From positions 1-41,683 of the forward strand of contig CANJIM010000020.1 of assembly GCA_947474495.1 (NCBI GenBank): a DNA stretch of 41,683 nucleotides, given 5' to 3'. Origin of the DNA: Rhodospirillaceae bacterium (GTDB lineage: Bacteria; Pseudomonadota; Alphaproteobacteria; SMXQ01). Positions within the stretch are counted from its first letter, which is position 1. The number at the start of each line of letters is the position of its first letter. Below are positions 1 through 41,683 of the stretch, piece after piece. The translations under genes were made by a program, and so were the position numbers. The notes under the pieces were generated by a model. That model was not told the origin of the DNA. It saw only the letters and a program-made list of their open reading frames with translations, and ran no database searches.

Positions 1-1020
1 AAATCAATTCTGTTAGCAGCCGTTTTCGCCGCCGTCGGCGCCACGTCCGTTCAGGCCCAGCAATCGGTCGCAGACTTCTACAAAGGCAAACAGCTGAAGT
101 TCATCATCCGCTCGGCGCCGGGCGGCGGCTTCGATCTTTATTCACGCCTACTTGGGGCGCATATGGTGCGGCATCTGCCGGGCAATCCAAGCTTACTGGC
201 GCAGAACATGCCGGGCGCCGGCGGATTGCAGGCCGTCAATTATCTCGGCGAGGTTGCCGCGCGCGACGGCACCTTCCTGACCATGACCAGCCAGGCGCTG
301 CCGATGGATCAGGCGCTGGGCTACACGCCGACCTTCAAGGCCGATCTGCGCAGCTTTGGCTGGGTCGGCAATGTCAGCGATTCGAATGTGCTGACCTACA
401 CCTGGTTCACCTCGCCGGTCAAAACCATGCAAGACGCCAAGACGCGGACGGTCACGCTTGGCGGCACCGGCGCGGGCAGCGCCACCTCCTGGCTGCCCGA
501 TCTCTACAACAATCTGCTGGGCACCAAGTTCAAGGTGATCAATGGCTATCAAGGCGGCAGCGAAGTGAAGCTCGCCATGGAGCGCGGCGAAGTCGAGGGC
601 TATGCCGGCAATCCCTGGTCGGCGCTGATGTCAGCGAATCCTGAATTGATGCGCGACAAGAAGCTATCGATCTTGGTGCAGATCGGCGTGAAGAAGGAGC
701 CGGAGTTGCCGGACGTGCCCTTGCTCAATGATCTCGCCGGCAATGCCGAGGACCGCCAGATTCTCGAGTTCATCTCCAAGTCTTTTGCCGTCGGCCGGCC
801 GATCGGCACCACGCCGGGCGTGCCACCCGAACGCCTAGCCGCCTTGCGCAAGGCCTTCGACGATACGCTGGTCGATCCGGTCTTCATGGCCGAGGCGGCC
901 AAGGTCGGCGCGGAGATCAAGCCGATGGATGGCAAGACGCTGGAAGCCTTGATCAACGATATCCTTGGTGCGCCGCAGGAGCTGAAGGATCGGGTGAAGG
1001 CGGTGCTGCCGCCGCGCTAA
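1..1020 (+). CDS. Bug/TctC-family periplasmic solute-binding protein (5' end missing)
   Basis: The reading frame is open from base 1 to the TAA at 1018-1020, so the start codon lies outside the window. The visible N-terminus is the hydrophobic end of a signal peptide with a likely cleavage after SVQAQ. The mature part begins SVADFYKGK and carries a PGGGFD segment and a QNMPGAGG segment. The same blocks appear in the Bug protein at 4831-5868, so the two are homologous. Bug/TctC proteins are periplasmic receptors, usually for carboxylates, that feed tripartite TctABC transporters or act as sensors. No TctA or TctB membrane gene is visible in the window. The ligand cannot be told from sequence. 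A strong terminator follows directly. Confidence 0.9.
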   Translation, partial: KSILLAAVFAAVGATSVQAQQSVADFYKGKQLKFIIRSAPGGGFDLYSRLLGAHMVRHLPGNPSLLAQNMPGAGGLQAVNYLGEVAARDGTFLTMTSQALPMDQALGYTPTFKADLRSFGWVGNVSDSNVLTYTWFTSPVKTMQDAKTRTVTLGGTGAGSATSWLPDLYNNLLGTKFKVINGYQGGSEVKLAMERGEVEGYAGNPWSALMSANPELMRDKKLSILVQIGVKKEPELPDVPLLNDLAGNAEDRQILEFISKSFAVGRPIGTTPGVPPERLAALRKAFDDTLVDPVFMAEAAKVGAEIKPMDGKTLEALINDILGAPQELKDRVKAVLPPR

Positions 1021-1042
1021 ACGTAGGCTACAACGGACAATC

Positions 1043-1073
1043 AAAAGGGCCGGCAGTTTGCCGGCCCTTTTTT
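1043..1073 (+). terminator. Rho-independent terminator of the first Bug gene
   Basis: A perfect 12-bp stem (AAAAGGGCCGGC pairing with GCCGGCCCTTTT) encloses a 5-base loop and runs into a T tract. It begins 22 bases after the stop codon at 1018-1020. Because the 5' arm is A-rich it could also work on the minus strand for the regulator gene that converges from the right. Confidence 0.9.
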
Positions 1074-1112
1074 CGCGCCATATGTCGCGCCATGGGATGT
1101 GCCTAATTTTAC

Positions 1113-1128
1113 ATCAGCATGTGCTGAT
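1113..1128. repeat. 16-base palindrome in a convergent intergenic region
   Basis: ATCAGCA and TGCTGAT face each other across a 2-base centre. No T run follows on the minus strand and only A's follow on the plus strand, so it is not a typical terminator. It looks more like a protein-binding palindrome, but it lies downstream of both flanking genes, which is an odd place for an operator. The role is unknown. Confidence 0.35.
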
Positions 1129-1215
1129 AAAAAGTGCATAAAACTCAAGCGTCGCATCAGGCTTCCCAACCAAGGGAGTTTCACCATGCGAAGCGGCTTT
1201 TAAAAAACGAAAGCT

Positions 1216-1935
1216 TCAGCGCGACGCGACGCTTCGCTCTTTCGTCGCCTGTCCGCCGAAGATGGCCGATTCCGCGACCTTCGCGATTTTGCTGATATGG
1301 GCCTCCAAGAGTTCGCAGGCCAGATCGGCGTCGCGTTTGAGCGTGGCTTGAACGATTTTCGTATGATCGTTGCTCAATCCCGACCGGGGGAAGTCGCGCC
1401 GCAGCTTCGTGCGGTAGCGGTATCGCAGCGATTGGTCATAGAGCTGCTGGGTGAAGTGCAGCAGGCGCTGCGTGGGGCAGGCGGAGATCAACTCCAAATG
1501 GAAGTCCCGATTGGCGTTTTCCCAGATGATCACCGCGTCGGCCGTCTTTGTCGTCAGGCTCACTTCCAGCCGTTCCAGCGTATAGCGCGCGGCCACGACG
1601 CGCGTTTCCCAACCGATGTCGCCATGGATGATCGCTTGCCGCAGCGCCTCCACCTCGATGAGCTTTCGGGCCTCGGTGATGTCGATCAGGTCTTCATGCG
1701 AGATCTGCGAGACCCAAAAGCCGCGCTGCGACACCGACTCGACCAAGCCATCAGAGAGCAGGCGCGTAAGCGCTTCTCGAATGGCGCTGGCGCCATATCC
1801 GAAGGTGGCCGTCAGATGTTGGATGCGCAGCTTCTCGCCGGGCTCCAAATGGCCCGAGAGGATTTCCTGGCGGAGCAGCCAATAGGCTTTCTCGATGTCC
1901 GAGCTGGGTCGCGTTTTGAGGTCTGAAACAGCCAT
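1216..1935 (-). CDS. GntR-family (FadR/FCD subfamily) transcriptional regulator
   Basis: This 239-residue protein has an N-terminal winged helix of GntR type at about residues 10-80. Recognisable blocks are AYWLLRQEILSG, LEPGEKL and the recognition helix region GASAIREALTRLLSDGLV. The rest is an all-helical FCD ligand domain, where EARKLIEVEALR opens the domain; this class senses small organic acids. The gene is divergent from the TauD-type dioxygenase with about 157 bases between the starts, so it most likely controls that gene and the UbiD gene after it, as a repressor released by substrate. The effector is unknown. The start ATG is the only sensible one for an intact DNA-binding domain. 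Confidence 0.9.
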   Translation of the reverse strand: MAVSDLKTRPSSDIEKAYWLLRQEILSGHLEPGEKLRIQHLTATFGYGASAIREALTRLLSDGLVESVSQRGFWVSQISHEDLIDITEARKLIEVEALRQAIIHGDIGWETRVVAARYTLERLEVSLTTKTADAVIIWENANRDFHLELISACPTQRLLHFTQQLYDQSLRYRYRTKLRRDFPRSGLSNDHTKIVQATLKRDADLACELLEAHISKIAKVAESAIFGGQATKERSVASR

Positions 1936-2025
1936 GGGTGCTCGGTTCTCGTTTTGCTCATTTCACGCCGGTCGCCATCATTATACGGTTTGTGTGATCG
2001 GTCCTCCTAGATGGATTACCGTTAA

Positions 2026-2054
2026 TTGACAAAAAAACTTTTTTTTCGTATTTT
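2026..2054 (+). promoter_or_regulatory. Sigma-70-type promoter of the TauD-like gene
   Basis: TTGACA at 2026-2031 is a consensus -35 box. A 17-base spacer leads to TATTTT at 2049-2054, a good -10 box. The start codon is at 2093, leaving a leader of about 30 bases with GGAGGG at 2079-2084. The spacer is nearly all A and T. The whole element lies between the divergent GntR regulator and the dioxygenase, where regulator binding would block it. Confidence 0.75.
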
Positions 2055-2092
2055 GTCGCTAGAGCGCGAATTGATCCTGGAGGGATGTAGAG

Positions 2093-2962
2093 ATGGCAAC
2101 GATTCAAGCAGAGAAGCCCAAAGCCAAGGCGACTTACGAGACCATTACCGTCACGCAGTTGTCGCCGCATGTCGGCGCAGAAATCGGTAATATCGATCTG
2201 ACCAAGCCGCTCAGCCCGACCCAGGTTAAGGAAGTGCGCGCCGCCATCACCGCGCACGGCGTTATTTTCTTCCGCGAGCAGCCGATCAGCTTCGAAGACC
2301 ATGACCGCTTCGTGCGCTACTTCGGTGAGCCGCATGAGCATATCGGCGGCGATTACACCGCTTCTAAGCGCGTCCCCAACTACCCCGGCATCCGCCAGCA
2401 ATATTTCGACGGCAATTCCAAGCGCGTCGCCGGCGAGGATTGGCATTCGGACCAGAGCTACGGCGACAAGCCGCCGACCTACAGCATTCTGCATCAGGAA
2501 ATCGTCCCGACGGACGGCGGCGGTGACACGATGTTCATGTCCTGCAGCAAGGCCTATGACGAGCTCAGCGACACGATGAAGGACTATTTGCGCGGCAAGA
2601 CCGTCACCCACATGGGCGGCAAGTCTTTCGATGCAGAGGGCGCAGGAAAGCGTCCTGAGGTTGTCCATCCGGCTGTCACGGTCCATCCCGAAAGCGGCCG
2701 TAAGATCCTGTTCGTCAATCCGAGCTTTACCAGCCACATCAACGGCGTGCCGAAGGCCGAGAGCAAGGCCGTGCTGCAGTACCTCTATGAGCACATGCGC
2801 AAGCCGAATTGGCATATGCGCTTCCATTGGCGGAATCACTCGATCGCCATGTGGGACAATCGCGCCGTCCAGCACATGGCGATTTGGGACTACTGGCCGC
2901 AGGTGCGCTCGGGCTACCGCATGTTCCTGAAGAACAATGACGCCCCGGTGATGGCGGACTAA
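2093..2962 (+). CDS. TauD/TfdA-family Fe(II)/2-oxoglutarate-dependent dioxygenase
   Basis: This 289-residue cytoplasmic enzyme has the size of the TauD/TfdA family, which couples 2-oxoglutarate decarboxylation to hydroxylation of sulfonates, aryloxyacetates or similar carboxylates. The facial triad is visible: H118 and D120 in DWHSDQSY, and H261 in AVQHMAIWD. R276, 15 residues after the distal histidine, is where the family places its 2-oxoglutarate-binding arginine. The N-terminal LSPHVGAEIGNIDL block is typical. A consensus promoter and GGAGGG ribosome site precede the ATG. The UbiD-family decarboxylase follows on the same strand, so the pair probably acts on one substrate, under the divergent GntR regulator. 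The substrate is not predictable. Confidence 0.92.
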   Translation: MATIQAEKPKAKATYETITVTQLSPHVGAEIGNIDLTKPLSPTQVKEVRAAITAHGVIFFREQPISFEDHDRFVRYFGEPHEHIGGDYTASKRVPNYPGIRQQYFDGNSKRVAGEDWHSDQSYGDKPPTYSILHQEIVPTDGGGDTMFMSCSKAYDELSDTMKDYLRGKTVTHMGGKSFDAEGAGKRPEVVHPAVTVHPESGRKILFVNPSFTSHINGVPKAESKAVLQYLYEHMRKPNWHMRFHWRNHSIAMWDNRAVQHMAIWDYWPQVRSGYRMFLKNNDAPVMAD

Positions 2963-3031
2963 AACGCTGAGCCGCTCGCGACAGCAGCGGCGCGGCAACC
3001 GTCTTGCATTCGAGGCGGGGTAATAGGGTTT

Positions 3032-3076
3032 CCCGGCCGTGGCATATTCATTGCTTATGAAGCGCCATTGGCCGGG
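3032..3076. repeat. Long imperfect stem-loop between the dioxygenase and UbiD genes
   Basis: The outer arms CCCGGCC/GGCCGGG extend by a GT wobble, then TGGC/GCCA with one bulge. An inner TTCAT/ATGAA stem closes on a 5-base TGCTT loop. There is no T tract after it. It resembles a REP-like extragenic palindrome or an intercistronic RNA stem. A short GCCGCT/AGCGGC stem lies just upstream at 2971-2991. Together they fill much of the 241-base gap and may uncouple UbiD expression from that of the dioxygenase. Confidence 0.45.
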
Positions 3077-3203
3077 TTGCCTTTCTCAATATGGCTCACC
3101 GCGTCGACGATCTCGCGCTGGCGGCCATGTGGAAGCCAAAAGAATTTTGTAAAGCCATAGCGATCAATCTCATCGCTTCACTCAATACCATTGGAGAATA
3201 TTT

Positions 3204-4682
3204 ATGAACGTCGCCCACGAGCCGTCGAAAAAAGACGACACCATCATCCCCTACGAGGGCCTGCGCGGCTGGCTGGAAGCCGTCGAAGGCATGGGCGAGC
3301 TGCTGCGTGTCAACGGCGCCAGCTGGGATGCCGAAATGGGCGCGATCACCCACATGCTCACCGAGAAGAGCAGCGGCACCGCGCCGGCCGTGCTGTTCGA
3401 TGAAGTGCCGGGCTACGCCAAGGGCTTCCGCACGCTGTACGGGCATTTCTCGTCGGTCAAGCGCGTCGCGCTGACGCTCGGCCTGTCCACCGAATTCGAT
3501 CGCAAGGTCGACATCGTCCAGCGCTATCACGCCTGCATGCAGAGCCTGAAGCCGCTGCCGCCGCGTTATGTCGACAAGGCGCCGATCCTCGAGAACGTCA
3601 TTACCGGCGATGACATCGACGTGCTGAAGTTCCCGGTGCCGCGCCATCACGAGATCGACACGGCGCGCTACATCGGCACCGCCAACTGCGTCATCACGCA
3701 GGACCCGGACGAAGGCTGGTTCAACCTCGGCACCTACCGCAATCAGGTGTATGACGCCAAAACGATCGGTTGCCAGATCACCGAGGGCAAGCACGGCCGC
3801 ATCCATCGCGACAAGTACTTCGAGCGCGGCCAGTCCATGAAGGTCGTCGTTCTCGTCGGCCAGGACCCGCTGCTCTACATGCTGGCCGCCAGCCCCTTGC
3901 CGGACGGCGTCAGCGAGTTGGAATTCGCCGGCGGCATCAAAGGCAAGCCGATCGACGTGGTCCGCGGTCCCTACACGGGCTTCCCGATCCCGGCCGATTG
4001 CGAAATCGCCCTCGAGTGCGAAGCGGTGCCGGGCAACGTCAAGCCGGAAGGTCCGTTCGGCGAGTGGATGGGCTACTACTCCGATGACACGCAGGCTCGC
4101 CCCTATCTCATCGTCAAGACGATCCTGCATCGCAACAACCCGATCATCTGCTGCGCCCCGCAGCACAAGCCGGTCGACGAGACGGGCCTGCTGAAGGGTA
4201 TCGCCGGTGCGGCGCAGGTTTGGCGCGCTCTTGATGCGTGCGGTCTGCCGGACATTCTCGGCGTGTGGAATCACGAGGGTGGCCCGGCGACGCGCTTCAC
4301 CGTCGTGCAGATCAAGCAGCGTTACCCCGGCCATGCGCGCAACGTGCTGCACGTTGCCGCTAACTGCCAGGGCGGCGCCTATGCCGGCAAGTGGACGGTA
4401 GTGGTCGACGACGACATCGACGCCGGCGATCTCGATCAGGTGCTGTGGGCGATGAGCACGCGCTTCGATCCGATGACCGACATCGATCTGATCCAGAAGG
4501 CCTGGGCCTCCAAGCGCGACCCGCTGTGGCTGCCCGGCAATTTCAACAACCGCATCCTGATCGACGCCTGCATCCCCTACGATATGAAGATGAAGGGCAC
4601 GTTCCCGCCGGTCGTCGATGTCACCCCGGAGCTGCGCGCCAAGATCCGTGCGAAGTTCAGCAATATCAACTTCCCCAAGTAA
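3204..4682 (+). CDS. UbiD-family prenylated-FMN-dependent decarboxylase
   Basis: At 492 residues this has normal UbiD-family length. These enzymes use prenylated FMN to decarboxylate, or reversibly carboxylate, aromatic and unsaturated acids. The cofactor site is visible: N174 and R179 in FNLGTYR match the spacing of N168/R173 in fungal Fdc1. E282 and E287 in EGPFGE match the catalytic E277/E282 pair. IHRDKY and ELEFAGGI fit the metal-ligand blocks. GGAGA lies six bases before the ATG. No UbiX-type prenyltransferase gene is in the window, so the cofactor must come from elsewhere. The link to a TauD-type oxygenase suggests decarboxylation of a hydroxylated or aromatic acid. It is unlikely to be the ubiquinone-pathway UbiD, since no such genes surround it. 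Confidence 0.93.
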   Translation: MNVAHEPSKKDDTIIPYEGLRGWLEAVEGMGELLRVNGASWDAEMGAITHMLTEKSSGTAPAVLFDEVPGYAKGFRTLYGHFSSVKRVALTLGLSTEFDRKVDIVQRYHACMQSLKPLPPRYVDKAPILENVITGDDIDVLKFPVPRHHEIDTARYIGTANCVITQDPDEGWFNLGTYRNQVYDAKTIGCQITEGKHGRIHRDKYFERGQSMKVVVLVGQDPLLYMLAASPLPDGVSELEFAGGIKGKPIDVVRGPYTGFPIPADCEIALECEAVPGNVKPEGPFGEWMGYYSDDTQARPYLIVKTILHRNNPIICCAPQHKPVDETGLLKGIAGAAQVWRALDACGLPDILGVWNHEGGPATRFTVVQIKQRYPGHARNVLHVAANCQGGAYAGKWTVVVDDDIDAGDLDQVLWAMSTRFDPMTDIDLIQKAWASKRDPLWLPGNFNNRILIDACIPYDMKMKGTFPPVVDVTPELRAKIRAKFSNINFPK

Positions 4683-4704
4683 GCTGTCGGGAAAGCCGGA
4701 TATG

Positions 4705-4737
4705 AAAAAGGGCAGGTCCATTGGACCTGCCCTTTTT
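4705..4737 (+). terminator. Rho-independent terminator of the UbiD-family gene
   Basis: A perfect 15-bp stem with a 3-base loop (GGGCAGGTCC/GGACCTGCCC core) is flanked by five A's and five T's, which makes it potentially bidirectional. It starts 22 bases after the stop codon. Confidence 0.93.
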
Positions 4738-4781
4738 GTTTCGCCGTAAGGCCTTCTAAGATACCGGCGAGCGGACAAAGA

Positions 4782-4811
4782 AAAAGGGCAGGCCCAAAGG
4801 CCTGCCCTTTT
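4782..4811 (-). terminator. Rho-independent terminator of the Bug gene at 4831-5868
   Basis: A perfect 13-bp stem with a 4-base loop (core GGGCAGGCC/GGCCTGCCC) has a T run on the minus strand and lies 20 bases past the stop of the minus-strand Bug gene. It shares the stem core and the trailing TTTCGCCGT with the plus-strand terminator 45 bases upstream, so the two look like duplicates. Confidence 0.9.
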
Positions 4812-4830
4812 GTTTCGCCGTGAGGCGAGA

Positions 4831-5868
4831 TTACTTCTCGTTGACGATCGCCTTGGCCTGCTTCAGCAGCTCGGGCGGCGTCGAGAACAGCTCCTTAATG
4901 ATCGCTTCGGCGCGCTTGCCGTCGACCAGAGTCGGCGTTTCCTTGCGGGCCGTGACTTCGGCGATGTAGTCGGGATCCTGGATCGTCTTGACGAAGGCGT
5001 CGCGCAGGGCCGCGACGCGATCCGCCGGGACGCCCGGGGGCGCCATGAAGGGACGACCGAGGTCGGCCGACAGGATGGCGACTTTCAGGATGTTCTTCTG
5101 CTCGTCGGTCTGGGCGATTTCCATGATCGACGGGACCTCGGGCAGCTCCGGCCAACGCTCCATGCTGAGAGACGCGAGGAACCGCAGCTTGCGCTCGGTG
5201 ACCCATTCCGGATGGGCCAGCTTAATCGAGGTGAAGGACCAGCCGCAACGGCCGTCCACTTCGCCGCGCTCGACGGCGAGCTGCATCTCGGCGCCGCCGG
5301 GATAGCCGGAAACCACCTTGGCCTTCAGGCCGAGCAGCTTGATCAGCATCTTGCTGATCATGTCGTCGTCCGAACCGGGGCCGGAACCGGCCAGCGTGAC
5401 CTGGGTCTTGGTGGCGTCGGCGAAGGTCTTGATCGCCGGCGAACCGCCGAGCAGGGCGCAGACGGTGAATTCCGTCATGCCGCTGCCGATCCAGTTGAAC
5501 TTCGTCGCGTCGAAGTTAGAGGAGCTGGTACCGGTCAGCGGCTCGAGCACGGGCGCGCGGACCATGCCGATCACCGAGCCGTCCTTGAGCGCGAGGTTGT
5601 AGAGGTGGTTGGTCGCCACCAAGCTACCGGCGCCGGTCATGTTCTGGACGATGATGTTCGGCTTGCCGGGAAGATGGCGGTTGTAGTAGCGCAACACGCC
5701 GCGGACGTGGGTGTCGTAGCCGCCGCCCGGCGAGTAGCCGACGATGACGGTCAGAGAACGGGATTTGTAGAACTCCTCCACGGACTGAGCGTTCGCCGAA
5801 ACGCTCAAGGCCGAGGCCGACAAGGCGAGCAACGCGCCGACGACGACCTTCTTCTTCAATGCACTCAT
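4831..5868 (-). CDS. Bug/TctC-family periplasmic solute-binding protein
   Basis: This intact 345-residue receptor starts with a signal peptide: MSALKKK, a hydrophobic stretch, and probable cleavage after SANA. Mature blocks SVEEFYKSRS, PGGGYDTH and QNMTGAGSL match those of the protein at 1-1020, as does the PPGVPADRVAALRDAF block near the C-terminus. The family binds small organic acids in the periplasm and usually serves tripartite tricarboxylate transporters, whose membrane subunits are absent here. AGGAG stands just before the ATG on the minus strand. The gene converges on the UbiD gene, so it is not in that operon, but it may deliver the same substrate. The ligand is unknown. Confidence 0.92.
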   Translation of the reverse strand: MSALKKKVVVGALLALSASALSVSANAQSVEEFYKSRSLTVIVGYSPGGGYDTHVRGVLRYYNRHLPGKPNIIVQNMTGAGSLVATNHLYNLALKDGSVIGMVRAPVLEPLTGTSSSNFDATKFNWIGSGMTEFTVCALLGGSPAIKTFADATKTQVTLAGSGPGSDDDMISKMLIKLLGLKAKVVSGYPGGAEMQLAVERGEVDGRCGWSFTSIKLAHPEWVTERKLRFLASLSMERWPELPEVPSIMEIAQTDEQKNILKVAILSADLGRPFMAPPGVPADRVAALRDAFVKTIQDPDYIAEVTARKETPTLVDGKRAEAIIKELFSTPPELLKQAKAIVNEK

Positions 5869-6243
5869 GCCGCACTCCTGTTTGGTAGCTTTGGTAGCGG
5901 TCGCCGCCTAGACGGGCAGGACCATCAGGGAAGGAAGCGTACTCTCTCTCGATTATGCACGTCCTCAATTGTCCTATAGCTGCAAGAGCTATGCCGCATC
6001 TTTGGGGCTGGTTTGATGCCGGATTATCGCGCGAATGCCCTGGTTAACTGGAATTGTCGACGCAATCGTTTTTGCTGGCGAACTCTTAATGCGGTTTGCG
6101 AAAAGAAATCCTTTGAATGCTATGTAACTGCAACGGCCACTGCACAGTTTTGCGGCGTGGTTTCAACGCAGTTACAGCGCGAATCGCATGATACCTAGCA
6201 CCCATGCCGACGCGCTGTCCGGCGAACAGGTCTTAAAACGGCC
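5869..6243. other. 375-base intergenic region upstream of the second Bug gene
   Basis: No convincing gene is present; a 61-codon plus-strand frame at 6013-6198 lacks a ribosome site. Two inverted repeats stand out. ATAGCT/AGCTAT at 5976-5992 encloses 5 bases and lies about 110 bases upstream of the Bug start, a possible operator for that gene. GTAACTGC at 6124-6131 and GCAGTTAC at 6168-6175 face each other across 36 bases. The region also holds the 3' end and any terminator of the methyltransferase-like gene's neighbourhood, but no T-run hairpin is seen. Confidence 0.4.
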
Positions 6244-7110
6244 TCACGGCTTGACGAACTTCAGCACGAATTCGTCCTTCGGCTGCGGCGGGTTCGGCGT
6301 GTTCTTGTCGCGCGGATCGTTCGGGTTGCGCAGAAAGCCAGCTTCCGCCGCCAGCTTGAACCCCGCCGCTTCGACTTCCCGGCGCAAGAAGGCTTCTTCG
6401 ATGCGGTGCAGGGTGCCCGCTTCGGATATGCCGGTGCCATCGCGGCCCGCATGGTCGGCGATGACATAATGTCCACCGGATTTGAGCGCGGCGAAGACCG
6501 CTTTGTTCATGGCGGCGCGATCGATGCCCATATGGCCGAGATCGTGATAGTTGAACATCAAAGTCACCAGGTCGACGCGACCGGCCGCGATTTCGGCCGG
6601 GAAGGGATCGGCGAAGGGCCGCACGAGGCCGGTGATCGGCGCGAAAGCGGCGCCGGCTTTGGTCATGCGTTCGCTGCGGTCGAGCAGGGCAGCGGGGAAG
6701 GGGCGCGGCGCGTTTGTAGCGACGGGGGCCGCCGGCGCTGGCGCGGCGGCAATGTCAGGACGGCTGTTGCCCTCAGGCGCGGCCGGCGCCGCCCGGTTGG
6801 GATCGCGGGCTTGGCCTTGGCCATAGACCGTTCCGGAGGGACCGACTGCACGGGCCAACAGTTCTGTCGTATAGCCACCCGCCGAGCTGAGATCGAAGGC
6901 GACGATGCCGGGGCGAATGCCGATAAACTCCAGCATTGGTTGCGGCATGCGACGGAGATCGTTGGTCCTGTCGGCCGCCGTGCGATCAGGGCTCGCCAGG
7001 ATCGCTGCGATCTGCGGGGCAGTGAGGGGAGCGGTTTGTTGCGCCTGAACGGCGCCGGCTCCGGCCGCGACCACAAAGATCGTCGTCAACGCGACGCGCA
7101 AGATGTTCAT
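6244..7110 (-). CDS. Predicted class I SAM methyltransferase-like protein with signal peptide
   Basis: The chosen start at 7110 gives 288 residues, a GGGGAGAGA ribosome site and a clear signal peptide (MNILRVALTTIFVVAAGAG, cleavage near VQAQ). A longer in-frame start at 7284 would bury that peptide. The fold resembles the predicted methyltransferases of COG4798: FDLSSAGGYTTELLARAVGPSGTVYG is read as the glycine-rich SAM loop (about residues 72-95), and VDLVTLMFNYHDL as the conserved later block. A Pro/Ala-rich insert at about residues 106-140 interrupts it. Export to the periplasm, where SAM is scarce, makes true methyltransferase activity doubtful. It stands alone between the Bug gene and the MFS gene. 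Confidence 0.8.
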   Translation of the reverse strand: MNILRVALTTIFVVAAGAGAVQAQQTAPLTAPQIAAILASPDRTAADRTNDLRRMPQPMLEFIGIRPGIVAFDLSSAGGYTTELLARAVGPSGTVYGQGQARDPNRAAPAAPEGNSRPDIAAAPAPAAPVATNAPRPFPAALLDRSERMTKAGAAFAPITGLVRPFADPFPAEIAAGRVDLVTLMFNYHDLGHMGIDRAAMNKAVFAALKSGGHYVIADHAGRDGTGISEAGTLHRIEEAFLRREVEAAGFKLAAEAGFLRNPNDPRDKNTPNPPQPKDEFVLKFVKP

Positions 7111-7366
7111 TTGGTATCTCTCCCCATGTTGTGTCCGCTTGTCGGCGCCGGACTTGTCTCGCGCAATGGTAACCGAAGCCGGGGAACTGTGAGCGAACAA
7201 AAAGACGTGAGGAACCCGCAGAATGAGATGCCAAATCGGTCGATTTCTGCCGATAGGACCGTTAAAGTCTGGCGTCCCTTGCAATTGTCAAACGCCGCCG
7301 AAAAGCATCCAATGCGCTTTTCGTCGAGCTGCCGTCCGCACGCCAATCGGGTGTCATGAGCCGCTG

Positions 7367-8596
7367 ATGAAACACTCCCGCGCGCCATCGTTCGTCGAAT
7401 TTGTCGCCTTGATGGCGCTGATGATGGGCATCAGCTCCATGTCCATCGACAACATGCTGCCGGCGTTCGATGCCATCGCGTCGGAATTCGCGATCGAGGA
7501 CAATCGCATTCAACTTGTTGTCTATGCCTATCTCTTCGGCTTTGGCGCTATGCAACTCGTCTATGGGCCGATTTCGGATACGGCGGGCCGACGCTCCGTG
7601 GTGCTGTGCGGCCTTGCGGTCTTCTCCCTCGGCAGCCTGCTTGCCGTCTTCGCTAGCAGTTTCGAATTGATGCTGGCGGCGCGCGTGGTCCAGGGCATGG
7701 GCGCCGCCGCCTGCCGCATCTTGGCGACTGCGATCGTCCGCGACCGTTATGAAGGCCGCGAGATGGCCCGCGTGATGTCTCTGACCATGATGGTCTTCAT
7801 CATCGTGCCGGTGATCGCGCCGGCCATCGGCAGTTTCTTTCTGCTGTTCGGGAGTTGGCATTATATCTTCATCAGCACCTTCGCCGTCGGTCTGATCCTG
7901 GCGCTCTGGTTCGGCTTGCGCATGCCGGAAACGCTGCATCCCGATCATCGCCAGGATTTTTCCATCGGTCGCGTTCTCGGTGGCTTCCGCCGCACCATCG
8001 GGACACGTATCAGCCTTGGCTACGCGGCGGGGGCAGCGCTGATGATGGGCTGCCTGATGGCCTACGTCGGTGGCGCGCAGCAGATTTTGGAGACCGATGT
8101 CTATGGTCTTGGGCCGCTGTTTCCGGTTGCCTTCGGCTCGATTGCCGCCGCCATGGGGATCGGTGCGCTGATCAATTCGCGGCTGGTGCGGCGCTATGGC
8201 ACGCGGCGGCTGTCGCATGGGGCGCTGTGTTGCAACATCGCCATTTCAGCCGCGGTGATTCCGCTGGCGATCCTGTTCGACGGCAAGCCACCGCTCTTGC
8301 TGTTCTGCGCCTGGATCGCGTTGGCGCATTTTTTCTTCAGTCTAACCCTGCCGAACTTCAACGCCATGGCGATGCAACCGCTCGGCGACATCGCCGGGAC
8401 GGCGTCTTCTTTCGTCGGCTTCTTCACAACGGTGGTCGGGGCGCTCTGCGGCCTCGTGGTCGGCCAGGCCTTCGATGGCACGGTGCTACCGCTGGCCATC
8501 GGGTTTTTCGTGTTGAATGGGGCCGGACTGGCCATCGTCGTCTGGACAGAAGGCGGCCGCTTGTTCAAGCCCCATCAGGCCGATCCGCGCGACTGA
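7367..8596 (+). CDS. MFS transporter, Bcr/CflA drug-resistance type
   Basis: The protein is 409 residues from the ATG at 7367 (MKHSRAPSF). An upstream start would add about 48 non-conserved residues before the first membrane helix, so the shorter form is preferred, though no strong ribosome site is seen. It has about twelve hydrophobic helices. MFS motif A appears in the first loop as GPISDTAGRRSV. The helix-4 block RVVQGMGAAACRILATAIVRD is typical of the Bcr/CflA (DHA1) proton-driven exporters that expel drugs or metabolites. The gene is divergent from the methyltransferase-like gene and ends 10 bases from the end of convergent recQ. Confidence 0.9.
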   Translation: MKHSRAPSFVEFVALMALMMGISSMSIDNMLPAFDAIASEFAIEDNRIQLVVYAYLFGFGAMQLVYGPISDTAGRRSVVLCGLAVFSLGSLLAVFASSFELMLAARVVQGMGAAACRILATAIVRDRYEGREMARVMSLTMMVFIIVPVIAPAIGSFFLLFGSWHYIFISTFAVGLILALWFGLRMPETLHPDHRQDFSIGRVLGGFRRTIGTRISLGYAAGAALMMGCLMAYVGGAQQILETDVYGLGPLFPVAFGSIAAAMGIGALINSRLVRRYGTRRLSHGALCCNIAISAAVIPLAILFDGKPPLLLFCAWIALAHFFFSLTLPNFNAMAMQPLGDIAGTASSFVGFFTTVVGALCGLVVGQAFDGTVLPLAIGFFVLNGAGLAIVVWTEGGRLFKPHQADPRD

Positions 8597-8606
8597 GCCG
8601 CCTTTA

Positions 8607-10454
8607 TCATTCCGCCGAGAGGCTGGCCCCGCGATGGGCGGCGATGGCATCCAGAAAGGTTCGACCGAAATCTCGCAGCTTCGCGGCGCCCACGCCGTTG
8701 ACCTCGGCGAAAGCATCGAGATCGCGCGGCGCACGTTCGGCCATGTCCATGAGCGTCCGATCCGAGAAGATTACATAGGCCGGCACCTGGCGCTCTTTGG
8801 CGAGGCCCAGCCGCACGGCTTTGAGCGTGGCGAGAAGGGCGGTGTCGCGTACCTCGACGCCCATCTCCTGCGCGAGGCGGGCGGTGCCGCGTCCGATCCG
8901 TGGCGGATCGACGCGATATTCAAAGCGGCCTTCGCCACGCCGCAGGGCATGACCGAGCTCTGCAATCGAGACGCCGCCATGCCCGCCAATGTCCAATGTC
9001 AAAAACCCATTGGCGACGAGTTGGCGGATCAGCGATTGCCAGAGGTCTTTCTTCTGCGCTTTACCGCTGCCGAAGCTCGCTATCCGGTCATGGCCTCGAT
9101 CGACGATCTTCTGCGTCTCATGTCCGAGCAGGACATCGACGATATGGGACGGACCGAAGCGTTCGCCCGTCTCGGCGATCGCCGAGAAGATGAGCTGCGC
9201 CTGGGCCGTGCCATCGGCGCGCGGCGCCTGGCTCAGGCAGTTGTCGCAATTGCCGCAGGGGGTGGCGCTTTCGCCGAAATAGGTCAGCAAAATCTGGCGT
9301 CGGCATTGCGCCGTCTCGCAATAGCCGATCAGGGTGTTGAGCCGGCCGTGCGCGCGCCGCTTGTGCTCGGGCGATGACTCTTCATCGTCGATGAACATTC
9401 GCCGCATGCGGATATCACCGAGCCCGAAGAGCATGTGGGCTTCGGCGGGCTGCCCGTCGCGGCCGGCGCGGCCGATTTCCTGATAGTAGGCCTCCAGGCT
9501 GCCAGGCATGTCTGTGTGAAAGACATAGGCGACGTCCGGCTTGTCGATCCCCATGCCGAACGCAATGGTCGCGACCATGACGACGCCGGATTCAGTCATG
9601 AAGCTGTTCTGATTGGCATCGCGCGCTTCTTTGCTCATGCCGGCATGGTAGGGGAGGGCGCGGATGCCGTTTTTTTCTAGAAATTGTGCCGTCTCTTCGG
9701 TCTTCTTGCGCGACAAGCAATAGACGATGCCGCTGCGACCGGCATGACGCTTCACGAAGGCAAGCAACTGCCGTTTGCCGTCCTGCCGGGCTTCGATGGC
9801 GAGCTTGATGTTCGGCCGGTCGAAGCCGAGAACCAGCGTTTCGACGCCACCGTCGAACAGCCGCGCGGCGATGTCGCTCCGCGTGGTTTCGTCGGCGGTT
9901 GCGGTCAGCGCGATGATCGGCACGTTGGGGAAGATGCCGCGCAGCCGAGACAGGTCAGCATATTCGGGCCGGAAGGCAGGCCCCCATTGCGAAATGCAAT
10001 GGGCCTCGTCGATGGCGATCAGCCGGATATCGAGGCGGCTGAGCGCATCCAGCATGCGTTCAGTCATCAGCCGCTCGGGCGCGAGATATAGCAGCCGCGT
10101 CTCGCCAGCGGCGACGCGGCGCCAGGCTGCGACATTGGCATCGCGTTCGATCGAGGAGTTGATGGTATCGGCGGCAACGCCGGCCAAGCGCAAGGCGGCG
10201 ACCTGATCTTGCATCAAGGCCACCAGCGGCGAGACGACGATGGTCAGACCGCCGAGGACGAGCGCCGGCACCTGGTAGCACAGCGATTTGCCGGCGCCGG
10301 TCGGCATCACGGTCAGCACATGGCGTCCGGCCAACAGGGTATTGATCGCGTCGGCCTGGCCGGGGCGGAAGTCGTCGAAGCCAAACACGTCCTTCAGGAT
10401 GCGCCGCTGAGGTTCTTGGGCGTGCGAAGAGCTGCTCACTTCAGGTGGCTGCAT
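8607..10454 (-). CDS. recQ: ATP-dependent DNA helicase RecQ
   Basis: The protein is 615 residues from the ATG at 10454, close to E. coli RecQ (about 610). Helicase core: Walker A MPTGAGKS at about residues 50-57, DEAH at about 149-152, TATADETT as motif III, and QEIGRAGRDG as motif VI. A zinc-binding cysteine cluster follows (YCETAQC, then CGNCDNC). After it come the RQC winged helix and a C-terminal HRDC domain (VPAYVIFSDRTLMDMA to the end). RecQ unwinds 3'-to-5' in recombination repair and at stalled forks. An in-frame GTG at 10502 would overlap the upstream YchJ-type gene by 41 bases. The ATG lies 7 bases after that gene's stop, so the two are probably cotranscribed. Confidence 0.97.
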   Translation of the reverse strand: MQPPEVSSSSHAQEPQRRILKDVFGFDDFRPGQADAINTLLAGRHVLTVMPTGAGKSLCYQVPALVLGGLTIVVSPLVALMQDQVAALRLAGVAADTINSSIERDANVAAWRRVAAGETRLLYLAPERLMTERMLDALSRLDIRLIAIDEAHCISQWGPAFRPEYADLSRLRGIFPNVPIIALTATADETTRSDIAARLFDGGVETLVLGFDRPNIKLAIEARQDGKRQLLAFVKRHAGRSGIVYCLSRKKTEETAQFLEKNGIRALPYHAGMSKEARDANQNSFMTESGVVMVATIAFGMGIDKPDVAYVFHTDMPGSLEAYYQEIGRAGRDGQPAEAHMLFGLGDIRMRRMFIDDEESSPEHKRRAHGRLNTLIGYCETAQCRRQILLTYFGESATPCGNCDNCLSQAPRADGTAQAQLIFSAIAETGERFGPSHIVDVLLGHETQKIVDRGHDRIASFGSGKAQKKDLWQSLIRQLVANGFLTLDIGGHGGVSIAELGHALRRGEGRFEYRVDPPRIGRGTARLAQEMGVEVRDTALLATLKAVRLGLAKERQVPAYVIFSDRTLMDMAERAPRDLDAFAEVNGVGAAKLRDFGRTFLDAIAAHRGASLSAE

Positions 10455-10461
10455 CTCCGGC

Positions 10462-10968
10462 TCAGGCGCCGCAGCACTTCTTGTATTTCTTGCCAGAGCC
10501 ACAGGGGCAGGGATCGTTGCGGCCGATCTTCGTCACATGCACCGGCTTGCCCTTGGGATCCATCACGCCGTCGACGTAGAGCCATTGGCCGCCGTCTTTG
10601 CGGAATTGGCTCCGCTCATGATGCAGGCCGCTTTGCCCTTTGCCCTTGAATCGGGCGACAAATTCAACCGTGCCTTCGCTATCGTCGGGGCCGCCCTTCT
10701 CCGTTGCGCGGATATCGAGGCCGACCCATTCCATGGCACCGGCCGTTTCTTCAAGCTCGGTGCGGCTGAAACCGACGAGGGCTTCGGGTGACAAGGTCCG
10801 CTCGACATAAGCGTAATCGCCCACGACGAAGGCGGCATAGCGCGAGCGCATCAGGGCTTCTGCGGTCGGCGCGGGCTTGCCCGCGAGAAAAGGCTGGCAA
10901 CAGGCGGCGAAGGTCTGGCCCGAGCCGCAAGGGCAGGGCTGGTCGGCGGCGACGGTCTGAGCGGTCAT
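10462..10968 (-). CDS. YchJ-family (UPF0225) protein with two SEC-C zinc motifs
   Basis: This 168-residue protein carries a SEC-C-type motif at each end: [13 protein letters not shown] near residue 12 and [13 protein letters not shown] at the C-terminus. Each has the C-x-C-x8-CC ligand pattern that binds zinc. Between them lies the NTF2-like YchJ domain, opened by [20 protein letters not shown] and closed by YVDGVMDP. The biochemical role of YchJ is unsettled; SEC-C motifs mediate protein contacts, for example SecA with SecB. The gene sits immediately upstream of recQ on the same strand. The 260 bases upstream of it, up to the LysR gene end, hold no gene that I can see. Confidence 0.93.
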
Positions 10969-11228
10969 GGGAACTCCGAAAGGCTTACTGCGCGCTGGGG
11001 GCGCGGCTGAACGCAGAGACGTCTTAGCGTATAGAAAACGGCTATAAGGCCTGTCGTCTAAGGGGGCGTCTCCACATTGGAAGCCGCTATTTTATAGAGA
11101 ATAGACGGCGATATCTGCCGTTAAATGCAGCTCTAGCCAACGAGGGCAGGCGCCACGCAGGACTATTCGATTTCTGGTGACGAGATAAAGCGTCTATTAA
11201 ATCCAGGAATTTCCTGTGGCTGCTGTTC

Positions 11229-12170
11229 TCAATAACTTGGGGCGAGGATTTCTTCCGCCCGCCGCAGGGTGCGCAGACGATTTTTTGAATTTTGGCTCGC
11301 TTGTTCGACGCAATCTATGAACGCGTGAACCTTGGCGGGGACATAGCGCGAGCGAAGGTAATAGGCTTTCAAAGACCGCTCAGGCGGAAGGCAGTCGTCG
11401 AAGATAACTCGAAGTTTACCTGCGTCGGGCCGTCCATAGAGCACGTATTCTGGGAGCCGCGCGATGCCGAGATCGTTGACCGCCGCAGTATAAACGGCGA
11501 GGGCGCTACTGCTTTTAAAGGTGCCATTGACCTTGACCGTATAGATGCTGTCAGCGCTGGTGAAATGCCATTCGTTTGGCGGGCGGCGGCCGTACAGCAA
11601 CAAGCATTCGAAATCGGCTAAATCGCGCGGCGCTTTCGGTATGCCGGAACGCGAGAGATATTCCTCCGAGGCGACGACGATATGTCGAATTGCGCCAAAC
11701 TCACGGCATTGGAGTCCACTTTCTTCCAACTCGGCTGTCTTGATGACGATGTCGTAGCCACGTTGAAAGTAATTGGCGCGCGTGGAACTGATATGGAGAT
11801 CGACGCCGATGCCAGGGTGTCGCTGTTTGAAAACAGTGATCGCTTCCGTGACGAGGCCTTGCCCGACCCCGACCGCGGCATGGACGCGCAACGTCCCTTT
11901 GGGTTCTCGCGAAAGGCCTGTGGCGGAAGCCCGCGCCGCATCAATCATCGAGAGGGCGCGAACGCATTCTTTGTAAAACTCTTCGCCGGCTTCCGTCAGG
12001 ATCAGGTGGCGAGTCGACCGGTTGATCAACTGGACCCCCATGTCCTCCTCTAAATGGCTCAAGCGCCGACTGACCTGCGCTGCGGACATGTGAAGAGCCG
12101 GCGCGGCGGCCGTGAAGCCGGCGTTTTCGACGACTTTGACGAACACGGCCAAATCGTTGAGGTCATCCAT
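11229..12170 (-). CDS. LysR-family transcriptional regulator
   Basis: This 313-residue regulator has an N-terminal winged helix (DDLNDLAVFVKVVENAGF, then SAAQVSRRLSHLEEDMG and LINRSTRHLILTEAG) and a C-terminal type 2 periplasmic-binding fold for the effector. It belongs to the CrgA-like group that begins MDDLNDLAVF. The ATG at 12170 is chosen over a GTG five codons upstream, since family proteins start here; neither has a strong ribosome site. It is divergent from the aromatic catabolic run starting at 12574, the classic layout in which a LysR protein activates the opposite operon with a pathway intermediate as inducer. Confidence 0.92.
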   Translation of the reverse strand: MDDLNDLAVFVKVVENAGFTAAAPALHMSAAQVSRRLSHLEEDMGVQLINRSTRHLILTEAGEEFYKECVRALSMIDAARASATGLSREPKGTLRVHAAVGVGQGLVTEAITVFKQRHPGIGVDLHISSTRANYFQRGYDIVIKTAELEESGLQCREFGAIRHIVVASEEYLSRSGIPKAPRDLADFECLLLYGRRPPNEWHFTSADSIYTVKVNGTFKSSSALAVYTAAVNDLGIARLPEYVLYGRPDAGKLRVIFDDCLPPERSLKAYYLRSRYVPAKVHAFIDCVEQASQNSKNRLRTLRRAEEILAPSY

Positions 12171-12573
12171 ATTCTGTCTGGGCACCGCCTACGCTTCGGT
12201 ACGCGGAATCGCCCACTCCCTATTTTATGTCTTTTATATCTTTGCCCCAGTCTCTGCCGGGAACTGCATTTTAAAGCCAGTCTTTGGCCGACGTTATCCT
12301 AAAAAAAATCAATAAAAACAAATAGTAGTGAGTTGGCTAAGCTTCTTTCGCAGGTGCAAAGACGTCAACATGGGGTTTGAGAGGTGAAATGCCGGTCTCT
12401 CAAGCCCTCACCGTTGCAAAGCTGTCTTGAGTAAAAGCCGTGTAATCCCGTCGATGCTTTCCGTCTATCCTTCCAACTGCTTGTCGATGTGAACTGGATT
12501 ACCAGCACATCGTAGAAGCGGTTCGGCCATAAGGCCCTCACTTGAATGGGGCCAGGCTTGGGGAGGGTTAGCC
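12171..12573. promoter_or_regulatory. Divergent control region between the LysR gene and the aromatic operon
   Basis: No gene is visible in these 403 bases. An A-rich stretch lies at about 12299-12325. A strong inverted repeat at 12373-12407 has arms of 11 bases, GGGTTTGAGAG and CTCTCAAGCCC, that pair fully with one G-T wobble across a 13-base centre. This fits a LysR recognition site or an RNA stem in the leader. It stands about 165 bases before the operon start and 200 bases before the LysR start. No consensus -35/-10 pair was found with confidence. GGGGAGGG at 12560-12567 is the ribosome site of the first operon gene. Confidence 0.55.
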
Positions 12574-13308
12574 TTGTTGATCGATCAAGATGAGCGAGAG
12601 CTCGTCGCGCAATCCTGTCGTGTGTTGGGCAGGCTCAATCTGACGAAAGCTGCCACTGGACATGTCAGTCAGCTCTCCGCCGATGGGCAACGCATTCTGA
12701 TTCGTGGCCGCGGCCGGGACGAAGTTGGTGTGCGGTTCACCACCGCAGAACAGGTTATTGCCGTCGACCGTGACGGCAAGCAGCTTGACGGTGCGCCGGG
12801 AATGGCGGTGCCGCAGGAAGTCTATATTCATACCTGGCTGTACAAGATGCGCCCCGATGTTCGGAGTGTGATCCACATCCATCCGGTCAAAGTGGTTTTG
12901 TTCACGATCTGCCAGAAAGAGATCGAGCCCATCTATGGCGCCTACGATCCCGGCAGCCTGGATTTAATCCTGGATGGCATCCCGACCTATGGCCGCAGCA
13001 TCACCATCAATGACGATGAATTGGGCAAGGAGTTTGCCGCCGTCATGGGCAACAAGCGCGTCTGCTTGATGCGCGGCCATGGCATCACGTCGGTCGGCGC
13101 GAGCGTCGAGGAAGCGACGGTTTCGGCCATTCGCCTGAACGAAGCCGCGGAAATGAATTACCGGGCCAATCTGCTCGGGATCCCGCTGAAGATATCTGAT
13201 GAAGATATGCGCGTTTTTCGCACGAAGAAAAAAAAGAAAGATACGGCACCTGAGCCGCCTCATCTCAATGCCACTTGGCGCTACTACGTCGAATTGACCG
13301 AGTCTTAA
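12574..13308 (+). CDS. Class II aldolase/adducin-family protein, possible aromatic acid decarboxylase
   Basis: This 244-residue protein belongs to the zinc-dependent class II aldolase/adducin family. E82 (PQEVYIH) is the likely catalytic acid, and H101/H103 (IHIHP) and H169 (RGHGI) are the metal ligands. The usual GN-x-S loop near residue 30 reads GHVS, so the phosphate-binding asparagine is lost and the substrate is probably not a sugar phosphate. Members of this family decarboxylate dihydroxyphthalate in Gram-positive phthalate pathways, which fits the dehydrogenase and Rieske genes that follow. The start is a TTG with a near-perfect GGGGAGGG site six bases upstream. It leads the run of plus-strand genes. 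The decarboxylase role is inferred from context. Confidence 0.88.
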   Translation: MLIDQDERELVAQSCRVLGRLNLTKAATGHVSQLSADGQRILIRGRGRDEVGVRFTTAEQVIAVDRDGKQLDGAPGMAVPQEVYIHTWLYKMRPDVRSVIHIHPVKVVLFTICQKEIEPIYGAYDPGSLDLILDGIPTYGRSITINDDELGKEFAAVMGNKRVCLMRGHGITSVGASVEEATVSAIRLNEAAEMNYRANLLGIPLKISDEDMRVFRTKKKKKDTAPEPPHLNATWRYYVELTES

Positions 13309-13320
13309 GTGGAATCGAAG

Positions 13321-14526
13321 ATGTTGCAGCAGAAAGATAACATTGCTCCTCCAGGCGCTCAGCGGGCTTTGCGCGTCGGCGTGGCCGGCCTTGGCGTCGC
13401 CGCATCGCAAATTCTCCCTTCCTTTAAAGAGGGCAGTCCCTTCGAATTGGTAGCCGGCGCCGATACGCAATCAGAGGCGCGCGAGGCTTTCTCGGCAACT
13501 TACGATCGTCCCGCACTTGGCAGCGTCGAAGAACTCTGCGCGCGTCCGGATATCGATGTCATCTGGATATCGACCCCCAATACCTTACATGCCGACCACA
13601 CGGTCGCTGCCGCCCGTGCCGGCAAGCATGTGATCTGCGAGAAGCCGATGGCTGTCACTCTCGCTGAATGTGACCGCATGATCACGGCGGCGCAGGAGAA
13701 CGGTGTTCTGCTATTGCAGGGCCATTCGAAAATTTATCAACCCCCGATGCGTATGATGCGGCAGATCCTAAAAAGCGGTCGTCTCGGGCGGGTGATCCAA
13801 ATTCAATCGTCAAACTTCAACGATTGGCTTCAGCGTCCGCGTCTAGCGCCGGAGCTTGATACGAAGTTCGGCGGCGGCATCGTTTATCGGCAAGGGCCGC
13901 ATATGGTCGATATTGTCCGCTTCCTTGGCGGCGGTATGGTCAAACGCGTCGTTGGCGTCGCTGGCAAGGCAGATAAGAACTTCGATACATTCGGGCATTT
14001 TAGCGCCTTGCTGGAGTTCGAGGACGGCGCAGCGGCCTCGCTCTGCTTTAACGGCTATGGCTTTTTCGATGTCACGGAACTGACCTGGGACATCGGTGAA
14101 AGCGGCTATCTGCAGACCGGCGGCCGTCGCTTTCCGCGCAAGCCGCGTTTGACCGGACCTGCAGACCCGCGGGGTAAAGTCCTCGGCGCTGAAGAGCGTA
14201 AGGTGTCGCCGGATGAACGCAGTAAAGGCACTCGGCATCCGCCGTTCTTCGGACTCACGGTCGTCGCTTGCGAACATGGCGTCATTCGCCAGTCGCCGAC
14301 CGGCCTCTTCGTTTACACCGAAGACGGCCGTGAAGAGATCGCTTGCCCCCCGAGCGGCGGACGCACGGCTGAATTGACCGAGCTGTCTGCTGCGCTTGAG
14401 GAGGGCCGTGCGCCATTTCCGGACGGGCGCTGGGGCAAGGCAACGCTTGAGGTTTGTTTAGAGATCATGTCCTCGTCCGCCGAAGGGCGGGGGCGCGACC
14501 TGCGCTTTCAAATAGCCGCGCCCTAA
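13321..14526 (+). CDS. Gfo/Idh/MocA-family dehydrogenase, resembling phthalate dihydrodiol dehydrogenase Pht4
   Basis: The protein is 401 residues from the ATG at 13321, which has TGGAA seven bases before it. A GTG at 13309 directly after the previous stop is the alternative. The N-terminal Rossmann fold shows GVAGLGVAA (about residues 20-28) and the hallmark CEKPMAV with E107-K108-P109. The C-terminal alpha/beta domain holds GGGIVYRQGPHMVDIVRFLGG, with H near residue 195 as the probable catalytic histidine. Family members oxidise sugars or, as in Pht4 of the phthalate pathway, cis-dihydrodiols made by Rieske dioxygenases. The Rieske oxygenase gene follows 19 bases later, so an NAD(P)-dependent diol dehydrogenase is the best guess. 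Confidence 0.88.
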   Translation: MLQQKDNIAPPGAQRALRVGVAGLGVAASQILPSFKEGSPFELVAGADTQSEAREAFSATYDRPALGSVEELCARPDIDVIWISTPNTLHADHTVAAARAGKHVICEKPMAVTLAECDRMITAAQENGVLLLQGHSKIYQPPMRMMRQILKSGRLGRVIQIQSSNFNDWLQRPRLAPELDTKFGGGIVYRQGPHMVDIVRFLGGGMVKRVVGVAGKADKNFDTFGHFSALLEFEDGAAASLCFNGYGFFDVTELTWDIGESGYLQTGGRRFPRKPRLTGPADPRGKVLGAEERKVSPDERSKGTRHPPFFGLTVVACEHGVIRQSPTGLFVYTEDGREEIACPPSGGRTAELTELSAALEEGRAPFPDGRWGKATLEVCLEIMSSSAEGRGRDLRFQIAAP

Positions 14527-14545
14527 CCAGAACAGGGAGAGCATC

Positions 14546-15712
14546 ATGGTAAGCCGCGAAGAGAACGACCTCATGACCCGCGTTGGCGCAGACACGCCTG
14601 GCGGCCAATTGCTTCGTCGCTATTGGCAGCCGGTTGCGGCTGCGAGCGAATTGACGGCGGAAAAGCCGATCAAGAAGGTCAAGGTTCTCGGCGAAAATTT
14701 GGTGGTCTACCGGGATACCGCCGGTCGCTATGGCCTGGTGGGCGAGCTCTGCCCGCACCGCATGGCGTCATTGGCTTATGGCCGGGTCGATGACGAAGGC
14801 ATTCGCTGCCCGTATCACGGCTGGAAATTCGACGGACACGGAAAGTGCATCGAACAGCCTGCGGAGCCACAGAACAGCCGCTACAAGGACGAGATCGAGC
14901 ATCCAGGCTACCCGGTACAAAAACTTGGCGGCCTGCTGTTTGCTTATATGGGGCCGGGTGAAGCGCCAGCTCTACCGCGTTGGGATGTGCTGGCATGGGA
15001 GCATGGCCGCCGCTGGGTCGTGCGCCAACAATTGCTGGACTGCAATTGGCTGCAGGCCATGGAGAACTCGGTCGATCCGTCGCATCTGTTCTGGCTGCAT
15101 GGCGCGACGGCGCATCTCGCCAATACGGTCGACGGATACGAAGAGCAGCATGACTTCATTCCGTTCGATTACGGGATCATGAAGCGCCGCACTACACCGA
15201 ACAGACGCAAGCCGGGCACCAGCGAAGTCGACCAGCATCCATTGCTGTTTCCGAATGCGTTGCGTCATGTGCTGCGGACGAAATCGCAGGATCTGAAGAT
15301 TCGGCACAACATTCAGTTCCGTCTCCCGGTCGACGATGGTCACACACAAGTTTTCGTCGTCTATTTCGAGCCGTCGGACAGCGTGCGAACCAGCGCCGAT
15401 GCCGATGTGCCGCTCGAGCATTTCAACCATAAAGACGAGAACGGCGAATACCGCATGGACATGGTACTCGCCCAGGACTCGATGGCTTGGGAAACGCAAG
15501 GCGCGGTGATGGATCGCACCCGCGAGCACCTGGGAGCAGCTGATCGCGGCGTCGTTATCTTGCGCCGCTTGCTCAAGGAGCAGATCGCTCTGGTGCAGGC
15601 CGGCGGCGCGCCGCTCGGAACGCAATTAGCAACCAAGCAAAACGCCGTCATTGAACTCGATGTCATCAACGAACGTATCGGCGTCGGCAGCTACAAACCG
15701 GACGCTGCCTAA
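14546..15712 (+). CDS. Rieske non-heme iron aromatic oxygenase, phthalate 4,5-dioxygenase-like alpha subunit (copy 1)
   Basis: This 388-residue oxygenase begins MVSREENDLMTRVGADTPGG, the pattern of the phthalate 4,5-dioxygenase group. The [2Fe-2S] ligands are C69/H71 (CPHR) and C88/H91 (CPYHGWK). The mononuclear iron site is H180 and H185 in DPSHLFWLH, preceded by bridging D177; D311 in AQDSMAWETQG is the likely third ligand. Such enzymes dihydroxylate, monooxygenate or demethylate aromatic rings using electrons from a reductase. No reductase or ferredoxin gene is visible in the window. AGGGAGAG precedes the ATG. It is very similar to the Rieske protein at 22109-23302, with long shared blocks such as YPVQKLGGLL. 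Confidence 0.95.
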   Translation: MVSREENDLMTRVGADTPGGQLLRRYWQPVAAASELTAEKPIKKVKVLGENLVVYRDTAGRYGLVGELCPHRMASLAYGRVDDEGIRCPYHGWKFDGHGKCIEQPAEPQNSRYKDEIEHPGYPVQKLGGLLFAYMGPGEAPALPRWDVLAWEHGRRWVVRQQLLDCNWLQAMENSVDPSHLFWLHGATAHLANTVDGYEEQHDFIPFDYGIMKRRTTPNRRKPGTSEVDQHPLLFPNALRHVLRTKSQDLKIRHNIQFRLPVDDGHTQVFVVYFEPSDSVRTSADADVPLEHFNHKDENGEYRMDMVLAQDSMAWETQGAVMDRTREHLGAADRGVVILRRLLKEQIALVQAGGAPLGTQLATKQNAVIELDVINERIGVGSYKPDAA

Positions 15713-15761
15713 ACGTTGCCTGGAGCAGAGGACTCAGATTTGGACGCGACGAAAAAAGTTG

Positions 15762-15771
15762 AAACCGGTTT
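15762..15771. promoter_or_regulatory. Perfect AAACCGGTTT palindrome upstream of the first ABC importer
   Basis: This 10-base perfect palindrome lies in the 89-base gap between the first Rieske gene and the ABC ATPase gene, about 30 bases before the start codon. A central CG flanked by AAAC/GTTT is typical of LacI-family operators, but no LacI-type regulator is in the window. It could be chance. Confidence 0.3.
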
Positions 15772-15801
15772 TGATGGCGCCCTTTGTCCGGCGGCGAGCA
15801 A

Positions 15802-17022
15802 ATGAGCACTGACATGGCGCAGAAGGCGTCCGCCGAGTCGCCTGTGGCGGCGCGACGAGATTCTGAGGGGAAGGCGACGGGGGCGGCGAGCGCAGCCATT
15901 CGCCTGTCAGGAATATCCAAGACCTATCCCGGCGGTACGCAGAAGGCGGTGAATAGCCTGTCATTGGAGATCGCGGACGGCGAGGTATTCACCCTCCTTG
16001 GTCCCAGCGGGTGCGGTAAAACCACCACCCTGCGCATGGTCGCAGGGTTGGAAGAGCCGGATGATGGGGCGATTTATTTCGGCGAAAAGCCGGTCGTTGA
16101 CTTCGCCCATGGCATTAATCTGCCGCCGGAAAAGCGCGATATCGGCATGGTCTTTCAGTCTTATGCGATCTGGCCGCATATGACAGTCGAGGAGAATGTC
16201 GGCTTTCCGCTGCGCGCGCGCAAATTTCCGCGCCATGAGATTCCCGGCCGGATCGCCAAGGCGCTCGACCTGGTGGGCATGGGTGGCATGCAAAAGCGCC
16301 CAGGACCGCTGCTTTCGGGCGGCCAGCAACAGCGCATCGCCCTGGCGCGCGCCCTGGTGACCGAGCCGCGCATCCTGCTGCTCGACGAGCCTTTCAGCAA
16401 TCTCGACGCCAAACTGCGCGAGCAAATGCGCATCGAGGTCAAGCTGCTGCAGAAACGGCTAAATATCGCCGTGCTGTTCGTCACCCATGATCAGGTCGAG
16501 GCGTTGAGCCTGTCCGACCGCATCGCGTTGATGAAGGACGGTGTGATTCAGCAGCAGGGCTCGCCGCGCATGCTCTACGAGGAGCCGGTCAATGCCTTCG
16601 CCCGCGACTTCATCGGTCGCACGTTGCTGTTTCGCGGTCAGGTACGAGCCCACAACCCGTCGGGCCCATTGGCGATCGCGGTCGATGGCGCCCCCGACTG
16701 CATGGTGTTCGGCCGCTCCGTCGATCCCGAGGTCAAAACCGGCGATGCGGTCTTCATCGGCGTGCGGCCGGAAGACGTCGAGATTCTACCCGCCGAGAGC
16801 GTGAACATCCCGAGCGGCATGATGAGCGGCGTTGCCCATGCCGCGCTCTTCCTCGGCGAGCGCATCGAATACCAGGTCGACGTCGATGGCCAGCGCGACA
16901 TCGTGATCTTCGGCGACCGCCATAACCCGGTTCCCGAAGGCGGACGCGTCTGGCTGCGCTTGCGTCCCGAGGGACATAGCGTTTGGCGTAACGATTGGTC
17001 TCATAGCGAAGAAGCAAACTGA
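15802..17022 (+). CDS. ABC importer ATPase, ferric/spermidine-type (FbpC/PotA-like), system 1
   Basis: The protein is 406 residues from the ATG at 15802. A 44-residue low-complexity N-terminus precedes the nucleotide-binding domain: Walker A GPSGCGKTT, Q-loop VFQSYAIWPHM, signature LSGGQQQR, Walker B RILLLDEPFSNLDAKL and switch histidine FVTHD. The C-terminal third is a TOBE-type regulatory domain (GVRPEDVEILP and after). It powers import through the fused permease at 18244 with the binding protein at 17066. Its place inside the aromatic operon implies uptake of the pathway substrate, although the closest named relatives move iron or polyamines. An in-frame TTG at 15784 is a less likely start. 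Confidence 0.93.
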   Translation: MSTDMAQKASAESPVAARRDSEGKATGAASAAIRLSGISKTYPGGTQKAVNSLSLEIADGEVFTLLGPSGCGKTTTLRMVAGLEEPDDGAIYFGEKPVVDFAHGINLPPEKRDIGMVFQSYAIWPHMTVEENVGFPLRARKFPRHEIPGRIAKALDLVGMGGMQKRPGPLLSGGQQQRIALARALVTEPRILLLDEPFSNLDAKLREQMRIEVKLLQKRLNIAVLFVTHDQVEALSLSDRIALMKDGVIQQQGSPRMLYEEPVNAFARDFIGRTLLFRGQVRAHNPSGPLAIAVDGAPDCMVFGRSVDPEVKTGDAVFIGVRPEDVEILPAESVNIPSGMMSGVAHAALFLGERIEYQVDVDGQRDIVIFGDRHNPVPEGGRVWLRLRPEGHSVWRNDWSHSEEAN

Positions 17023-17065
17023 TAACGGCGAATATGCCGGCGCAGATACAACAGGGAGAGACGAC

Positions 17066-18184
17066 ATGATCCGCAAGCTTATCGCAAGCGCCGCTTTGAG
17101 CGCCTTGCTGCTCCTGCCGACGACGGCTTCGGCGGCGCCCAATACGCCGGAATGGGAAGCCTTGGTCAAAGCCGCGAAGGCGGAAGGCAAGGTCGAGGTG
17201 ATTCTGTCGGGACAAGTGCCGCAGCGCTTGCGCCCAGCTTTCGCCGAGTTCGAGAAGCTCTATGGCGTGAAGGTCAATTTCCAGACCGGTGGCGGCAACG
17301 CCCATGCCGACCGGATTCTCGCCGAGCGCAAGCTCGGCCGCTTTACGCTCGATGTCTGGCTCGGCGGCGCCAACACGGCGCTGGTGCAGCTCTATCCCAA
17401 CAAGGCGCTGGCGCGGTTTGACGAGTTGCTGATCGACCCCGAGGTGACCGATACCTCCAAATGGTTCCAGGGCAAGCACCATTATACCGATCCGGAAGGG
17501 CGCTACATCTTCACCTGGGGCGCTTCGCCGACCTACAACATCGCCTACAACACCAAGCTCGTTGATCCCAACGAGATCAAGTCCTACGCCGATCTGCTCA
17601 ATCCGAAATGGAAGGGCAAGATCGTGTCCTGGTCGCCGGCCAATCAGGGTACCGGCGCCTCGAGCGTGCCGATGTTCATGAACCCCAAGATCGGCGAGGA
17701 ATGGTTCCGCCGCTGGGCCACGGAGATGAATGTGACGATCGTCACCGACGCGCGCCAAGGCGCCGAATGGGTGGCGATCGGCCGCTTCCCGATCGGCATG
17801 TTCGGCCTCAACACGCAGGCCGAATCCTTGAAAGATCAGGGTTTCCCGATCAAGGACTATCTCCCGCATCCGATGGCCGAAGGCGAGGTGCTGTCATCCT
17901 CGGCGGCCAACATGATGGTGATGGACCGCGCGCCGAACCCGAACGCGAGCAAGCTTTTCGTCAATTGGGTGCTGAGCAAGGCCGGTCAGACCGCCTTCAT
18001 CAAGGCGGCGGAAAAAATGGATTCGTTGCGCACCGATACGCCCAAGGATTTCCTCGATGTTCAATACCGCATCCAGCCAAACGCCAACTACATCGTGCCG
18101 TTCTCCGATCCTGAATACATCGACAAGCAGGATGAAATGCTCGCCCGCATGAAGAAAATCATGCAGGACGCTGGGTATCGCTAA
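17066..18184 (+). CDS. Periplasmic ABC solute-binding protein (family 1), system 1
   Basis: This 372-residue protein starts with a signal peptide (MIRKLIASAALSALLLLPTT, cleavage after ASAA). The mature region opens WEALVKAAKAEGKVEV, as in FbpA/AfuA-type and putrescine-type binding proteins. I see no adjacent tyrosine pair of the kind that binds Fe(III) in FbpA. This makes iron less likely and an organic ligand more likely. A shared RQGAEWVxxGRxPI block links it to the binding protein at 29116. A ribosome site (AGGGAGAG) precedes the ATG. A strong stem-loop follows the stop codon, ahead of the permease gene. Confidence 0.92.
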   Translation: MIRKLIASAALSALLLLPTTASAAPNTPEWEALVKAAKAEGKVEVILSGQVPQRLRPAFAEFEKLYGVKVNFQTGGGNAHADRILAERKLGRFTLDVWLGGANTALVQLYPNKALARFDELLIDPEVTDTSKWFQGKHHYTDPEGRYIFTWGASPTYNIAYNTKLVDPNEIKSYADLLNPKWKGKIVSWSPANQGTGASSVPMFMNPKIGEEWFRRWATEMNVTIVTDARQGAEWVAIGRFPIGMFGLNTQAESLKDQGFPIKDYLPHPMAEGEVLSSSAANMMVMDRAPNPNASKLFVNWVLSKAGQTAFIKAAEKMDSLRTDTPKDFLDVQYRIQPNANYIVPFSDPEYIDKQDEMLARMKKIMQDAGYR

Positions 18185-18189
18185 CACAT

Positions 18190-18220
18190 CGGCCGCGCGT
18201 TCATTCCGGACGCGCGGCCG
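18190..18220 (+). other. Intercistronic stem-loop after the system 1 binding-protein gene
   Basis: A perfect 11-bp GC-rich stem (CGGCCGCGCGT with ACGCGCGGCCG) encloses a 9-base loop, six bases after the stop codon. No T tract follows, so it is not a standard terminator. Stems in this position often protect the binding-protein mRNA from 3' decay and raise its level above that of the permease, as in malE-malF. Confidence 0.65.
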
Positions 18221-18243
18221 GTTGCAGTTGTATTGAGGTAGTA

Positions 18244-19998
18244 ATGGCTAGCACGACGATTGAGGTGACGCGTCCCATCCGTCCGGGCGCTAAAAAGAAG
18301 GTGCCCAAGATGGGCACCTTCATCATGGCCGTGCTTATCCTTTTCTTCGGCTTTTACGTCGTCTATCCGATCCTCCTGATTTTCGTGCAGAGCTTCAACG
18401 TTGCCGGCGTCATCGCCGGCGAATACAGCTTCAGCTTCGACAATTGGCGCAAGGCCTTCGCCGAGCCGGGCATCCTCGAAAGCCTGGGCAACACGGTTCT
18501 GGTGTTTGCCTCCTACACCGCGGTCAGCTTTCCCCTCGCCGTGGTGATTGCCTGGCTGCTGGCGCGCACCAAGATGCGCTGGAGCCGCGGGCTGGAGTTC
18601 ATGTTCTGGGTCTCGTTCATGCTGCCGAACTTGACCACCACCATCGGCTGGACCCTGCTGCTCGATCCCTATTTTGGCTTCATCAACGTCCTGGCGCAAA
18701 AGCTGCCGTTCGTGAACGGGCCGCTGTTCAACATCTATAGCGTCGAAGGCATCGTCTTTGCCCATTTGATGGCGAATGCGCTGTCGCAGAAGGTCATGCT
18801 TCTCACCCCGGCCTTCCGCAACATGAACATCACGCTGGAGGAAGCTGGCCGCATTTCCGGCGCCGGCAGCCTGAAGACGATGATGCGCATCACCCTGCCG
18901 GTAATGGTGCCGGCGATGGTCGTGGTCTTCATGCTTAACCTCGTGCGGATGTTCAATTCCTTCGAGATCGAGCAGATCCTCGGCACGCCGATACGCTTCT
19001 ATGTCTATTCCACGCGCATTTATGAATTGGTGCGCCACACCGAGCCGCCCGCCTATGGCCAAGCGACCGCGCTCGCCAGCCTGACGCTGCTGATCATCCT
19101 GGCCATCATCCCGCTGCAGCGTTGGCTGCTCGGGCGCCGCCAATACACCACGATCAGCGGCAACTATAAACCGGGCGTGACCGACCTCGGTTTGCTGCAG
19201 CCGGTGGCATTCGGCCTGGTGCTGTTCATCGTCGCGATGCTGACGATCGTGCCGGTGCTGACGCTGCTCGGCGGCAGCTTCATGACGCGCGCCGGCTTCT
19301 TCCAGGCGACGCCGACCTACACGCTCGGCCATTGGAAGATGGTGCTGTCGGATCCGATTTTCTTCCGCGCCCTGAAGACGACGTTCATTCTGGCGATCAC
19401 CACGGCCATCGTCTCACCGGTGATCTTCTCGATGATCGCCTACATCCTGGTGCGCAAGAAATGGCCGGGCAACGCCACGCTCGATTCGATCTTTTGGTTC
19501 AGTGCCGGCATTCCCGGCATGCTCTCCGGCCTGGGGCTGCTGTGGGTCATCGTCGGCACCCCAGGGCTCAGTTGGCTCTTCGGCACTATCTGGATCCTTA
19601 TCATCGTGACGGTGCTGCAAGGCAAACTCACCGCCGTCCAGATGTTCAAGAGCTCGTTCCTGCAAATGGGACAGGACATGGAGGAGGCCGCCCGCACGTC
19701 CGGCGCGAGCTGGACCTACGCCTATTTCCGCATATGGCTTCCCCTGATCGCGCCCACCCTGGTGCTGATCGGCATCCTCAATTTCACCTTGGCGGCTGGC
19801 GCGACAAGCAGCGTCATCCTGCTGGCAAGCCGCGACACCATCACGCTGTCGCTGCTTGCGCTCGAATACATGACCTCAGCGGCGGGTTCGTCACGAGAGG
19901 TCGCAGGTATCATCAGCCTGTTCGTCGTCGCCATGACCACGGGCCTGGCTCTTGTCGCGCGCTGGTTCGGCTTTCAAATCGGTGTGAAAAGCCGCTGA
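18244..19998 (+). CDS. ABC importer permease, two fused permease domains (FbpB-like), system 1
   Basis: This inner-membrane protein of 584 residues contains two complete binding-protein-dependent permease domains in one chain. Each has about six helices and one EAA loop that contacts the ATPase: LEEAGRISGAGSLKTMMRI in the first half and MEEAARTSGASWTYAYFRI in the second. Fusion of both halves is typical of FbpB/ThiP-type importers. GAGGTA stands before the ATG. It forms one transporter with the genes at 15802 and 17066 and lies between the first Rieske gene and the ring-cleavage genes. Confidence 0.94.
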   Translation: MASTTIEVTRPIRPGAKKKVPKMGTFIMAVLILFFGFYVVYPILLIFVQSFNVAGVIAGEYSFSFDNWRKAFAEPGILESLGNTVLVFASYTAVSFPLAVVIAWLLARTKMRWSRGLEFMFWVSFMLPNLTTTIGWTLLLDPYFGFINVLAQKLPFVNGPLFNIYSVEGIVFAHLMANALSQKVMLLTPAFRNMNITLEEAGRISGAGSLKTMMRITLPVMVPAMVVVFMLNLVRMFNSFEIEQILGTPIRFYVYSTRIYELVRHTEPPAYGQATALASLTLLIILAIIPLQRWLLGRRQYTTISGNYKPGVTDLGLLQPVAFGLVLFIVAMLTIVPVLTLLGGSFMTRAGFFQATPTYTLGHWKMVLSDPIFFRALKTTFILAITTAIVSPVIFSMIAYILVRKKWPGNATLDSIFWFSAGIPGMLSGLGLLWVIVGTPGLSWLFGTIWILIIVTVLQGKLTAVQMFKSSFLQMGQDMEEAARTSGASWTYAYFRIWLPLIAPTLVLIGILNFTLAAGATSSVILLASRDTITLSLLALEYMTSAAGSSREVAGIISLFVVAMTTGLALVARWFGFQIGVKSR

Positions 19999-20044
19999 CG
20001 GCGGAGCGTTTCCAATCGCAAACAATAACAAAGTGGAGGACCCT

Positions 20045-21046
20045 ATGATTATCGATATCCACGCGCATTTCACCGCGCCGGATAAGCTGTTCGCCTATAA
20101 ATCGAACCTGCTCGCGGGCCGTGGCGAATCAGTCAATAAGCTGAAGCTGAGCGACGAAGCGATCATCAAGGCGCTCAACGAGCCCGTGCACGGCGGCACG
20201 TCGCATTTGCAGCAACTCGACGAAGTGGGCACCGATGTCCAGATCATCTCGCCGCGTCCCTATCAGCTGATGCATTCGGAAAAGCCCGAGAAGATCGTGC
20301 GCGCCTTCACCGAGGCCTGCAACAATTTGACCGCGCGCCAGGTCGAGCTGTTTCCGACGAAGTTCGTCGGCATGGCGTCTTTGCCGCAGAACATGGGTGT
20401 GAGCCCCAAGAACTCCGTCGAGGAGCTCGAACGCTGCGTCAAGGAGCTGGGCTTCGTCGGCTGTCTGCTCAATCCCGATCCGACCGAGGGTCTTGGTCCC
20501 GTGCCGCCAGGCCTCGGCGACGAGTATTGGTATCCTCTTTACGAAAAGCTCGTCGAACTTGATGTTCCGGCAATGGTTCATGCCGCCGGCTGCCGCTGCG
20601 GCCGTCATGATTACACGTTGAATTTCATCATCGAGGAAAGCATCGGCATCATCTCGTTGATGAAATCGAAGGTGTTTCAGGATTTCCCGACGCTCAAGCT
20701 CATCATTTGCCACGGCGGCGGCGCCATTCCCTACCAGATCGGCCGCTTTGTCGCGGCGCGCTCCAAGCGCAACACCACGCCGTTCGTCGATAGCTTCCGT
20801 CAGCTTTACTTCGACACTGCGCTTTATACGCAAGACGCCTTGGAAATGCTGTTCCGTTGGGCCGGGCCAGATCGCTGCATGTTCGGCACCGAGCGGCCGG
20901 GCGCGGGTACCGCGAAAGATCCCAAGACCGGGAAGTGGCTGGACGACACGCGCCCGCTGATCGAGGGGATTTCCTGGCTGAGCGAAACCGATAAGAAGAA
21001 GATCTTCTCGGAAAATGCTCGCAAGGTTTTCAACTTGAAGCTTTAA
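20045..21046 (+). CDS. Amidohydrolase-superfamily hydratase, LigJ-like (4-oxalomesaconate hydratase type)
   Basis: The protein is 333 residues from the ATG at 20045, with GTGGAGGA before it. It opens MIIDIHAHFT and has blocks that I recall from Sphingobium LigJ: LNPDPTEG, WYPLYEKLVELDVPAMVH and CHGGGAIPYQIGRF. Predicted metal and catalytic residues are H6, H8, H178, H222 and E282. The glutamate in place of the usual aspartate is a LigJ trait. LigJ hydrates 4-oxalomesaconate, the product of gallate or protocatechuate meta-cleavage. The extradiol dioxygenase gene directly after it supports this pathway step. A decarboxylase of ACMSD type is the main alternative. Confidence 0.9.
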   Translation: MIIDIHAHFTAPDKLFAYKSNLLAGRGESVNKLKLSDEAIIKALNEPVHGGTSHLQQLDEVGTDVQIISPRPYQLMHSEKPEKIVRAFTEACNNLTARQVELFPTKFVGMASLPQNMGVSPKNSVEELERCVKELGFVGCLLNPDPTEGLGPVPPGLGDEYWYPLYEKLVELDVPAMVHAAGCRCGRHDYTLNFIIEESIGIISLMKSKVFQDFPTLKLIICHGGGAIPYQIGRFVAARSKRNTTPFVDSFRQLYFDTALYTQDALEMLFRWAGPDRCMFGTERPGAGTAKDPKTGKWLDDTRPLIEGISWLSETDKKKIFSENARKVFNLKL

Positions 21047-21054
21047 GGATGTGT

Positions 21055-21087
21055 CCGCTGTCTGCTTCGCTGCGGGGCAGACAGCGG
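21055..21087 (+). other. Intercistronic stem-loop between the LigJ-like and LigB-like genes
   Basis: A perfect 11-bp stem (CCGCTGTCTGC with GCAGACAGCGG) has an 11-base loop. It starts 8 bases after the LigJ-like stop and ends about 20 bases before the next start. No T tract follows, so a processing or stability role is likelier than termination. Confidence 0.6.
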
Positions 21088-21107
21088 CTGCTGTTCAGAA
21101 GGTTTGT

Positions 21108-22079
21108 ATGATGGCTGAAATCGTAATGGCGGTTGGCAGTTCGCACGGGCCGAGCATCCAGAGCCCGCCCGAGTTTTGGGCGCGGCTCGGCGAAGGCGAT
21201 ACACGCGATCCGCGCTTCGACTATGCCGCCCTGCTTGCAGCCGCCAAGCCTGGTCTCGAAGCGGAGATCACCCTCGACGTTCAACGCAAGCGGCATGCGG
21301 CGGCGCAGGCAGCGTTGGCGAAGCTGCAGACGACGATCGCTTCGGCGAATCCCGATGTCGTGATCGTCATCAGCAACGCTCACCGCATTCGCCCCCACGA
21401 TGCCCATCCGGTGTTCGGGATTATGCGAGCCGGCGTCTTTCCCGTGATGAAGCGTGCCGAGCAGCCATTCGATCCAGACTCCCGTTTCATCCCTGAGGAC
21501 AAGCGGCGCCCGGAAAAGATCGCTCAAGAGCGCCCTGGACATGCAGCCCTGGCGGACCATTTGATCGGGGGCCTGATCGGCGAGGGGTTCGACGTCGCAT
21601 GCGTCGACAGCTTGCCGGACGGGGTGGCGCTCGATGATGCCTTTTGCTTTCCCGACGAATGGCTTTTTGTCGGCCGAAAAATTCCGATCGTGCCGTTGAT
21701 GGTGAGCCGTGACCTGCCAAACCAAGCGACGGCAGGGCGCTGCTATGATCTTGGCCTGGCTTTGCGCCGGCAGATTGCCCTGTGGCCGACCAAACTGCGG
21801 GTCGGTCTCATCGCCTCCGGCGGTCTGAGCCATCAGATCGTCGACGAGGAGTTGGATCGCGAGGTTATCGCGGCGTTGAGCGGCGCCAATGCGGCGACCT
21901 TGCGCGGCTTGTCGCGCGAGCGCCTGAACCGTGCTCCCGGCACGCCGGAAATCCTCAATTGGGTCGTGGCTGCTGCCGCCATGGCGCCGATCAAAATGAC
22001 GCTTGTCGATTATCTGCCTTGCTACCGGTCGATGGCAGGCACAGGGCATGGATTGACCTTCGGATATTGGGCCCCTTAA
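21108..22079 (+). CDS. Class III extradiol ring-cleavage dioxygenase, LigB/gallate dioxygenase-like
   Basis: The protein is 323 residues from the first of two adjacent ATGs at 21108; an ATG start at 21111 is equally possible. LigB-superfamily marks are visible. GSSHGPS near residue 13 gives the first iron histidine. SNAHRIRP supplies a conserved active-site block. ASGGLSHQI corresponds to the GTGGMSHQ region with the catalytic histidine, and PEILNWVVAAAAM fits the later conserved helix. The family opens catecholic rings next to the two hydroxyls using Fe(II) and O2. No separate LigA-type small subunit is visible, as in gallate dioxygenases that act alone. Pairing with the LigJ-like gene points to a carboxylated catechol or gallate-type substrate. 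Confidence 0.88.
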   Translation: MMAEIVMAVGSSHGPSIQSPPEFWARLGEGDTRDPRFDYAALLAAAKPGLEAEITLDVQRKRHAAAQAALAKLQTTIASANPDVVIVISNAHRIRPHDAHPVFGIMRAGVFPVMKRAEQPFDPDSRFIPEDKRRPEKIAQERPGHAALADHLIGGLIGEGFDVACVDSLPDGVALDDAFCFPDEWLFVGRKIPIVPLMVSRDLPNQATAGRCYDLGLALRRQIALWPTKLRVGLIASGGLSHQIVDEELDREVIAALSGANAATLRGLSRERLNRAPGTPEILNWVVAAAAMAPIKMTLVDYLPCYRSMAGTGHGLTFGYWAP

Positions 22080-22108
22080 CCGGTCGTTGGACACGAGGAG
22101 ACGAACAG

Positions 22109-23302
22109 ATGTTGAGCCAAAGCGATAACGAAATTCTCACGAAGGTTGGGCCAGGGACCCCGGCGGGGGAGCTGTTGCGCCGTTATTGGCATCCTGTGGC
22201 GGTCGCCGGCGAATTGACCGCAGAAAAACCCATCAAGGCGGTCAAGATTCTCGGCGAGAACTTGGTCGTCTTTCGCATGCCAGCGAATGAAGGCGAGACT
22301 CAGCCGCGTTACGGGCTGGTCGCCGAACAATGCCCGCACCGTTTGGCGTCCCTGGCTTATGGACGGGTTGACGCGGAGGGCATCCGCTGCCCTTACCACG
22401 GCTGGAAATTCTCGCCGAACGGACGCTGCATCGAGCAGCCGGCGGAGCCTAAGGGCAGCACGTACAAGGACGAGATCGAGCACGCAGGCTATCCCGTGCA
22501 GAAGCTGGGAGGGCTGCTCTATGCCTATATGGGCCCGGCCCCGGCGCCACTTCTGCCGCGTTGGGACGTCCTGGTCCGTGAAGATGGCAAGCGTTGGATC
22601 GTCGCGGAATCTGTCATCGACTGCAATTGGCTGCAGGCGATGGAAAACTCGGTGGATCCGGCGCATCTCTATTGGCTCCACAACACGACGGGCCACCTCG
22701 GCGAGTTCTTGAAGAAGTACGAAGAGAAGCGCGAGTTCATCAAGTTCGAATGGGGCATCATGAAGCGTCGCACGACGCCGGGTAAAACCCCGGCAGACGC
22801 CCCGATGGTCGATGAGCATCCGTTGCTGTTCCCGACGATTTTGCGCCATGTCTCCAACGAAGTGCATGGCGAGCGCAGCGGCGAGAAGCGCTTCCGTCAC
22901 AATATCCAAATCCGCGTTCCGATCGATGATACGCACATCAAAGTCTATCGCGTGAATTTCGTGCCGAATGATACAGATCGCAGCCCGCCCGACATGGATT
23001 CACCATTTGAATATCGTCCGCTCAAGAGCGAGGAGGGTGAATATTTGATGAATATCGTCTCGGCGCAGGATTCGATGGCATGGGAAACGCAAGGTGCGAT
23101 TGCCGACCGTAGTCGTGAAAATCTCGGCGTGTCCGATGTGGGGATCGTCATGTTGCGTAAGCTGGTGAAGGAGCAGATCGACATCGTCGCCGCAGGCGGC
23201 GATCCGATGGGGACTATCCGCGATCCGGCAAAGAACAAAATCATCGTCATCGATGTCATCAACGAGCGGATGGGGCTGCGGCGCGGCATGGCCGCCGAGT
23301 AG
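22109..23302 (+). CDS. Rieske non-heme iron aromatic oxygenase, phthalate 4,5-dioxygenase-like (copy 2)
   Basis: The protein is 397 residues from the ATG at 22109, with GAGGAG upstream. The reading frame is open much further upstream, but that part overlaps the LigB-like gene and is not coding. Rieske ligands are C75/H77 and C94/H97; the iron site is D183, H186 and H191 in DPAHLYWLH, with QDSMAWETQG later. It is a close paralogue of the protein at 14546, with a few extra residues near position 60 (a QPRYG insertion). A bicupin gene follows 39 bases later, the same order as in the minus-strand pair at 28760-26294. No reductase gene is nearby. Confidence 0.95.
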   Translation: MLSQSDNEILTKVGPGTPAGELLRRYWHPVAVAGELTAEKPIKAVKILGENLVVFRMPANEGETQPRYGLVAEQCPHRLASLAYGRVDAEGIRCPYHGWKFSPNGRCIEQPAEPKGSTYKDEIEHAGYPVQKLGGLLYAYMGPAPAPLLPRWDVLVREDGKRWIVAESVIDCNWLQAMENSVDPAHLYWLHNTTGHLGEFLKKYEEKREFIKFEWGIMKRRTTPGKTPADAPMVDEHPLLFPTILRHVSNEVHGERSGEKRFRHNIQIRVPIDDTHIKVYRVNFVPNDTDRSPPDMDSPFEYRPLKSEEGEYLMNIVSAQDSMAWETQGAIADRSRENLGVSDVGIVMLRKLVKEQIDIVAAGGDPMGTIRDPAKNKIIVIDVINERMGLRRGMAAE

Positions 23303-23341
23303 GCGGAACTACCGCTCGGCAAGACAAAAAAGGAATTGGTA

Positions 23342-24472
23342 ATGGAACAGCAGAACGTCCAAGAACTTCGTAAAATGTCGCGACAGAATGCCTACAACAC
23401 ATGGCAATCCAGCGAAGGCATTCCGATTTACGACACGTTTTTCGTCGGCGACATGAAGACGCTGGAGCTTGGACGCTGGGAGCGTCTCGGGGCAGACGCC
23501 GCCTTCTTGAATCTGGAGGGAGCAGGTGATTCGAACAATTGCTATGTCGCAGAGATTCGCCCGGCCGGCTCGACCAAACCGATGCGCCACATGTACGAGG
23601 AATTAATCTATGTGCTGAAGGGCTCTGGCGCGACGGCGATCTGGAACGATGATGGAGTCAAGCATCGCTTCGAATGGCAGGCTGGCAGCCTCTTCTCGAT
23701 CCCGCTCAACGCCAACTTCCAGCATTTCAACACGAGCGGCCAGGAAGCGGCGCGCTATGTCGCGGTGATCACGGCTCCGGTCGTTATGAACATGTTTCAC
23801 AACACCGACTTTATCTTCAACAATCCGTACAGTTTCCGCGACCGTTTCGACGGTGAGAAAAAGTTCGACGGCGGCGGCGAGCTGTATATGAACAATCGCG
23901 GCACTTACAAGATTTGGGAAACCAACTTTGTTCCCAATGCCGACACCCATGAGCTTTATCGGCGCAACAATCGCGGTGCGGGCGGCTCGTATCTTTGTTT
24001 CGAGCTAGCGCATAGCACCATGGTCGCGCATATCTCGGAATTTCCGGTCGGCACCTACAAAAAGGCGCATAAGCACGGCCCCGGTGCCAATGTCATTATT
24101 CTCGGCGGCAAGGGCTTCAGCCTGCTGTGGCAGGACGGGAAGTGGGATGAGCGTGTGAAGGTCGATTGGCTACCGGGCAGCATCGTGGTCCCGCCATCGG
24201 ACTGGTTTCATCAGCATTTCAACAGTGGCAACGAGCCGGCGCGCTACCTCGCATTGCGTTGGGGTAGTAACCGCTACGCTTATCGGCCCGATAACGTCAG
24301 CCACGAAGGGGCGACCGATACCAGCGTAAAGGACGGCGGTGCGCAGATCGAATATGCCGACGAAAATCCGGAGGTTCATCGTCTGTTCGAGGCCGAGCTC
24401 AAGAAGAACGGCGCACCCTGCCATATGCGGAAAATGGTCGGCTGGTGCACGGGCACCGCGCACGACGAATAG
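23342..24472 (+). CDS. Bicupin protein paired with a Rieske oxygenase (copy A)
   Basis: This 376-residue protein has two cupin domains. The first (about residues 70-145) has RHMYEELIYVLKGSG and AGSLFSIPLNANFQHFN. The second (about 230-320) has AHKHGPGANVIILGGKG and PPSDWFHQHFN. In the first metal motif one histidine is replaced (MRH). In the second the usual glutamate is missing. So metal binding may be altered or confined to one domain. It is homologous to the protein at 26294-27451, sharing FEW-AGSLFSIPLNA and ISEFPVGTYKKAH. AGGAA precedes the ATG. Possible roles are a ring-cleaving dioxygenase, an isomerase or an oxygenase accessory protein; I cannot choose from sequence. Confidence 0.88.
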   Translation: MEQQNVQELRKMSRQNAYNTWQSSEGIPIYDTFFVGDMKTLELGRWERLGADAAFLNLEGAGDSNNCYVAEIRPAGSTKPMRHMYEELIYVLKGSGATAIWNDDGVKHRFEWQAGSLFSIPLNANFQHFNTSGQEAARYVAVITAPVVMNMFHNTDFIFNNPYSFRDRFDGEKKFDGGGELYMNNRGTYKIWETNFVPNADTHELYRRNNRGAGGSYLCFELAHSTMVAHISEFPVGTYKKAHKHGPGANVIILGGKGFSLLWQDGKWDERVKVDWLPGSIVVPPSDWFHQHFNSGNEPARYLALRWGSNRYAYRPDNVSHEGATDTSVKDGGAQIEYADENPEVHRLFEAELKKNGAPCHMRKMVGWCTGTAHDE

Positions 24473-24480
24473 TTGCGCCA

Positions 24481-24506
24481 GGGAGGGGGCGGATAGGCTC
24501 CCTCCC
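24481..24506 (+). other. Stem-loop after the bicupin gene, possible weak terminator
   Basis: A 7-bp stem (GGGAGGG with CCCTCCC) and a 12-base loop begin 9 bases after the stop codon. There is no T tract. It may mark the end of the aromatic operon, since a 234-base gap follows before the EutA-like gene. Confidence 0.35.
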
Positions 24507-24706
24507 ATCCCAACCCTCAGAGCCATCTGTTTGTCCTTAAGCGGATGGGTTGGTTGGGCAGCTGGTCTTACACGGCGAAGGGGCTGCAACCCGGCAGGTT
24601 CACGCATGACGGAATCCGCGAGCGGACTGCCATTGTCTCTGTGGTCCGCCCCGGCGATCATTTAGACTGATTCGTGAACCGGTGAAGTTCTTTAAAGAGT
24701 CAGGGT

Positions 24707-26227
24707 ATGCACGACGATCCTTCCGAACATGGTCATTACGGCCTTAATGACGAAGCTATATTCGGACCCGCAGCGGAGGACGGATTTCCGAACAATCCGG
24801 ATTGGCTCCGTCTCACCAGCGTCGGAATCGATATCGGATCTTCGACATCGCATCTAATGTTCTCCAGGCTCGTCATGCGTCGGCGCAGCGACGAAATGTC
24901 GAGCCAGTTTGAGGTTGTGCATCGACAGGTACTTTATCGCTCTCCGATCCTGCTCACGCCCTACACCGACCCTGATACCATCGATACCGATTCGTTGGCC
25001 GCCTTTGTAAAACGTAGTTACGAAGATGCTTCCATCGCTCCGCAGGATGTCGATACAGGCGCAGTGATCTGCACGGGGGAGGCGGTGCGCAAGCATAACT
25101 CGGCGGCGATCATTCGAATGCTCGCCGAGCAGGGCGGCCATTTCGTCTGCGCTACGGCGGGCCCAAATCTCGAGGCGATCCTCGGCGCTCATGGTTCAGG
25201 CGCAGCGGCACGATCGCAAATTCACCATGGCGTCGGTCTAAACGTCGATATCGGCGGCGGCACAACGAAGCTGGCACTCGTCGAGAATGGCGCCGTTATT
25301 GAGACGATGGCCGTCAATGTCGGAGCCCGCTTAATTGCCTGGAACAGCGAAGGCCGGGTGATCCGTACGGAAGCAGCAGGCTGCGCCGTTGCCCGCGACT
25401 GCGGTTATGATATTGCCGTCGGGGATATCATCACGGAGGAGCAGAAAAGAGCCATAGCAGAGCTATTGGCTCAGATCCTGTTTGAAACTCTGGAGCGCAA
25501 AGCCTACTCGCCGCTCACGGAGAGTTTCATCATTTCAGGCGCTTTGACATATGCCGGTGCGATCGCCGAAATCAGTTTTTCGGGTGGTGTCAGCGAATAT
25601 ATCTATGAGGCCGACAAGGACGACTACGGGGATCTCGGCCCGCTGCTCGGCGCCGCAGTCCGTCGGCGTATTCCGATGCTTCAAATGCCGCTGGCCGGTA
25701 GCCTAGAGCGCATACGAGCAACCGTTATCGGCGCCTCGCAATACACGATCCAGCTTTCAAGCAGCACAGTCTACATCTCCAAGGATGGGCTATTGCCGCA
25801 GCTCGACCTTCAAGTGGTGCCAGCTTATTTGCCAAAGGATCCTACGGCGCTCACGGTGTCAACCGTGACGGAGGCGATCATGCGCGGGTTTGCCCGTTTG
25901 GATATCACTCCGGAAGATATCGGCCGTCCAATTGCCCTCGCGCTATTGGGGCCGGTGATCCCCAACCATCAGTCGATTAAAGCGCTTAGCAGCGGTATTC
26001 GACAGGCGTTGGAGCCCCTATCGAATCATCCCTGGGTCATCATTCTCTCGGCCGACGTGGCTGGCCTTGTCGGCTTCATGCTCAAGGAAGAAGAAAAGGT
26101 GCCCCAGGATGTTGTGGTGGTGGATGGCATCCATGTCGGAGAATTCAACTTCGTCGATTTAGGTCGAATCATCGATTCCGTTGAAGCCATTCCGGTCGTG
26201 GTCAAGTCTTTGGTCTTCGAAGGCTAG
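24707..26227 (+). CDS. eutA: EutA-like ASKHA ATPase (ethanolamine ammonia-lyase reactivase family)
   Basis: This 506-residue protein matches EutA along its length. Phosphate-1 motif VGIDIGSSTS is at about residues 39-48 and phosphate-2 motif VDIGGGTTK at about 180-188. SFSGGVSEYIYE, DLGPLLGAAVRRRI, RATVIGASQYTI and the C-terminal VVVKSLVFEG all have counterparts in E. coli EutA. It has about 40 extra N-terminal residues. EutA uses ATP to expel damaged cobalamin from ethanolamine ammonia-lyase EutBC. No EutB, EutC or other B12 enzyme gene is in the window. The neighbours are Rieske oxygenases and bicupins on both sides. Either it serves a distant EutBC, or it has been recruited to maintain another metalloenzyme. 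The family call is firm; the role here is open. Confidence 0.9.
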   Translation: MHDDPSEHGHYGLNDEAIFGPAAEDGFPNNPDWLRLTSVGIDIGSSTSHLMFSRLVMRRRSDEMSSQFEVVHRQVLYRSPILLTPYTDPDTIDTDSLAAFVKRSYEDASIAPQDVDTGAVICTGEAVRKHNSAAIIRMLAEQGGHFVCATAGPNLEAILGAHGSGAAARSQIHHGVGLNVDIGGGTTKLALVENGAVIETMAVNVGARLIAWNSEGRVIRTEAAGCAVARDCGYDIAVGDIITEEQKRAIAELLAQILFETLERKAYSPLTESFIISGALTYAGAIAEISFSGGVSEYIYEADKDDYGDLGPLLGAAVRRRIPMLQMPLAGSLERIRATVIGASQYTIQLSSSTVYISKDGLLPQLDLQVVPAYLPKDPTALTVSTVTEAIMRGFARLDITPEDIGRPIALALLGPVIPNHQSIKALSSGIRQALEPLSNHPWVIILSADVAGLVGFMLKEEEKVPQDVVVVDGIHVGEFNFVDLGRIIDSVEAIPVVVKSLVFEG

Positions 26228-26293
26228 ACTTGTTATTCGGCTGTCTTGCGCAAGCTCGCGCAGTTCAGGCTGCTTCCATCCACTAGAGATAAA

Positions 26294-27451
26294 TTAAGTA
26301 TCACGCGCACTGGTGGGGCCAACGACACCGTTGCACGGATTCACGAAAGCTTTCATGCGGCAGGTTGCGCCATTCTTCGCCAACTCAGCCTCGAAGATCT
26401 GGTGAATTCTCGGATCCTCATCCTCATATTCGATCTGCGAGCCGCCTTCCTTGATGCTCAGATCAGCCATGCGTCCGCTTTTGCCATTCGGTGCATAGAG
26501 ACCAAAGTAACCGGGGCGTAACGCCAGATAACGGGCGCGCGTGTTGCCGGTGTTGAAGTGCTGATGATAACAGTTCTCGTTCGGCACGATTACCATGCCG
26601 CCTGCTTTCCAGTCGCATCTGCGCAGATCGGACATATCGTCCTTGGTCCACAACAGCGAAAATCCGATGCCGCTCAAGACGACCAAATGCGCGCCCGGTC
26701 CGTGACGGTGAGCCTTCTTGTAAGTGCCGACCGGAAACTCGGAGATGTGGGCCTTTTGAGAGTTTCCCGCCATCTCGAGCATCACGTTGATGCCGCCGGC
26801 GCCGCGCTCTTTCCAGCCGTAGAGCTTCATGTTGGGCGCGTTCGGCAGGAAATTCGTTTCCCATACCCGGCGATTGTAAAGCTTGCCGCCGGCGAACTGC
26901 TTGCCGTTCCCGTTATAGCGGGTCTTGAACTGGAAGGGGTTGTTGAAGATGTAATCGTGGTCACGCATGCGACGCATGGTTGGCGGCGCGCCTGTGACCG
27001 CGATATATCTCGCCGGCTCGCTGCCGGCATTGAAATGTTGATACCAAGCGTTCAGTGGGATCGAGAAGAGACTTCCCGCCGCCCACTCGAACGTTTCCGG
27101 CTCTTGTCCGTCTAGCCATATCCGGGTCGCGCCACGGCCGGATAGCACATATACGTTTTCCTCATACATGTGGTGCTCGGGCTCCGACTCGCCGCCCGGC
27201 GCTATTTCAACGAGATGCGCGTCGCTGGGCATGCAATCATTCGGAATATTGATAATGGCGCCGGCGCCGCCCTTGCGCGGCCAAGGGCTGAGCTCTACCG
27301 CACACAAGTCATCAAACGCAAAGTCCTTAATGACGCGGACGCCTTCCCGCTGCTGCCAAGCCTCGTAAGCATCTTCTATGACAAAGTCATCGAGCGGCTC
27401 GGTCGGCGCATCCGCTATCTTCATATCTGTCGTCGATGTTTGAGCCGTCAT
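26294..27451 (-). CDS. Bicupin protein paired with a Rieske oxygenase (copy B)
   Basis: This 385-residue two-cupin protein is homologous to the plus-strand protein at 23342. The first domain has EHHMYEENVYVLSGRG and AGSLFSIPLNAWYQHFN. The second has AHRHGPGAHLVVLSGIG and ENCYHQHFN. As in copy A, the first HxH is altered (EHH) and the second lacks the usual glutamate. GGAG precedes the ATG on the minus strand. It lies downstream of the third Rieske gene on the same strand with 139 bases between them, and converges on the EutA-like gene with a 66-base gap. The conserved Rieske-then-cupin order in two copies argues for a functional partnership. Confidence 0.88.
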   Translation of the reverse strand: MTAQTSTTDMKIADAPTEPLDDFVIEDAYEAWQQREGVRVIKDFAFDDLCAVELSPWPRKGGAGAIINIPNDCMPSDAHLVEIAPGGESEPEHHMYEENVYVLSGRGATRIWLDGQEPETFEWAAGSLFSIPLNAWYQHFNAGSEPARYIAVTGAPPTMRRMRDHDYIFNNPFQFKTRYNGNGKQFAGGKLYNRRVWETNFLPNAPNMKLYGWKERGAGGINVMLEMAGNSQKAHISEFPVGTYKKAHRHGPGAHLVVLSGIGFSLLWTKDDMSDLRRCDWKAGGMVIVPNENCYHQHFNTGNTRARYLALRPGYFGLYAPNGKSGRMADLSIKEGGSQIEYEDEDPRIHQIFEAELAKNGATCRMKAFVNPCNGVVGPTSARDT

Positions 27452-27590
27452 TCTTGTTGCTCCGGAGAGTTACTAGCGTTGATTTAGGCGCGATGCATCT
27501 GCGACCGCTGGCCTGCTTTGGATCATGCAGACTGCGCCGATCGCGCGATTTTTGAGAATCCGCGCCGTCTTATGAATCGCGGAACCTTGT

Positions 27591-28760
27591 TTAGGCCTTC
27601 GCCATTTCACGAGCCATACGGCGCTGTCCAGTCGAGACGTGGATCCGGATGCAATCGTTGAGGGCTGGGTCACGAATGACACCCTTGGGCTCCTTGCCCT
27701 CTTGCACGCAGCGGATTTGCTCGCGCAAAAGCCGCCGGTAGAGCGCAATGCCGACATCGGTGTTGCCGAGCAACTCGCGCGAGCGATCGGTGATCGAGCC
27801 TTGCGTCTCCCAAGCCATGGCATCATGGGAGGCGAAGCTATTCATATGATAGGCGCCAGTCTCGTCCTTGAGCGGCGGCACATTCTCGCAGGGCACGAGG
27901 TTGGGTTGGGTGACCAAATCTCCGCTATCGTTGGGCGTGAATTGATAGCGGAAGATTTTTGTATGTGTGTCGTCCACTGCCAAGCGCATGTGCATGACGA
28001 TGTGTTCGCGTTGCGGGGATAAAAGGAGATTCGGGAAGATCACCGGATGACCGTCTTCCTCCTCCGCCTTGTCGCCGCCATAAACACGCTGCTTGCGAAC
28101 GCCAACCCAGTTGGGCTCGTCCACCAACTCGAAATGCAGCTTTTCGATCGGTCGATAATAATAGGCGCCCGATTTGCCCTTATCCTTGAGAGTCAGCGTG
28201 TGCGCATGAAGATAGTAGGTATGGGCCGGATCGCAAGAATTCTCCATGATCTGCAGCCAATTGCATTCGATCACGGGGAGTATGAAGACTTTTCGCACGC
28301 CATCCGCTCTCAGAAGCTGTTCCCAACGCGGCAAGAGCGGGGCAGGCAATGGCCCCATGTAGGCCCAGATCATGCCGCCGAGCGCCTGCACAGGATAGGA
28401 GTGCTGATGAGCTTCCTTTTTGAGCGGACTGTCGCTCGGCTCGAAGGGCTGATCGATGCAATTGCCGGCGCAATCAAACTTCCAGCCATGGTACGGGCAG
28501 CGCAGGCCGTCCTGTTCGACGAACCCGTAGTAGAGTGACGCTGAACGGTGACAGCATTGTTCTTCGACCAGGCCAAGCCGACCCTCTCCGTCGCGAAACA
28601 ACACCATGTCCTCGCCAAGTGCGCGGATACGGAGTTTCGGCGAATCATCGGTGAGTTCGGCCTCTGCGGCGATCGGTTGCCAATAACGACGTAGAAGCTC
28701 GCCAGCCGGCGTGCCTCGTCCGACGCGAGTGATCTCTTGGTTGGCTTCATTGGAAAGCAT
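27591..28760 (-). CDS. Rieske non-heme iron aromatic oxygenase (copy 3, divergent)
   Basis: This 389-residue protein begins MLSNEANQEITRVGRGTPAG. Rieske ligands are C69/H71 (CCHR in place of the usual CPHR) and C88/H91 (CPYHGW). The iron site is D177, H180 and H185 in DPAHTYYLH, and HDAMAWETQG holds the likely third ligand. It is clearly related to copies 1 and 2 but much less similar to them than they are to each other, so its substrate probably differs. GGAGGAT stands before the ATG. It leads a minus-strand pair with a bicupin and is divergent from the second ABC importer operon across 355 bases. Confidence 0.94.
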   Translation of the reverse strand: MLSNEANQEITRVGRGTPAGELLRRYWQPIAAEAELTDDSPKLRIRALGEDMVLFRDGEGRLGLVEEQCCHRSASLYYGFVEQDGLRCPYHGWKFDCAGNCIDQPFEPSDSPLKKEAHQHSYPVQALGGMIWAYMGPLPAPLLPRWEQLLRADGVRKVFILPVIECNWLQIMENSCDPAHTYYLHAHTLTLKDKGKSGAYYYRPIEKLHFELVDEPNWVGVRKQRVYGGDKAEEEDGHPVIFPNLLLSPQREHIVMHMRLAVDDTHTKIFRYQFTPNDSGDLVTQPNLVPCENVPPLKDETGAYHMNSFASHDAMAWETQGSITDRSRELLGNTDVGIALYRRLLREQIRCVQEGKEPKGVIRDPALNDCIRIHVSTGQRRMAREMAKA

Positions 28761-29115
28761 GGCATCCTCCGATCATCTGGCCGCGAGGCCGCTTCGGAAG
28801 GCCCCGACGGGAGAGACGATACATTGATTGAATCATCTGCGCCACAAACTGGCGCTGGTTATGGCGTGATCGAGACAAACTCTTTCAAGCGATTCTGTCT
28901 GCAAAAAACACCTCTGGCGCAATTCTGTTTTGCAACAGATGGAGAGTAAGCCTTCTCAAAGAGGCAACTCTTATAAAAGACCTGGCAAAGCTCATTTCAT
29001 GCGTGCGTTGAAAAACTTAATTGGTTCCTGATGTTCGACAATGAAATGGGGATTTGATAGATTTCGGCGACTTAAAACGGGTTCGAAAAACGAACTCTGC
29101 ATCAGGGAGCGAGGC
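28761..29115. promoter_or_regulatory. Divergent intergenic region between Rieske copy 3 and ABC system 2
   Basis: No gene is seen in these 355 bases, which are visibly more AT-rich than the flanks. TTATAAAA at 28971-28978 could be part of a -10 box for the transporter operon, but no good -35 is at the right distance. TTGAAA at 29008-29013 is another -35 candidate without a clear -10. GTTCG and CGAAC flank five A's at 29081-29095, a possible operator or early leader stem. The region must carry promoters for both directions. Confidence 0.4.
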
Positions 29116-30243
29116 ATGTTTTTCCTCAAGACATTGATTATTGGCGCTTTTGGAATCGCGTCTCTGTCCTTCTCGGCGGCCGCGCAGGCGCCTGTTGATC
29201 TCAGCAACTGGGCGAGCGTGCTTGAAAAAGCCAAGCAAGAAGGGCTGGTCGTTGTTCACGGTGCTCCAGGGCAGCGCTACGCGGCTGTTCTGAAAGATGC
29301 CTTTCAAAAGAAATACCCCGAGATCAAAGTCGAATTTTCAGGCGCGGCGAACCGCACGGCTATTCCGCGTCTGCTGCGTGAGCGCCAAGCCGGAATCTAT
29401 AACCAAGATGTCTGGTCATCGGGATCTTCGGCCATCTCGCAATTGAAACCAGCCGGCGTATTGCAGCCGCTGGCCCCGTTCCTCCGTGAGGAGATCAAGG
29501 CGGATCAAAATTGGTTCGGCGGCTTCGCGGCCGGCTTTACCGACACGGAACAAAAATTTTTCTATTCGTTTGACGGCACTGTGCAGAACCCGATTCATGT
29601 GAATTGGGACTTTGTGAAGAAGGCTCAGATTAAGTCGATCCAGGATCTATTAAAGCCTGAATTCGCAAATAAAATCGTATGGGACGATCCCCGTCGCGGC
29701 GGTTCCGGTAACGGTGCGTCGCTGACCATCCTCGAAAATTTTGGTGAAGAATTTTTGCGTAAGCTTTATGCGCAGAAGGCCGTGTTCACCACCAATCGCC
29801 GTCAAGGGGCGGAGTGGGTGGTTCGCGGACGCTATCCCATCGCCATCGGCCTGGATGATAGCGAATTGGAAGTTTTTGAGAACGCAGGTCTAGGCCGGAA
29901 CGTACTGCCGCTTGATGACGGCATGTATAAGGTTGAGCAATTGTCACCGGGATTCGGCTCGGTCGGTGTTGTCGACAAAGCCCCGCATCCGAATGCGGCC
30001 GCGGTTTACATGAACTGGCTGTTGAGCCAGGAGGGGCAGCAGGAGTGGGTCACGGTGCCGCGCAATTCTCGCCGGGTCGATGTCAAGTCGGTGGAGAGTA
30101 AGATGTCGCCAAAACAAGGCATCCAATACTTCAACGGCCACCACGAAAAATATGCCGATGTTCGCGAAGGGCTGCAGGTAATCGCCAAGCAGGTGATCGC
30201 GGCGCCGATGGTCGACGATGGGAAGAAAGGCGCGGAGGAATAG
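29116..30243 (+). CDS. Periplasmic ABC solute-binding protein (family 1), system 2
   Basis: The protein is 375 residues from the ATG at 29116, which gives a proper signal peptide (MFFLKTLIIGAFGIASLSFS, cleavage after AAAQA) with AGGGAGCGAGG upstream. An ATG 75 bases upstream would place charged residues before it and is rejected. The mature region opens WASVLEKAKQEGLVVV. RQGAEWVVRGRYPIAIGL matches the system 1 receptor. No FbpA-like tyrosine pair is visible, so an organic ligand is likelier than ferric iron. It heads a three-gene importer operon and is followed by a stem-loop with a T run. Confidence 0.92.
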   Translation: MFFLKTLIIGAFGIASLSFSAAAQAPVDLSNWASVLEKAKQEGLVVVHGAPGQRYAAVLKDAFQKKYPEIKVEFSGAANRTAIPRLLRERQAGIYNQDVWSSGSSAISQLKPAGVLQPLAPFLREEIKADQNWFGGFAAGFTDTEQKFFYSFDGTVQNPIHVNWDFVKKAQIKSIQDLLKPEFANKIVWDDPRRGGSGNGASLTILENFGEEFLRKLYAQKAVFTTNRRQGAEWVVRGRYPIAIGLDDSELEVFENAGLGRNVLPLDDGMYKVEQLSPGFGSVGVVDKAPHPNAAAVYMNWLLSQEGQQEWVTVPRNSRRVDVKSVESKMSPKQGIQYFNGHHEKYADVREGLQVIAKQVIAAPMVDDGKKGAEE

Positions 30244-30262
30244 AACCTCCGCGGCTATTTTT
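30231..30262 (+). other. Stem-loop with T run overlapping the end of the system 2 binding-protein gene
   Basis: CGCGGAGG at 30231-30238 pairs perfectly with CCTCCGCG at 30246-30253 across a loop that contains the TAG stop codon. TTTTT follows at 30258-30262, two bases before the ATPase start. It looks like a partial terminator or attenuator that would lower ATPase and permease expression relative to the binding protein. The system 1 operon has a stem-loop in the equivalent place. Confidence 0.6.
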
Positions 30263-30264
30263 AG

Positions 30265-31362
30265 ATGGCACAGTCGATCATTGAAATCCGGGGCGTGAGC
30301 AAAAGCTTCGGAAACGTCAGCGTATTGCGTGATGTCAACTTCAGCATTGCAAAAGGCGAAGTTTTTACGCTGCTGGGTCCGTCCGGTTGCGGCAAATCCA
30401 CCACGCTTCGCATTATCGCCGGTTTGGAGGATGCCACCGCCGGCGAGGTGATCCTGAACGGGCGTACCGTCTACTCGTCGGACAAGCGCATCAACCTGCC
30501 GCCCGAAAAGCGCAATATGGGCATGGTATTCCAATCCTATGCGATTTGGCCCCATATGACGGTGGCCGAGAACGTCGCTTACCCGCTCACTCTGCGCAAG
30601 TTGTCGCGCGCGGTGATTGCCGAGCGCGTGATGGCGGCATTGCGGCTCGTCGATCTGGAGGCTCAGGCCGATCGCGACGCGCCCAAGCTCTCCGGAGGAC
30701 AGCAACAGCGGGTTGCCCTGGCACGGGCGCTGGTCTATGAGCCCGAAGTTCTGCTACTCGACGAGCCGCTGTCGAACCTCGATGTAAAACTGCGCGAGCA
30801 GATGCGCTACGAGCTCAAGGTTCTGCAGGAGCGGCTTGGTCTCACGCTGATTTATGTCACGCACGACCAGGCCGAGGCTCTGAGCCTATCCAACCGCATC
30901 GCGTTGATGAGCCAGGGGCAAGTCGAGCAGATCGGCGTGCCGGATGAGCTCTATGACCGGCCGAAAACGGAATTCGTGCGCGACTTCCTCGGTAAAACCG
31001 TGACCATTCCAGGGCGCGTCGGCGCCGCCGAAGGCGGGTCGGCGCGGATCGCTCTCGGTAACGGCGCCGGCGACTTGTTGTGGACTCCGCCGCCAGGCGT
31101 GGCAATCCCCGCGCCGGGCAGCGAGATCAAGATCGCCATCCGGCCCGAGCGTATCGCGCTGTCCGCGACGAAAGCGGGCCGCGAGAACTGTCTCGCCGGC
31201 AAGATCGAAACCGTGCTGTACCAAGGCGACCGCACGGAGTGCGCGGTCCGCGTCGGAAATGATCTCATCACGATTTACGGCCCGCCGGAAGCACGCACGA
31301 TGCGCGACCAAAACGTCACGCTCGTCTTGGCGCCGGAGGCTTTGACGCTATGGCCGAAATAG
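30265..31362 (+). CDS. ABC importer ATPase, ferric/spermidine-type, system 2
   Basis: This 365-residue ATPase has Walker A GPSGCGKST, Q-loop VFQSYAIWPHM, signature LSGGQQQR, Walker B VLLLDEPLSNLDVKL and switch histidine YVTHD. A C-terminal TOBE-like domain follows (IAIRPERIALS and after). It drives the importer formed with the genes at 29116 and 31350. Its end overlaps the permease start by 13 bases, a sign of translational coupling. It starts only 21 bases after the binding-protein stop, within a stem-loop and T-run region that leaves no clear ribosome site. Confidence 0.94.
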   Translation: MAQSIIEIRGVSKSFGNVSVLRDVNFSIAKGEVFTLLGPSGCGKSTTLRIIAGLEDATAGEVILNGRTVYSSDKRINLPPEKRNMGMVFQSYAIWPHMTVAENVAYPLTLRKLSRAVIAERVMAALRLVDLEAQADRDAPKLSGGQQQRVALARALVYEPEVLLLDEPLSNLDVKLREQMRYELKVLQERLGLTLIYVTHDQAEALSLSNRIALMSQGQVEQIGVPDELYDRPKTEFVRDFLGKTVTIPGRVGAAEGGSARIALGNGAGDLLWTPPPGVAIPAPGSEIKIAIRPERIALSATKAGRENCLAGKIETVLYQGDRTECAVRVGNDLITIYGPPEARTMRDQNVTLVLAPEALTLWPK

Positions 31363-33077
31363 CTCTCGCGCATCCGTCAGGCAGCCGCGCCAGCCGTTTG
31401 TTCGAGCTGCGGACGGTGCTGTTCACGATCGTTATGCTGCTGACCATTTTTTTGGTGCTCTACCCGGTTTTGCTGATCGCGGTTTATTCGTTCGACGTCG
31501 GTGAATCGCGAGGCACATTCGAGTTCGGCCTGGGTTCTTGGCGTTACGCCTTGTCCGATCCGACGATGCTCGGCGCCATTGTAAATTCGCTCAAGCTTCT
31601 GGTCTCGATCCACGGCATCGCTCTGCCGATTGCTGTGGTGATCGCATGGGTGTTGGCGCGAACCGATATTCCCTATCGGCACGGGCTTGAGTTTATGTTC
31701 TGGATCTCTTTCTTCCTGCCCTCGCTATCTGTGACGCTGGGTTGGATCATGTGCCTTGATCCGGAATATGGCCTCTTTAACACCGCGATAAAGATGCTGC
31801 CTTTCGTCGATGAAGGGCCATTCAATATTTATTCATTTTGGGGCATCGTTTGGGCGCATCTCGGCGGAAATTCAATTGCCCTTAAAGTGATGCTGCTGAC
31901 GCCGACGTTCCGCAACATCGATGCCTCCCTGGAGGAGGCGTCGCGGGTGGCCGGCGCGGGCCGAACCAAGACCGTGTTGCGCATCATCGTCCCGGCGATG
32001 ATGCCGGCGCTGATCGCGATCATCCTGATGGCGATGATTCGGGCCATGCAGTCATTTGAAGTCGAATTGGTCCTCGGGCCGCCGTTCCAGTTCTACATTT
32101 ATTCGACGATGGTTTACTCGCTCATCTCGCAGGAGCCGCCGCGCTTCGCTGCGGCCTCGGCTTTGGCCACCCTCGGGCTGGCCGCGATCCTGCCGTTGAT
32201 TTTCATGCAGCGGAAACTCAGCCTCCGTCGGCAATATACAACCTTGACGGGAAAGCTGCAGACGCAGCCGGTTCGATTGGGCATATGGCGCCTGCCGATA
32301 TTCCTTGGTGTGTTGCTGATCGTGTTGCTGCTGACGGTGATCCCGCTCATCTTCGTCGCGCTGGCCTCGGTTATGAAGCTGCTGGGCTTCTTCCATATCG
32401 AAGACGCCTACACATTCAGCCACTGGATCTCGGTGTTTAGCGACCCTATGTTCCTGAATGCGACATGGAATACGCTGATCATGGCGACGGGGGCGGGGCT
32501 ATTCTCCGTGGTCCTATTCTCGCTGATCGCCTACTTCATCGTGCGGACCAAGTTCAGGGCGCGCGCGCTGCTCGATTTCATATCCTGGCTTCCATTCGCT
32601 GTCCCCGGACTTTTGTTCGGTCTCGGCCTTCTATACGTCTTTTTGGAAACGCCATTTTTCCGACCGCTCTACGGCTCTATGTTCCTGCTGATCTTAGCGA
32701 CTGTCGTCAGTTCGATGACGCTCGGTACACAGATCATTAAATCAAACATGATGCAGCTTGGTCAGGAACTGGAGGAAGCATCGCGCATCGCTGGCGCGAG
32801 TTGGATCACGACCTTTGTTCGCGTGGTCCTGCCGATCATGATCCCGGTTCTCTTGCTGGTTGGTGTGATGAACTTCATCGGCGCAACTCGTGACGTCGCA
32901 TCAGTGGCCCTGATCGCGACGGCCCAGACCAAAACGTTGGCGCTTATTCAACTCGATTACATGGTCGATGGCCGTTACGAAACGGCTGCGGTTGTGTCCT
33001 TAGTCGTGGTCTTTATGAGCACGGGAGTTGCAATCGTCGCTCGGCTGTTTGGTTTGCGGATTGGCATCCGCAATTAA
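31350..33077 (+). CDS. ABC importer permease, two fused permease domains, system 2
   Basis: This 575-residue inner-membrane protein carries two permease domains, each with its EAA loop: LEEASRVAGAGRTKTVLRI and LEEASRIAGASWITTFVRV. It is homologous along its length to the permease at 18244. The start lies inside the ATPase gene, with GGAGG ten bases upstream. After its stop come 164 bases with no gene that I can see, up to the end of the convergent GntR/UTRA gene. They include an 8-base GTTATAAC palindrome and no obvious terminator. Confidence 0.94.
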   Translation: MAEIALAHPSGSRASRLFELRTVLFTIVMLLTIFLVLYPVLLIAVYSFDVGESRGTFEFGLGSWRYALSDPTMLGAIVNSLKLLVSIHGIALPIAVVIAWVLARTDIPYRHGLEFMFWISFFLPSLSVTLGWIMCLDPEYGLFNTAIKMLPFVDEGPFNIYSFWGIVWAHLGGNSIALKVMLLTPTFRNIDASLEEASRVAGAGRTKTVLRIIVPAMMPALIAIILMAMIRAMQSFEVELVLGPPFQFYIYSTMVYSLISQEPPRFAAASALATLGLAAILPLIFMQRKLSLRRQYTTLTGKLQTQPVRLGIWRLPIFLGVLLIVLLLTVIPLIFVALASVMKLLGFFHIEDAYTFSHWISVFSDPMFLNATWNTLIMATGAGLFSVVLFSLIAYFIVRTKFRARALLDFISWLPFAVPGLLFGLGLLYVFLETPFFRPLYGSMFLLILATVVSSMTLGTQIIKSNMMQLGQELEEASRIAGASWITTFVRVVLPIMIPVLLLVGVMNFIGATRDVASVALIATAQTKTLALIQLDYMVDGRYETAAVVSLVVVFMSTGVAIVARLFGLRIGIRN

Positions 33078-33241
33078 GACGGGTAGCGTGAAATGGCCCG
33101 CGATAACTATTGCGAATCGGCTCGGCGAGAGCTTGCGGCTGTTATAACGGCGGCAATATGGGAAATTTCGGTGGATGGCGCGGGCCGGCGCTAAGCATTC
33201 TTTAGGCCACGGATTTAGACCGCAGAAAAAGAGCTATTCGC

Positions 33242-34036
33242 CTAATTTTGCTCGTCGAGCGGATCTTCATTTTCGACGAGGCGCATCTGCACGTGATAGC
33301 GGTCCGCCGGATAGAGCGCGACCATATACTCAACCGGTTGGTCTTCCGCGTCGTACGCGGTTTTTAGAATACGCAACAAAGGTGCGCCAACGGCGCTGTT
33401 CAGCTTGGCCGCGATGATGTTATCGGCCAGTGTTGCAGAAATCGTCTGATCAACCCGGTGGACTTCGATGCCGGCCTCGATGAACAGGGCGGCAAGCGAC
33501 TTCTTGCCGAGCATGGCCATCGTGTAGGTCTGCCCGATGGCCGCGGGAATGAAGGTCGTCAAATGCGAGTAGGGCTCGCCGTTGCGGTGCCACATGCGCA
33601 CAGCCTTCTGGACGACGGTGCCGCGTTCGAGCTGCAGTTCTTTGGCGACGTCGATGGGCGCCGGGATGTATTCGAACTCCAGCACTTTGACGATATTGCG
33701 CCCGCCGTTGACCATCTGGCTATTCAGCAGGCTGCGGACCGAGCCCTGCACGATGCGGTTATTGCTGTCGTAGGAAATGCGTGTGCCGCGACCGCGTTCA
33801 CGCACGGCCAATCCTTGCGCGGCGATCTCGTTCAGGGCGCGCTTGGCGGTGATGCGCGAGACGTTGAATGCGCGGGCGAGCTCTTGCTCGCTCGGCAGGA
33901 ACGCGCCGTTTTCGTATTCGCCCTCGAAGATCTTGTTGCGCAGGATGAGATAGATCTGGTGATAGAGCGGCGTCCGCACTTCTTCTTGCGCGATCTGCGG
34001 AGCGTTGTTCATCTGTGCATTGATTTGCCGCGCCAT
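33242..34036 (-). CDS. GntR-family (HutC/UTRA subfamily) transcriptional regulator
   Basis: This 264-residue regulator has an N-terminal winged helix at about residues 20-90 (TPLYHQIYLILRNKI, PSEQELARAFNVSRITAKRALNEI, RGRGTRIS). The C-terminal UTRA ligand domain has the chorismate-lyase fold (EYIPAPIDVAKELQL, YSHLTTFIP, EYMVALYPADRYHV). UTRA regulators usually repress catabolic operons until a substrate binds. It follows the aldehyde dehydrogenase gene by 26 bases on the same strand, so it is probably autoregulated with it and also controls the divergent amidohydrolase operon. Note that this is a different GntR subfamily from the FCD regulator at 1216. Confidence 0.93.
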   Translation of the reverse strand: MARQINAQMNNAPQIAQEEVRTPLYHQIYLILRNKIFEGEYENGAFLPSEQELARAFNVSRITAKRALNEIAAQGLAVRERGRGTRISYDSNNRIVQGSVRSLLNSQMVNGGRNIVKVLEFEYIPAPIDVAKELQLERGTVVQKAVRMWHRNGEPYSHLTTFIPAAIGQTYTMAMLGKKSLAALFIEAGIEVHRVDQTISATLADNIIAAKLNSAVGAPLLRILKTAYDAEDQPVEYMVALYPADRYHVQMRLVENEDPLDEQN

Positions 34037-34062
34037 GTTCGCCGCTCTTCCTATGTGCCGGT

Positions 34063-35520
34063 TTATTCGGTCTTGAAGTGAAAGGTGACGCTCTTCGTCT
34101 GCAGGTAATTTAGGAAGCCCTCGACGCCTTTTTCGCGGTTGAAGCCGCTTTTCTTCATGCCGCCGAAGGGCACTTCGACGCTGCCGCCGGTGCCAAAGCC
34201 ATTGATATAGATTTGTCCGGCTTGGACTTCATGGGCGAGGCGGACGGCGCGTTCGACGTCCTTGGTGAAGATCCCGGCATTCAGGCCGTAGTCGCAATCG
34301 TTGGCCAAGCCCACGGCTTCCGCCTCGTCACTAAAGCTGCTCACCGCGAGAACGGGGCCGAAGATCTCTTCGCGGAAGACCCTATGCTGCGGGCGGACGT
34401 TGTTTACCACCGTTGGCCGCACGAAAAAACCTTCACTTAGATTGCTATCTTCGGGCGTATGGCCATGGCGGCTCATGGTGGCGCCGTCCTGCGCGGCGCT
34501 CGTCAAGAACCCTTCGATCGCCTTCTGCTGCTTCGCAGAGATAACGGGGCCCATATCGGCGCCGCCAAGCGGATCGCCCATGCGGACTTGGTCGAACTTG
34601 GCTTGCACCTGTTCGAGCAAGGTTTCGTGGACGGCCTTATCGACCAGCAGTCGGGAGCAGCTGTTGCAGGTCTGTCCCGAGTTCAGCACGATGACGCGGG
34701 CGATCTGCGCCGCTGCGGCGGCGAGATCGGCGTCGGCAAAGACAATGTTCGGCGACTTGCCGCCCAGCTCCAGCGAGACCGGCTTGATGGTTTCCGCCGC
34801 CATTTTCATGATGGCGCTGCCTGTCGCGACGGAGCCGGTGAAGGTGACGTGCGCGACGAGTGGGTGGCGCACCAAGGCGGCACCGGCTTCCTGGCCGTAG
34901 CCCGTCACCACGTTGAAGGCGCCAGCGGGCAGCCCGGCGGCGTGGGCGATGCGCGCCAATTCGACCAGACTCAGCGAGGCGTCTTCCGCCGGTTTGGCGA
35001 CGACGCAATTGCCGGCAGCGAGGGCGGGGGCGATGCCGCGCGCGCCCATCGAAAGAGGATAGTTCCACGGAATGATCTGCGCGCAAACGCCATAGGGCTC
35101 GCGCAGCGTCATGTCGAGTGCGCCCCAGCGCACCGGAATTGTGGTGCCGAGCACCTTGTCGACCATGCCGCCGTAATATTCGAAGTAGCGCGCCGTGGTG
35201 CGCACGTCGTTGCGCGCCTGCGCGATCGGCTTGCCGACATCCGTCGATTCGAGCGTGGCGAGATGTTCCTCGTTGGCGCGGATGGCTTCGGCGATCTTCA
35301 GCATGATCTGGCCGCGCTGCGCCGTCGGCATGCGGCGCCACGCCTTGCTCTCGAAAGTCTTGCGCGCCGACTGAACGGCGAAGTCAACCTCGGCCGCTTG
35401 CCCGCGGATCAGTTGCTTGATGGGCCGGGCGGTGGCGGGGTTGATGACGTCGATGGTCGCCAGGCTCGCATCGGCCATCACCTGTCCATTCACGAAGATG
35501 CCGAGATTATCGAGACTCAT
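34063..35520 (-). CDS. NAD(P)-dependent aldehyde dehydrogenase
   Basis: The protein is 485 residues from the ATG at 35520 (MSLDNLGIFVNGQ). An upstream in-frame extension of 25 residues is Arg/Pro-rich and not family-like. Family marks are PWNYPLSMGARGIAPALAAG near residue 155, FTGSVATGS in the cofactor site, and ELGGKSPNIV with the catalytic glutamate. NSGQTCNSCSR has the nucleophilic cysteine (first C), and EEIFGPVL lies near the C-terminus. It oxidises an aldehyde to an acid. In this locus candidate sources are the ThDP decarboxylase at 38542-39646, which would release an aldehyde, or a semialdehyde from the amidohydrolase. It is divergent from the amidohydrolase operon and probably cotranscribed with the UTRA regulator. 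Confidence 0.94.
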   Translation of the reverse strand: MSLDNLGIFVNGQVMADASLATIDVINPATARPIKQLIRGQAAEVDFAVQSARKTFESKAWRRMPTAQRGQIMLKIAEAIRANEEHLATLESTDVGKPIAQARNDVRTTARYFEYYGGMVDKVLGTTIPVRWGALDMTLREPYGVCAQIIPWNYPLSMGARGIAPALAAGNCVVAKPAEDASLSLVELARIAHAAGLPAGAFNVVTGYGQEAGAALVRHPLVAHVTFTGSVATGSAIMKMAAETIKPVSLELGGKSPNIVFADADLAAAAAQIARVIVLNSGQTCNSCSRLLVDKAVHETLLEQVQAKFDQVRMGDPLGGADMGPVISAKQQKAIEGFLTSAAQDGATMSRHGHTPEDSNLSEGFFVRPTVVNNVRPQHRVFREEIFGPVLAVSSFSDEAEAVGLANDCDYGLNAGIFTKDVERAVRLAHEVQAGQIYINGFGTGGSVEVPFGGMKKSGFNREKGVEGFLNYLQTKSVTFHFKTE

Positions 35521-35845
35521 AAGGGGTTCTTTCTCATAGAAGGCGGGTGGACTTGAGCGCGCGCCGCGCGGCAGGCGCAGATGACGAGCACGCACAGGCT
35601 AGCGCGCTTTTCTCACCTGATTGATCAATATATCAACAATTATGAAATTCCAGATATATGTCATATGCGGTCTCACGATGGATAAAATCGGCCTCGGCGA
35701 TTCGGCCTATTAAAAAATGCATATATTGTTTGAAGAAACTAGAGATTTTCACGAGCTAGACGTTTTCGGATCGTCAGCTGGTTGACTCTTTTTGGACGGC
35801 GTGAATATAACAATATACCAGGAATTATGTTGAACGAGGGGCACT
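35521..35845. promoter_or_regulatory. AT-rich divergent control region of the second catabolic locus
   Basis: There is no gene in these 325 bases, which are strikingly AT-rich compared with the flanks. Several palindromic sites share a TATATTGTT theme: TTGAT-N6-ATCAA at 35621-35636, TATATTGTT at 35722-35730, and its inverse AACAATATA at 35809-35817, only about 20 bases before the amidohydrolase ribosome site. These are good candidates for operators of the GntR/UTRA regulator acting on both the dehydrogenase and the amidohydrolase promoters. Exact -35/-10 boxes cannot be chosen among the many AT-rich hexamers. Confidence 0.5.
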
Positions 35846-36982
35846 GTGGACTACAAATACATCTCGGCCGACAACCATTTGGATGCCTATTGGCTGCCCA
35901 AGGATCTTTGGCAGAAGCGCCTCCCGGCGAACATGCGGGAGAACGGCCCGAAGGTGGTCGAAACGCCCGATGGCAGCTACTGGTACTGGGAAGGCAAGCG
36001 CCACTGGGACTCGGCCGATGGCTCGTCGAACGCCAAGATGCAGAAGAAATACTTCTCGCGCGCCAATTTGAAAGGCGGCGAGCGCCCACCGGCTGACCCG
36101 AAGATGCTGCTGGAGCACATGGATCTCGCCTCGATCTACTCAGGCATCTTCTTCGCCAATACGCGCAAATGGTCGGTGCAGGATCCCAAGCTGCGCGACG
36201 AGATTTTCCGTACCTATAACGATTTCATCATCGAAGAAATCAACGCCCATTCGCCGGACCGGATCTTGGCCTTGCCCAATTTGCCGACCTACGATCCGGC
36301 GGGCTGCGTCACGGAATTGCAGCGCCTGATCGACAAAGGCACGAAGGCCGTGGAATTCGGTCTCTTCGATCTCGGCAAGCCGCTGTACGACGAAGCCTGG
36401 GAGCCGGTGTTCGAACTGGCCGCCTCGGCGAACATCCCGCTTTGCACCCATATCGGCGACGGCGCCGGCAATCCCTATCCGCCGAACGTGCGCGGCTCTT
36501 CGCTGGCACATTTCTCGATCACGCCTTTCGCCGCCCTGAAGTTCATCCCGCAATTCGTGTTCTCCGGCGCCTTCGAGCGCTTCCCGAATTTGCGCGTTTG
36601 CATCGCTGAATGCCGCATCGGCTGGCTGCCCTTCCTGTTCAATTGGATGGACCGTCAGGCGGAAATCCGTCCGCCCGATCCGACGGTGCCGTTGAGCAAG
36701 ATGCCGACCGACTACATTAAGGACAACATGGTCTTCACCTTCGAGGAAGACTACATCGGCGCCAAAATGCTCGACAAAGATTGGGCGCATCTCGCCGGTT
36801 GCGCCGTGTGGGGTTCGGACTATCCGCATGAACAGGGCACTTGGCCTGATCCGTCGGCCGCTATCGAAGAGATGTTCAAGGGCATTGATCCGAAGTTGAA
36901 GCACGAAATTGTCTACGAGCATTCGCGCCGCTTCTTCAACATCAAGGGCCCGCAGGCCGCCAAGAAGGCGTTGTCGGCGTAA
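35846..36982 (+). CDS. Amidohydrolase family 2 (ACMSD-like) enzyme
   Basis: This 378-residue protein starts at a GTG with GAGGGG upstream. SADNHLD near residue 8 is the D-x-H variant of the first metal motif. CTHIGDG supplies a mid-protein histidine and WGSDYPHEQGTWPDP the acid near the C-terminus, as in the ACMSD/decarboxylase branch of the amidohydrolases. Such enzymes remove CO2 from, or hydrolyse, aromatic or dienoic acids. It is a different subgroup from the LigJ-like protein at 20045, which has H-x-H and a glutamate. It leads a plus-strand operon with an ABM protein, a RidA protein, a ThDP enzyme and an importer. The substrate is unknown. Confidence 0.9.
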   Translation: MDYKYISADNHLDAYWLPKDLWQKRLPANMRENGPKVVETPDGSYWYWEGKRHWDSADGSSNAKMQKKYFSRANLKGGERPPADPKMLLEHMDLASIYSGIFFANTRKWSVQDPKLRDEIFRTYNDFIIEEINAHSPDRILALPNLPTYDPAGCVTELQRLIDKGTKAVEFGLFDLGKPLYDEAWEPVFELAASANIPLCTHIGDGAGNPYPPNVRGSSLAHFSITPFAALKFIPQFVFSGAFERFPNLRVCIAECRIGWLPFLFNWMDRQAEIRPPDPTVPLSKMPTDYIKDNMVFTFEEDYIGAKMLDKDWAHLAGCAVWGSDYPHEQGTWPDPSAAIEEMFKGIDPKLKHEIVYEHSRRFFNIKGPQAAKKALSA

Positions 36983-37017
36983 CGCTCGGGATCAATCGCT
37001 AGGGGGAGTTTCAGGCC

Positions 37018-37317
37018 ATGTTCGTCGTCATCGTTAATCATTGGTGCAAGCCCGGAAAGGCCGATATCGCGCGAGCACGCATTGACCATAACGGTGAGGA
37101 GATGAAGGGCGCAGAAGGCTTCGTGTCCCGCTACCGGCTTGAAACACCGAGCGATCCCAATAAGGTCTCGACCGTCACGGTGTGGACGGAAGGCGCGCTC
37201 TATCACAAGTTCAAGGACGCGCAGCGCAAGCAGGCCGCCGCGGCCGCGCCGACCGAGAGCCCGTATGAGCGCGTCGTCAACGAGACGTTCGAGGTGATGA
37301 AAGAGCACCGTCGCTGA
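37018..37317 (+). CDS. ABM-fold (antibiotic biosynthesis monooxygenase-like) small protein
   Basis: This 99-residue protein has the ferredoxin-like ABM pattern: a first strand FVVIVNHWCKPG, then EEMKGAEGFVSRYRL, and a strand-turn with VSTVTVWTEGALYHKFKDA. Family members are cofactor-free monooxygenases, heme-degrading enzymes or isomerase-like dimers. No haem ligands can be assigned. AGGGGGAG stands ten bases before the ATG. It sits between the amidohydrolase and RidA genes with short gaps, so it probably acts in the same pathway, perhaps on a reactive intermediate. Confidence 0.82.
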   Translation: MFVVIVNHWCKPGKADIARARIDHNGEEMKGAEGFVSRYRLETPSDPNKVSTVTVWTEGALYHKFKDAQRKQAAAAAPTESPYERVVNETFEVMKEHRR

Positions 37318-37363
37318 AAGGTCGCTAACGCGGGCCGCGGGGGCGGCCTGAGAGGGGGAGAGG

Positions 37364-38539
37364 GTGTCCAGTCAGTGGAAGCGTGAAGATTTAGTCGAGG
37401 ACGAACGGGACCGTGGTTTCCCGGCCGTCACGAAATACGGTCCTTACATTTTTGTGTCAGGGTCGGAGGGCCATCGCGACCCGGCGACGGAACAGATTTC
37501 GGTCAAGTTCGCCGACGATGCGACGGCGCAATGCCGCAATTCCTACAGCCGTATCGCAACGCGCTTGGAGAAGGCCGGTTTCAGCGGCGACTGCGCCGTG
37601 TGGATCCAGAACTATACGAGCGGCCAGCAATGGCGGCTCGAGCGCATGGGTCTGTGGCCAGACTATTTCGGCGAAGAGAAGCACACGCTCGCCGTGAGCT
37701 TCGGCGCGCAATCGCGCATGCACGGCATTAACATGCTCACCACGATCGCTTTGGCGATCGATCCGTCGATTCCGCGCGAAGCCTTGGCGCCATCGCCGGG
37801 GCGCGGCCGCGCCTCGCGCATGACGCGCGTCGGGCCGTTTCTTTTCGTCATCGGCGTGCGCGGTCACGAGCAGCCCGGCAGCGGCAATAAATCGCCGCAG
37901 GAGAAACCGGAATCGTTTGGCGTCCAGCTGCAATATTGCTGGGAGACTATCGAGTCTTATCTCCGTAAGGCCGGCGCCTCGCTGAAACATTTCGTGCGCG
38001 TCGACACCGCGTTGCGCGGCGCGCGCTTCATTGCGGATTTCGATGAGGGCACCAAGGCCCTGTGCGGCGGAAAAATTCCGTTCGCCAGTACACCGTTCGG
38101 CGTGCCGCTTGGCGCCCGCTGCGAACAGGAAATCGGCGGCATCGCCGTGGTGCCCGGTGAGGCCACGACGGTGCGCTGGCTGCCGTGGGACGACGCGCAG
38201 GCCGAATCGGTGGAAGCCGGCGGGCTATTGTTCATGAGCAAGATTTCCGGCGTTGCCGACCCGAAGACGGGGACGGCAGCCGATGAGATGCTGTTGGACA
38301 TGCCGGCGCAGGTCCGCAATGCGCTCGCGATTCTCCGCCAGGCGCTGGAGCGCGGCGGCAGCGCGCCGGAGCGACTGCTCCGCCTCGACGTCTATATCCG
38401 CGATATCTATGCGTTGGACGAGATTCTGCAGGAAATCAAAACCGTCCTGGGGAGCGCAACGCCGACCCTGAACTTCATCGGCGCGGATACGGCGAACTGC
38501 GCCGAGCTTGAAATCACCGCCATAGCCGGATCGAGGTAG
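37364..38539 (+). CDS. Three-unit RidA (YjgF/YER057c/UK114) family protein
   Basis: At 391 residues this is about three times the length of a single RidA protein. Three related units can be made out: about 15-135 (YGPYIFVSGSEGH), 150-265 (VGPFLFVIGVRGH, then HFVRVDTAL) and 270-391 (AGGLLFMSKISGV, then LLRLDVYIRDI). RidA proteins hydrolyse reactive enamines and imines, and family members act as 2-aminomuconate deaminase in aminoaromatic breakdown. The usual arginine that holds the substrate carboxylate is not securely placed in every unit, so some may be structural. The start is a GTG after an AG-rich ribosome site, with a small GC hairpin at 37333-37348 before it. It ends 2 bases before the next gene. 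Confidence 0.8.
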   Translation: MSSQWKREDLVEDERDRGFPAVTKYGPYIFVSGSEGHRDPATEQISVKFADDATAQCRNSYSRIATRLEKAGFSGDCAVWIQNYTSGQQWRLERMGLWPDYFGEEKHTLAVSFGAQSRMHGINMLTTIALAIDPSIPREALAPSPGRGRASRMTRVGPFLFVIGVRGHEQPGSGNKSPQEKPESFGVQLQYCWETIESYLRKAGASLKHFVRVDTALRGARFIADFDEGTKALCGGKIPFASTPFGVPLGARCEQEIGGIAVVPGEATTVRWLPWDDAQAESVEAGGLLFMSKISGVADPKTGTAADEMLLDMPAQVRNALAILRQALERGGSAPERLLRLDVYIRDIYALDEILQEIKTVLGSATPTLNFIGADTANCAELEITAIAGSR

Positions 38540-38541
38540 TC

Positions 38542-39075
38542 ATGTCCGATACGACAACGGTCGCCGAAGTTTTCGCCGACTCCGTGAATGGCGCGCTCAT
38601 CGCCAAAAGCGTCGCCGCCACCGGGGCGACGCATATTATCTGTATTCCCGACACGAATCTGAAAACGGCGATCGAGGCTCTGCACGCGCCGGGCATGCCG
38701 AAGATGATTTACGCCTGCACGGAAGACGAGGCGGTCGGCATCAACGCCGGGCTCTATATGACCGGCCATCGGCCGATGATGCTGATTCAGAACAACGGCA
38801 TGCTGGCCTGCCTCAACACGATCAAGGCTATCGCGCTCGACGCCAAAGTGCCGACTTTCATGCTGATCGGGCAGTACGGCCGCGACGTGAAATTGCCGAT
38901 CGAGAAGAACAAGTTGCGCGTCGTCCGTTTGCTGGAGCCGACGCTCGACACTTGGGGCGTGCCCCATTGGCGTCTCGATGCCGAGAAGGACCTCGGAAAC
39001 ATCCAGATCGCCTGGGGCAGGGCTTGGGCCGATCTCGGACCGAGCGCAGCCATCGTCGGCGCCGCGAGCAATTGA
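38542..39075 (+). CDS. ThDP-dependent decarboxylase, alpha (PYR) subunit, sulfopyruvate/phosphonopyruvate decarboxylase-like
   Basis: This 177-residue protein is only the pyrimidine-binding half of a thiamine diphosphate enzyme: GATHIICIPDTNLK opens it, ACTEDEAVGINAG (about residues 58-70) holds the glutamate that activates the cofactor, and PMMLIQNNGML follows. The other half is encoded by the next gene, as in the split ComD/ComE sulfopyruvate decarboxylase. The pair should decarboxylate a 2-oxo acid to an aldehyde. It starts two bases after the RidA stop. The aldehyde dehydrogenase of this locus is a natural next step. The 2-oxo acid is not known. Confidence 0.85.
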   Translation: MSDTTTVAEVFADSVNGALIAKSVAATGATHIICIPDTNLKTAIEALHAPGMPKMIYACTEDEAVGINAGLYMTGHRPMMLIQNNGMLACLNTIKAIALDAKVPTFMLIGQYGRDVKLPIEKNKLRVVRLLEPTLDTWGVPHWRLDAEKDLGNIQIAWGRAWADLGPSAAIVGAASN

Positions 39076-39085
39076 GGGCCATGCC

Positions 39086-39646
39086 ATGTTGAAGCACAAA
39101 GCCGTCGAGATCATTGCCGCCCATCGCAAGGACGCGATCAGCGTCGCGACGATGCAGGCCGCCGCCCCCTGGCATAAAGCCGGACAGGGTAAGGAGTTTC
39201 ATGTCGACGCCTCGGCCTGCATGGGCAGCGCTTCGTCGCTCGGGCTGGGCATCGCTATCGGCGCGCCGCAGAAGACAGTTCTCGTGCTCGATGGCGACGG
39301 CAGTCTGCTGATGCAGCTGGGCTCGCTCGTGACGATCGGCGCACAAGCGCCGAAGAACTTCTTCCATATCGTCTTTTCGAATGGCCATTATGAAAGTTCG
39401 GGCAACCAGCCCGTTCCGGGCAATGGCGTGTTTAGTTTCGTCGCTTTGGCGAAAGCCGCCGGATATGCCGATGCTCAGGAATTCTCGCAAGCGGAGGATT
39501 TCGACAAGGCATTGCCGCAGCTTCTGACGCGGCAGGGGCCGATTCTTATCAACCTTGTGATCGAACGCGACGACGCGAAACCGGCGTGGCCGGGCATTCC
39601 GATGGCGCAAATGGTCGCGAAGTTACGCGCCGACATGGGCTTCTGA
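39086..39646 (+). CDS. ThDP-dependent decarboxylase, beta (PP) subunit, sulfopyruvate/phosphonopyruvate decarboxylase-like
   Basis: The protein is 186 residues from the ATG at 39086, ten bases after the alpha subunit stop, with GAGGG upstream. It carries the diphosphate-binding motif DGDGS (about residues 69-73) ending at FSNG (N99), the GDG-x(25-30)-N pattern that binds Mg and thiamine diphosphate. DASACMGSASSLGLGIAIGA precedes it. It completes the active site with the alpha subunit. The ABC ATPase gene follows 20 bases later. Confidence 0.87.
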   Translation: MLKHKAVEIIAAHRKDAISVATMQAAAPWHKAGQGKEFHVDASACMGSASSLGLGIAIGAPQKTVLVLDGDGSLLMQLGSLVTIGAQAPKNFFHIVFSNGHYESSGNQPVPGNGVFSFVALAKAAGYADAQEFSQAEDFDKALPQLLTRQGPILINLVIERDDAKPAWPGIPMAQMVAKLRADMGF

Positions 39647-39666
39647 GTCCGAAAGGGAGGGGGATC

Positions 39667-40878
39667 ATGAATCGCGCGCCGAACAATCTGGTTCCGCTCA
39701 ACCGCGCGTCGTCCCCTGGGATGGGCATGAAGGGGAGCCAAGCCGCGCAACGCTCGCCAAAGGACCGCATCCTTCATATGGAAGGAATTCAGAAGGTCTA
39801 CGGTACTAGCGTCGCAGTCGAGAATACGTCGCTCGAACTGTTCGCCGGCGAGATTCTGACCCTGTTGGGGCCTTCAGGCTGTGGCAAGACGACGACTTTG
39901 CGCCTTGCCATCGGTCTTGAGCGGGCGACCAAAGGCCGTATCTGGTTCAAGGACCGGCTTGTCGATGCCCCGGAAGATCGCGTCTTCGTCGCGCCGGATA
40001 AGCGCGACATGGGCATGGTGTTTCAATCCTACGCCATCTGGCCGCATATGGATGTATTCGGCAACGTTGCCTATCCGCTGCGCGTGCGGCGGCGTAAGGC
40101 CGACGAAATTCGTCGCGAGGTCGAAAAGGCTCTCGATCTGGTTGGGCTGGCCGGCTTCGAGAACCGCCCTGGCACCAAGCTGTCGGGTGGCCAAATGCAA
40201 CGCGTCGCCGTTGCGCGCGGGCTGGTATTCGGCCCCGACCTGCTGCTGATGGACGAGCCTTTTTCCAATCTCGACGCCAAGCTGCGCGATCAGATGCGGT
40301 CCGAGCTCAAGCTGCTGCAGCGCCGCTTGGGCATTTCGGTTTTGTTCGTGACGCACGATCAGTCGGAAGCCCTTGCTTTGTCAGATCGCATTGCCGTCAT
40401 GCAGTCCGGGCGCATCGAGCAGAGCGGCGATCCCAAGGAACTCTACTTCTATCCGCAAACCCCGGCGGTGCGCGATTTCCTCGGCCGCACGCTGAATTTC
40501 GATGGCCGCATTGTGGCGCGCGCTCATGGCAATTTGACGACAGTCGAACTTGCCGGCGGCATGATTTGCGATGTGGCCGGCGCCGACCACACGAACAGTT
40601 CCGCTATTCACAGCCGCTGCGTCGCCTCGATCCGGCCGGAACATGTGAAGGTCACGCCGCGCGGCAATGATCCGCTTCACGCGACCGGTTATCTGGCCGG
40701 CGATATTCTCACGCTGTTGTTCATCGGCGATCGCTACGAAGCCTCGATTCGCTTGAGCACCGGCATGGTCGTGACGGTTTTCCTGCCCTGTGACGAAAAC
40801 TGGGAGGAAGGTCAGGCGGTCAAGCTGATGCTGCCGTCCGAACGCTTACAGCTCTGGAAGAGCGAGGGGGCGCAATGA
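39667..40878 (+). CDS. ABC importer ATPase, ferric/spermidine-type, system 3
   Basis: The protein is 403 residues from the ATG at 39667, with GGGAGGGGG just upstream. A non-conserved N-terminus of about 35 residues precedes the nucleotide-binding domain: Walker A GPSGCGKTT, Q-loop VFQSYAIWPHM, signature LSGGQMQR, Walker B LLLMDEPFSNLDAKL and switch histidine FVTHD. The C-terminal domain is TOBE-like (ASIRPEHVKVTP). Its stop overlaps the permease start as ATGA. It belongs to the third importer of the window; the binding protein must lie beyond the right edge or elsewhere, since none precedes it here. Confidence 0.93.
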   Translation: MNRAPNNLVPLNRASSPGMGMKGSQAAQRSPKDRILHMEGIQKVYGTSVAVENTSLELFAGEILTLLGPSGCGKTTTLRLAIGLERATKGRIWFKDRLVDAPEDRVFVAPDKRDMGMVFQSYAIWPHMDVFGNVAYPLRVRRRKADEIRREVEKALDLVGLAGFENRPGTKLSGGQMQRVAVARGLVFGPDLLLMDEPFSNLDAKLRDQMRSELKLLQRRLGISVLFVTHDQSEALALSDRIAVMQSGRIEQSGDPKELYFYPQTPAVRDFLGRTLNFDGRIVARAHGNLTTVELAGGMICDVAGADHTNSSAIHSRCVASIRPEHVKVTPRGNDPLHATGYLAGDILTLLFIGDRYEASIRLSTGMVVTVFLPCDENWEEGQAVKLMLPSERLQLWKSEGAQ

Positions 40879-41683
40879 GCGTCCTGACCGTCGATCGCGG
40901 CGCGGTCGGAACGGGCGACCGGCTTCAGCTGGGCGTCTTTCTCTACGTGCTCTTGATCGCGGTCATCGGCTTCTTGGTGATCTATCCGCTTTTCACCCTG
41001 GTGATGACGAGCTTCCAGGTCGGCGCGCTCGGTCGCGAGACAGTGACGGGCATCGGCAATTGGTATGAGGCCTTCCGCAACGAGCAATTGTCGTCGGCAT
41101 TCTGGAGCACGATGTCGCTAACCTTCGCGCGGCAACTCATCTCGCTGGTGCTCGGCGTGGCGATCGCCTGGGTCATCGCGCGTACCAATTTGCCGGGCCG
41201 CGGTTGGCTCGAAGTCGGCTTCTGGGTCGCGCTCTTCATGCCGGCGCTGCCGGTCACCATGGCGTGGATCCTGCTTGCTGGCGGCAAGACCGGGCTCATC
41301 AACATTTGGCTCCAGGACCTGTTTCCCTTCATCAAGGAGCCCGTCTTCGACGTGTTCTCTTGGTGGGGTATCGTCTGGGTGCATGTCGTCAGCTCGACTT
41401 TGCCGGTGAAGGTTTTTCTGCTGGCGCCGGCCCTGCGGAGCATCGATTCCTCGCTCGAGGAAAGCTCGCGTGCCTGCGGCGCCAGCATGATCGGTACGCT
41501 AAATCGCATCGTCGTGCCGATCATGATTCCCACTATCGTGATGGTGCTGCTACTCGGCGTGATCCGTTCGATGCAGGCCTTCGAGATTGAATTGATCCTC
41601 GGTCCCGGCGAGCGCATCGACGTTTATTCGACGCTCATTTATCGCCTCGTGAAGCAAGAGCCGCCGCTCTATGGCGTAGCCAG
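40875..41683 (+). CDS. ABC importer permease, system 3 (3' end missing)
   Basis: The frame opens at the ATG overlapping the ATPase stop and stays open to the window end, giving 269 complete codons. The visible part is one permease domain: a first helix VFLYVLLIAVIGFLVIYP, a membrane block VGFWVALFMPALPVTMAWIL, and an EAA loop LEESSRACGASMIGTLNRI. It then continues into IELILGPGERIDVYSTLIYR, the point at which the permeases of systems 1 and 2 pass into their second halves. The full protein is therefore probably another two-domain fusion of about 570-590 residues. Confidence 0.92.
   Translation, partial: MSVLTVDRGAVGTGDRLQLGVFLYVLLIAVIGFLVIYPLFTLVMTSFQVGALGRETVTGIGNWYEAFRNEQLSSAFWSTMSLTFARQLISLVLGVAIAWVIARTNLPGRGWLEVGFWVALFMPALPVTMAWILLAGGKTGLINIWLQDLFPFIKEPVFDVFSWWGIVWVHVVSSTLPVKVFLLAPALRSIDSSLEESSRACGASMIGTLNRIVVPIMIPTIVMVLLLGVIRSMQAFEIELILGPGERIDVYSTLIYRLVKQEPPLYGVA

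Follow-up and report, generated by a model that had tools for sequence, protein, structure and literature searches.

A EutA-like ASKHA ATPase gene conserved beside bicupin genes suggests an upkeep system for bicupin metal enzymes

Introduction

Which enzyme does a EutA-like ATPase serve when its gene lies between two inverted pairs of Rieske oxygenase and bicupin genes? EutA is the reactivating factor of ethanolamine ammonia-lyase, a B12 enzyme, and few enzyme folds are as widespread as the cupin; to our knowledge, no ATP-dependent reactivase or metal-loading factor for cupins has been known so far. The question arises at positions 22109-28760 of the window, by which we mean the whole analysed stretch of 41,683 nucleotides, where the original prediction saw Rieske oxygenase, cupin and ATPase as one unit.

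Results and Discussion

All five genes were found there in the order, strands, coordinates and inverted arrangement that had been proposed. Rieske oxygenase B, of the LigXa/phthalate-dioxygenase type (22109..23302, plus strand; PF00355, PF19301), precedes its local partner bicupin B (23336..24472, plus strand; 378 aa; PF07883), and this is followed on the same strand, after a 234-bp gap, by the EutA-like gene (24707..26227, plus strand; 506 aa; PF06277, 6e-114, 381.9 bits), which encodes an ASKHA ATPase of a non-canonical clade. Convergent with the latter is bicupin C (26294..27451, minus strand; 385 aa), whose local partner is Rieske oxygenase C (27591..28760, minus strand; PF00355). The Pfam E-values are 1.3e-17 and 4.9e-19 for Rieske proteins B and C (PF00355), and 5e-13 and 6.8e-19 for the two bicupins (Cupin_2). 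The claimed paralogy also held, with bicupins B and C being 49% identical (E 2e-118) and Rieske proteins B and C 47% identical (E 4e-121). At the DNA level, the inverted matches between the two pairs are mostly symmetrically placed, and because they are short (43-105 nt, 71-77% identity) and the protein identities low, we rejected a recent inverted copy; judging from these sequence comparisons, the pairs either stem from an inverted duplication long ago or are independent paralogues.

The neighbourhood is rich in catabolic genes. Directly 5' of Rieske B, and in the same run as Rieske B and bicupin B, lie an amidohydrolase 2 family enzyme (20033..21046, plus strand; PF04909, 3.4e-47) and a LigB-type class III extradiol dioxygenase (21051..22079, plus strand; PF02900, 4e-17). 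Elsewhere in the window, a PhtC-like class II aldolase-type decarboxylase (12574..13308, plus strand; 188.1 bits with the 3,4-dihydroxyphthalate decarboxylase model, cut-off 200) and a Gfo/Idh/MocA dehydrogenase, a candidate dihydrodiol dehydrogenase (13309..14526, plus strand), are found upstream of Rieske oxygenase A, the third Rieske paralogue of the window (14546..15712, plus strand), and a further gene encodes a UbiD-family decarboxylase (3204..4682, plus strand). These six genes, Rieske A included, were not mentioned in the original prediction. The source genome (3 Mb) contains 12 full-length bicupin copies and 4 EutA-like copies. In a collection of genome contigs, EutA was matched by a profile scan and missed by a single-sequence scan.

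The EutA-like gene and the bicupin gene form a conserved two-gene unit, composed of one non-canonical EutA-family ASKHA ATPase and one to four four-His bicupins, in Alpha-, Beta-, Gamma- and Deltaproteobacteria, Actinobacteria and Chloroflexi. This linkage is directly observed: a bicupin lies within 3 kb of 92 of the 110 non-canonical EutA copies, usually on the same strand and with a gap of about 40 bp, and a count over 80 EutA-like loci gave 67 with a bicupin within 5 kb (65 of them on the same strand and less than 400 bp away), a percentage conditional on the sampling, given that these 80 loci were gathered by likeness to cupin-linked EutA. Among 85 adjacent pairs, 82 share a strand, with a median gap of 37.5 bp, and in the window's own family, f1, a listed bicupin lies within 1 kb of 20 of the 26 EutA genes, with 3 more nearby on inspection. 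Co-inheritance is equally direct, since the distance matrices of the two partners correlate with r=0.75 (maximum over shuffles, 0.20). The same holds for the exclusion of EutB. It had been foreseen that the EutA-like gene might instead track with eutBC, and it does not: EutB is beside none of the 110 non-canonical loci and was found in none of 11 genomes searched in the window's family (its own and 10 relatives), and canonical EutA is beside EutB in 11/11 cases and beside a bicupin in 0/11.

The linkage is looser from the side of the bicupins, only 21/150 of which have a EutA gene within 1 kb, most having no EutA neighbour. Where the EutA-like gene has no adjacent bicupin, bicupins occur elsewhere in the genome in all 8 genomes tested, and two orthologous EutA-like genes (G000 C113 and G001 C3) have no cupin nearby. 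A phylum-wide sampling, in which the top 3-4 candidates per genome were scored, gave no further member of the pair, which is therefore patchily distributed; an even draw from another class yielded three EutA-family genes, two of them beside EutB and the third a fragment. We found no description of a EutA-cupin pair in the literature searched.

The ATPase itself has the complete EutA domain, with PF06277 spanning residues 36-505. The ATP motifs GIDIGSSTSH (40-49) and DIGGGTTK (181-188) are read directly in its sequence, and the alignment of EutA-like proteins keeps G40xD42xG44, D181xG183G184G185T186 and G293G294V295 invariant, corresponding to PHOSPHATE 1, PHOSPHATE 2 and the glycine-rich nucleotide motif of ASKHA proteins. 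The predicted structure (pLDDT 88.7) has the ASKHA fold, with PPX/GppA among the nearest solved folds and with hits to 1hux and 9gai. In the tree, EutB-linked EutA forms its own clade (support 99), and the window protein stands outside it, scoring 328 bits against a cut-off of 598 with the best of the NCBI EutA equivalog models. The two groups also differ at position 188, which is Lys in 100% of the non-canonical group vs. Asn in 100% of canonical EutA; Q349 and S45S46 are further residues specific to the former. An N-terminal H..H.H motif, MHDDPSEHGH in the window protein, occurs in 88/109 non-canonical vs. 0/9 canonical proteins, and His-rich C-terminal tails occur in the C49 locus and in L039. 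Annotation pipelines name the non-canonical genes EutA. Many genes so annotated in aromatic-degrading bacteria are probably misannotated.

With regard to the bicupins, the model of bicupin B (pLDDT 90.3) has two strand sets forming two cupin barrels, which matches the bicupin fold, and four histidines of its C-terminal barrel, H245, H247, H292 and H294, are invariant in 93 bicupins. Its nearest fold is oxalate decarboxylase (TM 0.49), and the profile matches are weak, namely gentisate dioxygenase 3bu7 (1.3e-6) and 5-aminosalicylate dioxygenase (5-7e-6), with a family score of about 26 bits vs. a cut-off of 650 for the latter. As a family, the bicupins seem to be enzymes of aromatic-acid breakdown that have so far gone uncharacterised.

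Taken together, the EutA-bicupin linkage suggests an undescribed upkeep system for bicupin metal enzymes. The reading that we favour, and hold to be nearly an even proposition, is that the EutA-like protein maintains His-coordinated bicupins of aromatic-acid catabolism at the expense of ATP, by loading their metal or by reactivating them. The bicupins would take part in the catabolism of phthalate- or hydroxybenzoate-like acids, in surroundings that vary by organism among Rieske oxygenases, LigB dioxygenases, UbiD decarboxylases and carboxylate importers; the EutA-like protein would bind its bicupin client, ATP hydrolysis would open it, and the active-site metal would then be loaded, or replaced after inactivation, by analogy with the exchange of cobalamin by EutA in ethanolamine ammonia-lyase. 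We infer in this way the physical contact, the ATP-driven metal exchange, the identity of the metal and the substrate. The evidence on the metal is circumstantial, with Ni/Co transporters directly adjoining the unit in few lineages, i.e., in Phyllobacterium and in five UbiD-type loci. More tentatively, the unit could be a dedicated upkeep system present in several phyla and hidden until now behind the record of an out-of-place ethanolamine gene. Its ASKHA ATPase, with an arm bearing the His motif, would insert or exchange the metal of four-His bicupins, which may be nickel, cobalt or iron.

Besides bicupins, EutA-like genes elsewhere recurrently have UbiD as a neighbour. EutA stands directly next to UbiD in nine loci, and in six of these no bicupin is adjacent, so that the client of the EutA-like protein may not be the bicupin only. 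UbiD as a full substitute for the cupins was rejected, since the UbiD loci carry two single-domain cupins, and bicupins elsewhere where tested. These nine adjacencies also speak for another role, which we consider rather unlikely, that of a catalytic ASKHA kinase phosphorylating an aromatic or enol substrate on which the bicupin and/or UbiD then act. Acetophenone carboxylase has ASKHA subunits with proposed kinase roles (PMC5214803), the UbiD partner in L130 scores best with the phenylphosphate carboxylase beta model (307 bits vs. a cut-off of 469), and the Lys that follows the PHOSPHATE 2 motif, in place of the Asn of EutA, would agree with such a function. However, many bicupins and many UbiDs have no linked EutA-like gene, which is easier to reconcile with a helper used in common than with an obligate enzyme step, and the full-length homology is to EutA, with no HyuA/Apc module similarity in the Pfam scan.

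A sensor or regulator of the catabolic operons, similar to PPX/GppA, is improbable; the presence of PPX/GppA among the nearest solved folds and a weak Ppx-GppA Pfam match favour it, but domain scans found no DNA-binding or signalling domain in the EutA-like protein, and the catabolic operons encode their own LysR/GntR regulators.

A slightly poorer prospect still is the three-part system of Rieske oxygenase, bicupin and ATPase as originally proposed. In Rieske proteins B and C, the 2Fe-2S ligands (CxH...CxxH) and the mononuclear-iron motif NSxDPAHxYxLH (DxxHxxxxH site) are intact by reading; the solved structures nearest to Rieske C, 7fhr and 7fjl, are of the phthalate-dioxygenase type, and its orthologues in six family genomes are 69-81% identical. 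The genes are adjacent in the window, and the suggested oxygenase-cupin couple does recur, family f1 having 10 cases of a Rieske gene next to a bicupin gene, nine of which keep the same order, but 88/98 Rieske copies of that survey lie away from bicupins. The pairs of the family are found within phthalate-type catabolic operons, mostly without EutA, in which the amidohydrolase and the Gfo/Idh dehydrogenase recur, as does LigB (in L171, L172, L176 and L180). A Rieske gene lies within 5 kb of only 11/80 EutA-like loci, leaving 69/80 without one, and of only 2/26 family f1 EutA genes, and a sister genome (the L165 ortholog pair) keeps the EutA-like gene with its convergent cupin C and has no upstream Rieske/cupin pair. 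The Rieske oxygenase was thus rejected as an obligate part of the ATPase unit. The three-family grouping is two overlapping associations, EutA-like/bicupin and Rieske-bicupin, and the Rieske genes, a local addition in the window, encode enzymes that share a pathway with the bicupins but stand outside the ATPase unit. As to the proposal that the ATPase maintains the Rieske protein, the cupin or both, the maintenance idea survives, with the bicupin and not the Rieske oxygenase as the likely client.

Finally, an ordinary eut remnant or misassembly, with EutA stranded beside unrelated catabolic genes as its pipeline name might imply, is hardly conceivable and was rejected, in view of the missing EutB in the 11 family genomes, the separate clade, the four EutA-like copies and a pairing kept across several phyla.

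Comparison with Known Systems

Next to their bicupins, the window and its relatives have genes also known from phthalate catabolic operons, namely the Rieske oxygenase, the Gfo/Idh dehydrogenase, LigB for ring cleavage and a candidate PhtC-like decarboxylase. We know of no bicupins or EutA-like genes in characterised phthalate operons, and none was found in the literature searched.

HgdC/BadF-type ASKHA activators, which serve 2-hydroxyacyl-CoA dehydratases and benzoyl-CoA reductases, resemble the EutA-like protein in the ASKHA fold (1hux, 9gai) and in being auxiliary ATPases encoded beside their client genes. They differ in their clients, and the EutA-like protein has no sign of a Fe-S cluster site because its alignment has only one near-invariant cysteine; an HgdC-like Fe-S activator is therefore not supported.

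The 3-His Fe(II) bicupins that cleave aromatic rings, i.e., gentisate, salicylate and 1-hydroxy-2-naphthoate dioxygenases, likewise have two cupin barrels and a three-His-type site (HxH plus His). The metal site of salicylate dioxygenase is in the N-terminal barrel (PMC4019311), whereas the bicupins described here have their site in the C-terminal barrel, a fourth invariant His, and scores far under the family cut-offs.

Conservation of the EutA-bicupin pair across several phyla would open the upkeep of His-coordinated oxygenases to direct testing. Among the closest known counterparts is EutA itself, the reactivating factor, which shares with the EutA-like protein the full-length PF06277 match and the common ASKHA phosphate motifs and glycines, but from which the latter is set apart by an identity of about 31% to E. 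coli EutA, a separate clade, K188 in place of the invariant Asn, the N-terminal His motif, and linkage to bicupins instead of eutBC.

Gene Anatomy of the Window

The five genes of the original prediction lie at the coordinates and on the strands that it described, namely Rieske B (22109-23302, +), bicupin B (23336-24472, +), the EutA-like ATPase (24707-26227, +), bicupin C (26294-27451, −) and Rieske C (27591-28760, −). In protein comparison, the two bicupins share 49% identity and the Rieske proteins B and C 47%, and the DNA matches between the inverted pairs (71-77%) are largely symmetric, a pattern compatible with an old inverted relationship. Upstream, a plus-strand catabolic run encodes a PhtC-like decarboxylase (188 bits against a model cut-off of 200), a Gfo/Idh dehydrogenase, Rieske A, an ABC importer, an amidohydrolase and a LigB dioxygenase, and a UbiD decarboxylase lies at 3204-4682. 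At 38542-39646, two short ORFs in succession, adjoining an ABC importer, carry the N and C domains of a TPP enzyme, an arrangement like that of two-subunit sulfopyruvate/phosphonopyruvate-type decarboxylases or of a split gene.

Linkage of the EutA-Like ATPase to the Bicupin

The EutA-like ATPase is linked to and co-inherited with the bicupin, and forms a clade with its own motifs. The window's genome (2.99 Mb, 127 contigs) holds twelve full-length bicupins, four full EutA-like genes, three of them adjoining a bicupin, and no EutB. Across the eleven genomes of its family, searched with the Pfam model and hence without bias toward the cupin-linked EutA clade, a listed bicupin lies within 1 kb of 20 of 26 EutA-like genes, against about 2% expected by density, a figure that we estimated from 150 listed bicupins over some 33 Mb; EutB was absent from all eleven. 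Three further genes had a bicupin nearby on inspection, one runs into a contig edge, and two orthologues (genome G000, contig C113; G001, C3) lack it.

A profile scan yielded 80 loci from Alpha-, Beta-, Gamma- and Deltaproteobacteria, Actinobacteria and Chloroflexi (per record titles), with a bicupin within 5 kb in 67, a proportion (84%) conditional on the cupin-linked clade from which the profile was built; it was adjacent and on the same strand in 65, and a Rieske gene lay within 5 kb in 11. The combined set comprised 121 EutA-family genes: none of the 11 EutB-linked ones had a bicupin beside it, and the 110 others included 92 with a bicupin within 3 kb, 7 with UbiD only and 11 with neither, several of these at contig ends. 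Tracking with eutBC, one part of the outcome that the original prediction had set against itself, was not seen, as EutB lay near 0 of these 110, and the two sets are separate clades in the tree (support 99). Of 85 adjacent pairs, 82 share a strand; the gap has a median of 37.5 bp, and the distance matrices of the EutA-like proteins and the bicupins are correlated (r 0.75 vs. a shuffle maximum of 0.20). The pair occurs on Sinorhizobium and Phyllobacterium plasmids; among the plasmids compared, those with eutBC had none.

The clade retains the ASKHA motifs, has Lys188 in every member where every canonical EutA has Asn, and is also marked by Ser45-Ser46 and Gln349. An N-terminal His motif is present in 88/109 EutA-like vs. 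0/9 canonical proteins, and the copies C49 and L039 bear long His-rich C-termini.

L025:8944-12285, in the window's genome, has a tandem array of three bicupins and no EutA; TctC-type receptors and a UbiD gene are close by. The EutA-like orthologue pair L166:2966-11512 and L024 has no cupin nearby, the L166 gene following those of a KdpD-type sensor kinase and a response regulator. In L177:6214-9837, the EutA-like domain lies in a 1207-aa open frame that crosses, in antisense, the bicupin gene at 6802-7917 (−); this extension of the frame upstream is probably spurious.

Rieske and UbiD Neighbors

Within the family, Rieske and bicupin are neighbors ten times, nine with Rieske directly first. 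Their operons (L171, L172, L175, L178, L179, L180) draw in varying subsets on genes for LigB, amidohydrolase, aldolase II, Gfo/Idh, Rieske and bicupin, and usually contain no EutA. In genome G008 (L170), Rieske C and bicupin C have orthologues that also form a pair. The sister genome retains EutA and bicupin C in convergent orientation, with a sigma-54 activator upstream in place of the Rieske/cupin pair. Because these operons are mostly EutA-free and the sister locus lacks that pair, the proposed oxygenase-cupin couple holds within the family as an association in pathways, with the ATPase belonging to the bicupin.

UbiD directly precedes the EutA-like gene in nine loci, three reading UbiD-EutA-bicupin; in six loci of Rhodospirillaceae type the order is UbiD-EutA-single cupin-single cupin-RidA, five of them with the nickel-transport protein NicO between EutA and cupins (L130:8435-13057, L133, L134, L137, L152). 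This is a variant of the unit that includes a nickel transporter, and all eight tested genomes whose EutA-like gene has no adjacent bicupin encode bicupins elsewhere. In Phyllobacterium the order is aldolase II-bicupin-EutA-NixA-NikR; on a P. zundukense plasmid (L061:13681-18063) bicupin and EutA-like genes precede a NixA-type Ni/Co transporter and NikR.

Proposed Function

Most likely, by analogy with EutA and cobalamin, the EutA-like ATPase would maintain the bicupins through ATP-driven metal loading or exchange, and the nickel genes and the His motif point circumstantially to a metal role; we infer the contact between the two proteins, the metal, the reaction and the substrate. The main rival is that an ASKHA kinase phosphorylates a substrate feeding cupin and UbiD, as the analogy with acetophenone carboxylase (PMC5214803) and a phenylphosphate carboxylase-like UbiD partner suggest. 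NicO may be a partner of UbiD rather than of the ATPase, since in L131:18249-20557 UbiD is followed directly by NicO with no adjacent EutA-like gene.

As for the putative metal site of the maintenance model, H245, H247, H292 and H294 of the C-terminal barrel are kept in all 93 bicupins, and the site in the N-terminal barrel is incomplete. This four-His site resembles that of the 3-His Fe(II) bicupin dioxygenases (PMC4019311), although the similarity in sequence and fold is only remote.
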